From: Acorus gramineus
Taxonomy: Eukaryota > Streptophyta > Magnoliopsida > Acorales > Acoraceae
Reading direction: 5' to 3'
Assembly: GCA_030737835.1 (NCBI GenBank)
Contig: CM060853.1
Coordinates: 3,015,152 to 3,079,151, forward strand
Length of the DNA: 64,000 bases
The stretch's first letter is position 1, and each line of letters starts with the position of its first letter. Positions 1 through 64,000 of the stretch are shown piece by piece. Under the pieces are notes generated by a model. The model did no database searches. It was not told the origin of the DNA and saw only the letters and a list, made by a program, of their open reading frames with translations. A program made the translations under genes and the position numbers.

Positions 1-130
1 TCCATCTACGAACCCCCGACGTCCCCCTCGACGACCCTCCGACGTCTCCTTCTACAACCCTATCGACGACCCCCTTTGTAACCCCATCAACGGCCACCTC
101 ACGGAGAAGCTCTCTCCTGCGACCATCCTC
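1..130. other. C-rich stretch, possible exon end of an unknown gene
   Basis: The first 130 bases are C-rich and clearly unlike the AT-rich DNA that follows. Two forward frames are open from the window edge, one ending in TGA at about 134. No start codon, splice donor or family motif can be recognised, so this may be the cut-off end of a gene to the left or simply unusual intergenic DNA. I see nothing recognisable in 131-513. Confidence 0.2.
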
Positions 131-521
131 CGATGATTTTTTTACTAGAATTTTTTTTTGTTGAATATGTGGTTTTTCATGTGAACCCCTATCTGGGTTT
201 TATTTTTTGGACTATCATTTTAGTGGATATATTTGATAATGAGGGTCTTGTTTATGATTTGATTTGCTTTGATTCTGTTAGGGTTTTCAAAAGGTGGAGT
301 TTTTATTGTAAACAGGAGGAGTTATAGTTGCTTGTAGTCATTAAATCTGCTTCAAAGTGCTGCAAAGAGTAGTGCCTAGCTTTTCATCCTATTTTTCTTT
401 TTCTTTTTATTGAAGAGATTTTTATTGAGAGGGCTGTAGATGATATATTGATATTGGGTTCCTCTTATTTTTGGTAGGGTTGATGAATTTGTCTCCTCGA
501 ATGCAGACCCATTGATACCAG

Positions 522-1792
522 CAGTGACGGAGCCAGGAATTCATTCAGGGGGGCGATTTTTAACTATAATCTTTAAAAAAAATTTTAAAAACTTGAAGCT
601 AAGGGATATACCAAAAAAAAAAAAAAAAAACTCTCTTTACAATAATTTAAGTACAAAAAGTAAAGTCATTGAAACTCATTTATAGTTTCAACAAATCTAT
701 ATGATATAAAGATTCATGAAGTACAAAAGAGGACCAAACCTAAGATTGTAAGGTGTATACCAAAAAAGAGACTAATTACACATTTTATAATAATTAAACT
801 GAAACTATAAGGTTGACAAGGACCCCTTTGCAAATATGCTCTACGAATTGGGTCTCTATCATTAGGATTGTAATCCGTAATTCCTGATCGTAACCCTAGA
901 TCTGCAAGAAGATCTGTCAAATTGATTTCTACACGACTTTGTTTTGATGAATTATCATCTCTTTCTGAAGGAGGTGACGATTCAAATTTTGACTTTCTTT
1001 TCAAGTATTTATCCATAACTGTTTCAAAAAGACATAAATCTCTATAATATTTATATTTTAATCAAACAATAAAAAAAAAAGCATAATGAGATTGTGATAA
1101 TAAAAATATAAAAGAAGAAAGAGAAGCTCATATCATCTTCTTTTTTGGAAACCAAACATGATAGATACAAATCTTGTCCCAATTCCTATTCTTATTTAAG
1201 GTTTATGAGTTTATCCCCCTAAAAAGAACCCATTATTTTAAACATTCATTGCTCATTGTATATAAAGGTTTAATATTTCAAATCTATCAACATATATTCT
1301 ACTCAATGAACCAACAAAAAAAAAATAAACCCTAAATCAAATCATACTAAACCCTAAATCAACAAAGAGAGAGAGAGAGGGATATTTGGAGACTTACCGA
1401 GTTACTAGCATGGGTAGACCGGAGGGGCGGCGCCGCGGCGGTGCGAGGAGACCGGAGGGACTGCGGAGAGACCGGAGGGCGAAGGACAATGGGATGAATG
1501 AAAATTGAAGAAAAAAAAGTTTCAGTTCATTTTTTCACAAAAAATTTGGTGGGGTCGGTTGATTGTGAGTGGAGACGAAGAGAAGTTGGGTGCATCGGAT
1601 CGGACGGTTGTGGATGATTTTCAAAATATATTTGGTGGACCGTGGTATGGAAGAGTTGAAGTGAGGATATTCTGGATAATGTTAAAGGTCATGGAGGGTG
1701 ATTAAATCTTTTTGAGTATATATAATATAAATTAAAAAAAAAAATGAGTGGGGGCAGCTGCCCCCACTCGCCCTAATGTGTCTCCGCCCATG
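522..1792 (-). mobile_element. Internally deleted hAT-type DNA transposon
   Basis: The ends are imperfect terminal inverted repeats: CAGTGACGGAGCCA at the left and, on the reverse strand from the right end, CATGGGCGGAGACA. The element is flanked by a perfect 8-bp target-site duplication GATACCAG at 514-521 and 1793-1800, which is the hAT signature. At 1271 bp it is far too short for a full transposase. It keeps only the N-terminal transposase exon on the minus strand, plus a GC-rich block near 1400-1480 that may be the old promoter or 5' leader. A canonical donor (GGTAAGTC on the minus strand, near 1395) suggests a spliced leader. It interrupts an unrecognised host sequence that resumes at 1801. 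Confidence 0.85.
714..1016 (-). pseudogene. N-terminal fragment of a hAT transposase (TTF/MYM-type)
   Basis: About 100 codons are open from an ATG at 1016. The start MDKYLKRKSK and the motifs DYNPNDRD and AYLQRGPCQP match, from memory, the N-terminus of plant hAT-like proteins with TTF-type zinc fingers (often called zinc finger MYM-type protein 1-like). After the CQP motif the reading frame runs into unrelated hydrophobic residues and stops. The zinc finger, RNase H-like catalytic region and dimerisation domain are all missing, so the product cannot be an active transposase. It lies wholly inside the hAT element. Confidence 0.7.
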
Positions 1793-1800
1793 GATACCAG

Positions 1801-2664
1801 CGTATGTTCCCAAGACTTCCTCTCTTCTTATGTATCAAAAAAAAAAAAAAAAAAAATTCTCCCATGCGTCCATGAAGGTTTTCAATCAATATTTTATTTG
1901 TTTCTTGAATCAATTTAGTTATGCCTTCAATTTTCTTAAATCAATTTAATTCACGTCTCATAATTCTTCTGAAATATTTTTTGGTTTCTTGAAAACTGAT
2001 GTAGCTCTTGAGGTTTTAAACTGGGTCACACATTGTTTTGTTTTCTTGGAGAGATAATTCAGACATATTGCAGACTAATGTGTTCACGTAGTGTTCACTG
2101 GAGGGAAGGGAAACAGATACTCTATCTTTGGTTTGATCCTACCAAAGATTATCACCCCTACTCTGCTCTTGTGAACATGCATAAGATTGTGCAAGTCTCT
2201 TCGTCATCACCACTTGCCAAAAAATAAAAAATAAACGAACAGTGGTTATATTTATATTTATATCCCCACTTAACTCTTCTTGGTTCTGAGTACTTGGAGC
2301 TCATTGTCTCTTGGATGCACCTATTCATTACAAATCATGTTTTTTTTTCTTTTCTGGTGGGTTTTGGTGTGTGTGTGTGTGTGTCAGTTGTAGAAAAGAT
2401 TGGATTTTGTTTTGCTTTCACGCCATGAACATCATTTCCTTGTTGTGAGAGGCATTCTTTTATCTTTGGGTTGTTGATTTTCTGGTTGTTCGGGTGGAAT
2501 TATTTCAATTGGATGCATTTTGATGCGGTATGACATTATTTAGATCCTCACGTCTTTGATTTTGTATGTTTTTTCTGCAATGATTGTGTCTCTTTGTGTC
2601 TTTGATCTGGTCAGATGTAGGTTAGTGTCACTGGATCTTGTAATGCATTGGTGGGTTTATTTTG
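1801..2664. other. Intergenic, no gene recognised
   Basis: Mostly T-rich DNA with a short (GT)n run near 2370-2385. A 64-codon open frame at 2033-2227 has no recognisable motif and no gene context. Confidence 0.4.
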
Positions 2665-3003
2665 TGTTCAAGCTCGGCTTGTTGGGCTCGTGAAAAGCTC
2701 GGTTAAAGCTCGGCTCGGCTCGTTTGTTAAACAAGCCAAGCTGAAGCTCGAATCAAGGCTCGGCTCGGGCTCGTTTAGCTAAAAAAAATCTTGTTTAGCA
2801 TTTGAGAAGTCACATTTCATAAATCACAACACCTTATACATGTGAAAGTAACATAAGTTCGAGCTCGGGCTCGGCTCGGGCTCGGCTCGTTTACAAACCG
2901 AGCTTTAAAAATTATTCAAGCTCGGCTAGTTTGTCTAATGGAACGAGCCTGAGCGAGTTTTAATCAAGCCGAGCCCGAGCTGCTTGGCTCGTTTACCAGC
3001 CCT
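2665..3003. repeat. Repeat rich in GCTCGGCTCG, MITE-like
   Basis: The motif GCTCGGCTCG and its complement CGAGCCGAGC recur many times in both orientations, giving an imperfect palindrome around an AT-rich centre near 2800. On the reverse strand the right end reads TAGGGCTGGTAAACGAGCC, a type of terminal sequence widespread in plant miniature transposons. The left end is not clear and no target-site duplication was found. Confidence 0.45.
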
Positions 3004-3395
3004 ACAGACTATCCACTGGAAATATTAGTTTCTTAACTCAATTGAATTTTTCTTTTGAGGATTCCCATTATTCTTCTACTTCTGTTTTTTTTTCTGTGAG
3101 GTTTTAGAAGGTTCTCTTGATTTAAAAATTTCATTGTCTTCATTGTATTTCAAATCGGACCTGTTTCATTCATGTTGGACTGTTTTTGTTCTTCTTCAAC
3201 GATAATTGTTTTAGTCCTTGATCCTCTCCTATTCTGATGCTTAATTATTTTGCTCATCTTTCTCATGCAAAGACCCAACTCAACTCTTTAGGTCACATTC
3301 AATTGAACCAATATAGATGAAATAGCTGTAGATGCGATATAAGCAATGAAAGCACGTGCAGCAGCATAAGCAGCAATGTTAGCAAGCCTCACGAA

Positions 3396-4353
3396 GCCAA
3401 TGATTCGAGATGGGAAGTGTCACGCTCAGGGCGGTCCTTCCCAAGACGTGACAATATATAAAGTATCAGTTATCAAGTACAAGAGGTCAACAATGACTCA
3501 AATAATTAACACACAAGCTGACAAAGTAATGATAACTGATAATTCAATTGAAAAGCAGAAGCATAAAAATATCAATAAGTATGTAAACTAAAAATATCAT
3601 TACAGACTTGAATACACAATCAATGTCCTGGGAGAGTCAAGTCTAATCCAAATAAAATACAACCTGTGTCACATGCACGATTTATAATACATAAAATGAC
3701 TCTAGGACTACTGACAGCCTTCTATTCGTCACCTGTCGGACATAACGTTCCACGCACACGCACATAAAACCACTCCACAGGGAAGTTTCAACTCTACGCC
3801 CAATACTGTCCCTGTAAAAGAAAAGTATGTGAGGGGTGAGCTACAAGCTCAGCGAGTGGTTGAAAACTAATCACCATTACAACAGTTTAATGTTAAGACA
3901 ATTTTCTTTCAAGAAATACATGGATGGAAACCCAATAGATAACAAGGTCACGCAGTAGCGCGATCAACCTCACCCTCACTTCCGGAGGGAGACTCTTGGG
4001 ACTCTTGGGGAGAGATCATATCGTTGATCGAAGAGACGCGGAATTACTGGTCTACACAACACTACTTGATCATCTACATCGAGATAACTGTCTAACGATG
4101 TCTTTGAATCTCGATACATAACCGGATCCAACAACTATGGGAACAACAGAAAACGAATGGGTCACACGACGACATGACGTCACCTCATCCTCACCGTCAC
4201 CCCTAAGGGTGACACATGACTGTTGGAAGAAAACATTTTGTTATTAAAAAAAAAAACACAGTCCGTTCAAATCACGAGATCAGCTATCGAACGGACCGCG
4301 TGTTTGGGCGCACGATGAGGTGCACACGGTCACACGACCGCATCCCATCAGCC

Positions 4354-4356
<3 letters not shown>
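3396..4356. repeat. Unclassified dispersed repeat beginning TGTCACGCTC
   Basis: Base composition rises to mixed GC from about 3400. The start TGTCACGCTCAGGG and the internal phrase GTGAGCTACAAGCTCAG resemble a repeat class I have seen in other plant genomes, perhaps an LTR or terminal-repeat element. I could not place its ends or find a duplication, so class and limits are uncertain. The 71-codon frame at 3376-3591 is not a credible gene. Confidence 0.3.

Positions 4357-4384
<28 letters not shown>
4357..4384. repeat. (TA)14 microsatellite
   Basis: Uninterrupted TA dinucleotide run of 28 bases. Confidence 0.95.
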
Positions 4385-4393
4385 ACTGATGGG

Positions 4394-4750
4394 AATGAGT
4401 AGTGCTACACTCAGTTTACATCACCAACATTTTCTCAGACCCCACGTAGGATTGCTCACGTGGAATTTTTTTTTAAAGAGTGCTGCTACACTCAGTTTTT
4501 TTTTCAATCCAAAACATAGACTTCTATACTTCATTACAGATTCAGTTAAGCATATACCTCATTTGATGATGTATATACCTCACTAAATGTTTTCTTATAC
4601 TTATTAAAAATGGGTTCATTCAACTCAAAATGGAGTGATATGCGCTTTTTATCAAAGTATATACTTTATTAGATGATGTTTATTATTTTAAAAAAAATGA
4701 AACTACGTGAGGTTTGAGTTTTAGTTGGTGAATGTGACTGTATCATTTTT
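4394..4750 (-). mobile_element. MITE, copy 1 of a family seen three times
   Basis: The left arm (GCTACACTCAGTTTACATCA..., 4404 on) pairs with the right arm near 4722-4750 to give imperfect terminal inverted repeats. The interior is homologous, in opposite orientation, to 27296-27518 and 43715-43905. The shared core includes a TCACTCCAT-type phrase followed by TTGAATGAA and an ATCTAATRAAGTATAT phrase. It ends only about 40 bp upstream of the ferredoxin promoter elements, so it may affect that promoter. Confidence 0.6.
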
Positions 4751-4789
4751 CAAAAAAAAAAAAAAATGATGTGAATGGATACGTTGTTC

Positions 4790-4809
4790 TGGGCCTTGAA
4801 TCCGGCCCA
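4790..4809. promoter_or_regulatory. Paired Site II elements of the ferredoxin promoter
   Basis: TGGGCC at 4790-4795 and its inverted partner GGCCCA at 4804-4809 lie about 130-150 bp before the start codon. TGGGCY Site II elements are known to be common in promoters of plant nuclear genes for mitochondrial respiratory subunits and ribosomal proteins. This fits the proposed complex I role of the gene downstream. A CT-rich leader follows at 4830-4865. Confidence 0.55.
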
Positions 4810-4928
4810 CATTGATCGGATCCGGATAAAATCTCTCTCTGTCTCCCTCTGTCTCTCTCTCTCAGGTCGGGGTCTCCCAAAATCTCCAAAAATTTTCCCC
4901 AAAAGAGCTTCAATTTTTATTTTTTTCA

Positions 4929-4937
4929 AAACCCTAA
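4929..4937 (+). promoter_or_regulatory. telo-box AAACCCTAA in the 5' leader
   Basis: A perfect AAACCCTAA lies two bases before the ATG at 4940. Telo-boxes often accompany Site II elements in plant genes of the translation and respiration machinery. The motif is seen; the function is inferred. Confidence 0.5.
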
Positions 4938-4939
4938 CA

Positions 4940-5410
4940 ATGTCGATCGCGTCACTCCACCGCATCTCCGCCCGGATCGTCCGTCACCCCACCCTCCTCC
5001 GCCACCGCCCCTTCTCCACCCCCTCCGCCGCTCCCACCCGATCAGCCAAGGTCGCCGATCGGATCGTGAACCTCTCGGCGATCGACGTGGAAGGAAAGAA
5101 GCACAAAGTGGTCGGACTCGCGGGACAGACCCTCCTGAAGGCCCTCTGCAACGCCGGTCTGATCGACCCTGAGTCGCACCGGCTCGAGCAGATCGACGCG
5201 TGCTCCTCGGAGTGCGAGGTCCACGTCGCGCAGGAGTGGCTCGAGAGGCTCCCCCCACCGAGCTACGACGAGACGTACGTGTTGAAGAGGAATTCGAGAA
5301 ACCGGGAGCTCAACAAGCACGCGAGGCTCGGGTGCCAGGTCGTACTCGAGCGGGACTTGGAAGGTATGGTTATTGCGGTTCCAAAGGCCAAACCTTGGGA
5401 CACTAATTAA
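4940..5410 (+). CDS. C1-FDX: C1-FDX-type atypical mitochondrial ferredoxin of complex I
   Basis: This single-exon gene encodes 156 residues. The first ~35 residues are rich in Arg, Ser and Ala (RHRPFSTPSA) and look like a mitochondrial presequence. The rest has the ferredoxin fold pattern but not the usual [2Fe-2S] ligands. Cysteines are at 70, 88, 92 and 132; the C-x5-C-x2-C loop is replaced by ACSSEC with a C-x3-C spacing and no first cysteine, while the last cysteine (GCQVVL) remains. This matches, from memory, Arabidopsis At3g07480, the C1-FDX subunit that bridges the membrane and matrix arms of plant complex I with the gamma carbonic anhydrases. I chose the ATG at 4940 rather than the in-frame ATG at 4775. 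The upstream stretch is low-complexity and overlaps the promoter motifs, and the presequence starts properly at 4940. GC content is much higher than in the flanks. Confidence 0.88.
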   Translation: MSIASLHRISARIVRHPTLLRHRPFSTPSAAPTRSAKVADRIVNLSAIDVEGKKHKVVGLAGQTLLKALCNAGLIDPESHRLEQIDACSSECEVHVAQEWLERLPPPSYDETYVLKRNSRNRELNKHARLGCQVVLERDLEGMVIAVPKAKPWDTN

Positions 5411-5797
5411 GAAAAAATTTGGTTTTTTGGGGTTTTTATGATGTGGGTTTTGTTGGGGGTGGTGAAAGATCCCTTCTTTTTTGAGATGACATTGTGTTTT
5501 CTGTGTAATAATAAGTTGGGAGGGAAATTGTGTTTCTGATGTTTTGTGTTTTTTTTTTAAACAACTATATATATTTCAATGATGATGAGATCATGAATTT
5601 GGTGTCCTATATGGGGTTCTTGTTCTTTTATGAGAATATGTATGTTTTGATTGGAATTTCAATTGAATTGGTGGCTAATGGGAATTTGTGTTTGAAGGCT
5701 TTAATTGGGTTTACATGTCTTTTAGGAAATGTGTTTTAGGTGAAGTTTTCAGATTGTCAGTTATACCCTGATGTATTTTAAATTGTAGTGGAGAAGC
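5411..5797 (+). other. 3' flank of the ferredoxin gene
   Basis: T-rich sequence with AATAATAA at about 5505, a plausible polyadenylation signal. The 69-codon frame at 5530-5739 is hydrophobic low-complexity sequence with no family features. Confidence 0.35.
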
Positions 5798-5874
5798 ATG
5801 TGATAAACCATTCAATCTAAATGGTTAGTTTTTTAAAATTATGAAAAATGTGATAAACCATTCAATCTAAATGG
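5798..5874 (+). repeat. Two direct copies of a 27-bp sequence, period 50
   Basis: The sequence ATGTGATAAACCATTCAATC and its continuation occur at 5798-5824 and again, unchanged, at 5848-5874, separated by 23 bp of AT-rich DNA. Confidence 0.9.
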
Positions 5875-7473
5875 ATACCATGCACAATTCATCCATGATT
5901 TTTTGTATAGCTGATAGTATGTTAGGTATCCATTGGCTGAGCTTTTGGAACATTTGGAAAAGTTTGGAGTACTTTTAGGGCATTTATGTTGGAAGGGTTT
6001 GTTTGGGCAGTTGTCTTTAGAGATTGTCTAAATGACGGTGAAGGATTGGAGGCTAAAAATGGTTTTGTTTCCGGAACATGATGTTGATTTTCGTTGCTTG
6101 GTATAAACTTCAGGATGATTAGCCGCATATCATATGTTGACCTTGTCCTTGGAGGTCCATTGAGAAAGTTTACACCTGGCTACTAGGATGGCCAGCATTT
6201 TTTACTAAAAGAATTCATCGTATTTCTTCTGCATGAACAAATATTGCATGCATCTAGTTTGGTAAGAATTATTTGTTGCTTATGATTGCATTATGAAAAG
6301 GATGCCTAGTTTTTTGTTTTCTGGGAGTCATCCTTATCCATCATGGTCCATATCTTGAAGATTGCAATATTGCATAAACAGGCTTCCTAGATCTAGGTAT
6401 ATATTTGATGAAATGACTTCGATTTTCTTCCCATGATTTGGCGTGTGCAGGCATGGCAATCTGCCTCAGAGTTCCTCTTTGTCATGTTTTGTTTAAAGTT
6501 TTCATTGCCATTCAGGAATAGTGATGAATTTGAAGCAGTTGTACTACTTCCCACAAAACACATACGGGGATTAACTGGATAGAGGGTGGCGATGATCTCA
6601 ACCCCTCAAAGTTGACTGCATACAATAGGACTATATTGGTTCAAATGTTCAATAAATTAACAATTGGATGTGGAAAATGCTAGACTCCCTACAAGTGAAT
6701 ATACACTCCCAAGCAGTTAAGCAAAGGTATTTAGCAGCATTCATGATTCATTAAATATTCCATGCATGTATTGAGAAATTTCCATCTTGTTATTGCTGGA
6801 TGCGAAAGCACATGGGATTTAGGAAACAGAAGCATTCTTTGTTTCTACTGTGGGATGACAACAAATTATTGGTTGAAGCTTCGGTCAATCACGTAGATGC
6901 TTAAAGAGATGTTCTGCAGAATTGAGAAAAAAGTGGTTTTATCTTCACCCACCCAAAACAATTGAATCGATCTGTTTTGTGGATTTCTATGCAAATATAA
7001 TCCTTTTAGGTTCACTTGAAGATTTGATGGGTGGTATCAGGTGGTACTGGAGGGGTTGTCAGTTTGTCTTGGCTCAAATAAACACCATGAGTCTTTACAA
7101 AAATACCAAAATGTGAGTCGAAGATGAGCTATTTCCCACATAAATCATGCATACATGGTGAACATCAGGTTTTTCACTTCAAACTCACCTCTATTACAAA
7201 TCTCTTATCTCAATGAAGATTCTAATTGCTCTTTTGCTCTACTTTTATTGCTGCAGTAAGTAGGTGTTACTTTCAGTTTTCACGAGTCCTTGGGATATGT
7301 ATAAGTAGCCTAATTATACCAAATATAAGTTTTCATGCATGCACATTGTTTATTAGTCTTACCAATTCTCTGGAGCAAACAATCTATGTTTGCATTTGTT
7401 AGGGAAAAATAATTACAGATAATGGCTCATCCTGTTTTAGAATCCAATGCCTATGTATGGGAACCAAATATTC
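5875..7473. other. Intergenic, no gene recognised
   Basis: Mixed-composition DNA without a long open frame, splice-consistent exon chain or identifiable repeat. Open frames at 5922-6128 (-) and 6922-7116 (+) have no recognisable protein features. Confidence 0.4.
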
Positions 7474-7577
7474 GGTGGAAGCATCTCCAAAAGCCTCCCT
7501 ACACCACATTTTTCTTCATATAGGGAGTTAAAACTCTTAAAACCCAGCTCCAAAAGCCTCCCTACACCCCTCATTTA

Positions 7578-7865
7578 CTATATTTTTCCTTAACTCACTC
7601 TCTATGGGTGGAGAGTCAAATTCATTCCCTACATCACAAAATGATTGTATTATCCCCTTTTCCTTGCTTTTTTTTTCTTTGCTCTCTCTCTCTCTCTCTG
7701 TCTCTCTCACGTTGGATCTCCTTCACTATATTTTTCCTTAACTCACTCTTTATGGGTGGGGAGTCAAATTCATTTCCTACATCACAAAATGATTGTATTG
7801 CCCCCTTTTCCTTTCTTTTTTTTTCTTTGCTCTCTCTCTCTCTGTCTCTCTCACGTTGGATCTCT
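7578..7865 (+). repeat. Tandem duplication, period 148 bp
   Basis: Unit 1 starts CTATATTTTTCCTTAACTCA at 7578 and unit 2 with the same words at 7726. Each unit ends in a (CT)n run followed by CACGTTGGATCTC. The copies differ by a handful of substitutions and by the length of the CT tract. The long open frames over this area on both strands come from the CT/GA-rich repeats and are not genes. Confidence 0.85.
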
Positions 7866-8205
7866 CTCTCATACGCAGCCGCCTGCGTCCGTCCATCCGC
7901 TGGTATTTCTCTAACTCTCACTAGATTTCTCTCTTTCTCTTTCTCTCTCTCTTGCTCGGTTTTTCCGTCTTCAAAGGGTTCTTTTGTGTTTTTGTTGGAG
8001 GAACCTGTGAAGGTATGGCTGTATGAGCTCAAAATCTGATTTTTTTTTTTGAGGTATCATCATTGGTGTCTGTTCAAGTTTGTGTTTTTCTTGGCCAGTT
8101 TTGAGTTTTGGAGGAATCTTTGAATGGGTTTTGATCAAAACCTCTTTTTTGTGGTTTTTCGTGGTTTGGTCGATTTCCTTTTTTTTTTTTTTTTGGGGGG
8201 GGGGG

Positions 8206-9087
8206 GGGGGGATAATAGGTTCTTTGACTTTTTCTTGTTTTCTTTAGGTATCTAAATTAGTGGTAGTATTTTGTTTAGGTCCTTCCATTCAATTTCTATC
8301 TAACTTTCATCGATTCAATTTTTTCTCTCCCGCTTTTATCCTTAAGTAAATATCATTTGTCTCTCTATCTCCTCCAACCTCTCTCTTTCTCCCCTAAACA
8401 ACTCAACAAGTTGTGAAACCACCTCTACCAACCCCTCCATTGCGCCGATCTCGACCCCAACGCCGATCGCGTCCTTCGATCATCTCCTGTGTCCCATCTG
8501 CGATCCCAACCCCTCTCGCGACCCCGTCCGTGAGCCTAACATGTTACAGGTATAACAATGTACAAAATAAGCGTAACAGTGTACGCAGTGTAACACACAA
8601 AACCTGTAACAGGTATAACAGTGTATACATTGAGCATAACAATATACATAGTGTAATATAAAATCTGATATCTGTAAGAGGTATAACAGTGTACACAATG
8701 TGCGTAACGGTGTACGCAGTGTAACACATATAATCTGTAACATGTTAGGAATAACAGTGTACACAGTATAACACAGAACTGGGAGACGGCTCATGGGATA
8801 CGGTCGAGAGAGGTACAGTCGGGAGAGGTTGGGTGGAGCGGTCGGCATTGGGGTCGAGATCGGCGCAATGGAGGGCTGGTGGAGGTGGTCTCACATCTTG
8901 TTGAGTTGTTTGGTGGAGAGAGAGAGGTTGGGGGAGATAGAGATGCAATTTATGTTTACTTGGGGGTAAAAGAGGGAGAAAAAAAATAGAATAGATGGAA
9001 GTTGGATAGAAGGACCTAAACAAAATGACACCGCTAACTTAGGGACCTAAAGAAAACAAAAAAAGTTAAGGGACCTATTGTTATTAC
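8206..9087. mobile_element. Large foldback element with ~310-330 bp arms around a minisatellite
   Basis: The left arm (about 8210-8541) and right arm (about 8778-9087) are inverted copies along their whole length. For example GCGCCGATCTCGACCCCAA at about 8441-8460 matches TTGGGGTCGAGATCGGCGC at about 8849-8867, and TTTGTTTAGGTCCTTC near 8270 matches its complement near 9012. The GC-rich inner arms and AT-rich outer arms suggest a captured host sequence. A 14-base G run abuts the left end. Transcription through it would give a very long hairpin RNA. Confidence 0.75.
8542..8777 (+). repeat. Minisatellite, ~63-68 bp unit, about 3.5 copies
   Basis: Units begin near 8542, 8605, 8673 and 8736 with TGTAACAGGTATAACAGTGT or close variants. 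Each unit holds a shorter internal echo (GTAACAGTGTACGCAGTGTA), so it probably grew from a ~30-bp repeat. It forms the loop of the surrounding foldback element. Confidence 0.8.
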
Positions 9088-9728
9088 AGACGTGTCCTCA
9101 GGGGCCCCTAATTAATTTCCCCTTTTGTTTTTGTGGGTTTTGAATTTTATTTATGTTTTATGTTTTCTAAATGATCTTTATTTCATGTCAATATTTGCTA
9201 AATCATATGACGTGATTTTAGATCCTTTAATTTATAGATTTGAATTGAGGTAAATTGGTCATTTGGAATAAAGATAAAGTAAGAATGATGAGGTTTTTGT
9301 ATTGATAAAAAAAATGATTCCTTTCGTGTCATAGGGAGTATTTTATTCCCTACAATGCCAGGAAACAATAGAGAGGTTTTTGGAGATGCTCATTAAGCAG
9401 AAATTCTCATGTGGTTTGATGAGGGTTCTGTCACTCGAATCAAATCCTCTCTGTTGAAAGTAGTTCTTGCTTATTTTTATGTTGTAGGTGAAAGTGGTGT
9501 TTAAGATTAGTTTTCCCCATATAGGAAAGCATGTATAATATGACTATATGAAGCTTTGAGATCGAATGAAACTATAGGACTATATTCAAGCTAAAGCAGA
9601 TCAAATGAAGCTATAAAAGTTACATCATTTGCTTCCTTTTGCTGTACTGCTGACAGTGTATTCAGTTTGAAATTCTATAAAAGTCTTGTTTTTCAGTTAC
9701 TTGGCATAAACTCATTATTAGTACATGC

Positions 9729-9909
9729 ATTTTTTGGATTGCATATTAACTACCTGACTGACCAATAATATCTTCCAAAGAAGGGAAGGTATACATTAGT
9801 CCATTAATGTCCAACCTTGCCATGAATGAATTTGTTGGGTAGTTTTGGCATTAGAGGAGTCCAAGGTTATATCAGGGTAGAATTCAACTGACCTCTTTTA
9901 GAACACTAG
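9729..9909 (+). repeat. 181-bp direct repeat, left copy
   Basis: It is identical to 24057-24237 except at two positions (CAGGGTA versus CATGGTA, and CACTAG versus CATTAG). Sequence outside the copies is unrelated on the inner sides. The two copies bracket the AT-rich 14 kb block. It lacks TG...CA ends, so it is not an LTR. Confidence 0.95.
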
Positions 9910-10400
9910 TTGTTGCGTATGTGCAAATGCACATGAATAGAGTGTAAGACCTTTTTTTTTCATTCATGTTAAATAATTTAAATACAATAACATTATGCAA
10001 CTACAAAATGAAATATGTATATGGACAATTTAAATTATGTACTACTTTGAACAATAATAACCAGTGAGATTAAAAAAGAGAGTATATGATAAGATGTATA
10101 TAATATGATGTGATGTTATATATGATATGATATGATTTTTAAAAAATAATACAATTGTTGAATTGTTAGATGAGAAATATTCTATGCAAAAAGTGCTCTT
10201 AATTGGTCAATTTCTATGTGAATGGAAAACAATGGGGGTTAGTAAAACCCAGAGTTAGAGATTATAAGATAAAAACAGTCTAAAGATTCCACACCATCAA
10301 AGAATTGACGAAGGGAAGGTTTACTTATATATATTATTAATACCAATTGAAAACAGTAACTAATGGAAAGTTGATAAATAGAAAATGAAGAAAAACCAGT

Positions 10401-10661
10401 CCAATAAAAGAAAATAACAATGTTAAATATTCCACACAACAATTAAGCATAGAACACATATCCATTAACTTATATCAGGTAAATAACAGGGGAATAACTT
10501 TAACAGTTGATCATTATAAAATAAAGAAGAAAGAAGAAAATAACAATGTTAAAGCCACTCCAATAGAAGAAAATAACAATGTTAAATATGTCACACAACA
10601 ACTAAAGTATAGAACACATATCCATTAATTTACATCAGTTACATATAAGGGGAATAACTTA
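10401..10661 (+). repeat. Direct duplication, ~100 bp copies 159 bp apart
   Basis: The words CCAATAAAAGAAAATAACAA, then TAGAACACATATCCATTAA and GGGGAATAACTT, occur in order at 10401-10500 and again at 10560-10661 with a few changes. A third partial copy of the first part lies at 10534-10553. Confidence 0.8.
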
Positions 10662-11171
10662 ACAACCATGTTTTTAAAAGTTCGACGTTATAAACTTGAC
10701 AAAAAAGTTATTTCCGTGAGAGAAAGACAACCAAAGACAACCTTGGTTGATCATTTTATACCTTACTCTTTTTGTTTTTAGATCCACTGTTGCTCTTGCT
10801 GCCTTCTTCAAAATCATTCGTAGTCTCGATATGCTCAGCAATCCAATGTTCCATTGCTCGATCTTAATTTCTCACTAATTTTTTTTTTGTTTAGTGAAAA
10901 AGACAGACTTTTTCCCAATGCATGAAACCATTTTTCTATAAAATTTGGATTGGATATTTTTCTGCAATGACATATTTAAAATATTACGATAATCATATGT
11001 ACATCATAATTTGAATTTAATTGTGTGTTTCGTCTCTTTATTCAGCATGATGAATTCTTGAACCAATTAAAATTTCTGAAGCATCAAAAAGAGTAAGTTG
11101 AATGGTTCTAACTCCATCAGATACAAGAAGTTTTAGGATAAATCTGAAAAAATAAAATATAGAAAAAATTA

Positions 11172-12106
11172 GGGAAAAATCCATATAACCCCCTATAATC
11201 TTTCTGATATCCATATAACCCCTTGTAATCTCAATATATCCATATAAACCCCTGTAAACACACCATAAATGCAAATAACCCCCTACGGTTTAAAATTCTT
11301 TAACTGAGTTAGAATATTCTAGGCATATTCAGTTATCTAAACCGTGGTTAACAACTGTATATTATTTTAACCCTCCAAAAACAACCAATACTTTAAAAAA
11401 AAGAAAAAAATCCATATAACCCCTTGTAATCTTACTGATATCCATATAACCCCCTATAATCTCAATATATCCATATAACCCCCTGTAAACACACCATAAA
11501 TGCAAATAACTCCCCGCGGTTAAATTTTTTTTAACAGAATTGGAATATTTCGAACATATTGTATTATCTAAATAATGGTTAATAAATATGTATGCTTTTA
11601 ACCCTCTGAAAGCAGCCAATACTTTAGAAAAAACCTTAAAAGAGTGTAAAATTAGAAATATGAGGATTTTTTTTGAAATATTGATCGTTTTTAGGGGATT
11701 AAAAGAATACATATTTGTTAACCATGGTTTAGATAACGCAATATGTCCGAAATATTCTAATTCTGTTAAAAAAAATATAAGCACGGGAGGTTATTTGCAT
11801 TTATGGTGTGTTTACAGGGGTTATATGGATTTTCCCTAAAAAAAACCTCGTATTTCTAATTTTATACTCTTTTAGGTTTTTTTTTTAAGTATTGGCTACT
11901 TTCAGAGGGCTAAAAGAATACATATTTATTAACCATGGTTTAGATAACGAAATATGTCTGAAATATTCCAACTCTGTTAAAGAATTTTTAATCGCGGGGG
12001 TTATTTGCATTTATGGTGTGTTTACAGGGGATTATATAGATATATTGAGATTACAGGGGGTTAAATATATATCAGGAAGACTACAGGGGGTTATATGGAT
12101 TTTCCC
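11172..12106. mobile_element. Mutator-type foldback MITE (outer of a nested pair)
   Basis: The left end GGGAAAAATCCATATAACCC and the right end GGGTTATATGGATTTTCCC are inverted repeats that continue for most of the element. A perfect 9-bp target-site duplication AAAAAATTA flanks it (11163-11171 and 12107-12115); 9 bp is the Mutator/MULE signature. Open frames inside come from the arms and are not genes. The centre is split by a younger insertion of the same family at 11403-11836. Confidence 0.9.
11403..11836. mobile_element. Nested Mutator-type foldback MITE (inner)
   Basis: This second copy of the same family starts GAAAAAAATCCATATAACCC and ends GGTTATATGGATTTTCCC. It is flanked by its own 9-bp duplication TAAAAAAAA (11394-11402 and 11837-11845). 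With the inner copy and one duplication removed, the two halves of the outer element rejoin into a continuous foldback, so the order of insertion is clear. Confidence 0.85.
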
Positions 12107-13607
12107 AAAAAATTAATGGCTTGTATTAGGTTAAATGGTGATTGGATAAGTAATTAGTTCTGTAATGTCTACCTCTCTATGTGATCTACACCAGACATGT
12201 TACTATGTAACAATGTGCTCCACCTTCTTGAAGGCTCAATTAACTAATCTACGACAGATCTTCTATAATGGGTGTCATTTAATCAGCTGTGAGTGTGGTA
12301 ATACAAGGACAATTAAACTTTCATCTAATTAAACAGTATATATATAGTTAATTAAAAGTAAGTAAACACATTCATTTATACATATTTGATCTACTTGAAG
12401 GCTCAAATAAACCAATCATTCTTCTTCGAAACTGTGCCTTCTAAGGAACAGATCAGATGATCCATATATATTTTTTTTTTAGGATTGTTGTCCTTGTGTA
12501 ATCTGACACAAAAAATAGAATAAGATAGAGTATTGATACCTCAATAGAAAATTTTCAAGTCAATTGGTAGATCATTAAATTGACCATCCAGATCTTTTTG
12601 CAAAAACAAATTATTATAAAACTAAACTACGTTCATCATTATCATTAAATTAGTGCAACTTTAATTTTCTACATTGTAGTAGAAATATATATGTTGCAGG
12701 ACACCTACATGTATAATAAATAAATAAATCATCTAAATACAACAATAAACATAAACACTTCTCTTTGAGGAAGCAAAGTTAATTATTAGGGCTCCTATCC
12801 ATTACATGGGATGTTATGCAACAAATTCCTTCCAATACTTGAATGAAGGGCATCATATGGAATGAATTTAATTTAATTTTTTTTTAATATCATATTTAGG
12901 GATGTTGAAAGCTTACTTGTTTTGGTTGAAAGGTGGTCTGAAAATAGAATATGATATAGTTGGATAAGAATCCGATGATAATACACAGCAATAAGAACAC
13001 AAGAAGATAAAGTCATAAATAATTGCAGGTATAATAAATATCATAAGAAAATTAAAATATCTTATTCATTCCTTTTAAAATGTTTACCACCCGTTAAGTA
13101 TAGGACATCCCATCACGAATATGTTTTAAAAAGAACAATTGAAATTCAACACAGATTTAAAAATGAAATCAAACTTGTTAAATTATTAGTGCAACCTAAT
13201 ATTTATATACATGAAAGGAGTATTCCTTGTCCTTTGTCAGAAAAATCTGAGAATAAAATTCTATGATCTCAAATCTTATCATAATATTTTTTTTTATTAA
13301 AGAATGTTGCTTCTAGGATTTGATCGCTTCACCTTTGAATTTTAAACCTTATATATTGGTATCAAACAAAATTTATTACAATAATTTTGTGATAATACCG
13401 ATATTTAAAACTCAAAATTTTCATGGGTAATATGAATTATAAAAGTAAACCATAAAAAAATGGATTTAGCATTCAAATTTAAAGATAAAAGTTAAACAGA
13501 TGTCACATAAGACCAAAAAATTTAATATCAAAGTTTTTTTGTACTATGTAAATGAAAATAAGAAATTTTCATAACATGGAAACATTCATTAAAAAAACTT
13601 AAAAAAT

Positions 13608-13866
13608 TTAAATAGATATAATCACATCACTTACATATATCCTAAAATCCCTAAAATACATGGAATTAATTATTTGATGATTTCTAGATATGAATAACAT
13701 CAAAGTTTCTATGCACCATGCAAACAGGAAAAAAAAATGAAGATTGATAAATTTATATTGAAAATTAACTAACTTTAAATAGATATCATCGTATCTTTTA
13801 TATATATCCAAAATTGTATGGAACTTGATCATAATAAATTCACTTAAAAAAGCCTATTTTAAGATC
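13608..13866 (+). repeat. AT-rich dispersed repeat, copy 1
   Basis: A block containing TCTAGATATGAATAACAT, then TTAAATAGATATCATCGTAT and a TATATATATCC phrase recurs in the same order at 15300-15600 and 21390-21780. The copies are clearly diverged. No terminal structure was seen. Confidence 0.65.
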
Positions 13867-15299
13867 ACCTAATTGACACATCTATATCTTTCATGTCCAA
13901 TTAAATAAATCCCCTAAAATGACACATGGGATAAATCTAATAAATGACACCTTGCATGAAAAAGAATGACTTTTTTCAATAATCAATTTTTTCAATAATT
14001 AATAAATTATTATTTAAATATTATTAGATTAATTATGTAAATATAAACTGATATTATTTATGTATAAATACAATGGGACATATTGTATAACATGCTCTTG
14101 CTTGTGTATAAAAGTCGTGGTTTTAAAACATATATACACAATAAATGGTGTTAACTATGATCGTAAATAATCAAGAATCCTATGTCAATAAATGGCATTC
14201 CCTATAATTACATTGAACACTAAATGAGTAATAATTAATGATAAATTGCAGTAATAAAAATTTAAGTGTAAAACAATTAAATACTAATGGCATGCATCAT
14301 ATGTAAGGCTTAAACATGTAATATGCCATGCATCATATGATTGAAGAAACGGCATGCATCATATGGAGGGTTTATTCAAAAGAATAGGCGATGCCTCACA
14401 TGTTTTAATAGGAAATTTTTCACGTCTATATTATAACATAAATTTAATAATCAACATAAATTTTAAAATATATTATAACAGTTTGCATCTCTTTATATCC
14501 TCATAATATTATGATATTCAAATTTAATTATAATTTAATAAATATATTAATATAATTTTAGTTGGTATATATTAAAACTTTGAAAACACATTTATTTCAT
14601 AAGTATCCCTTTATCTTCATAATGTAATGATATTGAATTTTAATTATAAATTAATAAATATATTAATGTAATTTTATTATAATTGATGTCAATTATTAAT
14701 ATTATTTTATGATATATTTGGATTAGTCATCATATAAATACGATGAAATGTATGTATTGAAATAAATCATGAATGAGATTACAATGATGTAATGAAAGTA
14801 AAATTCGTATTCATAATTTAAATAGATTAAAATAAAATCATATTCGAATTTTTAATATTATATATTGGAATTTTAAAATTTGGTAGCTGTGATATCATGA
14901 TAACACATTTATTTTAATTACAAAAATATTTTGTACTATATTTTGATTATGAAAATATCAAAATCGAAATATGTTATAAAATATATTTGAATAATATCTA
15001 ATGAAAGATTAAATAGATTTCATAACATTTGGTTATATCCTAGAAAAATATTTGAGATCAAATCTTATTCAAATTTTAAACCTTATAAATGAGTATGACA
15101 TAATTTTTTGTTACTATAATTTTTCAAATAATTCTCTCAATGTAATATTTGAAACTCAAAGTTTATTCTGTTATTTGGATAATATGCATAATAAGATGCA
15201 TTTAAAATTCAAATTTAAATATACAATATAAACATTTTTCACAATTTTATTGACAATTTGAAATATGTAATGGATAAAATCAAATTTAACATTAAATAA

Positions 15300-15600
15300 A
15301 CATTAAATTGATATCATCACATCCCTGACATATATCTTAAAATCTATGGAATACCATCTGTCTATTATACATATTCTAATATCTATGGAATTAATTTTTT
15401 ACCCATTTCTAGATATGAATAACATGAAATTTTCTAAGTATCATGTAAATGAAAATTTAAAAATGAGAAGACGGATAAATTCATATTAAAAAATAACTAA
15501 ACTTTAAATGAGCATCACAATATCTTTTATATATATCTAAAATCTATGGAATTCCATCGTAATAAATTTATAAAAAAATGAAAACCTACTTTAACATTAC
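15300..15600 (+). repeat. AT-rich dispersed repeat, copy 2
   Basis: It holds the same ordered phrases as 13608-13866 (TCTAGATATGAATAACATGA, then ATCTATGGAATTCCATCGTA). It runs directly into the first copy of the 250-bp repeat at 15585. Confidence 0.6.
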
Positions 15601-15840
15601 TGAAAGAAGGGGAAGATGGCAACATATTCTTTTTATATGAAAAGCTCATTCCAGGAAAATATAGGATAGAAAATTTTACTTAAATTGAGTAAATAGTTTA
15701 TATTTATTAATCTGTAATTATTTTCAGATATCTTAAATATGCTCATGATTAGGGGATGCTTATAAAATGAAAGGACATGGAAGATATATTTCAGTATTAG
15801 TTTAAAAAATAGTACTCTATTTTGATTATGAAAATAACAT
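15585..15840 (+). repeat. ~250-bp direct repeat, copy 1 (partner 17143-17400)
   Basis: Shared phrases in order are GAAAATATAGGATA, TTGAGTAAATAGTTTATAT, GAAAGGACATGGAAGATATA and CTCTATTTTGATTATGAAAA. The second copy lies about 1.56 kb downstream with scattered substitutions and small indels. Confidence 0.75.
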
Positions 15841-16403
15841 ATTTATAAAAAAATGTCTAATTTTTTTATTGAAATATATATCTTATTAATATGAGTATGT
15901 ATTCTTATGATTTTCTATTGATGCATATAAAATTGGGATTGAGGTTAAATAAAAAAAAACTATAAGTAACAGGACTCTTTCCAAAATATAAACGACATGA
16001 GGGACTTAATGAAAGATAAAACTTTTAAGAAAACTCCATGAGGGACCTAATAAAATAAAAAAATTTTTTTAAGGAACACCACATCTTTGACTGAATCCGC
16101 TCTGATCTCCCTCCAAGTTCACTCAATCCCCTCACTTTCAGTGACGATAGTTTAAACCGTCTCATATCGGTCTTGAAACTGTTAAGAGTGCCATCATGAA
16201 GTCCTAGCTAAACACCAAACATTGCCTTTTCAGTGTTGCTTTTAATGTAGGTATGTTGTTATTTGCTTCTAATATGACAAAAAAAAATTGTATTTTGAGT
16301 GAATTTTGGGGGAGATATGGAGTCGGATTTTGATGGGTTTTTGATTGGTTTGTTTTGATTGAAGGGTTTTATTTCTTTGAGTGTTTCCTTTTATGTGGGT
16401 TTA

Positions 16404-16497
16404 ATGGAGCCTCCGAAGGGTTTTTGGGCCACTATTTGGAGCTTCTTCTGGTTCTTGCCAATCTTCATTGATCTTCTGCCTCTAGGTATCATCAAAG
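16404..16497 (+). pseudogene. Orphan first exon of an At3g27390-like membrane protein gene
   Basis: An ATG at 16404 opens 31 codons beginning MEPPKGFWATIWSFF and ending GIIKG at a usable donor (AAAG, then GTTCAA). From memory, the plant family of uncharacterised membrane protein At3g27390 starts with this MEPPxGF...FLPxFIxLLxLGxIKG pattern, and the next exon should follow at this junction. The surrounding 16080-16500 is less AT-rich than the rest of the block and looks like a gene leader. No further exon of the family was found downstream. It is either a captured gene fragment or the remains of a decayed gene. WSFFWFLPIFIDLLPLG departs from the usual pattern (a Pro and an Asp in the membrane segment), as expected after loss of constraint. 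Confidence 0.6.
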
Positions 16498-17142
16498 GTT
16501 CAAATTTTACCTTTTTTTTTCTTTTGTAGAAATGTTTGTAATGAAATGAAAAAGTTTAATTTGAAAGAAAGACTGGGTTCAGATTTTTTAAATTATTTTA
16601 TATTTCAATTTTGTATAATTGTTTTTAGTGTAGTACATTGAGGATCTGTTCAGCCTTAAATATACAATTTTAATTTTTTTCACAATTTTATTGACAATTT
16701 GAAATTCCAAGTTCACATTTGAGGAAATTATAAATTTTTTAAATTTTGGCCATATATCTCGATATGATTAACTTAATTTTTTTTTAGGAATATGAAAATT
16801 AAAAATATAATATAAAAGATGGATAAAATCATTTTAAAAATTAAATAAACCTTAAATTGATATCATCATATTCGTTACATCTATCATAAAATCTTTCAAA
16901 TACCATTATATATATCCCTAATTTTCCAATATAAAATGGTTTTGGGCCAGCTCTGTCCCCCCTATTGGTAATGTTTTTTAAACCACCTATGTTTTAGGTG
17001 AATTTTTTTTCTTTTTTGGTAAGTGTAAAATAGTCACGATCATGCCTAAATAAGCTTTAATTTAACCTTTGTAAGACATCACACTCTTTTCCATAAAAAA
17101 AAATATTATTATTTTTGTCATGATTTCCATAAAAAATGAAAA

Positions 17143-17400
17143 CTCATTTTGAAATTACTGAAAAGAAAGGGAAGACGGCTACATATTCTTTTTTTTCATG
17201 AAAAGCTAATTCGAGGAAAATATAGGATAAAATTTTACTTAATTGAGTAAATAGTTTATATATTTATTAATCTATAATTATATTGAGATATCTTAAATAT
17301 TCTCATGATTAGTGAATGCTTATAAAGTGAAAGGACATGGAAGATATAATTCGCTATTGGTTTTAAAAAAATAGTGCTCTATTTTGATTATGAAAATATC
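17143..17400 (+). repeat. ~250-bp direct repeat, copy 2 (partner 15585-15840)
   Basis: Diverged second copy with the same ordered phrases, including GAAAGGACATGGAAGATATA. Confidence 0.75.
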
Positions 17401-18399
17401 ATAAAACAAGAATGAAATTATATTGAAAAAGATGTATGAATAAATACAAGTTCCACTCTTGTGCTACTTCCAACCAGAGTAGAGAAAATAAGAAGCATAT
17501 GTAAAGGGAAAAATAATATAATTATATGAGATTTCTTTTTTTTTTACTTTTAAGATAACAAAGGAAAAAATGCGAGAATGAGCGAAAATTTTATTAAAGA
17601 TGGGGAACTAAAGAGAAAAAAAATTGAATAGGAAAATATTGGAATTAAATTATAATGAAAAAAATTCTATGAGTAAAATCTTATTCGAATCTAAAACCTT
17701 ACATATTGGAATAAGATGATATTTGTTATTGTAATTTTGGTGATAATACTTCATTAAAGATATTTCAACCCCTAATTTTCTTTTGTTATTTGAAATAAAT
17801 CTTTAGAAAAATAGAATTAAAATATTGAATCATAGAAATTGAAAAGATGATAAATGTGAGAGTGACGCCATCTCACATATTTTATAAATTGAAACCCGCG
17901 ATCAATCAATGTCTTACTAAATATAAAAAATGATATAAATCAGAAATTTTTTTAAAATACTAATTATATATAATATACTCCATTTAGATTACAGGATAAC
18001 TCACTGTTGATCGAAGACCAAAAATATAAGAATGCACAAACCAACAAATTAAAATTCTTTCCATTTTATATGTGGGGATAAATTTGGGGGGGGGGGGGGT
18101 GAACCATAATAAGAAGATGAAAAGACTGTGATTAGTGACTATGTAAATGACATTTATTCTATCGGAATTGATAAATATTTATTCCAATTCAATTGATGTT
18201 TCTCGTGGAGGAATGATTTGCCTTGGAGATAAGGAGATATTTTATTCAATTATTTTAGAGTTTTGTAGCCAAGTATATATTTATTTTGTTGTCACTGTTG
18301 GAGAATAAACTTATCACATCTCCAACATTTATTGCATCCATTAAGTTCTTAGGATTGAAGAGTATATACTTTTTTTTTTATAAAGATATATATTTTATT

Positions 18400-19745
18400 T
18401 TATAACTCTTGAATGTGTATGAAAAATAAAGTTTGGTCCCAATAGTTTACATTTTGAATTTTGAATGTTTTAATAAATATTGTATTGGATTATTAATTTG
18501 TGGCATAATTATGATGATTTGTTAACATTTAATTTGGCATGTATAATTTACAATCACAATTTTGAAAATATATAATCAAGATAATGCTAATATTTGAGTT
18601 TTTTTATTTTATTGTGTAATTGTAGTTGAGATTAAATTCATTGTTGAGTTCACATGAAATTCATATCTCATTTTGGTTTTTTTTTTTTTTGTATGAGTAT
18701 TATTTAAATATATATATATATATATAGATATAGATAGATAGATATATATTTGCATTGGGTTGATCATATGAACTATTGATTCTTTGGAAAGTTAATAGAA
18801 TGGAGAAATCTAAGTGAAGGCGTTAATAGAGTGGAGAAATCAAAGTTAATTGAGTAAATGCTAATGAAATATGTGTGATTTAAATAGCTAATCGGTGTGA
18901 ATTGAATAGTCAACAAATGCTAAGCATTGATTGTCTGGGGAGTTAAATAATATTGTTTTTGTTTGACACATTAAAAATTTAAACATGACATTTTAAAATA
19001 AATGTTTTAACAAAGATTCCATTGAATTATTATTTTTTAAAAAATTAATAATTAAAATTGGATTTGTTGACAATTTATTGTATATATATATATATAATCA
19101 TAACATATTTTGGGTGTGCCTTTTTTTGGAATTCAATAATGAAGATTACGGTAATATTTGATACTTTTTTCATTGTATCATGTTTTTGCATATGAGATTA
19201 GATTTATCATTGAGTTCACACGAAACTGAAATCTGAATGTCCATTTTTTTGCAATAATTTTTTTTTGTTGTGTAGCAGTATTTTATATGTTTTTTTTTTT
19301 TATTGGATTGCATTGTTACTATGAATTATATATATTTTGTTTGTCGGGTTGATCTTATGGACCATTGATTATTCGAGGCATTAATAGAGTGGAGAAATCC
19401 AAATGAATAGAGAATGCTAATAAAAATTGTGTGAATTAAATAAATGCTAATAGGTGTGAATTGAATAGAGTCAACAAACGCAATCATTGATTGTTTGGGG
19501 AGTTTAATAATACTATTTTTTTTAAACATTCAAAATTTAAACTTGACATTTTTAAATAATTGTTTTAATAATTATTGCATTGAATTATTATTTTTTGGAA
19601 CACTAATCATTAAAGTTGGATTTGTTGACAATTTATTTACATATATAATCATAACGTACTTTGAAAATCTATAATGAAGATTACATTAATATTTGATACT
19701 TTTTTTTTAATTGTATCATGTCTTTGCATATGAAATGGCAATTTT
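18400..19745 (+). repeat. AT-rich tandem array, unit about 560 bp
   Basis: The words ATTGATTGTCTGGGGAGTT at 18926 and ATTGATTGTTTGGGGAGTT at 19486 are 560 bp apart. The flanking text (GTTGATC...ATTGATT, GGTGTGAATTGAATAG, GATTTGTTGACAATTTATT, AATGAAGATTACRGTAATAT) recurs in the same order. About two and a half units are visible, well diverged, with a further echo at 22975-23045. A (TA)n/(GATA)n tract lies at 18710-18748. Confidence 0.7.
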
Positions 19746-19789
19746 TTTTTAGCAAATTATATTTTGAATATTTTTTCATTTTATAAGGA

Positions 19790-20078
19790 TCCTCTTATCG
19801 TAATAATATTATGATAATCAAATTTAACTATAAGTTAATCAATATGTTAGATGACGAAATGTATGTATTAGAATAAACTATGAATGAAACTAAAATGTTG
19901 TAAATGAATTTTCATGGGATTAAATAGAAATGTAGGAGTATCCTAATAATATTATGATAATCAAATTTAATTATAATTTAATAAATATGTTACATGATGA
20001 AATGTATGTATTATAATATACTATAAATGAGATTAAAATGATGTAAAGAATTTTCATGGAATTGAATAAAAATGTAGG
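19790..20078 (+). repeat. Tandem duplication, period about 143 bp
   Basis: TAATAATATTATGATAATCA at 19801 recurs at 19944, followed each time by GATGAAATGTATGTATTA-type sequence and by GAATTTTCATGGRATT. Related text also occurs near 14600-14800. Confidence 0.75.
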
Positions 20079-20390
20079 GGTAAAATAAAAAAATGGTTGT
20101 GATTAAAATAGTGTGAATGGACTGTAATGAGATTAAAACCCATTGTTAATGTATAGTGGTTTAATAAATAAAAATGTATAAAGTTGCTCAGAATAATATT
20201 TTCATCTACATTTTTTTTTGCTCTCTGAAAACATCTAGCGTCACCATAAGTTTTTCTACAAAACTTTAATTTGCTGATAAAAAATCTAAAATCAATAAAA
20301 CTATCAAGAGACATAGTATATTTATATTTGTGTGGAAGCCTACCCTCAAAAGTTTTTTTAGATAGACCTTTAAGAAGAAGTTTAGTTTAC

Positions 20391-20643
20391 CGTTGCGTGT
20401 AATATCACTTCTTTACCATTTAATATTCGTCTGACATCCATAGCCTAAAGAACAGAAAATTAAAATTAAAAGTAATTTCCATGAAACCCAAGAAACACAT
20501 TTAAATGTTAAAAAAAATTGTTTAAATAAAATACAAAATCACAAAAGTTTAATCGAGGGTGTTCACAAGCAAATCACCTTTGTCCAATGTGAATTATTTT
20601 GAAGCCTCTCATCAGCCAATTTCACATCATGCTCCTTTACTCT
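20391..20643 (-). pseudogene. Two orphan exon-like pieces of an unrecognised gene
   Basis: On the minus strand, 20578-20643 is preceded by TTTTTAG and followed by GTGATT, and reads 22 codons in phase 0 (RVKEHDVKLADERLQ...). The next piece, 20391-20444, is preceded by TTCTTTAG and followed by GTAAAC, and reads 18 more codons in phase 0 (AMDVRRILNGKEVILHAT). The joined frame stays open. Residue content looks like real protein rather than AT noise. I do not recognise the family, and no convincing exons extend it in either direction. It could be a captured fragment or a decayed gene. Confidence 0.35.
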
Positions 20644-21389
20644 CTAAAAACAAATAACTATTTTGAACTATGAAAGAATCAGCCATGAAAATGGTCTTAT
20701 GTATGATATATCCCAAAGATTACATATTACAAAAAATATGTAAGACTATGAAAAATCGGGATAGCAATTGTCTTCCGATTCCTCCAAAAAAATATAATAT
20801 TTGATTAGCATTTACTCTATTCACATTTAATTAGCATTTACTCTATTCACTTGGATACGTCTCAAGAAAGAATGATTCTAATTGCCCTTCTGTATTTTTT
20901 TTTATTCATCATATACATCTATAGAATCCTATTCATATTTTAAATAGATTGAAATCCAATCCTATTCTAATTTTAACTCTTACATATTGGATATTAAAAA
21001 ATGATAACTGTAATATTGTCCTATTATAAATTTAACACTTACATATTGGATTCTTAAAATATGATAAATGTAATATCATGGTAATATAATTAAAATAAAT
21101 TATATTCAAGATATTTTAATGCTGCATAAAGATGTTCATACATTAAAATAAATTTATATAAATACATGCATATGATTATTTTATATATATATGCCAACTT
21201 TAATGAGCTATTTTTTCAATCTTATAATGAAGCACGGATATCATAATATTATCATGATAAGGGAGGGTTATAAAATCAAATCAAATGAATATAAATATTT
21301 AACATAAAAGTATTTTTGAATTATGCAAATGAAAATAAGAAATATTGATAATATGGATGAAATCATTATAAGAGTTTTAAAAATTTAAA

Positions 21390-21780
21390 TAGATATCATC
21401 ACATCACTTACACATATCCTAAAATCCCTAAAATCTACAGAATTAATTATTTGGTGATTTTTAGATATGAATAACATGAAAGTTTCTATGTACCATGCAA
21501 AAGGGAAAACAAATGAAGATGTAAATTCATATTGAAAATTAACTAAATTTTAAATAGATATCATTGTATTTCTATACAGATCCTAAAATATATAGAATTC
21601 AATCATAATAAAAAAAAAATTTAAAAATCAAATTTTCTATATACCATGCAAACGAAAAAAAAAACTGAAGATGAATAAATTCATATTGAAAATTACCTAA
21701 ACTTTAAATAGATATCATCGTATCTTTTATATAGATCCTAAAATCTATAGAATTCAATCATAATAAAGTCAAAAGATTTT
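21390..21780 (+). repeat. AT-rich dispersed repeat, copy 3
   Basis: It matches 13608-13866 and 15300-15600 (TTAGATATGAATAACATGAA, then the AAATAGATATCATYGTAT phrase). Its own second half is repeated once more at 21640-21770. Confidence 0.65.
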
Positions 21781-24056
21781 TTTTTTTTAAGATTACGAGA
21801 TAAAAAATTGTGAAGACGGCAAAACATCCTGTATCATGAAGAGCTAAAATTGAGGAAAAAAATTTTGATAGGAAAATTCATTTATCAAAAGATCCAAAGA
21901 TCTATGTCTCATCATCACATGAACCCCAAATCTGCAACAAAAAAAAGGGCCTATATGAAAAAACAACTAATCCCATCCCTAGAATCAATCATTTATATAT
22001 TTAAGATCGTGATATAGGCCACCTGAAGATGTGTTAAGCTCAAACAAAAGCTCAAACATATTGTTTACTGTTGAAAATAATAAAAGGAATGACATTATAG
22101 AAAAGAAAACAAAATAAAGGGGAATGAACAGGTTATTGTCCCCAACTTTTTCATAAGTGTACTTGATCATTCATTCATACCAAATTTAACAGAACCCATC
22201 TCGGAAATGAAACCATTCACTCATTCATGCAAATTGACAAATACGAAAATTGGGATTTTGAAATGAACAAATCACAAAATTTTATATTCTAAATAAATGA
22301 CAAAAAAAAAAATTAAACAACTGAGTAATCAATCAAACAAACTAAAAAACATACCCGTATCAGAAAAAAAGATGAACACTACCTCCACATTCCAAAATTT
22401 TGAGAGAGAGAAGAAAAAAGAGAGAGATGATAGATCCATTTATCCAAATGAATGGGGATGACAATGAATGGGTATTCAATGTTGCATAAATAAATTTGAG
22501 GGTTTGTGGAAGATGAGGGGATTGAATGGAGAGGGGATGAATGATGAGGAGATTGAATGATAGATCCATTTTTTCCGCTCCTGTTTTTTGAAACGTCTGT
22601 GTGCATTTCTTTTGTGGTGTTTATAATAGATGTGTGCGAAAGTATTAAAATACAACTTGTTTTTGGAACATTCTTGATGTTTAATATCTTGTGTCAATTT
22701 TATTTCTGCTGTTTGATTTATGAGTTCGTTTGGTAAAAGCCAATTCAACCAACAGTGATGATGCACTTGCATTGTAGTACATTCACATTATCATAACAAT
22801 GATATTCAAATATGATTATAATAAAATAATAAACATATTAATACAATTTTAGTCCGCATATTAATGTAATTTAATCATAATTGATGTAAAGAAATTTTTT
22901 CATGAGTAAAAATTTTATTAATGTAATTTTATTAATCATTTTAAAAAAATTATTAATGTAATTATAAAAAAATTTGTTGGGTAGATCTTATTGACTATTG
23001 ATTATTTGGGGTATTGATAGAGTAGAGAAATCCAAGTAAATAGTAAGGGAATAAATTGAATAAATTCAATTGAAGAGCATTACATGATCAATACATCCAT
23101 ATCAATATATGTAACCTACAAGTAACCTCCGCTATACATGAAATTTATAGTGGATTAATATATTAATTACAGACTTTTATATATTAATTACAAATTTTGA
23201 ATGCAAACATGAATAATTTTTTGGGATTGTTCTTTTTTTTACCATTTCAAATTTAAGCAATACATTTGAATTTAATGCCAATATAATCAACGAATATCAA
23301 GGGACACAATCTCGTCTCCTTAGTCTTCAGATTTTCTTCAAATCTTGTCATTTAATAATATTGTCATTCAAATCTTGTCTTTAATAAAATTGCTGTTAAT
23401 TATATTGTCTTTAATAATTTGGATAGTATTCAGAATAAAATCAAATTAACATTCAAATTAAAGATAAAATTTAAATAGATTTCATATTTTTATTGATAAA
23501 CTGATATGCAAATTATATGAAAACTTTAAATGGATTTCATTATATCTTTTATATATATCCTAATTTAAACAAATATGAAAGTAATGGGAACATTAAATAT
23601 TAATTAAAAAATTTATATATTAATTATCATTTTTAAATGCGAATATTAATATATTTTGTTGTTGCAGTCATTCTTTTAATATTAAAGTCATATTTCATTT
23701 AACCATTTAATTAGAAGGTTTTTCTCATTTGATTATCAATATTATCTAAACCACAAAAAAAATTAATTTTAATTTTCCTTATCAAAATAGGGTACAAAAT
23801 ATATTCTAAAAGTGAATTATATTTTGAATATTTTTTTTTTATAAGCATCCTCTTATCTTAATAATAGTATAATATCTGAATTTAATTATAAGTTAATAAA
23901 TATATTAATATAATTTCAGTTAATATATATGAAAAATCTAAATACATATAATTTATGTAAATTATTAAAATGATTTTATTATATACATATATATATGTGT
24001 GTGTGTGTAAAAGATATGATAAAATATATTGGAATAAATGATGACATGATTAATGA

Positions 24057-24237
24057 ATTTTTTGGATTGCATATTAACTACCTGACTGACCAATAATATC
24101 TTCCAAAGAAGGGAAGGTATACATTAGTCCATTAATGTCCAACCTTGCCATGAATGAATTTGTTGGGTAGTTTTGGCATTAGAGGAGTCCAAGGTTATAT
24201 CATGGTAGAATTCAACTGACCTCTTTTAGAACATTAG
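24057..24237 (+). repeat. 181-bp direct repeat, right copy
   Basis: It matches 9729-9909 at 179 of 181 positions. It closes the AT-rich block; mixed-composition DNA resumes at 24238. Confidence 0.95.
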
Positions 24238-24518
24238 ATGGGAGATCTCTTAGCCCCTTTTGTATGGATAGGCTCCTATGGCTAAAGAAAAGGTTATTTT
24301 TTTCATTAGCATAAACCATGATACTTATGTAATGATAAGTTAGTATAAGTCTTGATAATTATTCTAGGGTGGCTGGAATATTAGCATGAACCATGAGAAT
24401 AACAAAAGAAACAAAGAAATTGATTATTTTGCATAGATTGATATCTATCTTGGTATAGCTATCAGGGTTAAGCAGTTCCATGACAATTAACAATTCTCAA
24501 ATGAAGGGCGAAAATCCA

Positions 24519-24524
<6 letters not shown>

Positions 24525-24556
<32 letters not shown>
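24525..24556 (+). repeat. (AG)16 microsatellite
   Basis: Uninterrupted AG run. A shorter (CT)n run lies at about 24704-24721, so the pair could fold together. Confidence 0.9.
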
Positions 24557-24560
<4 letters not shown>

Positions 24561-24757
24561 AAAATTATGTAGAACATTATACATCCTGTATTTGATTTCT
24601 ATTTTATCATGTGTGTAGGTGCTGTTGGGAGTGGGTGTGTGTACCTTTCAATTTCACTTGGCTTTATTTACAATTTGTGATGCAATTGTTCAATGAAAAG
24701 TATACTCTCTCTCTCTCTCTCTACATACATATATATAAACAAAACTAATTTGTTTTA

Positions 24758-25510
24758 GGGAAAATGACCAAAAAAATCTTGTAAAAGTTAGAAACACCTA
24801 AATCAGTTACTTTTTAAAATTATATATACAAAAGTCTTATTTCTTAATTTTGAAAACAGAAAAGACTAATTTACTTTTATGTAATTGGATCCTTAATATA
24901 TTCCATACCTCTTTAATTTTGTTAAAATATTTCACTCTCTTAATTTTGTTAATGTATTTCACATATTTTTATATAAATCAACTTTTTTTATTTTAAATTT
25001 TTTTTGGTTAGATGGATTTTGTGAAATATGTATCAATCTAATTTGAGTTTTTTATGATGAACTCTAATAAACATTGATGTTTCTTTAAAAAAATAAATTT
25101 GTATTAATGATGTTATAAAAATATGTGAATAGAAAAAAAAAATGTAAATAAAGATTTAGAATATTAAAATATTATCTGTTGCATTGAGACACAACACAGA
25201 TTTAGATTACATAAATAACATCATGTAAGATATATATATAAGAAACACACAATATGATATATAATAACAAAACCTCTAAAAGAATTGATTTTGGTCATGT
25301 ATAGGAAGATTGTAGTTTTGTAGGAAAAATAGGTTTTTGGTGTGTAATAATCTAAAAGGGTTAGAGGGATGTTAAAGATTTAATTACATAAGGGTAGATT
25401 AGTCTTTTGTATATTTAAAACGGTGAAATGAGACTTTTTTATATATAATTTTATAAAGTGGTTGATATGAGTATTTCTAATTTTTAGAAATTTTTTTTTA
25501 TCATTTTCCT
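24758..25510. mobile_element. Mutator-type foldback MITE, second family
   Basis: The left end GGGAAAATGACCAAAAAAAT and, on the reverse strand, the right end AGGAAAATGATAAAAAAAAT are inverted repeats that continue inward for well over 100 bp. A perfect 9-bp duplication TTTGTTTTA flanks it (24749-24757 and 25511-25519). There is no coding sequence. Confidence 0.85.
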
Positions 25511-25519
25511 TTTGTTTTA

Positions 25520-26118
25520 AAATCAAGGGATTTTTAGATTTAAGTCCCCACAAATCATCATATTTAGTGATCGATTCCTCTCTTCTTCGTATTTAAGTTT
25601 TAGTCATCAGATTTAAATGATAGTTCCTTTTTAGTTCCTGAGAAGGACCTATTCATAAATTATTTAATTTACTTTTCAGTTCCTATGAGGGACCTATCCA
25701 TGAATTATCCTTTAAATCAGGGGACTAAAACCTAAATACGAAGAAGGGAGGGATCGATCACTAAATATGATGGTTTGTGGGGACTTAAAACTAAAAATCC
25801 CTAAATCAATTAGTCAATCACATATCAAAATGAGACAAACCAATATAATAATAACACTAATTTCTCATATATATTTAACAGTTGGACATAACTCCCACTG
25901 TTGGGGGTAGTGTTTGTGGACAGTTGGGGTCCAACTCAATTATGAAGCACAACTCACATCCAGGTCAAAAGGACTCACAGAATCCCTGTTTGCATGCATG
26001 GCCAGTAGATAAAACAAGACCACAGTTAATATTATTTCTTTTATATTTTTCATCAAATAGTTAGATGTAATTTCTCATGAAAATATATACATATTCCATT
26101 CAAACATATTTCATTAGA
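25520..26118. other. Intergenic between two foldback elements
   Basis: 25540-25800 contains an inverted repeat (TTTAAGTCCCCACAAATCAT near 25545 against ATGGTTTGTGGGGACTTAAA near 25770), possibly another small foldback element. A less AT-rich patch at 25882-26064 has a 60-codon open frame with no recognisable motif. Confidence 0.4.
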
Positions 26119-26127
26119 TAAAATTTA

Positions 26128-27039
26128 GGGTTAAAGACATCTAAGTCCCTACAAACATAGAAAAAACCATATAAGTCCCTACCCTGAAAACTCAGAAAAA
26201 CTCAATTATCATCCCTGAGTTAAATTTTCATCCAAACTTAACGGAATATTCTCATAATATTCTGTCACATATAATTGTGTTGACATTAAAGTCCTTATAA
26301 ACAGTCATAAAGACAAATTAGTCCCTGCAAAAGATAAAATTGTTCTAAAGACTTTTACATTAAATTGTGTACACATTGTAGTCCCTATAAACAATCATAA
26401 AGACAAATTAGTCATTGTAAAAGACAAAATTGCCCCTCAAAGATTTTTACATTTAATTGGATAGACATTACAGTCCTTATAAATAATCGTAAAGACAACA
26501 AAAATGCTCCTGAAGAATTTTTACATTTAATTGTGTAGAAATTGCAGTCTTTTAGAGGATATTTAATTTTTAAATTGCAATGTATGCACAATTAAATGTC
26601 AAAATTCTTCAAGGGTATTTTTGTCTTTTAGAGGGACCAATTTGTCTTTATGATTATTTATAAGGACTGTAATGTCTATTCAATTACATGTAAAAGTATT
26701 TCAAGGGCAATTTTGTCTTTTGCGGGGACTAATTTGTCTTTATGATTATTTATAGGGACTATAATATATACACAATTTAATGTAAAAGTCTTTTAGATGC
26801 AATTTTTTCTTTTGCAGGGACTAATTTGTCTTTATGACTGTTTATAAGGACTTCAATGTCTACACAATTATATGTGATAGAATATTCTAGGAATATTTCG
26901 TTAAATTTGGATGGAAATTTAACTTAGGGATGATAATTGGGTTTTTCTGAGTATTCAGGGACTCGTACGTCTGTCCCAATTTTAGTAGGGACTTATATGG
27001 GTTTTTCCATGTTTGTAGGGACTTAGATGTCTTTAACCC
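26128..27039. mobile_element. Mutator-type foldback MITE, third family
   Basis: The ends GGGTTAAAGACATCTAAGTC and GACTTAGATGTCTTTAACCC are perfect inverted repeats, and the arms pair almost to the centre. A perfect 9-bp duplication TAAAATTTA flanks it (26119-26127 and 27040-27048). Each arm carries internal repeats of a phrase like AGACAAATTAGTCCCTGCAA. Confidence 0.92.
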
Positions 27040-27295
27040 TAAAATTTAATATTTGTTTCAAATAAATCAAAACATGCACGGACTGATTTAAAAGAGTGTT
27101 GATCTTATGATGACAAAATTTAATCAAATTAATGATCATCAAGGTTTGGATCATTTTTTTTTTCATGTTCGTATTTTGTTTAATTTTCATTGTTCACATC
27201 ACCATGATTAAACATTTCACACCGATCTTGTTATCTATTTGATTGGTTGCCTACTAATGTTTCAGTCACGGAATTGTTCTAATTTTCTATATAGA

Positions 27296-27518
27296 AAATG
27301 TTAAACCCAATCATTTTTACAGTCTAAATCTCAGATCATACGTGTTTTTATTTTTTTTTAAATTGTAAATATTATTTAATGAGGTATATGCTTTGATAAA
27401 AAATATATATCGCTCTATTTTAAGTTGAATGAATCCATTTTAGTATATGTAAGAAAAAAATTAATAATTTTTTAATGAGATATGTAAGATTGTATTTTGA
27501 ACAGTAAAAGAAATTGCG
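27296..27518 (+). mobile_element. MITE, copy 2 of the family at 4394-4750
   Basis: It shares the ordered phrases TTTTACAGTCTAAATCTCA, TAATGAGGTATATGCTTTGA, TCGCTCTATTTTAAGTTGAA and a closing TTTTGAACAGTAAAAG. Ends are weak and no duplication is clear. Confidence 0.5.
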
Positions 27519-27542
27519 CGTGAGAGCCCCCATTTTATTAAA

Positions 27543-28024
27543 GGGAAAAATCCATAAAACCCCCTGTAAATTTATTGAAATTCATATGACCCCTTGAATT
27601 TTCTTGAAATCCAAATAACCTCATGAAAACATCTAATAAATCCAAATAACTTTCTGAATAAAATTTCTACTGATGGATGATGAATATTTTGTGAATATTC
27701 TATTTTGTAATCTTATACGAAAACAAAGTATACCAAAAAAATCTTATAATGTGTTAAAAATACATAAAATAATATGTAAATGATGATTTTACCCATCCAA
27801 ATAGGATTTTATAAAATTTCATAGAATATTTCACATTTTTAAAATATTGTAGAGGCTTTTAGTATATTGTATTTTCAGTCATGATTAATCAAACAGAATA
27901 TTCACAAAATATTTATCATTCGTCAATAAAAATTTTATTCAGAGGATTATTTGAATTTACTATCTATTTTAGGGGCATACAAGATTTCTGTCAGTCTACC
28001 GGGGGGTTATTTAGATTTTTTTCT
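27543..28024. mobile_element. Mutator-type foldback MITE, same family as 11172-12106
   Basis: It starts GGGAAAAATCCATAAAACCC. The right end is diverged (GATTTTTTTCTT) but is fixed by a perfect 9-bp duplication TTTATTAAA (27534-27542 and 28025-28033). The arms pair through the central TATTTTGTGAATATTC / GAATATTCACAAAATA words. Confidence 0.85.
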
Positions 28025-28327
28025 TTTATTAAATCATTAAAATCATGAGTGCCCCCACCACGTGTCAAGACAGTCAGTCAAAAACGCACGAGCCGGCCGT
28101 TAATATTGGCGCGTCTTACTGCTCCCCTGCAACCGCCATTTTTAAAATCCAAACTTTTACAACCCGACAAACAACACTACATTTTCCTTTTGCACATAGA
28201 CCCCTAACAAATCCTATATTAACAAAATACTCCCCTTGAACCTCTATTATCACCTATGTCTAAAAAGGGTTAAAATATGAGGGCATTATAAAGATTTAAA
28301 TATGTTAAATGATGCATAGATCCTCTT

Positions 28328-28725
28328 GGCCCCCATTTGATTCGAGAACAGGGATCAGAATAAGAGAGAATTACTCATAATAACTTTAACATGGATGTTT
28401 GGAAGTCTGAAAAAATAAGAATTTGTATGACATAATTAATTGGTATAAAATGAGATATGGATTTTAGTTAATCCTTAAAATTATATGTGAGCCTATTGTC
28501 AAATCAGTTGGATCACCTTTTATAAATCAACTGTTATCATTTTTATCTTTTATATATTTTTATGCACACATTATTTACATTTTATCCAAATAACAAAAAC
28601 TTTATTATTATGTTTCCAAACAAGAATAATTCAAAATACAATCAAACAAAAAATTATTTTGTATTTATCTATACTGGAATAGTCATAAACCTCATATTAA
28701 CTTAATTCTCTATCCAAATGGGGAC
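28328..28725. mobile_element. MITE with CCCCATTTG ends
   Basis: GGCCCCCATTTGATTCGAGA at the left is mirrored by TTCTCTATCCAAATGGGGAC at the right, and inner parts also pair. This type of end is common among plant hAT-like MITEs. I found no convincing target-site duplication. It lies about 400 bp upstream of the calmodulin-like gene. Confidence 0.45.
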
Positions 28726-29120
28726 TTAGAGCATTCATCCAAAATTTAAAAACCATTTTTAGAGATATTACCAAAAATAGTCATGCACTAGGGACATTTG
28801 ACAAAACAATATTTTTTAAAGTCTGTATATGCAAAAAAAATCTCCACGCGCTTCGACAACAAACCCAAACCGCGTGATCTCCCATTAAAGCCTTCACAAA
28901 CATTAAAAAAAAAAAAAAAACATAAAAACAGAGACAACCAACCAACCAACCAAAACACCAAAACTTTTAAATCCTCTGCTCCAACGCATCCATCGGAGAC
29001 CCCCCAAAACCCACATTTTTAACAATTCAATCTCTCCAAAACAACACCCAAATCTCCTCATTTTGATATTTCAATCCTCCCCAACAAAACCCACCGATCC
29101 AAAATCCCCCCCTCCCTCCA

Positions 29121-29576
29121 ATGGACCCAACAGAGCTGAAGCGGGTGTTCCAGATGTTCGACCGGAACGGCGACGGCCGTATAACCAAAAAGGAGCTCTC
29201 CGATTCTCTTGAGAACCTCGGCATTCACATCCCCGAAAAGGAGCTCGTCGCGATGATCGACAGGATCGACGCCAATGGCGATGGATGTGTCGACATCGAC
29301 GAGTTCGGGGAGCTCTACCGGACGATCATGGAGGAGAGAAGGGACGAGGAGGAGGACATGAGGGAGGCGTTCAATGTGTTCGATCAGAACGGCGACGGGT
29401 TCATCACCGTCGAAGAGCTTCGGTCGGTGTTGGCTTCGCTTGGGTTGAAACAGGGGAGGACGGTTGAGGATTGTCGGAGGATGATCAAGATGGTTGATGT
29501 TGATGGGGATGGGATGGTTGATTTCAAGGAGTTCAAGCAGATGATGAGAGGGGGTGGGTTTGCTGCTTTGGGTTGA
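29121..29576 (+). CDS. CML3: Calmodulin-like protein with four EF-hands (CML3/CML7 type)
   Basis: This single-exon gene encodes 151 residues. Four canonical EF-hand loops begin at D14 ([12 protein letters not shown]), D50 ([12 protein letters not shown]), D88 ([12 protein letters not shown]) and D126 ([12 protein letters not shown]). All keep the Asp/Asn ligands at positions 1, 3 and 5, the Gly at 6 and the Glu at 12, so all four should bind calcium. It is a calcium sensor, presumably acting by binding target proteins in the cytosol or on membranes. The short central linker ([10 protein letters not shown]) and C-terminus ([11 protein letters not shown]) match, from memory, Arabidopsis CML3 (At3g07490) and its close paralogues. 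There is no membrane anchor. Coding GC is far above the flanks. The stop is followed by a duplicated 3' untranslated segment. The exact orthologue (CML3, CML5 or CML7) is inferred. Confidence 0.93.
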
Positions 29577-29610
29577 GGATTTTTTTTTGAGGGTCCTCAA
29601 AATCCTCCAT

Positions 29611-29824
29611 TGTTGATGCTCTGTTTTTTCTCTTCATTTGATGAATGAATGAATGAAAGAAACAGTCTGAGTTTGGGAAACAGAGATAGAGAAATTTTTG
29701 TTGTTTTGGTCCCTCCCCCCTACATTGATGATGCTCTGTTTTTTCTCTTCATTTGAATGAATGAATGAAAAAACAGAGTGAGTTTGAAACAGAGATAGAG
29801 AGAGAGGGGTTTATTGTTTTGGTT
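29611..29824 (+). repeat. Tandem duplication in the 3' UTR of the calmodulin-like gene, period 114
   Basis: GATGCTCTGTTTTTTCTCTT recurs at 29615 and 29729, followed each time by (GAAT)n, by GAAACAGAGATAGAGA and by a TTGTTTTGGT phrase. The copies differ mainly by small indels. Confidence 0.85.
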
Positions 29825-29829
29825 TGTAT

Positions 29830-30469
29830 ATAGTTTTGAAGAAGAGAAGTTGTGATTTCTTTTGTGGGTTTGTGTTTTAAAAAAAAATTCTATCCATTTA
29901 AGTTTGTTTGGGGCAGATTTTTATTAGAAGATACAATTTGGTTGCTTTGTCCATTGTGATTGTTGGAATTTTTGTTGGAAAAAAATGTGAAAATATGGAT
30001 GATAATACATGAGACTGATGACTTGTAAAGGAGACTGTGAATAAAAAAAAATCATTTCTTGTGATCATCTTTTTTGCTGCATTCATTTTTAATTAATTTG
30101 AGAGTGTTTTTTTTTTTTTTTTGGAAAAGTTAATTTGAGATGTCCTTTTGTCTGTGATTGCAATGTGGGGAGGTAGAGCGGAGAAAAAAATTATTAATTT
30201 ATATGATACTACTATTGAAATTTATTAAAAAATAAAAAAATAATATAATTAGAATATTTAAAATCTGAAATTCACCCTCTACTAATGAAGGGTGGTTATT
30301 AAGACTCTAAATGAAAAAAATGATAAAAAAAAAAATAGTTATAAATTGAATTTTCTAAAAAATTTGACTTTCAAATACCAAATTGAGGGGAAATTTAAAT
30401 ATCAAGATAATGTTGCAGCATTTTAATGAATTCTCAAAATATCATATGACATCTAAAATAAAATATTCA
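29830..30469. other. Intergenic, AT-rich
   Basis: The 3' end of the calmodulin-like transcript probably lies near 29850-29900 or 30030-30060. The remainder is AT-rich with homopolymer runs and no gene. Confidence 0.35.
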
Positions 30470-30588
30470 CATAATAATCTTAATTTGTCAATGAAAATTT
30501 AGAGAGAGTTTATTTAGATTTATATAGGTGTTTTAAGGGGATTATATGAATTTCAGGAAAGTCAAGGGGTTATGTGATTTTTTAAAAT
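30470..30588 (-). mobile_element. Degraded end of a family A foldback MITE
   Basis: TTATATAGGTGTTTTAAGGG, GGATTATATGAATTTCAG and AAGGGGTTATGTGATTTTTT follow the order of the right arm at 49270-49376. A left partner and duplication were not found. Confidence 0.5.
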
Positions 30589-30710
30589 GAATATAAAACG
30601 ATAGAATCCAACGTACTTAATAATAAAAATAGCCTCACATGCTATGACAAAACATCTTTAATAATGATTGAACGGCCATTATCTTTTCAGATTTCTTATT
30701 AGTTACTGGT

Positions 30711-30860
30711 TTGGGTTGGGTCAGGTTGTATGTGATGCCAACCCTAAATTTAATTTCTAACTCAACTTGAATTTATAAATCCGAACTAGAACTTGATTGC
30801 TATAATCTAACATGTAAAAATCGAATTCAATCCATTGGATTCCGATTGGACCCAACCCAA
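30711..30860. mobile_element. Short MITE with TTGGGTTGGGTC ends
   Basis: TTGGGTTGGGTC at 30711 is inverted as GACCCAACCCAA at 30849. A second inverted repeat of CGGGCC words follows at 30888-30930. Both sit within about 270 bp of the start codon of the first CRM gene and so lie in its promoter. Confidence 0.55.
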
Positions 30861-30980
30861 GTTCCAGCCCGCGGCATGGAACCTAAACGGGCCGGGCCCG
30901 TGATGTCTCAGCCAGCCCGGCCCGTTTTATACACCTACATAAAAACCCAGAACCTCTTCACCTTTTGCTCTCTAGAAGAA

Positions 30981-33900
30981 ATGGCAAACCTTCTCCTTCA
31001 AAGCCTAAGAAGAATCGGAGCTTCTTCTTCTTCACTTCTCCCCAAGTTTTCTTCTCCAATCTCTGCTTCTTTCAGGTAAAACTCGAAAACCCATCATCAG
31101 ATCCTCATCTTTAACAAGACCCATCATTTGTTTCCGTCTCTCCCCCTCCACAGGTCGGTTTTACTCCTCCCTCCGTCCATTCCTTCCAATGTACAGGAGA
31201 CCGAGCCGTCATGGAGGGTAATAAAGATTCGATCTTTTTGTGTTTTTCGTCCTCTGAAGGTGGTTGTATTGTTTGGGTCACTTTTATTGAATGTTGAGGA
31301 TTGTTAGTCTGTTCAATTTTTATTTTTGTTGTATGTTATTTGATCAGAAATATAAGTATCTGTATTTATTTGGAATAATTTTCTTGTCTTAGTTCTCAAG
31401 CATGTGATGTTTAAATGTTATTTTCGAGATTCTATTTTGCATTCCTGTTGTTTGATCATATGGTTATGAGGAGATTTGGTTTTTAATGTTTCAAAAATCT
31501 GTATCTTGCCTTTTCTCTTCTCTAGCAAATTAAATGAGTCTTTGCAATGCTATATCTCGTCAGTTGATTGAAAGATATTTGTTGAACCAAAGGCCGAGAC
31601 ATCAGCAGCAATGCAGAAGTAACGAAGAATGAAATATGAAGAGATACATGATATAGTTCTGACTGTTCTGACTTTGTTTTTGGTGTGTTTGGTTTGGCTT
31701 TACATAGTGCAAAGAAATGGACTTGAGAGTCTGAGTGGGAGAGATGGAGGGTTGGTCTTGTCCCTCTGTCATTTTCTACACGTGAATGGCCTTTTTTTTT
31801 TTTTTTTGTTATCCAGTTTTCACTCATTTTGTTGGATGGTTTTTGTTTATTTTCTCTTTAAAGTCGTCCCCTTATCATTGACTCCTTATCCTTGCATTTC
31901 ATTTCATTTGTGAGAAGAATTTTTTTTAAAATGTTTTAGAGGATATTCATATTCTTATCCTTGCATTTCATTTGTTTTTTATATTCAATTAATCTGATTT
32001 TCCTTTATTGAGAACCTTTTCTTCATGGAGTATACTTTGAAATGCATTTGGATGCCTTCTTATATATTCTTCATCTTTTTGTTATGGTTATTATGGATGT
32101 TGGGATGCTACTGCATTTGAAACCTTTGTTTTTTGGAAAAAGCAAAAGCTTTGCTTTTCGAGGAAAAAACTAAAGCTTTGTTGTGTTCTTTGGTACCATC
32201 CTTTTCCTTTTAAATCTTTTCTATGAACTGAATTCTCATTGTGAGGTAGTTTGTTTGATGTTGTCTGCAGGTTTTTGAGAGAAAACCTCGATGGTCATGT
32301 ATCATCCAACCGCAAAGCTTTTGTTCTGTTGGGCAACGTCGGATTTCTGTGAGTCCACAACTGCGAGCCTTTTCCTGTAAAGCGGGGAAGCCTGTTGAGA
32401 ATCCAAGTGAGGGGGGAGGCTCTGATAGTGGTGGTGAATTTAAACCAAAAAGGCAAAAGCTGAAAGGAAAAAAGGCGGTAATGAAATGGCTGAAGCTTTT
32501 CAGGTATAACAAGAAAAAGGAGTATGAGAGAATGACAGCCGAGGAGAAGCTTTTGTTTAAATTAATGAAGGTATTCTCCTAATGTACTTTGCTTCTTAGT
32601 TTACAAGGGAAAAGGAAAAGAATGAAATCTTTATGAGGTTGACAATCAATTTTATCAAGTCTCAACTAAATTACGCAAATGATACATAATACCGAAAAAT
32701 ATTGATGAATTTTGACAAAATTTAATTAGATAACACCAGTCACAAATCATTCCGAACTTTTCCGAATGTGCAAAAAAATACTTTGATTGAATACCTCCTT
32801 TACCTATCAGTTGAGCATAATTTCTGTGAACTATCTAGTACATTCAGAAGCTGGATATCCATTTAGTTTGGATGATTTATCACATTTTTTATAAGTAAAA
32901 AAGCTAATCCTTATTGTCACTGATACCCTTCACACTTGACATAAATTTTTTTGCTTGCATTTTTCATACTAATGAAAAAAATACATTTAGAAAATAGCCT
33001 ATGATTTCCTTACTTTTACTGTACTTATCCTATATAATCTATGAATGTCCATATACCTGCCGAATATCTTCCATACACGAACATTGAGACTGGATAACAC
33101 AGATTTAATATCACAAGAGCTCTATTTTGAGGTGCCATATTCCACGAGTTATGGATTATAAATGTGATATTGCTTGTTCATTTTTTGTTGCAATTTGATT
33201 TCTCACTCTGGGTGGGGTGTCAGGCACGGAGGAAAGAGGAGCGGCTTACCGATGCATTGATGAAAATTGAACCTAAAGACTTGACTGAAACAGTCCATGA
33301 CCCTGAAGTATTGACACCAGAGGAGCATTTCTATTACCTCAAGATGGGCCACAAGAGCAAGAACTATGTTCCCATTGGAAGGCGAGGTGTCTATCAAGGG
33401 GTGATACTTAACATGCATTTGCACTGGAAAAAGCATCAGACATTGAAGGTAATCGTGAAAACATTCACACCTCAGGAGGTCAGGGAGATTGCTTCAGAGT
33501 TGGCACGATTAAGTGGAGGTATTGTTCTTGATATCCATGAAGAGAACACTATCATTATGTACAGAGGGAAAAACTATTCGCAGCCCCCAACAGAGATAAT
33601 GTCTCCGAGGATTACCCTCCCAAGGAAGAAGGTATCAATTTACATCATATATGGTAGCTGTTATGTAAGACAACATGAAATGTCAACCTAAATAAAAAAT
33701 AGAGAGAGAGAGAGAGGAAAGGAAAGAAAAAGAAAAGAACCATATTCTATATTTAATGGCACCCTGTGCATTCATTTTAGGTTTTATGAATTGGAGATGA
33801 TGCTGATGTTCGGATCCTCTAAATTTTTCCTTTCTCCTAAACATTCATGAATTTTGTTTGAATTTGAGCATTGTAATTTGGCAATTTTGTTGTTGTTTGT

Positions 33901-34740
33901 GTTGTTTTTTTTCTTCTTTTTTTGGGATTCATCTGATCCAAATCTCTATACTGTTGAAACTGCTTATGATGTTTTCTTCTAAGACGAGAAATTAGGTTTT
34001 TGAATTATTACGTGGCATTTCGAGTGAGGTGTTACTTAGAATTTCAAAGTGAAAAATCTATCGCACTTAATTTTTAAGTCCATTCAAAATGCTGATCGAA
34101 TTCTTTTCCATGTAGTTGAACTGGTTCTTGACATTCATTTGAGGAAACACTGAAGCTTATTATGTCTAATTTGGGCTGAAACTTTATTTATTCATATTGT
34201 TTTTTCTAGGCTCTGGATAAATCCAAGCACAGGGATGGTCTCAGAGCCGTCCGATTATACATTCTGAAGCTGGAGGAGGATCTTGAACTACTGCAAGCTA
34301 AGGCCAAGAGAGAAAGGGAAAGCAAGTCCAACTGCACAAATGAAGAAAACCCATCTAAAACCATTGATGATGGAGGTATGAACAGGAATTTTGAAGGGTT
34401 CGGAACCACTTCACCTGAAGAGGAAAAATTTTTGGAAGAGGATTCAATGTCGGAGTCAGGCCTCATTTCTGAATCTGAGGATCTGTCTGATATATTTGAA
34501 ATGGATTCTGAAGCAGAAAGTGGGGAGGAATCGCAAAAACCTCTTTATTTAGACACATTTGAGAAGTTCCCCTCTCAGGGTGACGCAGACTTGGAGGACT
34601 TTGAGGAGCTTCTCCGTCAGAACTCCACCAAGTCCAAGAAACGTGACTCACATGGAGAAGCTGAAGAGCTGCCGGAGCTTGATGAAATTGACCGGATATT
34701 CCTTAATGTAGGCTCACTTGTAAATAAGAAGAGGAGATGA
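30981..34740 (+). CDS. CRM-domain RNA-binding protein 1 (At3g25440-like, subfamily 4)
   Basis: Five exons join in frame with GT-AG introns: 30981-31075, 31154-31217, 32271-32570, 33224-33631 and 34210-34740, giving 465 residues. The N-terminus (MANLLLQSLRRIGAS...) is Arg/Ser-rich and lacks acids, so an organelle transit peptide is likely. A Lys-rich segment follows in exon 3. The single CRM (CRS1/YhbY) domain spans about residues 183-272 in exon 4, with the GRRG loop at 205-208 and the ARLSGG and MYRGKNY motifs. The C-terminal exon has a short coiled-coil (LYILKLEEDLELLQAKAKRE) and a long acidic region, and ends NVGSLVNKKRR. CRM proteins bind RNA; in plants many act in group II intron splicing or ribosome assembly in chloroplasts and mitochondria. 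The exact target is not visible. It is a tandem paralogue of the gene at 39837. Exon 2 has only 64 nt and is assigned because phase and splice sites fit and the other gene matches. Confidence 0.85.
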
Positions 34741-35377
34741 TAGTTTCACTGAGACATCAGAGTTTAAGCTATTAACGGGTCATTTAGCTTCGCATAGAAA
34801 ACAGTTCATCTGCTTAGTAGATTTCTTCAGCTCAATCCTAGTTTGGATTGGGATGGCGGGTCAGATTGATCAAATTGAAAATATTGGTATACAAAGCTTG
34901 GCAAAAGACATTTATCGAATTTAAAAGAATAAGAAGAAATGGTTTGATCCACTTATTTCTCGAACTGAGAGATCCATGAACCGGGATGCTAATGCATATA
35001 GATACAAATGGTCCAGCGGGAGCAAGAATTTCCAGGCATTCATATCATCCATGCGTAAATTTTGATCTAAGATTTGCATTCTTCCATGTTCAAGGAGTAG
35101 CATACTGTTCCATGGAACTGAACTTCGTTTTTGAATGGCACATTTGATTTTAGGGTCACCATCTTCATTTTACCCTGTCATGAAGTTATTCAGGCATTTT
35201 TAAATTCCTTCCCCAATTGAAAAGTTTCTGGAAGAGTAATCGTTGTTGCACTTCCATTACTGATTTTCATCAGAGCTGCTCAGATTTTTATATGATCTTT
35301 CCCATAATCGTTGTTGTGAGCTTCGTGATGGTCTCCAGATGGTAACAATAGGCCACTGATGTGGAATATTAGGATGT
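34741..35377. other. 3' flank of CRM gene 1 and intergenic DNA
   Basis: Probable 3' untranslated region followed by unremarkable sequence up to the JmjC pseudogene. From about 35255 there may be earlier, unalignable parts of that pseudogene. Confidence 0.35.
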
Positions 35378-36968
35378 TTGGAGAGAGTATTTTCACACTG
35401 CAGCACCTCTGCTCTAGTCGCTTCGAGTGGCCATTGCATGTTATTCAAAAAATGGAAAGCTGACAGTGATACAAGTATTCCTTGTCCTTCTACTTTTTTG
35501 GTGGAAGGGTTGAGTTTCCTCTTGGAAGTAAATTCTGCCTCTGAAAAAGGTTGGCTGTCGAAGTTAAACAGAAAGGCAGAAGCAATGTTTGGTGGATATA
35601 AATCTGATAATGCTCGATTTTTATTCCTGGCCCTGTTTAATTTAGGTGGCCAAATCAATATTGCCAATGTAAAGCTAATGAAGGCAGCTTGTAAAGAGGA
35701 TACAGACGATAATAACTTGTATCTCCCAGGTGCAAGAGATCTTCGTCATGTGAGTTTGGAGTGCTTCCAAAGCATTGGGGTTAACGACATCGAGTGAGTC
35801 ATGTTTTTTTTCGTAATATTGTTAATGCCAAATGTATAGTTTGAAATTTCTGTTACACTTAACATGCTTTATGCTATGCCTATGATTTGCATTCTCGCAA
35901 TCATATTTTGTTCTTGTCACCATGCTGTCGTTTTTTCCTACTTAGTTTCATGTTGGGTACCATGTTTGGAAACTTATGTTAGGGGAAAAAATAATATAAA
36001 AAATTATTTGTGCTAGGTACACATCTCTTACCAATTTTTGTGTGATGTTTAGAACAGCTTTTCTTTAATGTAGCCTACTAGGCTGATATGAAATTGGTCT
36101 GGCAGTCAAATGAACTCTGCTCATCCCTGATAATCTTTTCGAGCAGTTTGATGTTTTGAGGACAAGAAAACCCTTTTATTAATGGAATGTGGTGAGTGTG
36201 ACCCACTTTTTTGTCAAAAGGAAAAAAATATCCCTCTTGAAATATTTGTCGGGCAGTATTTTTTTTTTTCATGAACAATAGTTTAATTCTATCAGATACA
36301 ATATTAATCTGAGATTGCGTATGGGGAATTCATGGCTGGTTTAATGCCATCATTGCTTTGTGTTCTTGGTATTCATGTCCTTTTTTTATGAATTGGTAGG
36401 TCAATATCAATATTCACGAGCTCTTCAGGGGAATATGGAGGGCCTTTGAGTGGTCAGATGCTCAAATTGAAGGATTGGCTTCCATTCAACAACTTTGAAG
36501 AGCACATACCATGTCATGGTACTGAATTTGTCAGTTACAGATCATCATTTTGCCCCCCTTAATCTTGATGCAAGTTCTGTCCAAGGCCAGATCTGGGGCC
36601 AAAAGCATATATTTCTTCTAGGCTTATCGAAGAGCTGGACATACGAGATTCTATTACCAATTCACTATGATATGACAGTAATAGAATCCCGTATGTCCAA
36701 CTCTTTGATAAGCCTATAAGAAATATATGCTTTTGACCTGGCCTTTGACAGAACTTACATCAAAATTAAAGGGGCCAAAACGAGGATCTGTAAGCACTGA
36801 CGAATTCAGCACTGTGTCATGGTGCTTACATATCATCGTTTTGGCCCCCTTAATCTCGATGTAAGTTCTGTCCAAGGCCAGATCTGGGGCCAAAACCATA
36901 TATTTCTTCTAGGCTTATCGAAGAGCTGGACATACAAGATTCTATTACCAATTCATTGTGATATGTCA
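35378..36968 (+). pseudogene. JmjC histone demethylase pseudogene (KDM3/JMJ25/IBM1-like)
   Basis: A 140-codon open frame at 35378-35797 holds diverged but ordered motifs of plant KDM3-type demethylases: ADSDTSIPCP, a WLSKLNRKAE segment, then KLMKAACKEDTDDN and LYLPGARDLRH. These precede the JmjC domain in the family. At 36402-36533 a second piece reads VNINIHELFRG and then, after a one-base frameshift, MLKLKDWLPFNNFEEHIP and HGTEFVS. The following exon keeps PDLGPKAYIS and an iron-ligand HxD motif (HYDM in copy 1, HCDMS in copy 3), but in shifted frames. That exon is present three times with the middle copy inverted. A possible later piece lies at 37634-37780. The internal exons linking 35797 to 36402 and the second His ligand are missing. 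Intact family members demethylate H3K9; this copy cannot. Confidence 0.75.
36521..36968. repeat. JmjC exon triplication: direct, inverted, direct
   Basis: Copy 1 (+, about 36521-36678), copy 2 (-, about 36680-36825) and copy 3 (+, about 36813-36968) share the words AAGTTCTGTCCAAGGCCAGA (AAGTTCTGTCAAAGGCCAGG in copy 2), GCATATATTTCTT and GCTTATCGAAGAGCTGGACA (GCTTATCAAAGAGTTGGACA in copy 2). Copies 1 and 2 face each other with a very short spacer, as do copies 2 and 3. Transcripts could fold into a hairpin with arms of about 140 bases. Confidence 0.9.
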
Positions 36969-38588
36969 GTAAGTTGTATTTTGTCTAATTTCATCTAAAT
37001 TTAGTTTTTTTGTCAAGTGACTGATAAAATTTGGATGCTTAAGATATGTGTATATTTTCTGTTTAACTTATAGCATCTATACTTTAATTGACAATCTTTT
37101 CTTGTATGACTGGTGATTCTATGCCTTCGGTAAACACTGCCTTATGCTTTGTCTCCTAATTACTATATATTGTCAGGGAGCATCTTCTCCTTGCGAGTCA
37201 AGGCTTAATTTGCCAAATTTTCTGAACTTTTCTGTCATTTCCCACTAAAGTTTTGTCATATAAATTAAGCTATAATCTATTTATATTTGAGCTTCTTAAT
37301 GTGGAGGTTTCCATGTCCATCAATGCTTGCATCTAAAAGAGATCCATGACATCTTTTTAATGGCATGTGGTTCCCTTTTTATTTTTTATTGGATCTTGCC
37401 TTGTGTTTGAAGCACATAGAATCCAAATATTTGAAATTGCATATAAAGTCTTTTGTTTAGTTTTACATGTTGATTTGAGTGCAGTATCACTAGAACTTAC
37501 TCAAACAACCATTCAGCCTGATTTTACCATTTTGTTTGAAACACAAAATTCTTGTAGTTTGACATTTGCTTTAATTGTTTTATTTTTTCCAGGTTCTAAC
37601 AAATCCAAATATAATGCTTTCTTATCTTTGCAGACCTCAAACCGTTTAGGAGAAATTCAAGAAAGGGAAAGTAAAGTTTTGGAGAAACTTGAAGGATTTG
37701 GAGCCACTTCACCCGATTCAGTGTCACAAATTCTATCAGACATGACATGGATTAATATGTGGTCACTGGTCAGAATGTGAGGTTTGTGGTATTTCTAATT
37801 ATATGTGAGTCTGTTGTTAGGGACTGATGATGTCTAATGAAATCCAGTCTTGGATAAAAAATAGTCCCCATGTTCTTTTTTGACAAAAAAAAGTAATGAT
37901 TCGTTTGATATTCATTTTCATTCTCGTTCCAGTAAAGAAAATTAGGTTTGGAATCTTTCATTCAATATTTCAGATCAAATTTCATTCTTCTTTTGGAATA
38001 GAATCATCAAACTGGTTTTAATTTGTTCTAAGTTTATTTATTTTATTTTATAATAGTGTGTCCTTTATTAAACAAATATGTATTTTTAAAAGAATATTAT
38101 GGAGTATTGCAAAAGAGATCATTGGAATGATCGCTTCTAACATTTTTCTTACATGCATACACCCTCATAATAAATCTAATTATTTATAACTGATGTTGGG
38201 TTGACTCGGTTAGGGTCATGAAGATATCTGGAATTTAAATTTTCTTTAAATTTGATATAAATTTAAATTTGATATAAAATTATATTATCATAGATTAGTT
38301 GTCTTTATTTTACTAAACTATGAATAATTCACTATCCAAATAAGATTAACAATAAAAATGCAACCAGAAATAAAAACCTATTTTCTGCTAAAATTAAATT
38401 GTTTTTGCCTTTGTTCTCAATTCAATTCCCCGGATAGATAGTTTATACAAGCATCAAATAGTAGGATATTTTCTGTTTTTGACTTGTTAAAATATAATTA
38501 TAATTTTAAATGGATTAACAGGTTCTCAGTCTCCCCCAAGTATTATAGTTTATCTTTTTTTGAGAAATAGTAGGTAGACTATAATATT
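36969..38588. other. Intergenic, with a possible last piece of the JmjC pseudogene
   Basis: At 37634-37780, after a TCTTTGCAG acceptor, an open segment reads TSNRLGEIQERESKV and later LEGFGATSPDSVS. The first part could be the exon after the HxD motif. The last part resembles FEGFGTTSPEE in the final exon of CRM gene 1, so its origin is unclear. The rest is AT-rich with no gene. Confidence 0.35.
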
Positions 38589-38605
38589 ATATTTTATCTA
38601 AACTT

Positions 38606-39533
38606 TTTTTTTTTTTTTAATGAAACGATAGGCGCTTGTCTCAATATATTAAGGGTCAAGTGCTCATAGGAAATACATAAAGTAAAGCAAGAAATAAGAC
38701 ATAGTTTTCAGGTAGAAGAGATATCTACCAAGACCCGAACCCACTAAAGAACTTTTAGTCTATCATCCTGGAAACAAATCCCCCCTGCCCCACTCGAACA
38801 TACCCCTAGTCCTGAATGAGACCCTTGGTTAATTCTCAAATATTTTCATCATATAGTCTTTGGCCTCTAAAGATAACTTGATTTCTACAAACTCAAACCG
38901 CCCACACCAAGGCGAGCACCAACAATTGTGATACTTTAGCTTTCACCGACCGATCCCCCGCCCTCTTCATCCTTTGACCAGCAGCCCACATGCCATCCAA
39001 GTCCTCGAAATCCACATCCATCCCCGAAGCCACCTTCATCCGCTCCCACGCCCACCTCACCAAGCGACACGATGTAAAAAGGTGGTCCGCCGGCTCCTCC
39101 CCCTCCCCGCAAAGAGCACACAACACCTCCAACCCTGGGACCCATCTAGCCAATCTGCATCTGGTTAGAATTTTCTTTTGATGTAAAATCCATAAGAAAA
39201 TCTTAACTTTGAGGCGAGCCTTGCATCCCCATACTTCCCCGTGCTATGCCGCCATGACAGCTAAAACTGACTGCTCCCTCCTTAACCATTTGTACAACGA
39301 CTTCATAGTGAAGCCCGACCGGCTCGACACTTTCCAAACCACAACATCACTGATCCCCAGATCTGCCTGACTGAGCTGAATTGCCTCCAACAGCTCCTCA
39401 TACTCTTCCTTTTCGGATGACAGCATCACTCTCACCACCTTGACAGCCCAATGCCCGAACTCACTCAGCCCCACCAAAATAAAGCTTGTTGCCCCCTGTT
39501 TGAGCATTGAAATGTGATAAATAGTTGGAACCG
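38606..39533 (-). mobile_element. 5'-truncated LINE (L1 type)
   Basis: On the minus strand the element ends in a poly(A) tail, seen as the T run at 38606-38618. It is flanked by a 17-bp direct duplication ATATTTTATCTAAACTT (38589-38605 and 39534-39550), the mark of target-primed reverse transcription. About 615 bp of C-terminal coding sequence and a ~280-bp 3' UTR remain. It was 5'-truncated at insertion, so it was dead on arrival. Confidence 0.92.
38893..39507 (-). pseudogene. C-terminal zf-RVT part of a LINE polyprotein
   Basis: One frame runs from 39507 to 38893 with a single in-frame TAG at 39241-39243. The order is SGFTMKSLYKWLRRE, KARLKVKIFLWILHQKK, RCRLARWVPGLEVLCALCGE, then EEPADHLFTSC. 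This is the zf-RVT (reverse transcriptase zinc-binding) module at the end of plant LINE proteins, with the C-x2-C and H-x4-C ligands kept. The reverse transcriptase and endonuclease domains are absent. Confidence 0.85.
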
Positions 39534-39836
39534 ATATTTTATCTAAACTTGTAAAAACATATCTATTGTATTTTTATCCATACTAAATAAACATGTTTTT
39601 TTAGATTAAACTGATTCTCTACTTATCCCACCCTGTTATGATCCTCAAAACAAAGGGGGGCAAGTTATTAATATTAACTTATACCAATTCAGTTCTATTC
39701 CGCATTGCTCCAAACCAAATAATATTGGGGAAGAATTACTCCATTTGAAAATCTTTATAAAATTTCAATGGCATCACTACCTCCCCCAACTCATATAAAA
39801 CAATTCATTTTCAAAAAAATTTCAGTCCTCCAAAAA

Positions 39837-42800
39837 ATGGCAAACCTTCTCTTTCAAACCCTTAGAAGAATCAGAGCTTCTTCTCTATCTTCACTTCTCT
39901 CCAACTTTTCCTCCCCAATCTCCCATTCTTTCAGGTAATTATCAAAAACCCATCATCAAATCCCCATCTTTAACGCAACCCATCTCTTGTTTCACTCTCT
40001 CTCTCTCTCTCTATTCAGGTCGGTTTCACGCCTCCCTCAATCGATTCCTTCCCAATTCGAGCCACCCAATCCCTTCATCCCTTCAAAACCCAAGTGGGGT
40101 TTCAGGGATTTCAGCTACGGTTCGGTGAGTCTGGTCTTCTCCGAAGGGAAGCCGAAGTTCGAGACGAGGGAGACCGAGCCGACGAGGAAGGACAAGTGCA
40201 AGGCGAAGAGGTGGTTGAAGCTGAAGAGGAAGAGAGAGAAGCAGAAGCGGAGAGAGGCCAACAAGAGCGATCCGCGGTGGCTCGGCGTGAAGGGGAAGAA
40301 GAAGAAGAAGGAGAGGTTCGCAAATCCGGAGGAGCGGATTAAGTACAAGATCGAGAAGGTGGTCAAAATCGAATCTTTTCTTTGATCTTTGGAATGACTT
40401 GCTTGTTTTGGATGTCAGTCAATCACATTTGCATGTGTTCGTCAAATGTGGCTTGTGAGGTTCTCTAATGCGTGTTTTATGTTTGATGATATGCTTCTTA
40501 GGAGATTTGTTTTGTTATTGTGTGATGTTTACATATTGGTTTTTCTCTTCTTTTATTGGTGTATTAAATCTATATATATCATTGTCACTATATTTCAATT
40601 GAAAGATGTACAGAACTGAAGGCAATCGATATGTCAAACAAAATCAGCTAGGAAGTACGAACACTTCAATGAATATATCGTGTCTCTGTGCATTCGACAC
40701 ATATCCGACATGAGACATAACACAACATACATTGGATACATGCCAAACACGCCTCATATGTTTCCAAAATTCAGAAATAATTTTATGAATTTTGGACATG
40801 CCTTGGACATGGGTTAGTTAAACTCGACATGAACACATGACACTTATGGGGCATGACATTGTAATGTTTTGCTTAATAACTATTGTAAAATTTGTTTTCA
40901 CACTGAATCAAATGATATTAGAACCTCAATGAAGAAATAGTTGATACACCATTGTAGTTATATTAATTTTTTTTTTATAATCGTAAATTTTTGTAATACA
41001 ACATATTTATTGTTTATATATTCATTGTTGTGTTGTGTCCTAGTCTTTTAATATTTGCCGTATCTCTGTGTCTGTATCGTGTTTGTATCTATGTTCCACA
41101 GAGGAGAGGACATCAAGAATTCTTGTTGTTGACTTATCACACACACTTATAAAAGTATTCTTCTCACTGTTTCACATGATATAGTACTCATTCTTTTGGG
41201 ATCCTTTGAGTTTTGGATTATCCATATGAATTGTGTAAACAGATAGGTCTTCGGTTCAAGCCCCAGGTTACCTATAAAAATAGTAATTGTAATAATCTGT
41301 GAGACTGGTTGATTTCCAGTGAGGTCTGCATGAGCTCCATTGTTATTATTGATTTCCATAATTGACAACTTTTATCTGGATCCTATGGTTGCAGTGATTT
41401 ATTTACTTGCATAAGTTGCCATTGACTTATTTTATCAAGCTTTTACCCAATACCAACATACTTGAAGTTCATGGGGCAACTCAGATCTACATAGTATGTA
41501 CTTCAATGCAGTATATAACTGTCTTATTATTGTGTTTTCTGTTATTTTCTCTCAGTTAAGATACCATACACCACTGTTCTTGAATCTTGATAGGAATATA
41601 ATTAAAATATGAAAGGTTGAAATTTTTATCCATGCAAAATATATCTACTTGTAAACTTTTTCTTAATTTTAAAATATATGATAAATTAATCACAATCAAA
41701 CAAGATGACTAATAACCTTTGATCTAAGCTTACAATCTGTCAGACTATTCAACATATATCAAGTAAAATAATTTTGCTATGTATTTAGGCATCTTATAAA
41801 GTATTTATCTTGCAAGCTTTGATATTACATCAGAAATAATTATAGTTTTTTAATATTGGTAATATCTTTCTCTTTCAGGCAAGAATCAAGGAAGCCATGC
41901 TAGTTGAAAGACTAAAGAAATATGAGGTTTCCAAACTTCAAGGTCCAGTGGTCGAACCGGTGAACCTTACTGGCGAGGAACGCTTCTACATGAAAAAGAT
42001 GGCCCAGAAAAAATCAAATTATGTGCCAGTTGGTAGGAGAGGAGTCTTCGCGGGTGTTATTTTAAATATGCATCTGCATTGGAAGAAACACGAGACTGTC
42101 AAAGTCATATGCAAGCCTTGCAAACCTGGTCAGGTTCACGAGTACGCCGAAGATATTGCTCGACTCAGCGGCGGGACCCCAATTCAAATAATCGGGAATG
42201 ACACGATAATATTCTATCGTGGAAAGGACTATGTCCGCCCCAAAGTCATGTCGCCCATTGATACATTATCCAAGAAGAAGGTATGCTCGTTTATGATTAC
42301 TTTTTTAGGCCGAGTTTTGAACTAGTTATGTCTAAATGGGTCTTGTCTTTTTAAAGTTTAGCCATTGGTGTCGAATTTTAGTATTTATGCATTAAAATTC
42401 AATAACACAACTTTATGAAAAAGTTAGTTATAAGTAGTTTTTATGAAAAAACTATTTATGAAAATTGGTTTCAAACGGTGCCTTAGTTTTTCAAATTTAT
42501 TACTGAATATATTCTATAAAGGAACCCTGATGTTATGTTGCCCATCAATACATTATCCAAGAAGAAAGTACATATTTTTATCACTTTTTAAGGCTCCATT
42601 TTGGAACCATTGTCAAACTGATTTCACTTTTCAAAATTAGTCTTCAGAGAATCAGTTTAAACAGTTTTTCTTTTTTACTTCTATTGAGTTTTTTTTTTTT
42701 TTTTGGTAAAGAGGCTCTGTAACCAGAGCGGAATTTCTATTTTTTTTTTTAAAAAAAAAAACTTTACATCAAAATGTGAGAGTCTAGAACGTCAGACATA

Positions 42801-43352
42801 GACTCTCACGTATACTTCATACATGTGGGATTAACAAATGTCGAAGACAATTGTCCTGTAAAGATTCTGTTATGACAGTTTCCTGTGTCAAAACTTCTAT
42901 TGAGTTCTGATTTTGGTTTTCATTGCAATTGGTTTCAAATGGGCTTTAATTTATTCAAATTTGTTATTGAATTCGAGCCCAATTGCTATTTTTTTTATTT
43001 CTGACAAATCTTTTCTTGCTTCCAGGCGCTTGAAAAATCAAAGTACGAGCAATCACTTGAGACCGTGAGGCGCTTCATAGCGATAGCTGAGAAGGAATTG
43101 GAGCTCTATTACCGTCACATAGCATTATATGGCGATCCAACTACGAGGAATAGCTATCCATCCTTTACAGACAATGATGAATGTGATTCAGATGATTCTG
43201 GCGAGGAAGATCAAAAACGAGAAACGACAAAAGAAAGCATTGAATCAATTGATGATTTCCTCGCATCGGATTTATCTGAATTAGATGATGATTCTGATGG
43301 TGAACAGCTATCAAGAACTGAAATTGTTGGTGACAGTGAAGGAAGTGCATAA
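39837..43352 (+). CDS. CRM-domain RNA-binding protein 2 (subfamily 4)
   Basis: Four exons join in frame: 39837-39934, 40019-40358, 41879-42280 and 43026-43352, giving 388 residues. The N-terminus (MANLLFQTLRRIRAS) is a probable organelle transit peptide almost the same as in CRM gene 1. Exon 2 is extremely Lys/Arg-rich at its end (KGKKKKKERF). The CRM domain is in exon 3, about residues 176-265, with GRRG at 198-201, ARLSGG and FYRGKDY. The C-terminus is acidic (DDFLASDLSELDDDSDGE) and lacks the basic tail of gene 1. The role is presumably RNA binding in organelle intron splicing or ribosome assembly; the specific target is not known. Introns fall at the same places as in gene 1, except that gene 1's second intron has no equivalent here. 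Intron 2 (1.5 kb) has no clear element; intron 3 holds a small retroposon. Confidence 0.87.
42690..42892 (-). mobile_element. Small retroposon (SINE-like) in an intron of CRM gene 2
   Basis: A ~200-bp insertion has a T run at its left (a minus-strand poly(A) tail) and is flanked by a perfect 14-bp direct duplication ACTTCTATTGAGTT (42676-42689 and 42893-42906). I cannot see clear RNA polymerase III A and B boxes, so SINE identity is not proven. An internal inverted pair GTGAGAGTCT / AGACTCTCAC is present. Confidence 0.6.
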
Positions 43353-43714
43353 GTTGAAGATGGTTCTGAAGCTGGGAGGATGGCAGGGAAGAAAACATTG
43401 GGAGATGGAAGTTGAAGATTTCTTTGTATGCATTATTTTTATAAAAAAAGTTTCTTGTAAATGCATGTGAAATTCAGTGTTGTACTTCGGCTTGGTCCAC
43501 CAAGATAATAATTTGTACAAATTACAAAAATCATTTATTATGAATGGAAGCTTGGTTTAAACCATCGACAAGCTTAATAATTTGCTCAACATGAATACAT
43601 GTTCAAATAAATGTGGTACCTCTGCAAGTACGAGTGGACCATCTCTTTGGGTCTAACAGCCTTTTGGTTTTTCCTCATTTATTAAGAATTCATATTTCAC
43701 TTTTGTGATTATAA
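43353..43714. other. 3' flank of CRM gene 2
   Basis: Probable 3' untranslated region; AATAATTTGT and AAATAAATG words near 43505-43610 could serve in polyadenylation. No gene is seen. Confidence 0.35.
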
Positions 43715-43905
43715 ATATAGGAAAATGTTACTTAGTAATGTTTACTGTTCAAAACTCAAATCACACGTGTTTTCATTTTTTAAAATAGTAAACACCATCT
43801 AATGAAGTATATGTTTTTATAAAAGATGTATATCACTCCATTTGGAGTTGGATGAATCCATTTTTAATAAGTGTACAGACAAATTTAACGATGCATATAT
43901 GTTTC
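43715..43905 (+). mobile_element. MITE, copy 3 of the family at 4394-4750, partial
   Basis: It carries the ordered phrases ATGTTTACTGTTCAAAACTC, ATCTAATGAAGTATATGTTT, ATCACTCCATTTGGAGTTG and GAATCCATTTTTAATAAGTG. The right end is lost. 43906-44457 beyond it is AT-rich without a gene. Confidence 0.55.
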
Positions 43906-44466
43906 ACTGAATTTCTATAGAGAAATATAAGACTATATGACAGCAATTCTATATACATTATTAATCTTCTCTGTTTATAATAACAAAGTATATATCTTAT
44001 TAATAAAATTTTATATTTATGTTTTATTTTTTATAAAAATACATATATAAATTTTTATTTCGGTTTACTCAGGTTTCATGGGTCCTTTTATTTCGTTTTC
44101 TTTTATAAATTTTTTGAACGTACGTTCCTTAATAAAATTGAACGGAGTATGTTTTGCATTGTGAAATGACTCAGCATAACATTTTACAGGTGGACTGGTT
44201 CCAGTTCCTTCCATAGGTTTTCTTATGCTTTTGCTTTAATGAGGTTCTTTTTGTCTTCTGTTCTTATCCATTAAAGTTTGGGTCAATAAAGTTATTTTGG
44301 TTTTTAATTGACTTTCTTTGGGTTTTATCTATTAATTTGGGATCCACAATTAGACATTGAAACCCTCTTATTTGCATTACAGACATCTCACCTATAGTGT
44401 TTTTTTTTTATTTTTTTATGAGAGGTTTTCGTGACTGATCTTACGATCAAGTTAATAAACTACCTT

Positions 44467-44994
44467 GGGTTTGGATCCTCTGTGAGAATGCCACAGAGGT
44501 TCTCTGAGGAATCCAATGAAGAGGCAACACTTGTTAAACCCCTCACGTGAGCGCACGTGATTCATTAATGAAAAATTTCACCCGTCTTACTCCGTTTCAT
44601 CTTCTCAACCCATCACAACTGTCCATCCCTCCTCCTTCATTTACCAAGTCTTTGAGAAATCCCTTCCCACCACCATCGAAGCCTCCAGCCGCCACCACCG
44701 ATCGCAGCAATCCTTGACCCTGACCGCAACTCCTGAGTCCTGATCACAGCCGCAACCACCAAAGCAAATGAAGGGATTTCTCAAAGACTTGGTAAATGAG
44801 GAGGTGAGAGACTTGGTAAACGAGGGAAGAGAGATGGACGGTTGTGATGGGGTTGAGAAGATAGACGGAGTGAGATAGGGTGAAATTTTTCGTTAGTGAA
44901 TCACGTGCGCTCACTTGAATGGTTTAACAGGTGTTGCCATTTCATTAGGTTTCACAGAGAACCTCTATGGCATTCCCACAGAGGATCCGAACCC
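44467..44994. mobile_element. Foldback element with 9-bp duplication (Mutator type)
   Basis: The left end GGGTTTGGATCCTCTGTGAG and the reverse of the right end, GGGTTCGGATCCTCTGTGGG, are inverted repeats. The arms continue through AACCTCTRTGGCATTC and CACGTG words to a GC-rich centre at 44650-44760 (CCACCACCATCGAAGCC...). It is flanked by AACTACCTT (44458-44466) and AGCTACCTT (44995-45003), a 9-bp duplication with one change. No coding capacity is seen. Confidence 0.8.
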
Positions 44995-45003
44995 AGCTAC
45001 CTT

Positions 45004-45884
45004 CATTTGTTTGTTCCTGATCCCACAGAAAATTCTTTTTAAACATCTCACCTATATTTGAACACGATTACATACAACCTCTCAAAAATATGGTTTTTGT
45101 TTTTATCATCATTCAACAAAATGTGCATATTATGATTTCTCTGTCAACACACAAAACATAAACTTTTGATTAGACCGTTTTTAGTTCATGCATTCTAGGA
45201 CATGATTTTAACAAAGACTATGTTGAATTTTTAACCAGATTCACCTTTGTATTTTTTTTTTTTTGACAAAGGCTTGGACAAGTGCTGACATAGTTTTTTT
45301 TCATTAATGACATATGCCTATCATTTACTTAAAAAAAAATGCGATACAGTTCAACATGATAATATCTCGCTTACAAACAACATATAGACATGATCAATAT
45401 AGATAGAGTTATGAGACAGAAGCCAGAAAGACACATGCGCAAATGATTGTGCACAATATTCTTTTTTCTTCAAGAAAATGTTAAATTTAGTCTTTTTTTT
45501 ACAATTCAAGACACAGACCACATCGGGCTTGGAGAATTAAAGAGGGGAAATTGAGATTTTGTGGGACTAAAGGAATTAAAGGGAGGAGAATAAAAAAGAA
45601 AAATTAATTGTTTGTTGCAGGGGCACATAATTTTTTTTTGAAAAGATGGAGGCACAGAAATAATAGTGGGTTGGCCACAGGGGTATTTGGACAATTCACT
45701 ATTTTTTATTTGTACTTGTACGTGGTATTATTGGTTTTTTATTACTGGGATTTTTATGTACATGTAAAGTATATTGTGAACATTTAAACTATTTTATATT
45801 TAATGTTATACTCAAATTTTTATAATTCTATTTTCACACACCATCTAATTTTTCCTAAATATATAACTAACTGATGAACTACAT
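45004..45884. other. Intergenic, no gene recognised
   Basis: AT-rich DNA with homopolymer runs. The open frame at 45506-45694 (-) has no recognisable features. Confidence 0.4.
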
Positions 45885-45893
45885 TATTTTATA

Positions 45894-46805
45894 GGGTTAA
45901 ATGCATATAATCATATGAGTATATCTATATTATCTCCTCATTTTATCGAATATCCATATAACCCCTTAAATTGTTGTGTTATATGTATTTACCCTACTGT
46001 TACCATGCCAAGCTACCGCGTTGGTTAATTTAACTTGAATTATGAAAAAGTCTAAATTACCCTCCACTCAAACAATCTAAACCTAAACCTAAAATCCCCA
46101 AATTGGCCTCTCTCTCTCACTCGCAATCTAAACCTAATCTCCTTAACATCGCTATCTCTCCCAACAGCGCCGTCTCTCCCAAACTTTGCCGCCACTCCAA
46201 ACACTTTGTCCACCCCTCTCACAGTTCCCAAACTCCCCCTTCTTGCTTCTACATTCACGTGGACGAAGGCGCGAGGGAAGTGACTTAGCATTCAAGCTAT
46301 CGAAGTTATTCACCTAGAATACAATTTTAGACAAACAATCCCTCAAATATTTCATCAAATACTTGAATGGGACAACTATAAACACTCAACACTTTCTGAC
46401 ATAATCATTTGGAGGCTTGAAAAGTTTGACAGTGGCAAGACATAAATCAGGAAGAAGAAGAAGAAGATCGAATGAGATTTATATAAACCATCATGGCAAC
46501 GGTAAAAAAAAATGACTATTGGAGAAGAAGAAAGAATCAACAAGTGAGTCATTTTGCATTTATGTGAAATAAAAAAAAGTAGGTCCTTTTGAATTTTTTG
46601 AACAAATTAGGGGGGTTTATATGAATTAACTCTCGTAATAGCTGACAAAATATCTTTAGCATATTCTTTGTTTTTTGACAGAAAAATAATTAAAGGAGCT
46701 AAATATTTAATCATATAACAAATGGGGGGTTATATGGATATTTAATGAAATGAGTGGATTATATAGATATACGTTAACTTTCAGGCAGTCATATGCATTT
46801 AACCC
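45894..46805. mobile_element. Mutator-type element with a non-repeat core (Pack-MULE-like)
   Basis: The ends GGGTTAAATGCATATAATC and, reversed, GGGTTAAATGCATATGACTG are inverted repeats. They are flanked by TATTTTATA (45885-45893) and TATTTTTTA (46806-46814), a 9-bp duplication with one change. The inverted arms cover roughly 160-200 bp at each side. The core at about 46060-46590 does not pair. It contains a C-rich part (46100-46260) and a GAAGAAGAAG tract, suggesting captured host DNA. A 61-codon open frame at 46103-46288 is not recognised. Confidence 0.75.
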
Positions 46806-46814
46806 TATTTTTTA

Positions 46815-47779
46815 TAAAATTGAAATACATACTCTTTGAATTGTTTTTTTGGTTTGTATGGTCGTATGAATTATTCATGTATTTAATATTTATGTAATAA
46901 AATATATAACGAAGAGTGTGTTAGTGGGGTGATAAGTGATAACCGCAAATTGAATCGAAAAAGGATGAAAAAAACACAAAAAAAGAGGTTAATTAGAAAC
47001 TAATTAACATTCAAATTTTATTTTTGTACTTGGTTGATTCCATTTCATTTTATATATAAAAAAATATATCCAACTCACGGTACAACGTGACAGGTCAAAA
47101 TCAAATACTTTGTGCAGAATTTCAGTAGCTTTTTTTTTTAATATTTGAATATTAGGATCTGTGGGTGACGTGCACGATATCCAATGTGGTCTTCCATCAC
47201 ATCCGACTTTTATAGGTTCGTACTCATCCCCACTAAAATTAAGAAATAATAGGAGCATCTCGCCACCCGAATGTTTTATTACATGGGAAAAGAGGTCTAT
47301 GAGACGTAGGAAATCTTTTTTTATTATTATTTTAAAAATCTTTTTATTTTTATCCTATATTTATTTTAAATAAATCTTTTATTCCAATTCATAACTATAA
47401 ATTACAAGATAACCTTAAACCTCAAAACATAATTGGATGCAAAAAAAACTAGTTCAATACTTCATAGTATATATGTGCATCACAAAATATTCTCAGCTCT
47501 ACATAGAAGACCAAACTTCTTATAATTATAATAAACCTTGTTTCAATAAAAGACTAAAAACCCATAAACACCCGATCAACCATGACAACAAAGAAATCCC
47601 ATCCACCAAATAAAAAAAAAAAAAAAACGTATTTTCATCTACTAAAACCAATAAAATGTCACATTTTTATCGAACCCATGATTTCAAAAAATCCAAATTC
47701 ATCAAATTTTTCAACCAACCCACAACACATAAATCTAAGTAGCTCAAAATTCGAGCTCACCCCATCAAATTGACACGGT
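46815..47779. other. Intergenic, with an unassigned minus-strand open frame
   Basis: 47004-47258 (-) is an 84-codon open frame reading FSGDEYEPIKVGCDGRPHW then CTSPTDPNIQILKKKATEIL. Its residue mix is protein-like and its DNA less AT-rich than the neighbours, but I do not recognise the family or a splice context. The rest is AT-rich. Confidence 0.3.
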
Positions 47780-48050
47780 GTTCCCATGCGAGTAGAGAGG
47801 AAGATGAGATACATTTGGAAGAGATAGGTTAAAAAAAATGAGAAGAGAGAGAGTGGGCTGAAAAAAAGAAAAGGTTTTGTTGAAGAGCAATATGGTCATC
47901 TTGCATTGTAGTTTTTCTTACAAGACTCCATACTACGAAAAAAAAATATAGTAAGGAGGGGTGTGGGGACTGGGGAGGCTTTTGAAGGTGGTTTGACTCC
48001 CTATGTAGAGAAAAATGTGGTGTATAAAGCCTTTTAAAGATGCTCTAATA
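47780..48050 (-). mobile_element. Fragment of the GCATCTCCAAAAGCC family (see 7474-9385)
   Basis: Read on the reverse strand it begins AGAGCATCTTTAAAAGGC, then ACACCACATTTTTCTC, TACATAGGGAGTC and TTCAAAAGCCTCCCC, the same order as the left end at 7474-7600. The other end was not located. Confidence 0.55.
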
Positions 48051-48844
48051 ATTTACTTGTTTAATATCTCTATATACTTTATATAATTATATTATAATAA
48101 TCAGATCTTGCCTATTTAATTCCACCGAATCCGTGAGTTAAGGGCCCTTTTCTGTAAACAATTTTCAAGATAACTATTTAAAATAAAAGGTATTTTTCCA
48201 ACCTGTTTTGCAGTCTATATTTCACTTGGAAAACATTTTTTTAAAAGAAAAAAAAAATTTGTTGGAAAGTTTGTTTAATTTGAAATCTTTGTCAATATAA
48301 ATGACTGACAACACAGTGGTTATTATGTACCAAACTATTCCCCACTTTTCTTGGTCGTCGTCGTCGTCTGAGTGGTTTATTCAAGATTTGTTACCTTCAA
48401 ATCTGGTCATAACACACTCAAAAAGTGAAAACCATGCATAGTTTTAAATTGTGTCATACATGACTTATTCAAATCTGTATCCTCTGCTTATATCCCTGGT
48501 GCACCCCAACTCAAATAACCTATGGATGGATGCATAGTTTAATATATTAACAGAAATATTAACTACTAATTAAACTTATTTTAATGGGAGGCATGTACAA
48601 GCGTGACCCTTGTATAATGTTTAATAATCTTTATATGGCTTTTTCAATCCATGTATATAAAAATGTTCCTTAAAATCATTTGAACCTTTCTCTGGTACCA
48701 AAAGGTGAACTTTATAGTATGTTTAATAATCTTTATGGTTTTAAAATAACAAAGTGAGGGGGTGGGTTTGGAAAACCGAATGCATAAATATGTTTGGATC
48801 TGCGATTGAACATTTCTGTTTTTTTGCTGGGTTTGCATTTTAAA
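48051..48844. other. Intergenic, no gene recognised
   Basis: AT-rich with a short (GTC)n run near 48356-48370. GTTTAATAATCTTTATGG occurs twice (48619 and 48720). Confidence 0.4.
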
Positions 48845-48853
48845 TAGATTTTA

Positions 48854-49376
48854 GAGAAAAATCCAATCTACTGAAATTCATATAATTTTCTTAATTTTCT
48901 CAAAATCCATATAACCCCCTGAAAACACTTAATAAATCCATATAACTCTCTGAATAAAATTTTCGTTAACAAATGATAAATATTTTATGAATATTTCATT
49001 TGGTTAGTTTTGACTAAAAACACAATATACTAAAAACCCACTAAAATGTGTTAAAAATGTAAAAAATCTTATAAAAATGATGATTTTACCATCTCTGAAT
49101 ATATTATAAAACTCTATCCGGAAGGATAATATTGTCATTTATAAAAGATTTTTCACATTTTTAACACATTGTAGGGTTTTTTTTCGTATATTATGTTTTC
49201 TATTAGGGTTAATCAAACATAATATTCATAAAATATCATAGTCTATAAACTTAAATTTTATTCAGTGAGTTATTTAAATTTATTAGGTGTTTTCAGGGGG
49301 TTATACGGATTTTAAGAAAAGTTAGGGGGTTATATGGATTTCAGTAAGTTTACAGGGGTTTATATGGATTTTTCCC
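48854..49376. mobile_element. Mutator-type foldback MITE, same family as 11172-12106
   Basis: The left end GAGAAAAATCCAATCTAC is diverged; the right end GGTTTATATGGATTTTTCCC is typical. A perfect 9-bp duplication TAGATTTTA flanks it (48845-48853 and 49377-49385). Arms pair through TGTTTTCAGGGGGTTATA / ATATAACCCCCTGAAAACA. Confidence 0.88.
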
Positions 49377-49531
49377 TAGATTTTAACATATTTATATGCT
49401 CTGGTTTTTCTTCTAAAAGTACATGTACAAAAGATGTTGAGGGACATACTTTAATATTTTCAAATGTATATATTTATTAATGAAGTATATACTTAATAAA
49501 TAAAGAACATGAGATATAATAGATATAAAAT

Positions 49532-50256
49532 TGTGGGTGCCAAATTTTCTAGGTGAAAGTATTGGACCGGATCTCGAAGCCTATCCGGTTCGACCTGACT
49601 AAATGACGACCTGCAGGGTGTGGGCCCATCTTGATGGGCCTGGTGACCGGTCTCACTGCCCGACAACGCGACAACACAGCCGACCTAAATCCGAAACGGG
49701 TTCGGTCTGAGGATCCGACCGATTACCGCAGACTAAGTCAATAAGTAATCCATCCAATTATAGCATGGATCCACACAAATCCAGTGCATTAAGGGATAAT
49801 TATTAGCATTCAATCCCCATTAATTCCATGCAAATCACCAAATCAGATAATTATTAACTTGGTCCACCAAATCCCCATGGAATCTGAATATATATGTTAA
49901 TCCATAATTGACCAAATCAGGGAGCATATCTTTTGTCTCCTAGATAACTATTCAGGAATTCTCGACCGTCCGATGGAGAGGGTCGATCCAAAACCCTAGC
50001 ACTATTCCATCACCCATATAAATAAGAGGCAAGAATAGACTCATGAGGTAGACACAATTTCTGTTTTCTATTCCCTTTTGGTCGGCCACTTTCACTGACT
50101 TTAGCGTCAGAGGGTCTTCTGCAGGCCCCCCACCTCCCGGTGTTGAAGGCGTTCAAGAGTGGCTGATCGGTGGATCAAGGAGAGTTCGGGCGGAGGAGAA
50201 CAGGAGAGGCGGAGTCCGTTTACCCGAATCCGATAAGGCAAATTTTTGCCCCTCCA
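49532..50256 (+). repeat. 5' LTR
   Basis: TG...CA ends. TATAAATAA at 50017-50025 is the likely TATA box for the genomic RNA. The central part (about 49770-49940) is nearly unchanged from the 3' LTR, whereas the GC-rich outer parts carry most differences. Confidence 0.92.
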
Positions 50257-50303
50257 GTTTGGCGCCGTCTGTTGGAACCGAACGAAAAGCCTAGCTCTTC
50301 GTC

Positions 50304-51680
50304 ATGCCTCCCAAGAAAACTCCACCGCCCACGTCGTTGCCGGCCAGCGGCCAAGCCGTTGTCCCTTCCCGGTGTGATCGAGGGGGATGAGCCAAGTCCT
50401 GTGGTCATCGCGCTACAGAAGGTCTGTGATGAGGCTCTCACCCGCGTGGAGCGTACCGAAAAGCGGGTCGACGAATTGATCCGAACGATCAAGGTGGCTA
50501 TGGAAGAAAACGATTGTCTTAGGGCCGAGGGGTGAAACCCCAATCCCCCCAGCCAGCGCCGACCACCATCTCCAGTGCCAAACGACCCCAGAGGACAAAC
50601 AGACACATTAGCATCCCATGGAACAAACCTTTAGAGCAACCGGCGGTCTCTTCTAACGCAGTCGCACCTTCCAAGCGCCCCCGAGAGAAGGACCACGTTT
50701 GGCAGGACAGGCGGGACAACATGATGAAGGAGGTCGACCGGCGTATTCTTCATAACTTGAAGCCCCGGACCACTGCGGACATCATCATGCAAACAACGTA
50801 CTTGATCAACAACTCCCCGTTCGTGGAGGAGATCGTCCGTGCGCCAAAACCAACTAAGTTCACCCCTCCAAAATTTAAGTTGTTTGAGGGAAAGTCGGAT
50901 CCGACCGAGCACATCGATGCAGGGGACGATGCCATGCTCTGTAAGGTATTTCCACAGAGCCTCGGGGGGCAGGCCTTGACTTTGTTTCGCAAGCTCCTGG
51001 CCGGCTCCGTTATTGACTTCCCAAGCCTCTATGAGGCGTTTATCATCCATTACATATGTCATTGCAAGCCCAAAAAGGATGTGGCGAGTCTGTTCGGCAT
51101 GAAGCAGGTGGAGGGCGAGCGACTCTGGGACTACTCATGCGCTTCAACGTGGAAATGACGCAGATCGAGTCCTGCGATCCTTAGACCGCGGCAATGGCGT
51201 TCCGAGGTGGTTCGATCCTAACTGGGCATCTCTACGAATCCCTCGTCCGGAAGCCGCCTACCAGCATGGCGGACATGCTCTCCCGCACAGAAGGATCCAT
51301 CCGCTTAGAGGACGATGTTTCGTTCGCTGCCCGGAAGGCGACTACTGCCGTGACGATTGGGCCACCCTGCAAGGACGCCCATCCCCCAAAAAAGCAGTCT
51401 TCCGCAATGTCGCAAAAGAAGAAGAGAAGTCGGGCAATTCTCGCTCTTCGAGGGCGAGGGAATTCGTGGCGACATCGCTAACCGTGCCGATGAGGCAAGT
51501 CTAGCGCGAAAACAAGGATAAGGGGTATTTCAGGACACCCTTTCGGTACGAAGCCCCCTCGAGAATCGCGACCAAGCCCGTAAGTGTGAGTTCCACAACA
51601 AAGTTGGGCATACCACTGAAGAACGAAAGGAACATGGGGATGAAGGGGTGGAGCGGAAACTGCACGGCCGTCAAGTGGTA
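50304..51680 (+). pseudogene. Broken retrotransposon gag
   Basis: An ATG at 50304 opens 28 codons and stops. A second frame carries a coiled-coil-like stretch (KVCDEALTRVERTEKRVDEL) to 50535. The longest piece (50532-51158) has the gag core signature FTPPKFKLFEGKSDPTEHI and GGQALTLFRKLLAGS typical of Ty3/gypsy (Tat-like) Retrotrans_gag. The chain continues in other frames with SLVRKPPTSMADMLSRTE (about 51240) and a zinc-knuckle-like KCEFHNKVGHTTEER (about 51582). There the expected last Cys is Arg. At least three frameshifts or stops break it. Confidence 0.8.
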
Positions 51681-52222
51681 AACGGAAAAGTAGGCCTCCC
51701 ATGCAAGGAGACAGGCCCCGTCACGGACGAACGGTCCGCCCTCCACTAGCTTCACCGTCACCTCACGCGGAATCGGGAGTCTCTTCTGCGCCATTTCAAC
51801 CAAGCAACAGAGACGACAGCAGGGGGATCGGAGAAAGTAAGAAGCAAAAACACTAAGGTAGGGACGACGCTATCCCTTCAATGTTATTTATTGGCGACGA
51901 AACCACCTCTTCGAATTCTTCGCGCCGTTTTCGAAATAAAGCGACTTATCATGACGGCCCCTCGACCAAAGCCCCTTCCGTGCCCGACTGTCGCTCTTCT
52001 CGAAACGGCGTCCCATCAGATCAGACGACCTGGCACCTGACACGTCCGCTCGTCTCTCTCCCCCCGACGCGAGAAGCGTCGTCGAATTCGAAAGGATATG
52101 TGTCCTACCCGAGGTGAATCATTTCGGCATGACACAGTTGACAATTCGACATGTGGCACCTTGTATTAGGTTTTTCCATTCGACAGGAATGACTGCCAGT
52201 CGAATGGGAAAAAGGGGGCATA

Positions 52223-52947
52223 TGTGGGTGCCAAATTTTCTGGGTGATAGTACTGGGCCGGATCCCGAAACCCATCCGGTTCGACCCGACTAAATGACGA
52301 CCCGCAGGGCCCGAGTCCATCTTGATGGGCCTGGTGACCGGTCTCACTGCCTGACGATGCGATAGCACAGCCGACTCAAATATGAAACGGGTCCAGCCCG
52401 AGGATCTAACTTATTACCACAGACCAAGTCAGTAAGTGATCCATCCAATTATAGCATGGATCCACACAAATCCAGTGCATTAAGGGATAATTATTAGCAT
52501 TCAATCCCCATTAATTCCATGCAAATCACCAAATCAGATAATTATTAATTTGGTCCACAAAATCCCCATGGAATCTGAATATATATGTTAATCCATAATT
52601 GACCAAATCAGGGAGCATATCTTTTGTCTCCTAGATAATTATTCGGGGTTTCTTGATCGTCTGATGGAGAGGGTCGATCCAAAACCCTAGCACCATTCCA
52701 TCACCCCTATAAATAAGAGGCAAGAACATACTTATGAGGTAGACACAATTTCTGTTTTCTATTCCCTTTTGGTCGGCCACTTTCACTGACTTTAGCGTCG
52801 GAGGGTCTTCTGCAGGCCCCCCACCTCCCGGTGTTAAAGGCGTTCAGGAGCAGCTGATCGGTGGATCAAGGCAAGTTCGGGAGGAGAAGAACGGGAGAAG
52901 CGGAGTCCGTTTACCTGAATCTGGTAAGGTGAATTTTTGTCCCTCCA
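52223..52947 (+). repeat. 3' LTR
   Basis: Same length and ends as the 5' LTR. Of the roughly 65 differences about five in six are transitions, mostly C/T or G/A. Confidence 0.92.
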
Positions 52948-52952
52948 AAAAT

Positions 52953-54000
52953 ATTAACTTAAAACACGTGGAGATTGCAAAAAATAAGTAAAAAAGAAAA
53001 ACTCCGGTGGGTGATCAATATATAATTTTTGGACTCATAAATCATATATTTGGTTCTAGAAGGTGTGTGGTATTGTGTGTATATATACCCATATCTATAC
53101 TGTTTTGGCAGTCTAAACATTATTAATGATCTTTCTATTTTATATACTTTTAGCTAAAAATAACACATCATTTAAAATCACTTAAACGTATGAATATGCG
53201 CATCTAACAAATATATCGAGTTGGGATTAAGTAAATATTAGAATCTTGTTAGTCTCGCATGAAGACATGATACACTGACACATGATTTAAACAATTATAA
53301 AAATTAACATGTGAATTGTCATATGATACTTTTTTTTTATTGATGATTGACAAATTAATAGAATTTAACTGACAAAACATTGAAGGGGTACCCTAACACT
53401 TCTTGATCTCATTTCATATGTATCACTTAATTTTCTTATTACCATGCAATGCAAAATCATACAAAACCACTTATTCAAAATGATGACCCAAAACAAAACA
53501 AAGGAAAAACAAAGCCAACAAAAATTACTCACTCATACTTATCCATAATTATTAGTTTCATACAAAAATATGAAATAACTTATCAGTAATTTTTTTTTTT
53601 ATATCATCTTATCAATAATTATTAGTCTCTCACATCTTAAATAATTATTAAAATTAATATGTTAAATATATGAAATGTCATGTCTTATTAATAATTATCA
53701 CTCAATCATTAATTAATGATAATATCATATAAGTAACGTCCCTTCAATTAACGAGGTGGAAGAGTTGCACCTCATCCAATCAGGGTTCAATCTCCATCTT
53801 CCCTACCAATGAGTAGTTTTTTTTTTTTTTTTTTAAGTATTGGATTGTAGACCTTATACCCAATTATCTAAAAAAAAAAAATAATAATTTTCTTATTACC
53901 GTGCAATGAAAAAACAAACAAAAGTACAAAACCACGTGATGAAATGATCCCCCCAAAAACCAAACAAAAGCCACCGAAAACTGTGACTTATGTAGTCATC
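52953..54000. other. Upstream region of the fructokinase gene, with a SINE-like piece
   Basis: AT-rich DNA. A phrase TTTTCTTATTACCATGCAAT at 53433 recurs (ACCGTGCAAT) at about 53890, each time followed by AAAA-rich text and ACAAAACCAC, so about 110 bp is duplicated. Between them, 53735-53840 contains GAGGTGGAAGAGTTGCACC and GGGTTCAATCTCC (a polymerase III B-box-like sequence) followed by a run of about 18 T, which resembles a tRNA-derived SINE. No duplication was confirmed. Confidence 0.4.
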
Positions 54001-54107
54001 ATGGTCCACTTTAATATTTCCCCATAATTAACACCCCCAACCATATCTTTCTCTCTTTTTTTTTTTCTCTCTCTAAAAAAACACCCAAACCTTCAGATTC
54101 AACAACA

Positions 54108-56790
54108 ATGGCTTCCAACGGCGGCCTCGTCATCAGCTTCGGCGAGATGCTAATCGACTTCGTCCCCACCCTCTCCGGCGTCTCCCTCGCCGAAGCCCCC
54201 GGCTTTGTCAAGGCGGCGGGCGGAGCTCCGGCGAACGTGGCGATCGCCGTCGCGAGATTGGGGGGGAAAGCGGCGTTCGTGGGGAAGCTCGGAGACGACG
54301 AGTTCGGGCGGATGTTGGCGGCGATATTGAGGGAGAACGGCGTGGATGACGGCGGAGTTAGATTCGATGACGGCGCGAGGACGGCGCTCGCGTTCGTGAC
54401 TTTGCGGGCCGACGGCGAAAGGGAGTTCATGTTTTATAGGAATCCCAGCGCTGATATGCTCTTGAGGCCGGAGGAGCTTGATCTGGATCTCATCAAGAAG
54501 GTACTACTCTTTAAATATTGATTTTTTTTTTCTTTTTATTGGATCTCATCAAATTTTGTCAGAACCTACGTACGTGATTAAAAACGAGTGAGTTAAGATT
54601 GACAGTATAAAATACACTTTCAGATCGTAAATAGAATAATTTTATATAAATTATTCATGCACGGGTCACGGGTCTTATGTGAATATTAAATAAAATGAAT
54701 TTTTTTTTTAGTATTTAAATGGTATTTTTTCATTGGTTGTTATAGGAATACTAATGTGATTTTCGCATAGAGTATTGAACACGTTGGGACTGATAATGAC
54801 TGAAGGATCCATTTATATATATTAAAAAGTGATAAAAATGATATGTTATATATTTTAAGTGATCTATATTATTGAGATCTGAGTTTAATGTTTGTGTTTT
54901 TGAGTGTGGATCTCATCAGTTTTTGTCAGGACTTATTCACACGTTTTAAATCACATGTTCAAACGCAAATCAAATGGAAAAATTAATATGGATTCAAAAG
55001 AACCGCAGTGTAATAGAGTGCAAATCAACTTGAGTGGTTGTGTAAAAAAAAAAAACATCACAATAGAATTGAATCGTCCGAGGATTACAATCCTATTAAG
55101 GGTGCGTTTGATTGTGCGATTGCGTAGCGTTTGTGATTGTAGGAAGCTGCGTTTGCAATCGTGCAATCAAATAGTTTAACTGTAGCAGCTTTCAACATAC
55201 AGATTTCAGACAAATAGTATTCAAAAGCTGCGATTTCAAAAGGCTGAGGGGGTGAGCTTCTTCCGGAATCAGTTTTAAAACTCAGATTCTTGTAGAATCA
55301 GTTTTGCAATCGCGCAACCAAACGCACCCTCTCATTAGTCCAACATAAAAATTGATATTTCTCTGAAAACATCACTAATCTCATATGATAAACATATGAG
55401 GTGACATGTATCGGTCCTTTGTTTGAGGAGACTAAAGAAACATGTTGGGAAGAAAGTTTGCCTTATGGTTGCCTTAAGTGTTTGGTATTTATCAATGATG
55501 ATTCTTTGAAAATAGTTACAACATAGTCCAGGCTTAACAGATGATTTGAATGGAAACCATCACAACAAAATTGGATCCATGAGGACTAGATCCTATTAAA
55601 TCTCATCAGTCCAACATAAAATTGACATTTATCTAAAAACATCTAAAATCTCATATGCTAAACATGTAAGGTGATACGAACCAGTCATTTGTTTGAGTAT
55701 CTATCAATGATGATTCTTTGAAAATAGTTACAACATGGTCCAGGCTTAACAGATGATTTGAATGGATGGCTTCTCAGGCTACCATCTTCCACTATGGCTC
55801 CATAAGCCTGATCTCAGAGCCATGCCGGTCGGCCCACCTCCGCGCCATGGACATCGCCAAGGAGTCCAATGCCCTGTTGTCCTATGACATCAACCTCCGC
55901 CTCCCGCTCTGGCCATCGCCCGAGGAGGCGAAGCATCGGATCAGGAGCATATGGAACAAAGCCGACATCATCAAAGTCAGCGATGCCGAGTTCGAGTTCC
56001 TCACCGAGGACAGCAGCCTGAGCGATGAGACTGCAATGTCATCGCTCTTCCACGAAAACTTGAAGCTTCTCTTGGTCACCATCGGCGAAAAGGGCTGCAA
56101 ATACTACACCAAGGTATGTGAAAACTATAGGCTAAGACAGCGTTTGATTACACGATTAAAAACTTTTGAAATACAGGAAAACCATACTTTCTAAACTTGG
56201 TTTTGCAAAACAGATTATGAAATGACAACAGATTTTGAAATACAGAACTGACCAAAAAGTGCAACCTAACACTGAAGTTTTGATAGATTTTTTCAATGCG
56301 TATGTTTGATGTTTGTGTTGTGTTCGCTTGTGATGTAGAATTTCAAGGGAGTTGTCGGGAGCATAAGCGTCAAAGCGGTTGATACGACTGGAGCCGGGGA
56401 TGCCTTTGAAGGCGCATTGCTTCGCAAGATCGCAGACGACCAATCCATACTACAGGTGAGTCATGTCGCATTTTGTAGGTAGACTGGATATTATCAGGTC
56501 TAAGCAGTCTAAAATCATCATAATCTCACGTATTTAGCATGTGAGAAATGAGAATGTGAAGGATCAGTCTCGTGTTGGAGGCTAACCAGACCTGATTGGA
56601 TTCAGTAAGGGACATTATGAGATTTGCGTGCACTAAATTTGTGATCTTGCAGGATGAGAAGAGGCTGAGGGAGGCCCTGAGATTTGCAAACATTTGCGGA
56701 GCAATTACAGCAACGAAGAAAGGAGCAATTCCTTCTTTGCCAAAGGAACCAGAAGTGCTTGCATTGCTCAAGGAAGCCAAAGAGGTTTAA
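54108..56790 (+). CDS. FRK: Fructokinase (PfkB/ribokinase family)
   Basis: Four exons join in phase 0: 54108-54500, 55778-56113, 56339-56455 and 56653-56790, giving 327 residues, the usual size. Fructokinase transfers phosphate from ATP to fructose, feeding sucrose-derived sugar into glycolysis and starch synthesis. The lack of a transit peptide points to the cytosol. The first PfkB signature is [20 protein letters not shown] (residues 38-57) followed by [33 protein letters not shown] and EPCRSAHL are typical of plant FRKs. The ATP/anion-hole motif DTTGAGDAF is intact with the catalytic Asp at 264. Two departures stand out: Glu at 267 where Val is usual after GDAF, and Ile at 169 where YDPNLR normally has Pro. 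The ATG at 54108 begins the conserved N-terminus. Intron 1 (1.28 kb) is enlarged by a duplication and a MITE. The gene converges with the RINGv gene, 1.56 kb away. Confidence 0.94.
55099..55330. mobile_element. MITE (hAT-like ends) in fructokinase intron 1
   Basis: The ends AGGGTGCGTTTGATTGTGCG and, reversed, AGGGTGCGTTTGGTTGCGCG form a terminal inverted repeat of over 20 bp. An empty paralogous site exists in the same intron: TCCTATTAA is followed directly by ATCTCATCAGTCC near 55590. Against that site the insertion adds no clear target duplication. Confidence 0.8.
55331..55770 (+). repeat. Direct duplication in fructokinase intron 1
   Basis: Copy 1 (from about 55055, interrupted by the MITE, to 55554) and copy 2 (about 55560-55766) share TAGTCCAACATAAAA-type text, AATCTCATATG, GTCCTTTGTTTGAG (GTCATTTGTTTGAG in copy 2) and ATCAATGATGATTCTTTGAA. 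Both end GTCCAGGCTTAACAGATGAT. Copy 2 stops just before the exon 2 acceptor and contains its likely branch point CTTAAC. Confidence 0.85.
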
Positions 56791-58352
56791 TTTTGGGGCT
56801 TATGATTTCAGTTTTTCTGGCTTGTTGTTTTAGTTTAATTAGTTTTATGTTACTCTCAGCTGTAGTTCACATAAAAGCCATGGTGGCCATTTTGGATTTT
56901 CGATTTAGAAAGCAAGATTTTGGTTTCATTGATACAGTTTATGTTTATAATCAAGTGCCATTGATGCACCTATGTTTATTGTTTATGTCATGCCCTGCTT
57001 CATTTCCATCAATGTCAGAACCTCTTTTTTGGATGGAGAGAAAAAAGATATTGCTGTAAAAAACACTTCGATTATCTAATAAGTCAGAAAGGACACGAAA
57101 TTTGCTCTTAAAATTTATGATTCTTTTTATTTTTGCATAATATTTGAAAAAATTTGGACGCACATAATCATATACAAATTCTGTGCATCAAGCATGAGAG
57201 GATTCGCAAAATTGACTTGCAAAAAAAAAATAAAAAATTGAGCATTACATTTTTCAAAGAACAATTCTTGTTTGGAGGTTTTTTTTTTATGATCTCCACA
57301 TGTGAAGGTGCATATTGTATTGTATGTAGTACATATAATTTATTTAAAAAAAAAAAAAAACTAATGCACATATACTCCATTCAATTGAAATGAGTATGTA
57401 TTGGTTTTAGACGACTAAAATGCTTCTAAAATTCTCTAGAAATGCTTCGCAGGGCATTCTAGAGTTGTAATGAATTTCTAAAAAACCCATTTGAAAACTA
57501 CAAACATGAAATGAAATACAGGTGCTCAATTAGCTCAAGTTTCCAACCATTTCATTTCAAGATAGCATTTTTTTTTTCCAAAAGCAACTTCAATAGACTT
57601 CTTTTAAAATACCTATCTTAAAACACCCAATACAAATTTGGTTGCTTCTGGAAGTGTTTGAACTATGTGAATCGGTTGTTTTACAAGCTCTTATAAATGT
57701 AAAACAACATGGATTCTAATAGCCCCTACTTATTTCGCGAACAAGTCTAGTTCATCTATGTTTATCCATCCAAAATTATAATTAAATTCTAATAAAACAA
57801 ATACAAGAGTGCAGAACAATTACCTGAACCGACGAAGGAACTAACAACCAAACAGAAAAACCATCTAATTCTATTCTATTTTTACATATTATTCTACACC
57901 CGGAATTCATCCACAAACCAAACTCGAAGGGGAGGGGAGGTGTGTGTGTGCGCGCGCGCAATCAAGCTGCTAAAAACAAGAATTTAGAGTCACTTACATC
58001 AGAGTGGTCTACCCTTTTCAGGGTGTAATCTCTTTTCTTTGGAGAAACTATACATTAATAACATGTCGAGTGGCCGAAAAAGTGTCATATTTACAGATTT
58101 CCTCTTTTTTTTTCCCCTTCGGGATTTCATTGAATGTAGCCAAAGAAGTAGCTACTGCAATCTTGCATGTGTGGAATTTTTAATTACATACAGAGAGGAT
58201 CAAAGCCACAAGTGATTTTTGGCTCATGAGCAATTGATCCAGGTACAATGAGAGAGACAAACATACAGTGAGAGCTTTTTTAATTGCCTCAGATGACAAG
58301 TTTTTGGAAGCCTCCCTCAAAAGCACAACCATCAAATCCTTCATTTTTTTTG
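56791..58352. other. Convergent intergenic region
   Basis: The 3' untranslated regions of the fructokinase gene (+) and of the RINGv gene (-) are expected here. The open frame at 56694-57059 is an out-of-frame overlap of the last fructokinase exon. AT-rich text fills 57060-57900. The 64-codon minus-strand frame at 58180-58374 lies in the terminal exon of the RINGv gene, after its stop. Confidence 0.4.
57941..57960. repeat. Alternating purine-pyrimidine tract (TG)5(CG)4CA
   Basis: Twenty bases of strict alternation, TG then CG steps, a classical Z-DNA-forming sequence located between two convergent genes. Confidence 0.85.
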
Positions 58353-61300
58353 TTACCCCTGAAATTATGAACATAGAGAAAATATATTACACCAATTGCA
58401 AAAATTGGAAAATTTAACAGTGTAAGGTAAATTTTAGAATGTAAAGGTCAAGAAATTCTGCACAGATGACAACAATTTAACGTGTTCTATGAATGCTTGT
58501 GTTGTCGATAATAACAGTTTTTATGTGACAGAAAACTCTGGTTCGCCAAAAGAAGAATTGTATAAATTTGAACACTGCAAGCAAGAATCTTCTAACCAAT
58601 AGATTATGCTGAGAGTTCTTCTATGAACATTTCAATAACCAAGTCAATAATGCCAAGAAAATAATTGTTTTGACAAATTTGAATGCAAACACACCTGTCG
58701 CCTCCTCCTACTCTGTAGAATGAAGCACATTCGCGCCATCACATAGCATGGTAGAAGAAAACCAGCAAACTGAAGAATTGAGACCTGCAGAATTAAATTG
58801 ATAGTCAATAGATTTATCACAATAGATATATACTAAGAGGGATGCAAGTTCTTGACTGCCCACACATCTCTCTCAAAGAAATTTGAGGTCCCATTCAGAT
58901 GTTTTAATTATTTGAAATGTCAGAAATCATTTTTAATCACTTGTAAAACTCTTTAAAAAAACTGAGGCAGAAGGAAGACATTAAGCCTAATAAGGGTCTC
59001 AATTTTTTTTATATAGAATTTGATGAAACTGAAAAAAATAAAGCCTTTTATTAAAAAGAATCGAACTACAGACATTTCTAGAAAATGGTAACATGGAATA
59101 TAGAGTTCCAATATCTCTTGGAACTTTCCCATCTCTCATATTATTAATATGAAAATAATAATTTGGGAAAGGCCCCATCCTCTTCTCTTCTCTTCTCATG
59201 AAAAAGATCCTCAACTTTTATTTATGACACATATGCACCATGCAGGATTTGACTTTATTATAACACTGAAAAGAGAATAAAAAACTATTAATTTTTTATG
59301 ATGCTGGGATTTCTTGATTTCAAGGGAGGTGCTGTTAGCTGTAAAAAGTTCAACAGAAAGAAGCATTTCCCTACCTTTGATTTAAGTATAGTTGAAATGA
59401 TCAAGTCTCATAGAAAAGGTGCAACTAAAACGTGAAACATATAAGGTCTCAAAATATTTTTTGCTTTGTGCCCTGACAAGGTTGGTACACCAACTAAACA
59501 GGTATGTCTTGCCTGTTTGTCAATGTAAGAAAATTAAACTACTACACTGTCACACCAATATATTCTTACCAGGAATTGACTTAAAAAGAGGACAATCACC
59601 ACATATAACAAAAAAAAATTTTATGTATTCAAGTCTATGTAGTGCAAAAGCATTGAATGAGTGAATACGGCATACATTGAAGAAAGGCGACACATCCTGA
59701 GCTATACCGGGGTCCTTCACAACCAAAACAGCATGGCGGATGAGCAGAAGTAGCATCAACTGCACAGGTAATGGAAGATATTTTCAACTTCTGGTGCTTC
59801 TAAAAGAATTTGAGCATGTAACATAGAATGACATTTTAGGCTTACAATGAGCGTGACAGTGCGACAACAAGCAATACTACTGTTGCTGGTGACAGCATAA
59901 TCATCATATTCTGCATGAAGCAGCTGTTGCTCTGCAGCTGCCATAGCAAAGAAATGAGGATTGTGAAGGTCAAACCTGGGACCCCATCCCTGTCTGCTAC
60001 AGAAGAGAGACAAAATGAAAAGGATGAGTAGAAATCTAACTTGGTCCAGCGAATTAAAAACATGCCAATAGAATTTAAAAATATATATACAGAAATTAAA
60101 AACACGACGACAATAAAAACAGGTCCTATGCCCAGAATGTTGATTGACAAAGATGAGTAGAAACCTAACTTGGTCCAGCGGATTGAAATCCAACAATGAT
60201 TATAAGATACTATGATGAAGCGCATGCTATGCTAATAAATCGTGAAACGTGGAGCAACGAAACAGTGATATATGGCAAGGGCTACTGTCAAATTTTTCAC
60301 AATAAATTCCTGTCCTTTTAAGCAGCTCCAGTTATGCCCCTTTCACCCCATTTTGAACATTTTGGAAGGCAAGGAGTACAAATCCTATGTAGAAAAATAG
60401 GTCATTAGCAATCAAAATCAAGCTCTAACATTCGCATTGCATGGAGGAACCTCAAGAAACTTGTTCTGGTCTATAAACAAACAAACCCAGAGAATAGTAC
60501 ACATTTTCTTGATGGCTTTTGCCAACAAAAAGGACTCCTGAGTTCATTGGATAACTGTGGGTGATTCTATGCGTCCCTTTTTCCCAACATCAAGAAAAAT
60601 TGATGTGGGTTCCTCACCACAACAAAACAACAATAATTAATAATTGAATATATAGTTGTGAATTTTACAGGTGACATAAAATAGTAACATAAAAAAGCCT
60701 GAGAACAACACCTGATGTCAATCGCCATACCATCACCTCGAGTTCTGGTCGGGGGTACAGTGTAGTTTGGTACATAGACCTGTCAAGTATTATAAGAGTC
60801 AATTATCGTCCAGCAGTACTGATACCATAAAATGATAAAAACAAAACCAAAACACAAATTATTGTTCAAGTTTTTCAATTTAGGTCCCACAATTGTGCAA
60901 AAGATAAGGTTTTAAAGGATTTTCTTTCTTTTTGAGGAAAATACATAGTAGAATTAACTACAGTATAAAATGTGATGAAAAATAGGTTCCAAAGTTTAAA
61001 CACACTAAAGTGCAAGTATGCATGATTGCATTTTATAAATGTTAACGTCTGCTCTCAAAAGGATAATAGCAGCACTACTCAACGCTGATATTTTGCACTA
61101 CAATCACAGTCTAATGCACTGATACTAAAGGGGAAAAGATTAAAAAAGGTTGTGAAATAAGTCAATATATAAATAACATTATAAAGTAACCTGGTTGCAG
61201 ATTTCACAGGTGATATCACCCTTCTTATTGCACCATCTCTGAATGCACTTCCTATGTGCAAACTGCATTCAAACAAGCTAACAAAAATTCAGTAAAGCAT

Positions 61301-62880
61301 GTTATTGAAATTCAGCCAGGACGTTTGGTAATCAATCACAACATATAACACAACTAAGTAATCCACAATAGATAAAGACACAGCTGATTAAAAAAAACAT
61401 AAAGAATGACAATAGAATGTAAAGCTAAATATTTCAAATCAATGATGATTTGTAAAGAATTTGCATATGAACAGCCACACAAACTCTTGACACACAATTT
61501 GATAGAATTCCAATGCCAAAAGTCTAAAATGTGAACTACATTTTCAAATAAAACCTATTATGTAGCAATCATCACAAAAGGTTTGCCACATCTCATGATA
61601 TTTTGTGACAGATTGCCAATGCATTAAATTGACGCGATCAAAACACACCCATCTTTGCTACTATTCATCACCTGCCCACTTTCAATTACCCAAAAGAGCT
61701 AAAGCCATGGGTAGAAAGAGATTGGATATTAACCAGAAGGATGCCTCGATTGTATTAGCAAATCCACCACAAGTAACATTGCTTTTTTAATGAAAAGTTT
61801 ATGCCAGAAGCCAATACATGCATAGTTGCAAACGAAATCTAATAATTAAACTACAAGAAAACATAACAGAGATATTTTGAAAGTCAAAATGAAGAACCGC
61901 AATTTCAAAACTACATTGTAGTGTCTCAAGGCAGTAGAACTTCAATGCAGACTACAAACAACCAAAACTTCAGATTCTTCAAAATAATAATAAGAAGAAG
62001 AAGAATGACACCAGAAATGATAAAAACCCATCAAACGCCAAACTCGTTGAGTCCACCTAGAAAAAATAATTCAATTTCATGAAAAGCTCAACAAAATAAA
62101 AACATTAAAAAAATTACCTCTTTCAACTCCTATTTTTTTTCTCTCAAAAGAATCCAATTTAGTTCACTTTCTCCCAAAAGAAATCAGAAAAGGTCATGAA
62201 AACTTCAAAACACATTAAAAAAAAAAAAACCACAGAGACGGCAAAACCAATAAATAGAAAGGTGAGACCTTCAACTCAAAAAACGAAACCCAAAAACCCC
62301 AAACACAAAGCCCACTCATAAAATCCTCCAAACGAAGCAAAAACACCACATGAAACCCCAAAACATTCAAAAAATGATCACGTTTAATTCGAACCCATCT
62401 CCCTTTTTTGCCTCAAAAACAACCAATTCGCTTTCTTTTCCCCCGACAAAATCACAATGGGTCATGAAGACTTCAAAACAAACAAAAAAAACCACAGAAA
62501 AGACGATGACTTTAACTCAAAAAAACAAAACCCAAAAGCCCCAAACGCAAAACCCAATTCACCAAAATCCCCCAAACAAAACACAACCTCCACATGAAAA
62601 AAGGCCAAGAGAGCTCAAAATGAGAGACCTTTAGGGTTCCACTGCACGCGCAGGGGGCCTCCATGTCCGACTCCTTCCCTTCCTCCTGGCATATCCTGCA
62701 CTCTATCGCCTCCCCGACCCCACCTCCTCCTCCACCGCCGCCGTCGACCACCGACGACGACGGAGGGACAGCGGCCGCAGCAGAGACGACTCCGTCAGAA
62801 GGAGTGGTCGGGTGGGACGGCGGCTGGAAGCAGGCGGAGACGATGATCCGGTCGACGCAGACCATGAAATCGTCCACCAT
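58353..62880 (-). CDS. RINGv (C4HC3) / DUF3675 membrane E3 ubiquitin ligase
   Basis: Seven exons on the minus strand join in frame: 62880-62629, 61262-61191, 60779-60712, 59996-59846, 59759-59676, 58784-58695 and 58358-58353, giving 240 residues. After a Gly-rich N-terminal part, a RING-variant finger spans residues 61-106: C61, C64, C77, C79, H87, C90, C103 and C106, the C4HC3 pattern of MARCH-type ligases. DUF3675 follows, with RFDLHNPHFFAMAAAEQQLL, AEYDDYA and two hydrophobic segments (about 174-197 and 211-233) that should span a membrane. It ends in SRRRRQG. The role is presumably ubiquitination of membrane proteins; the substrate is unknown. The last coding exon contributes only Gly and the stop. 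If the final intron were retained the protein would end about 17 residues later instead. Exon 4 has a TAGCAG tandem acceptor. Introns contain a ~30-bp direct repeat (60028 and 60156). Confidence 0.88.
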
Positions 62881-62940
62881 TTCTTTTTTTTTAAAAAAAA
62901 TTTATTTTTGGTTTTCGAAGAATGAATAGATTGTTTTGGA

Positions 62941-64000
62941 AAGCGAGATGTTTTGAGGAGGGGTTGCTGGGGGAGTGGAAATTATTATAATGCCCTCCTG
63001 TTATTTTTGTTTGATGAAAATACCCTTGCTGAGTGTTGTGAATTACACGAGGGTATTTGTTTGAGATTGATGTTGAAAATGATTTTTTTACATGTAATGT
63101 GTGAATTAGATAATAATTTTATTAAAAAATAATGAATGTGTGTTCAAATAATTGAGATAGTTAAAACACTCAATTTTTATGCCACTTTAGAAAAATGTGA
63201 TTTGGGTTAGTTTGAAAAAGATGCATTATTAAAATAATCAATTTTAATGAAGCAAATGTTTTATAACTGTTAACATCGGTCACTCCGGTTAATATTAAAT
63301 TGCATAGCTTATGAAACAAACTACACAAATCAATTAATGATACATGTGTCAATCTCCTATTGGATGCTAATGATATTGATCAAATCTAGGGTTAATTGGA
63401 TCTAACAATTAACAGTGCAGGTTGATTAATAGACTGTGCGGTTCGATATTGACCAGACTGATCGAAATCATGTCTCACTGAATCCGAACTCGTGTTTTAT
63501 ATTGTAAAAATTGCTTAGTGTATATTTTGTATGTACATTTTTTTTTATAATTAAGTGAAATATAGTCTTTAATATATTTTTTAAACACTCTTTAATGTTG
63601 TACATGGTCATTTTTGAATTTAGGCAGGTTAGAAGAGATTCTAGATAAATCTTTGAAAAATGTCATCCATGACCATATAACTTGATAAAGTAAACGGTGA
63701 CGGGGATCCACATAGAATGACAGAATCATTACCAACCCAATCTGACACATAACGAAATACCCAAAATACCCCAACCACCAACAAAAACAACACTACCATT
63801 GTTGGGGTATTTTAGTAAACACAAAGACCTTCCATTCCAAAGTTGACTGAGGGATATTTTAATAAAGAATTTTTAAACTGAAGGTCAAAAATGGAAGTGG
63901 GGCAGTTGGGGCACAAAAAGTTGACAAGTTGGGTGGGCTATTGTTATCCATGTTTGGATAATAATCCATAAATAGTTTTTTTTGGGTGAGCCGGATGGGG
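62941..64000. other. Upstream region of the RINGv gene and intergenic DNA
   Basis: The RINGv promoter should lie just right of 62881. The remainder has no recognisable gene. Short open frames at 63170-63352 and 63592-63774 (-) have no features. Confidence 0.4.
63763..63813. repeat. Short perfect inverted repeat, 13-bp arms
   Basis: AAAATACCCCAAC (63763-63775) and GTTGGGGTATTTT (63801-63813) are separated by 25 bp. It may be a remnant of a small transposon or a stem-loop. Confidence 0.7.

Follow-up and report, generated by a model that had tools for sequence, protein, structure and literature searches.

Inverted triplication of an exon segment in a dead KDM3/JMJ25-type pseudogene, probably through replication template switching

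Three copies of a pseudogene exon segment

In the window, by which we mean the whole 64,000-base stretch of DNA analysed here, an exon segment of a KDM3/JMJ25-type pseudogene, 140 to 170 bases in length, occurs three times in forward-reverse-forward order at about 36508-36972, the copies being 86-92% alike. Probably, this inverted triplication was produced by template switching during replication within a pseudogene that was already dead, had never been processed, and now evolves neutrally. The locus provides a clean, small inverted triplication from a plant, in which one can still read the native sequence on either side and the short inverted repeats where the copies turn.

The basic arrangement of three copies with the middle one inverted, as put forward in the original prediction, was borne out by two kinds of search. 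A repeat search returned one direct pair (36535-36681 and 36826-36972; 147 nt, 93%) and two inverted pairs (36597-36657 and 36678-36738, 92% complementary; 36735-36797 and 36822-36884, 89% complementary), and self-BLAST produced an inverted match across 36508-36823 with an E value of 8e-78, which rules out chance repeats. The exon had been described as tripled in its entirety; what is tripled is its 3′ part alone, from the ACCATG at 36508 onward, while the exon start lies near 36399. Similarly, the stretch coding for the HxD motif, which had been assigned to all copies, is present in copies 1 and 3 and missing from copy 2; the latter, a reverse complement that directly adjoins its source copy 1, ends in ...GATTCTATTAC, immediately short of the HxD-coding stretch. 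The estimate that the copies differ by about 10 percent can be replaced by counts. Aligned together with the paralogue from contig C4, copies 1 and 3 differ at 13 of 161 ungapped columns, copies 1 and 2 at 17 of 143, and copies 2 and 3 at 18 of 130. Indels come on top of these, with 7 nt missing from copy 2, 15 nt from copy 3, and 3 nt from copy 1 that another copy retains.

Table 1. Features of the triplication and of the pseudogene that contains it (window positions)
Feature	Positions	Strand	Basis or remark
Pseudogene fragment of KDM3/JMJ25 type, truncated and unprocessed, made up of exon pieces and remains of introns	35217..37154	+	tblastn/blastn against C4; frame breaks, stops, gaps
Unduplicated native 5′ portion of the exon, flanking copy 1 on the left	36399..36507	+	Alignment with seven paralogues
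Copy 1, forward	36508..36681	+	Ends at the native splice-donor remnant GTAA
Quasi-palindrome ACCATG-T-CATGGT at the left edge of copy 1; proposed second switch point	36508..36520	+	
Proposed first switch point: TTAC and GTAA on either side of the 20-nt hairpin loop, which is the HxD-coding remnant	36654..36681	+	
Copy 2, inverted	36678..36815	-	Without HxD stretch; 7 bases missing internally; approximate right end
Copy 3, forward	36816..36972	+	15-base internal deletion near start; HxD stretch retained; continues into native intron; left end approximate
Remains of the native intron, flanking copy 3 on the right	36973..37154	+	GTAAGTTGTAT... aligned with paralogues; 37091-37154 against the C5 locus, 80%

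At its outer edges, the triplication passes smoothly into its surroundings. Leftward, copy 1 runs into native exon; copy 3 passes on its right through the native GTAAGTTGTAT donor into the intron, so that native sequence is continuous on both sides and a foreign insert is absent. None of the seven paralogue exons that we aligned carries the triplication. Palindromes are prone to error in assembly, and a misjoin at a palindrome was therefore considered as the source of the extra copies. We reject this explanation as having a negligible chance of being right, since 8-14% of ungapped columns differ between copies and the triplication is found on two contigs that differ elsewhere. The second of these, contig C114, carries the triplication with 1 mismatch in 448 and is collinear with the window, at 99% across the surrounding 10 kb and at 95-97%, with a large gap, farther out. 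Judged by this collinearity, C114 is probably the other haplotype of the same individual; alternatively, it may be a recent duplication.

The assignment of the exon to the KDM3/JMJ25 type, also part of the original prediction, held up in alignment with an open paralogue: two exon pieces, 35217-35780 and about 36399-36681, correspond to exons of an open JmjC gene of the KDM3/JMJ25 type on contig C4, at 64-67 kb. Intron sequence is retained, as seen in the match of 37091-37154 to the C5 locus, and this rules out a processed pseudogene. In place of an open frame with an HxD motif, alignments with the paralogues revealed frame-breaking gaps and stops. The peptides from 35360-35797 and 36392-36562 matched no Pfam family at an E value of 1 or better, and a PDB search with the former gave a single match, at E 0.7.

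Searching the genome with the C4 exon returned nine matches, namely seven open KDM3 exons (two on C10 and one each on C4, C5, C68, C1, and C2; "open" refers here to the examined exon alone) and the pseudogene places on contigs C7 and C114. The pseudogene copies are 70-74% alike to the four closest paralogues (C4a, C10a, C5, and C10b), 59-65% alike to C68, and 45-57% alike to C1 and C2; FastTree placed the pseudogene outside the four closest, with a split support of 0.86. The C10b paralogue has HxN in place of HxD. As a side observation, the open KDM3 paralogue exon L037 (G000:C10:11284763-11285089) encodes HCNMSDA where close relatives have HCDMSDA, that is, Asn for the iron-binding Asp; judging from this substitution, its product may be a demethylase without activity.

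The lesions of the pseudogene also reveal the order of events. Two lesions are common to all three copies: 10 bases are missing after AAGTT and, upstream of that, at least 17 between GTCAG and TTACA. Losses of 2 and of 6 bases are in addition shared by copies 1 and 3, the two that extend further. Since the first two deletions are carried by every copy, the exon must have died prior to its tripling.

Turning points and possible routes to the triplication

Both turns of the triplication lie on or close to short inverted repeats, and the return is to a place upstream of the first switch, as one would expect of replication template switching. The first turn, from copy 1 to copy 2, lies at an exact inverted repeat, TTAC-20-GTAA, with one arm ending at 36657 and the other starting at 36678; in the copy 1/copy 2 hairpin, the HxD-coding stretch becomes the 20-nt loop. 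The native form of this inverted repeat is also found in copy 3, at 36945. Taken alone, a 4-bp repeat at this turn lends weak support. The second turn, from copy 2 to copy 3, reads GAATTCAGCAC-TGTG-TCATGGTGC, two bases off the GAATTCAGCAC-CATG-TCATGGTGC that a turn at the quasi-palindrome ACCATG-T-CATGGT predicts, and a template switch must here assume the later mutation of two bases. For comparison, 6-bp inverted repeats with a spacer of 0-3 nt start at 210 of the 64,000 window positions; within 36399-36700, the only such repeats are two overlapping registers of ACCATG-T-CATGGT.

From these features we infer the following path of the polymerase, traversed in a single event. Having reached the GTAA at the old splice donor, the growing strand would have folded back on the TTAC that lies 20 nt upstream; reverse copying over about 140 nt would then have given rise to copy 2. 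At ACCATG-T-CATGGT, it would have returned to the forward template and recopied the segment into the native intron, giving rise to copy 3, after which the three copies would have been free to drift. Note that the reversed segment, at about 140 nt, is longer than most described template switch segments. Short-range template switch mutations have been formalized in the four-point model of Loytynoja and Goldman (PMC7954356, PMC8794818), and our locus is like the mutations described there in that a neighbouring segment is copied as its reverse complement, inverted repeats lie near the switch points, and the return point is upstream of the first switch, hence a direct copy as well. According to the same descriptions, such mutations can make RNA hairpins in a single event. 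Unlike the cases described there, which concern ape genomes and RNA genes, ours lies in a plant pseudogene.

Following the tripling, the copies appear to have drifted without sign of constraint, both between copies 1 and 2 and between copies 1 and 3 (see the column counts above), and C>T and G>A together account for 10 of the 22 polarised changes, all of which would be consistent with present neutrality of the locus. The changes are unevenly distributed, with 4, 12, and 6 falling to copies 1, 2, and 3, respectively, over 130 columns polarised by majority. At 3 of the 12 copy 2 sites, it is copy 2 that has the base of the paralogue, with copies 1 and 3 sharing another, and FastTree grouped copies 1 and 3 at 0.80. 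Both the unevenness and the bases shared by copies 1 and 3 could be explained by two steps or by conversion between these copies.

The triplication might accordingly have arisen not by one double template switch but by a two-step path, in the form of tandem duplication followed by inversion or of conversion between copies 1 and 3, either of which fits the states that these copies share and copy 2 lacks; or else by origin-dependent inverted-repeat amplification (ODIRA), whose product has an identical forward-reverse-forward order and carries short inverted repeats at its two junctions (PMC10766186). Indeed, the pre-existing short inverted repeats at both junctions and the forward-reverse-forward order make our locus resemble ODIRA and DUP-TRP/INV-DUP structures as described in that source. 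The dimensions do not agree. ODIRA, as described there, operates at the kb scale and above, and the yeast amplicons contain a replication origin and have junctions at 5-6 bp repeats interrupted by 40-80 bp (PMC10766186), whereas the unit here spans about 170 bp and the junctions consist of 4 bp with a 20-nt spacer and 6 bp with a 1-nt spacer. On balance, we consider ODIRA or a two-step path unlikely and favour the double template switch.

Folding, pairing, and candidate targets of a putative hairpin RNA

The original prediction saw in this locus a proto-miRNA or siRNA hairpin able to act on KDM3 genes. With respect to structure, the foldback was confirmed: the predicted fold of either strand is one long hairpin, with minimum free energies of -221.3 and -251.8 kcal/mol compared to shuffle means of -111.3 and -119.2 kcal/mol (z -18 and -20), and 0 of 100 shuffles was as stable in each case. 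The longest uninterrupted helix in these predicted folds has 18 bp on the plus strand and 29 bp on the minus strand. Candidate targets exist too, the seven open KDM3 exons being candidates for the intact homologue whose absence would have spoken against such a role. The copies that can pair with one another, 1 and 2, are no better preserved than the direct copies 1 and 3, which cannot (17 of 143 against 13 of 161; Fisher p 0.34), a comparison of low power in which both pairs include copy 1, counts are low, and conservation of one short 21-nt site could escape notice. Within the limits of this low-power test, there is no sign that selection has kept the duplex.

For the target scan, we used one exon from each of the seven paralogues and a plant targeting score, strand-corrected, at 445 21-mer starts. 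With plus-strand RNA, the best score was 3.0, and starts with a score of 3 or below numbered 3/445 for each of C4a, C10a, and C5 and 2/445 for C10b. With minus-strand RNA, the corresponding numbers were 1/445 for C4a, 3/445 for C10a, 3/445 for C5, and 11/445 for C10b, the best score being 0.5, again for C10b. The exons of C68, C1, and C2 had no start at a score of 3 or below among the 445, on either strand. The C10b exon is paired, with a single G:U, by a 21-mer of copy 1 on minus-strand RNA; the best-scoring candidate siRNA, AATATATGCTTTTGGCCCCAG, is complementary to 36593-36613, would require minus-strand transcription, and would face CTGGGGTCAAAAGCATATATT as the matching site in the C10b KDM3 mRNA.

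Matches of this quality are partly expected, being much what the homology of a coding exon would give. When mismatch columns were shuffled, a best 21-column stretch as good as the real one was seen in 29 to 406 of 2000 shuffles across 15 copy-paralogue pairs, a control that for copy 1 takes in the single-copy flank. The matches are clumped beyond random columns, in line with expectation for a coding exon. In addition, inspection of the alignment by eye placed a one-mismatch stretch against the four closest paralogues in the single-copy flank, outside the hairpin. Since coding-exon homology yields such matches, we regard the one to C10b as a lead rather than as evidence of function.

How, then, might the locus act as a proto-MIRNA or hairpin-siRNA gene? 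A read-through transcript would fold copy 1 on copy 2, DCL would cut siRNAs from the duplex, and the KDM3 paralogues, chiefly C10b, would be hit. The strong folds and long helices on both strands, the presence of seven open exons, and the 11 low-scoring minus-strand starts against C10b all speak for this scenario, as does precedent: the birth of MIRNA genes from inverted duplications is treated in PMC1790633 and PMC3237417, and the former reports evidence for a recent origin of 16 Arabidopsis MIRNA loci from protein-coding genes by this route. Like the young loci MIR163, MIR161, and MIR824 as described in PMC1790633, ours is a gene-derived inverted repeat with homology along the arms; unlike them, it has a third, direct copy and a dead source that is 70-74% like the nearest open paralogues. 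Against the scenario stand the pairing that is preserved no better than between copies 1 and 3 (with the low power mentioned), the few low-scoring starts for C4a, C10a, and C5 on both strands and for C10b on plus-strand RNA, the lack of any for C68, C1, and C2, the great age of the locus in comparison with the haplotype divergence, and the tripling of the exon after the death of the gene. Moreover, the 64,000 bases of the window contain 0 Rfam matches at the gathering threshold, which rules out a known RNA family. We therefore judge a proto-MIRNA or hairpin-siRNA locus to be highly improbable. More improbable still is a hairpin made in one step by template switching whose siRNAs would silence or methylate the living KDM3 paralogue C10b; if true, a histone-demethylase family would be under the control of its own mutational scar.

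Most likely, the triplication is a neutral mutational scar. Drift and loss are perhaps the commonest fate of inverted-duplication loci, as suggested in PMC1790633. More generally, replication slips in pseudogenes can yield gene-derived hairpins, the raw material from which MIRNA genes are born under the inverted-duplication model. A 2023 PNAS paper reportedly also deals with template switching and new miRNAs.

Age and surroundings of the triplication

Comparison of the two putative haplotypes showed 1 difference in 465 positions of the triplication, 7 in 1291 of the pseudogene to its left, and 5 in 628 to its right. Because the copies differ by 8-14% and the haplotypes by far less, the triplication must long predate the separation of the two haplotypes. 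In the FastTree tree, the terminal branches of the copies measure 0.04-0.07. Plant neutral rates lie at 1.5e-9 to 7e-9 per site per year, and with these rates the branches would translate into some 6 to 50 million years, a rough estimate.

Hairpin-forming DNA is common in the window, given that at least five further palindromes, 277-934 bases long, are present (11173-12106, 25526-25802, 26119-27048, 27626-27970, and 48869-49346). According to self-BLAST, these five are imperfect, with 71-81% self-complementarity, and some share sequence with one another and with other contigs; by these properties, they are probably fold-back or MITE-like repeats. What distinguishes the triplication among the palindromes of the window is that it is made of exon.

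The KDM3 pseudogene sits between two tandem CRM-domain (CRS1_YhbY) genes with similar first exons, at about 31000-34740 and 39730-43352 (limits by eye). Five window peptides were searched against Pfam, including two CRM pieces, which matched their family at 1.2e-17 and 4.3e-21. To the right of the pseudogene, an open piece at 37636-37780 (QTSNRLGEIQERESKVLEKLEGFG...) follows an AG splice-like site; its sub-threshold Pfam match to Phage_Mu_Gp48 (E 0.027) was taken as chance, and a DNA search with 37560-37830 gave, at E 0.001 or better, no match beyond the stretch itself and C114. Finally, about 14.1 kb of the window (9912-24053) are missing at the corresponding place on contig C114. A direct repeat of 188 bp (9725-9912 and 24053-24240; 97.9% identity) marks the two ends of this segment, which looks like a haplotype-specific insertion or, alternatively, a deletion between the repeats.
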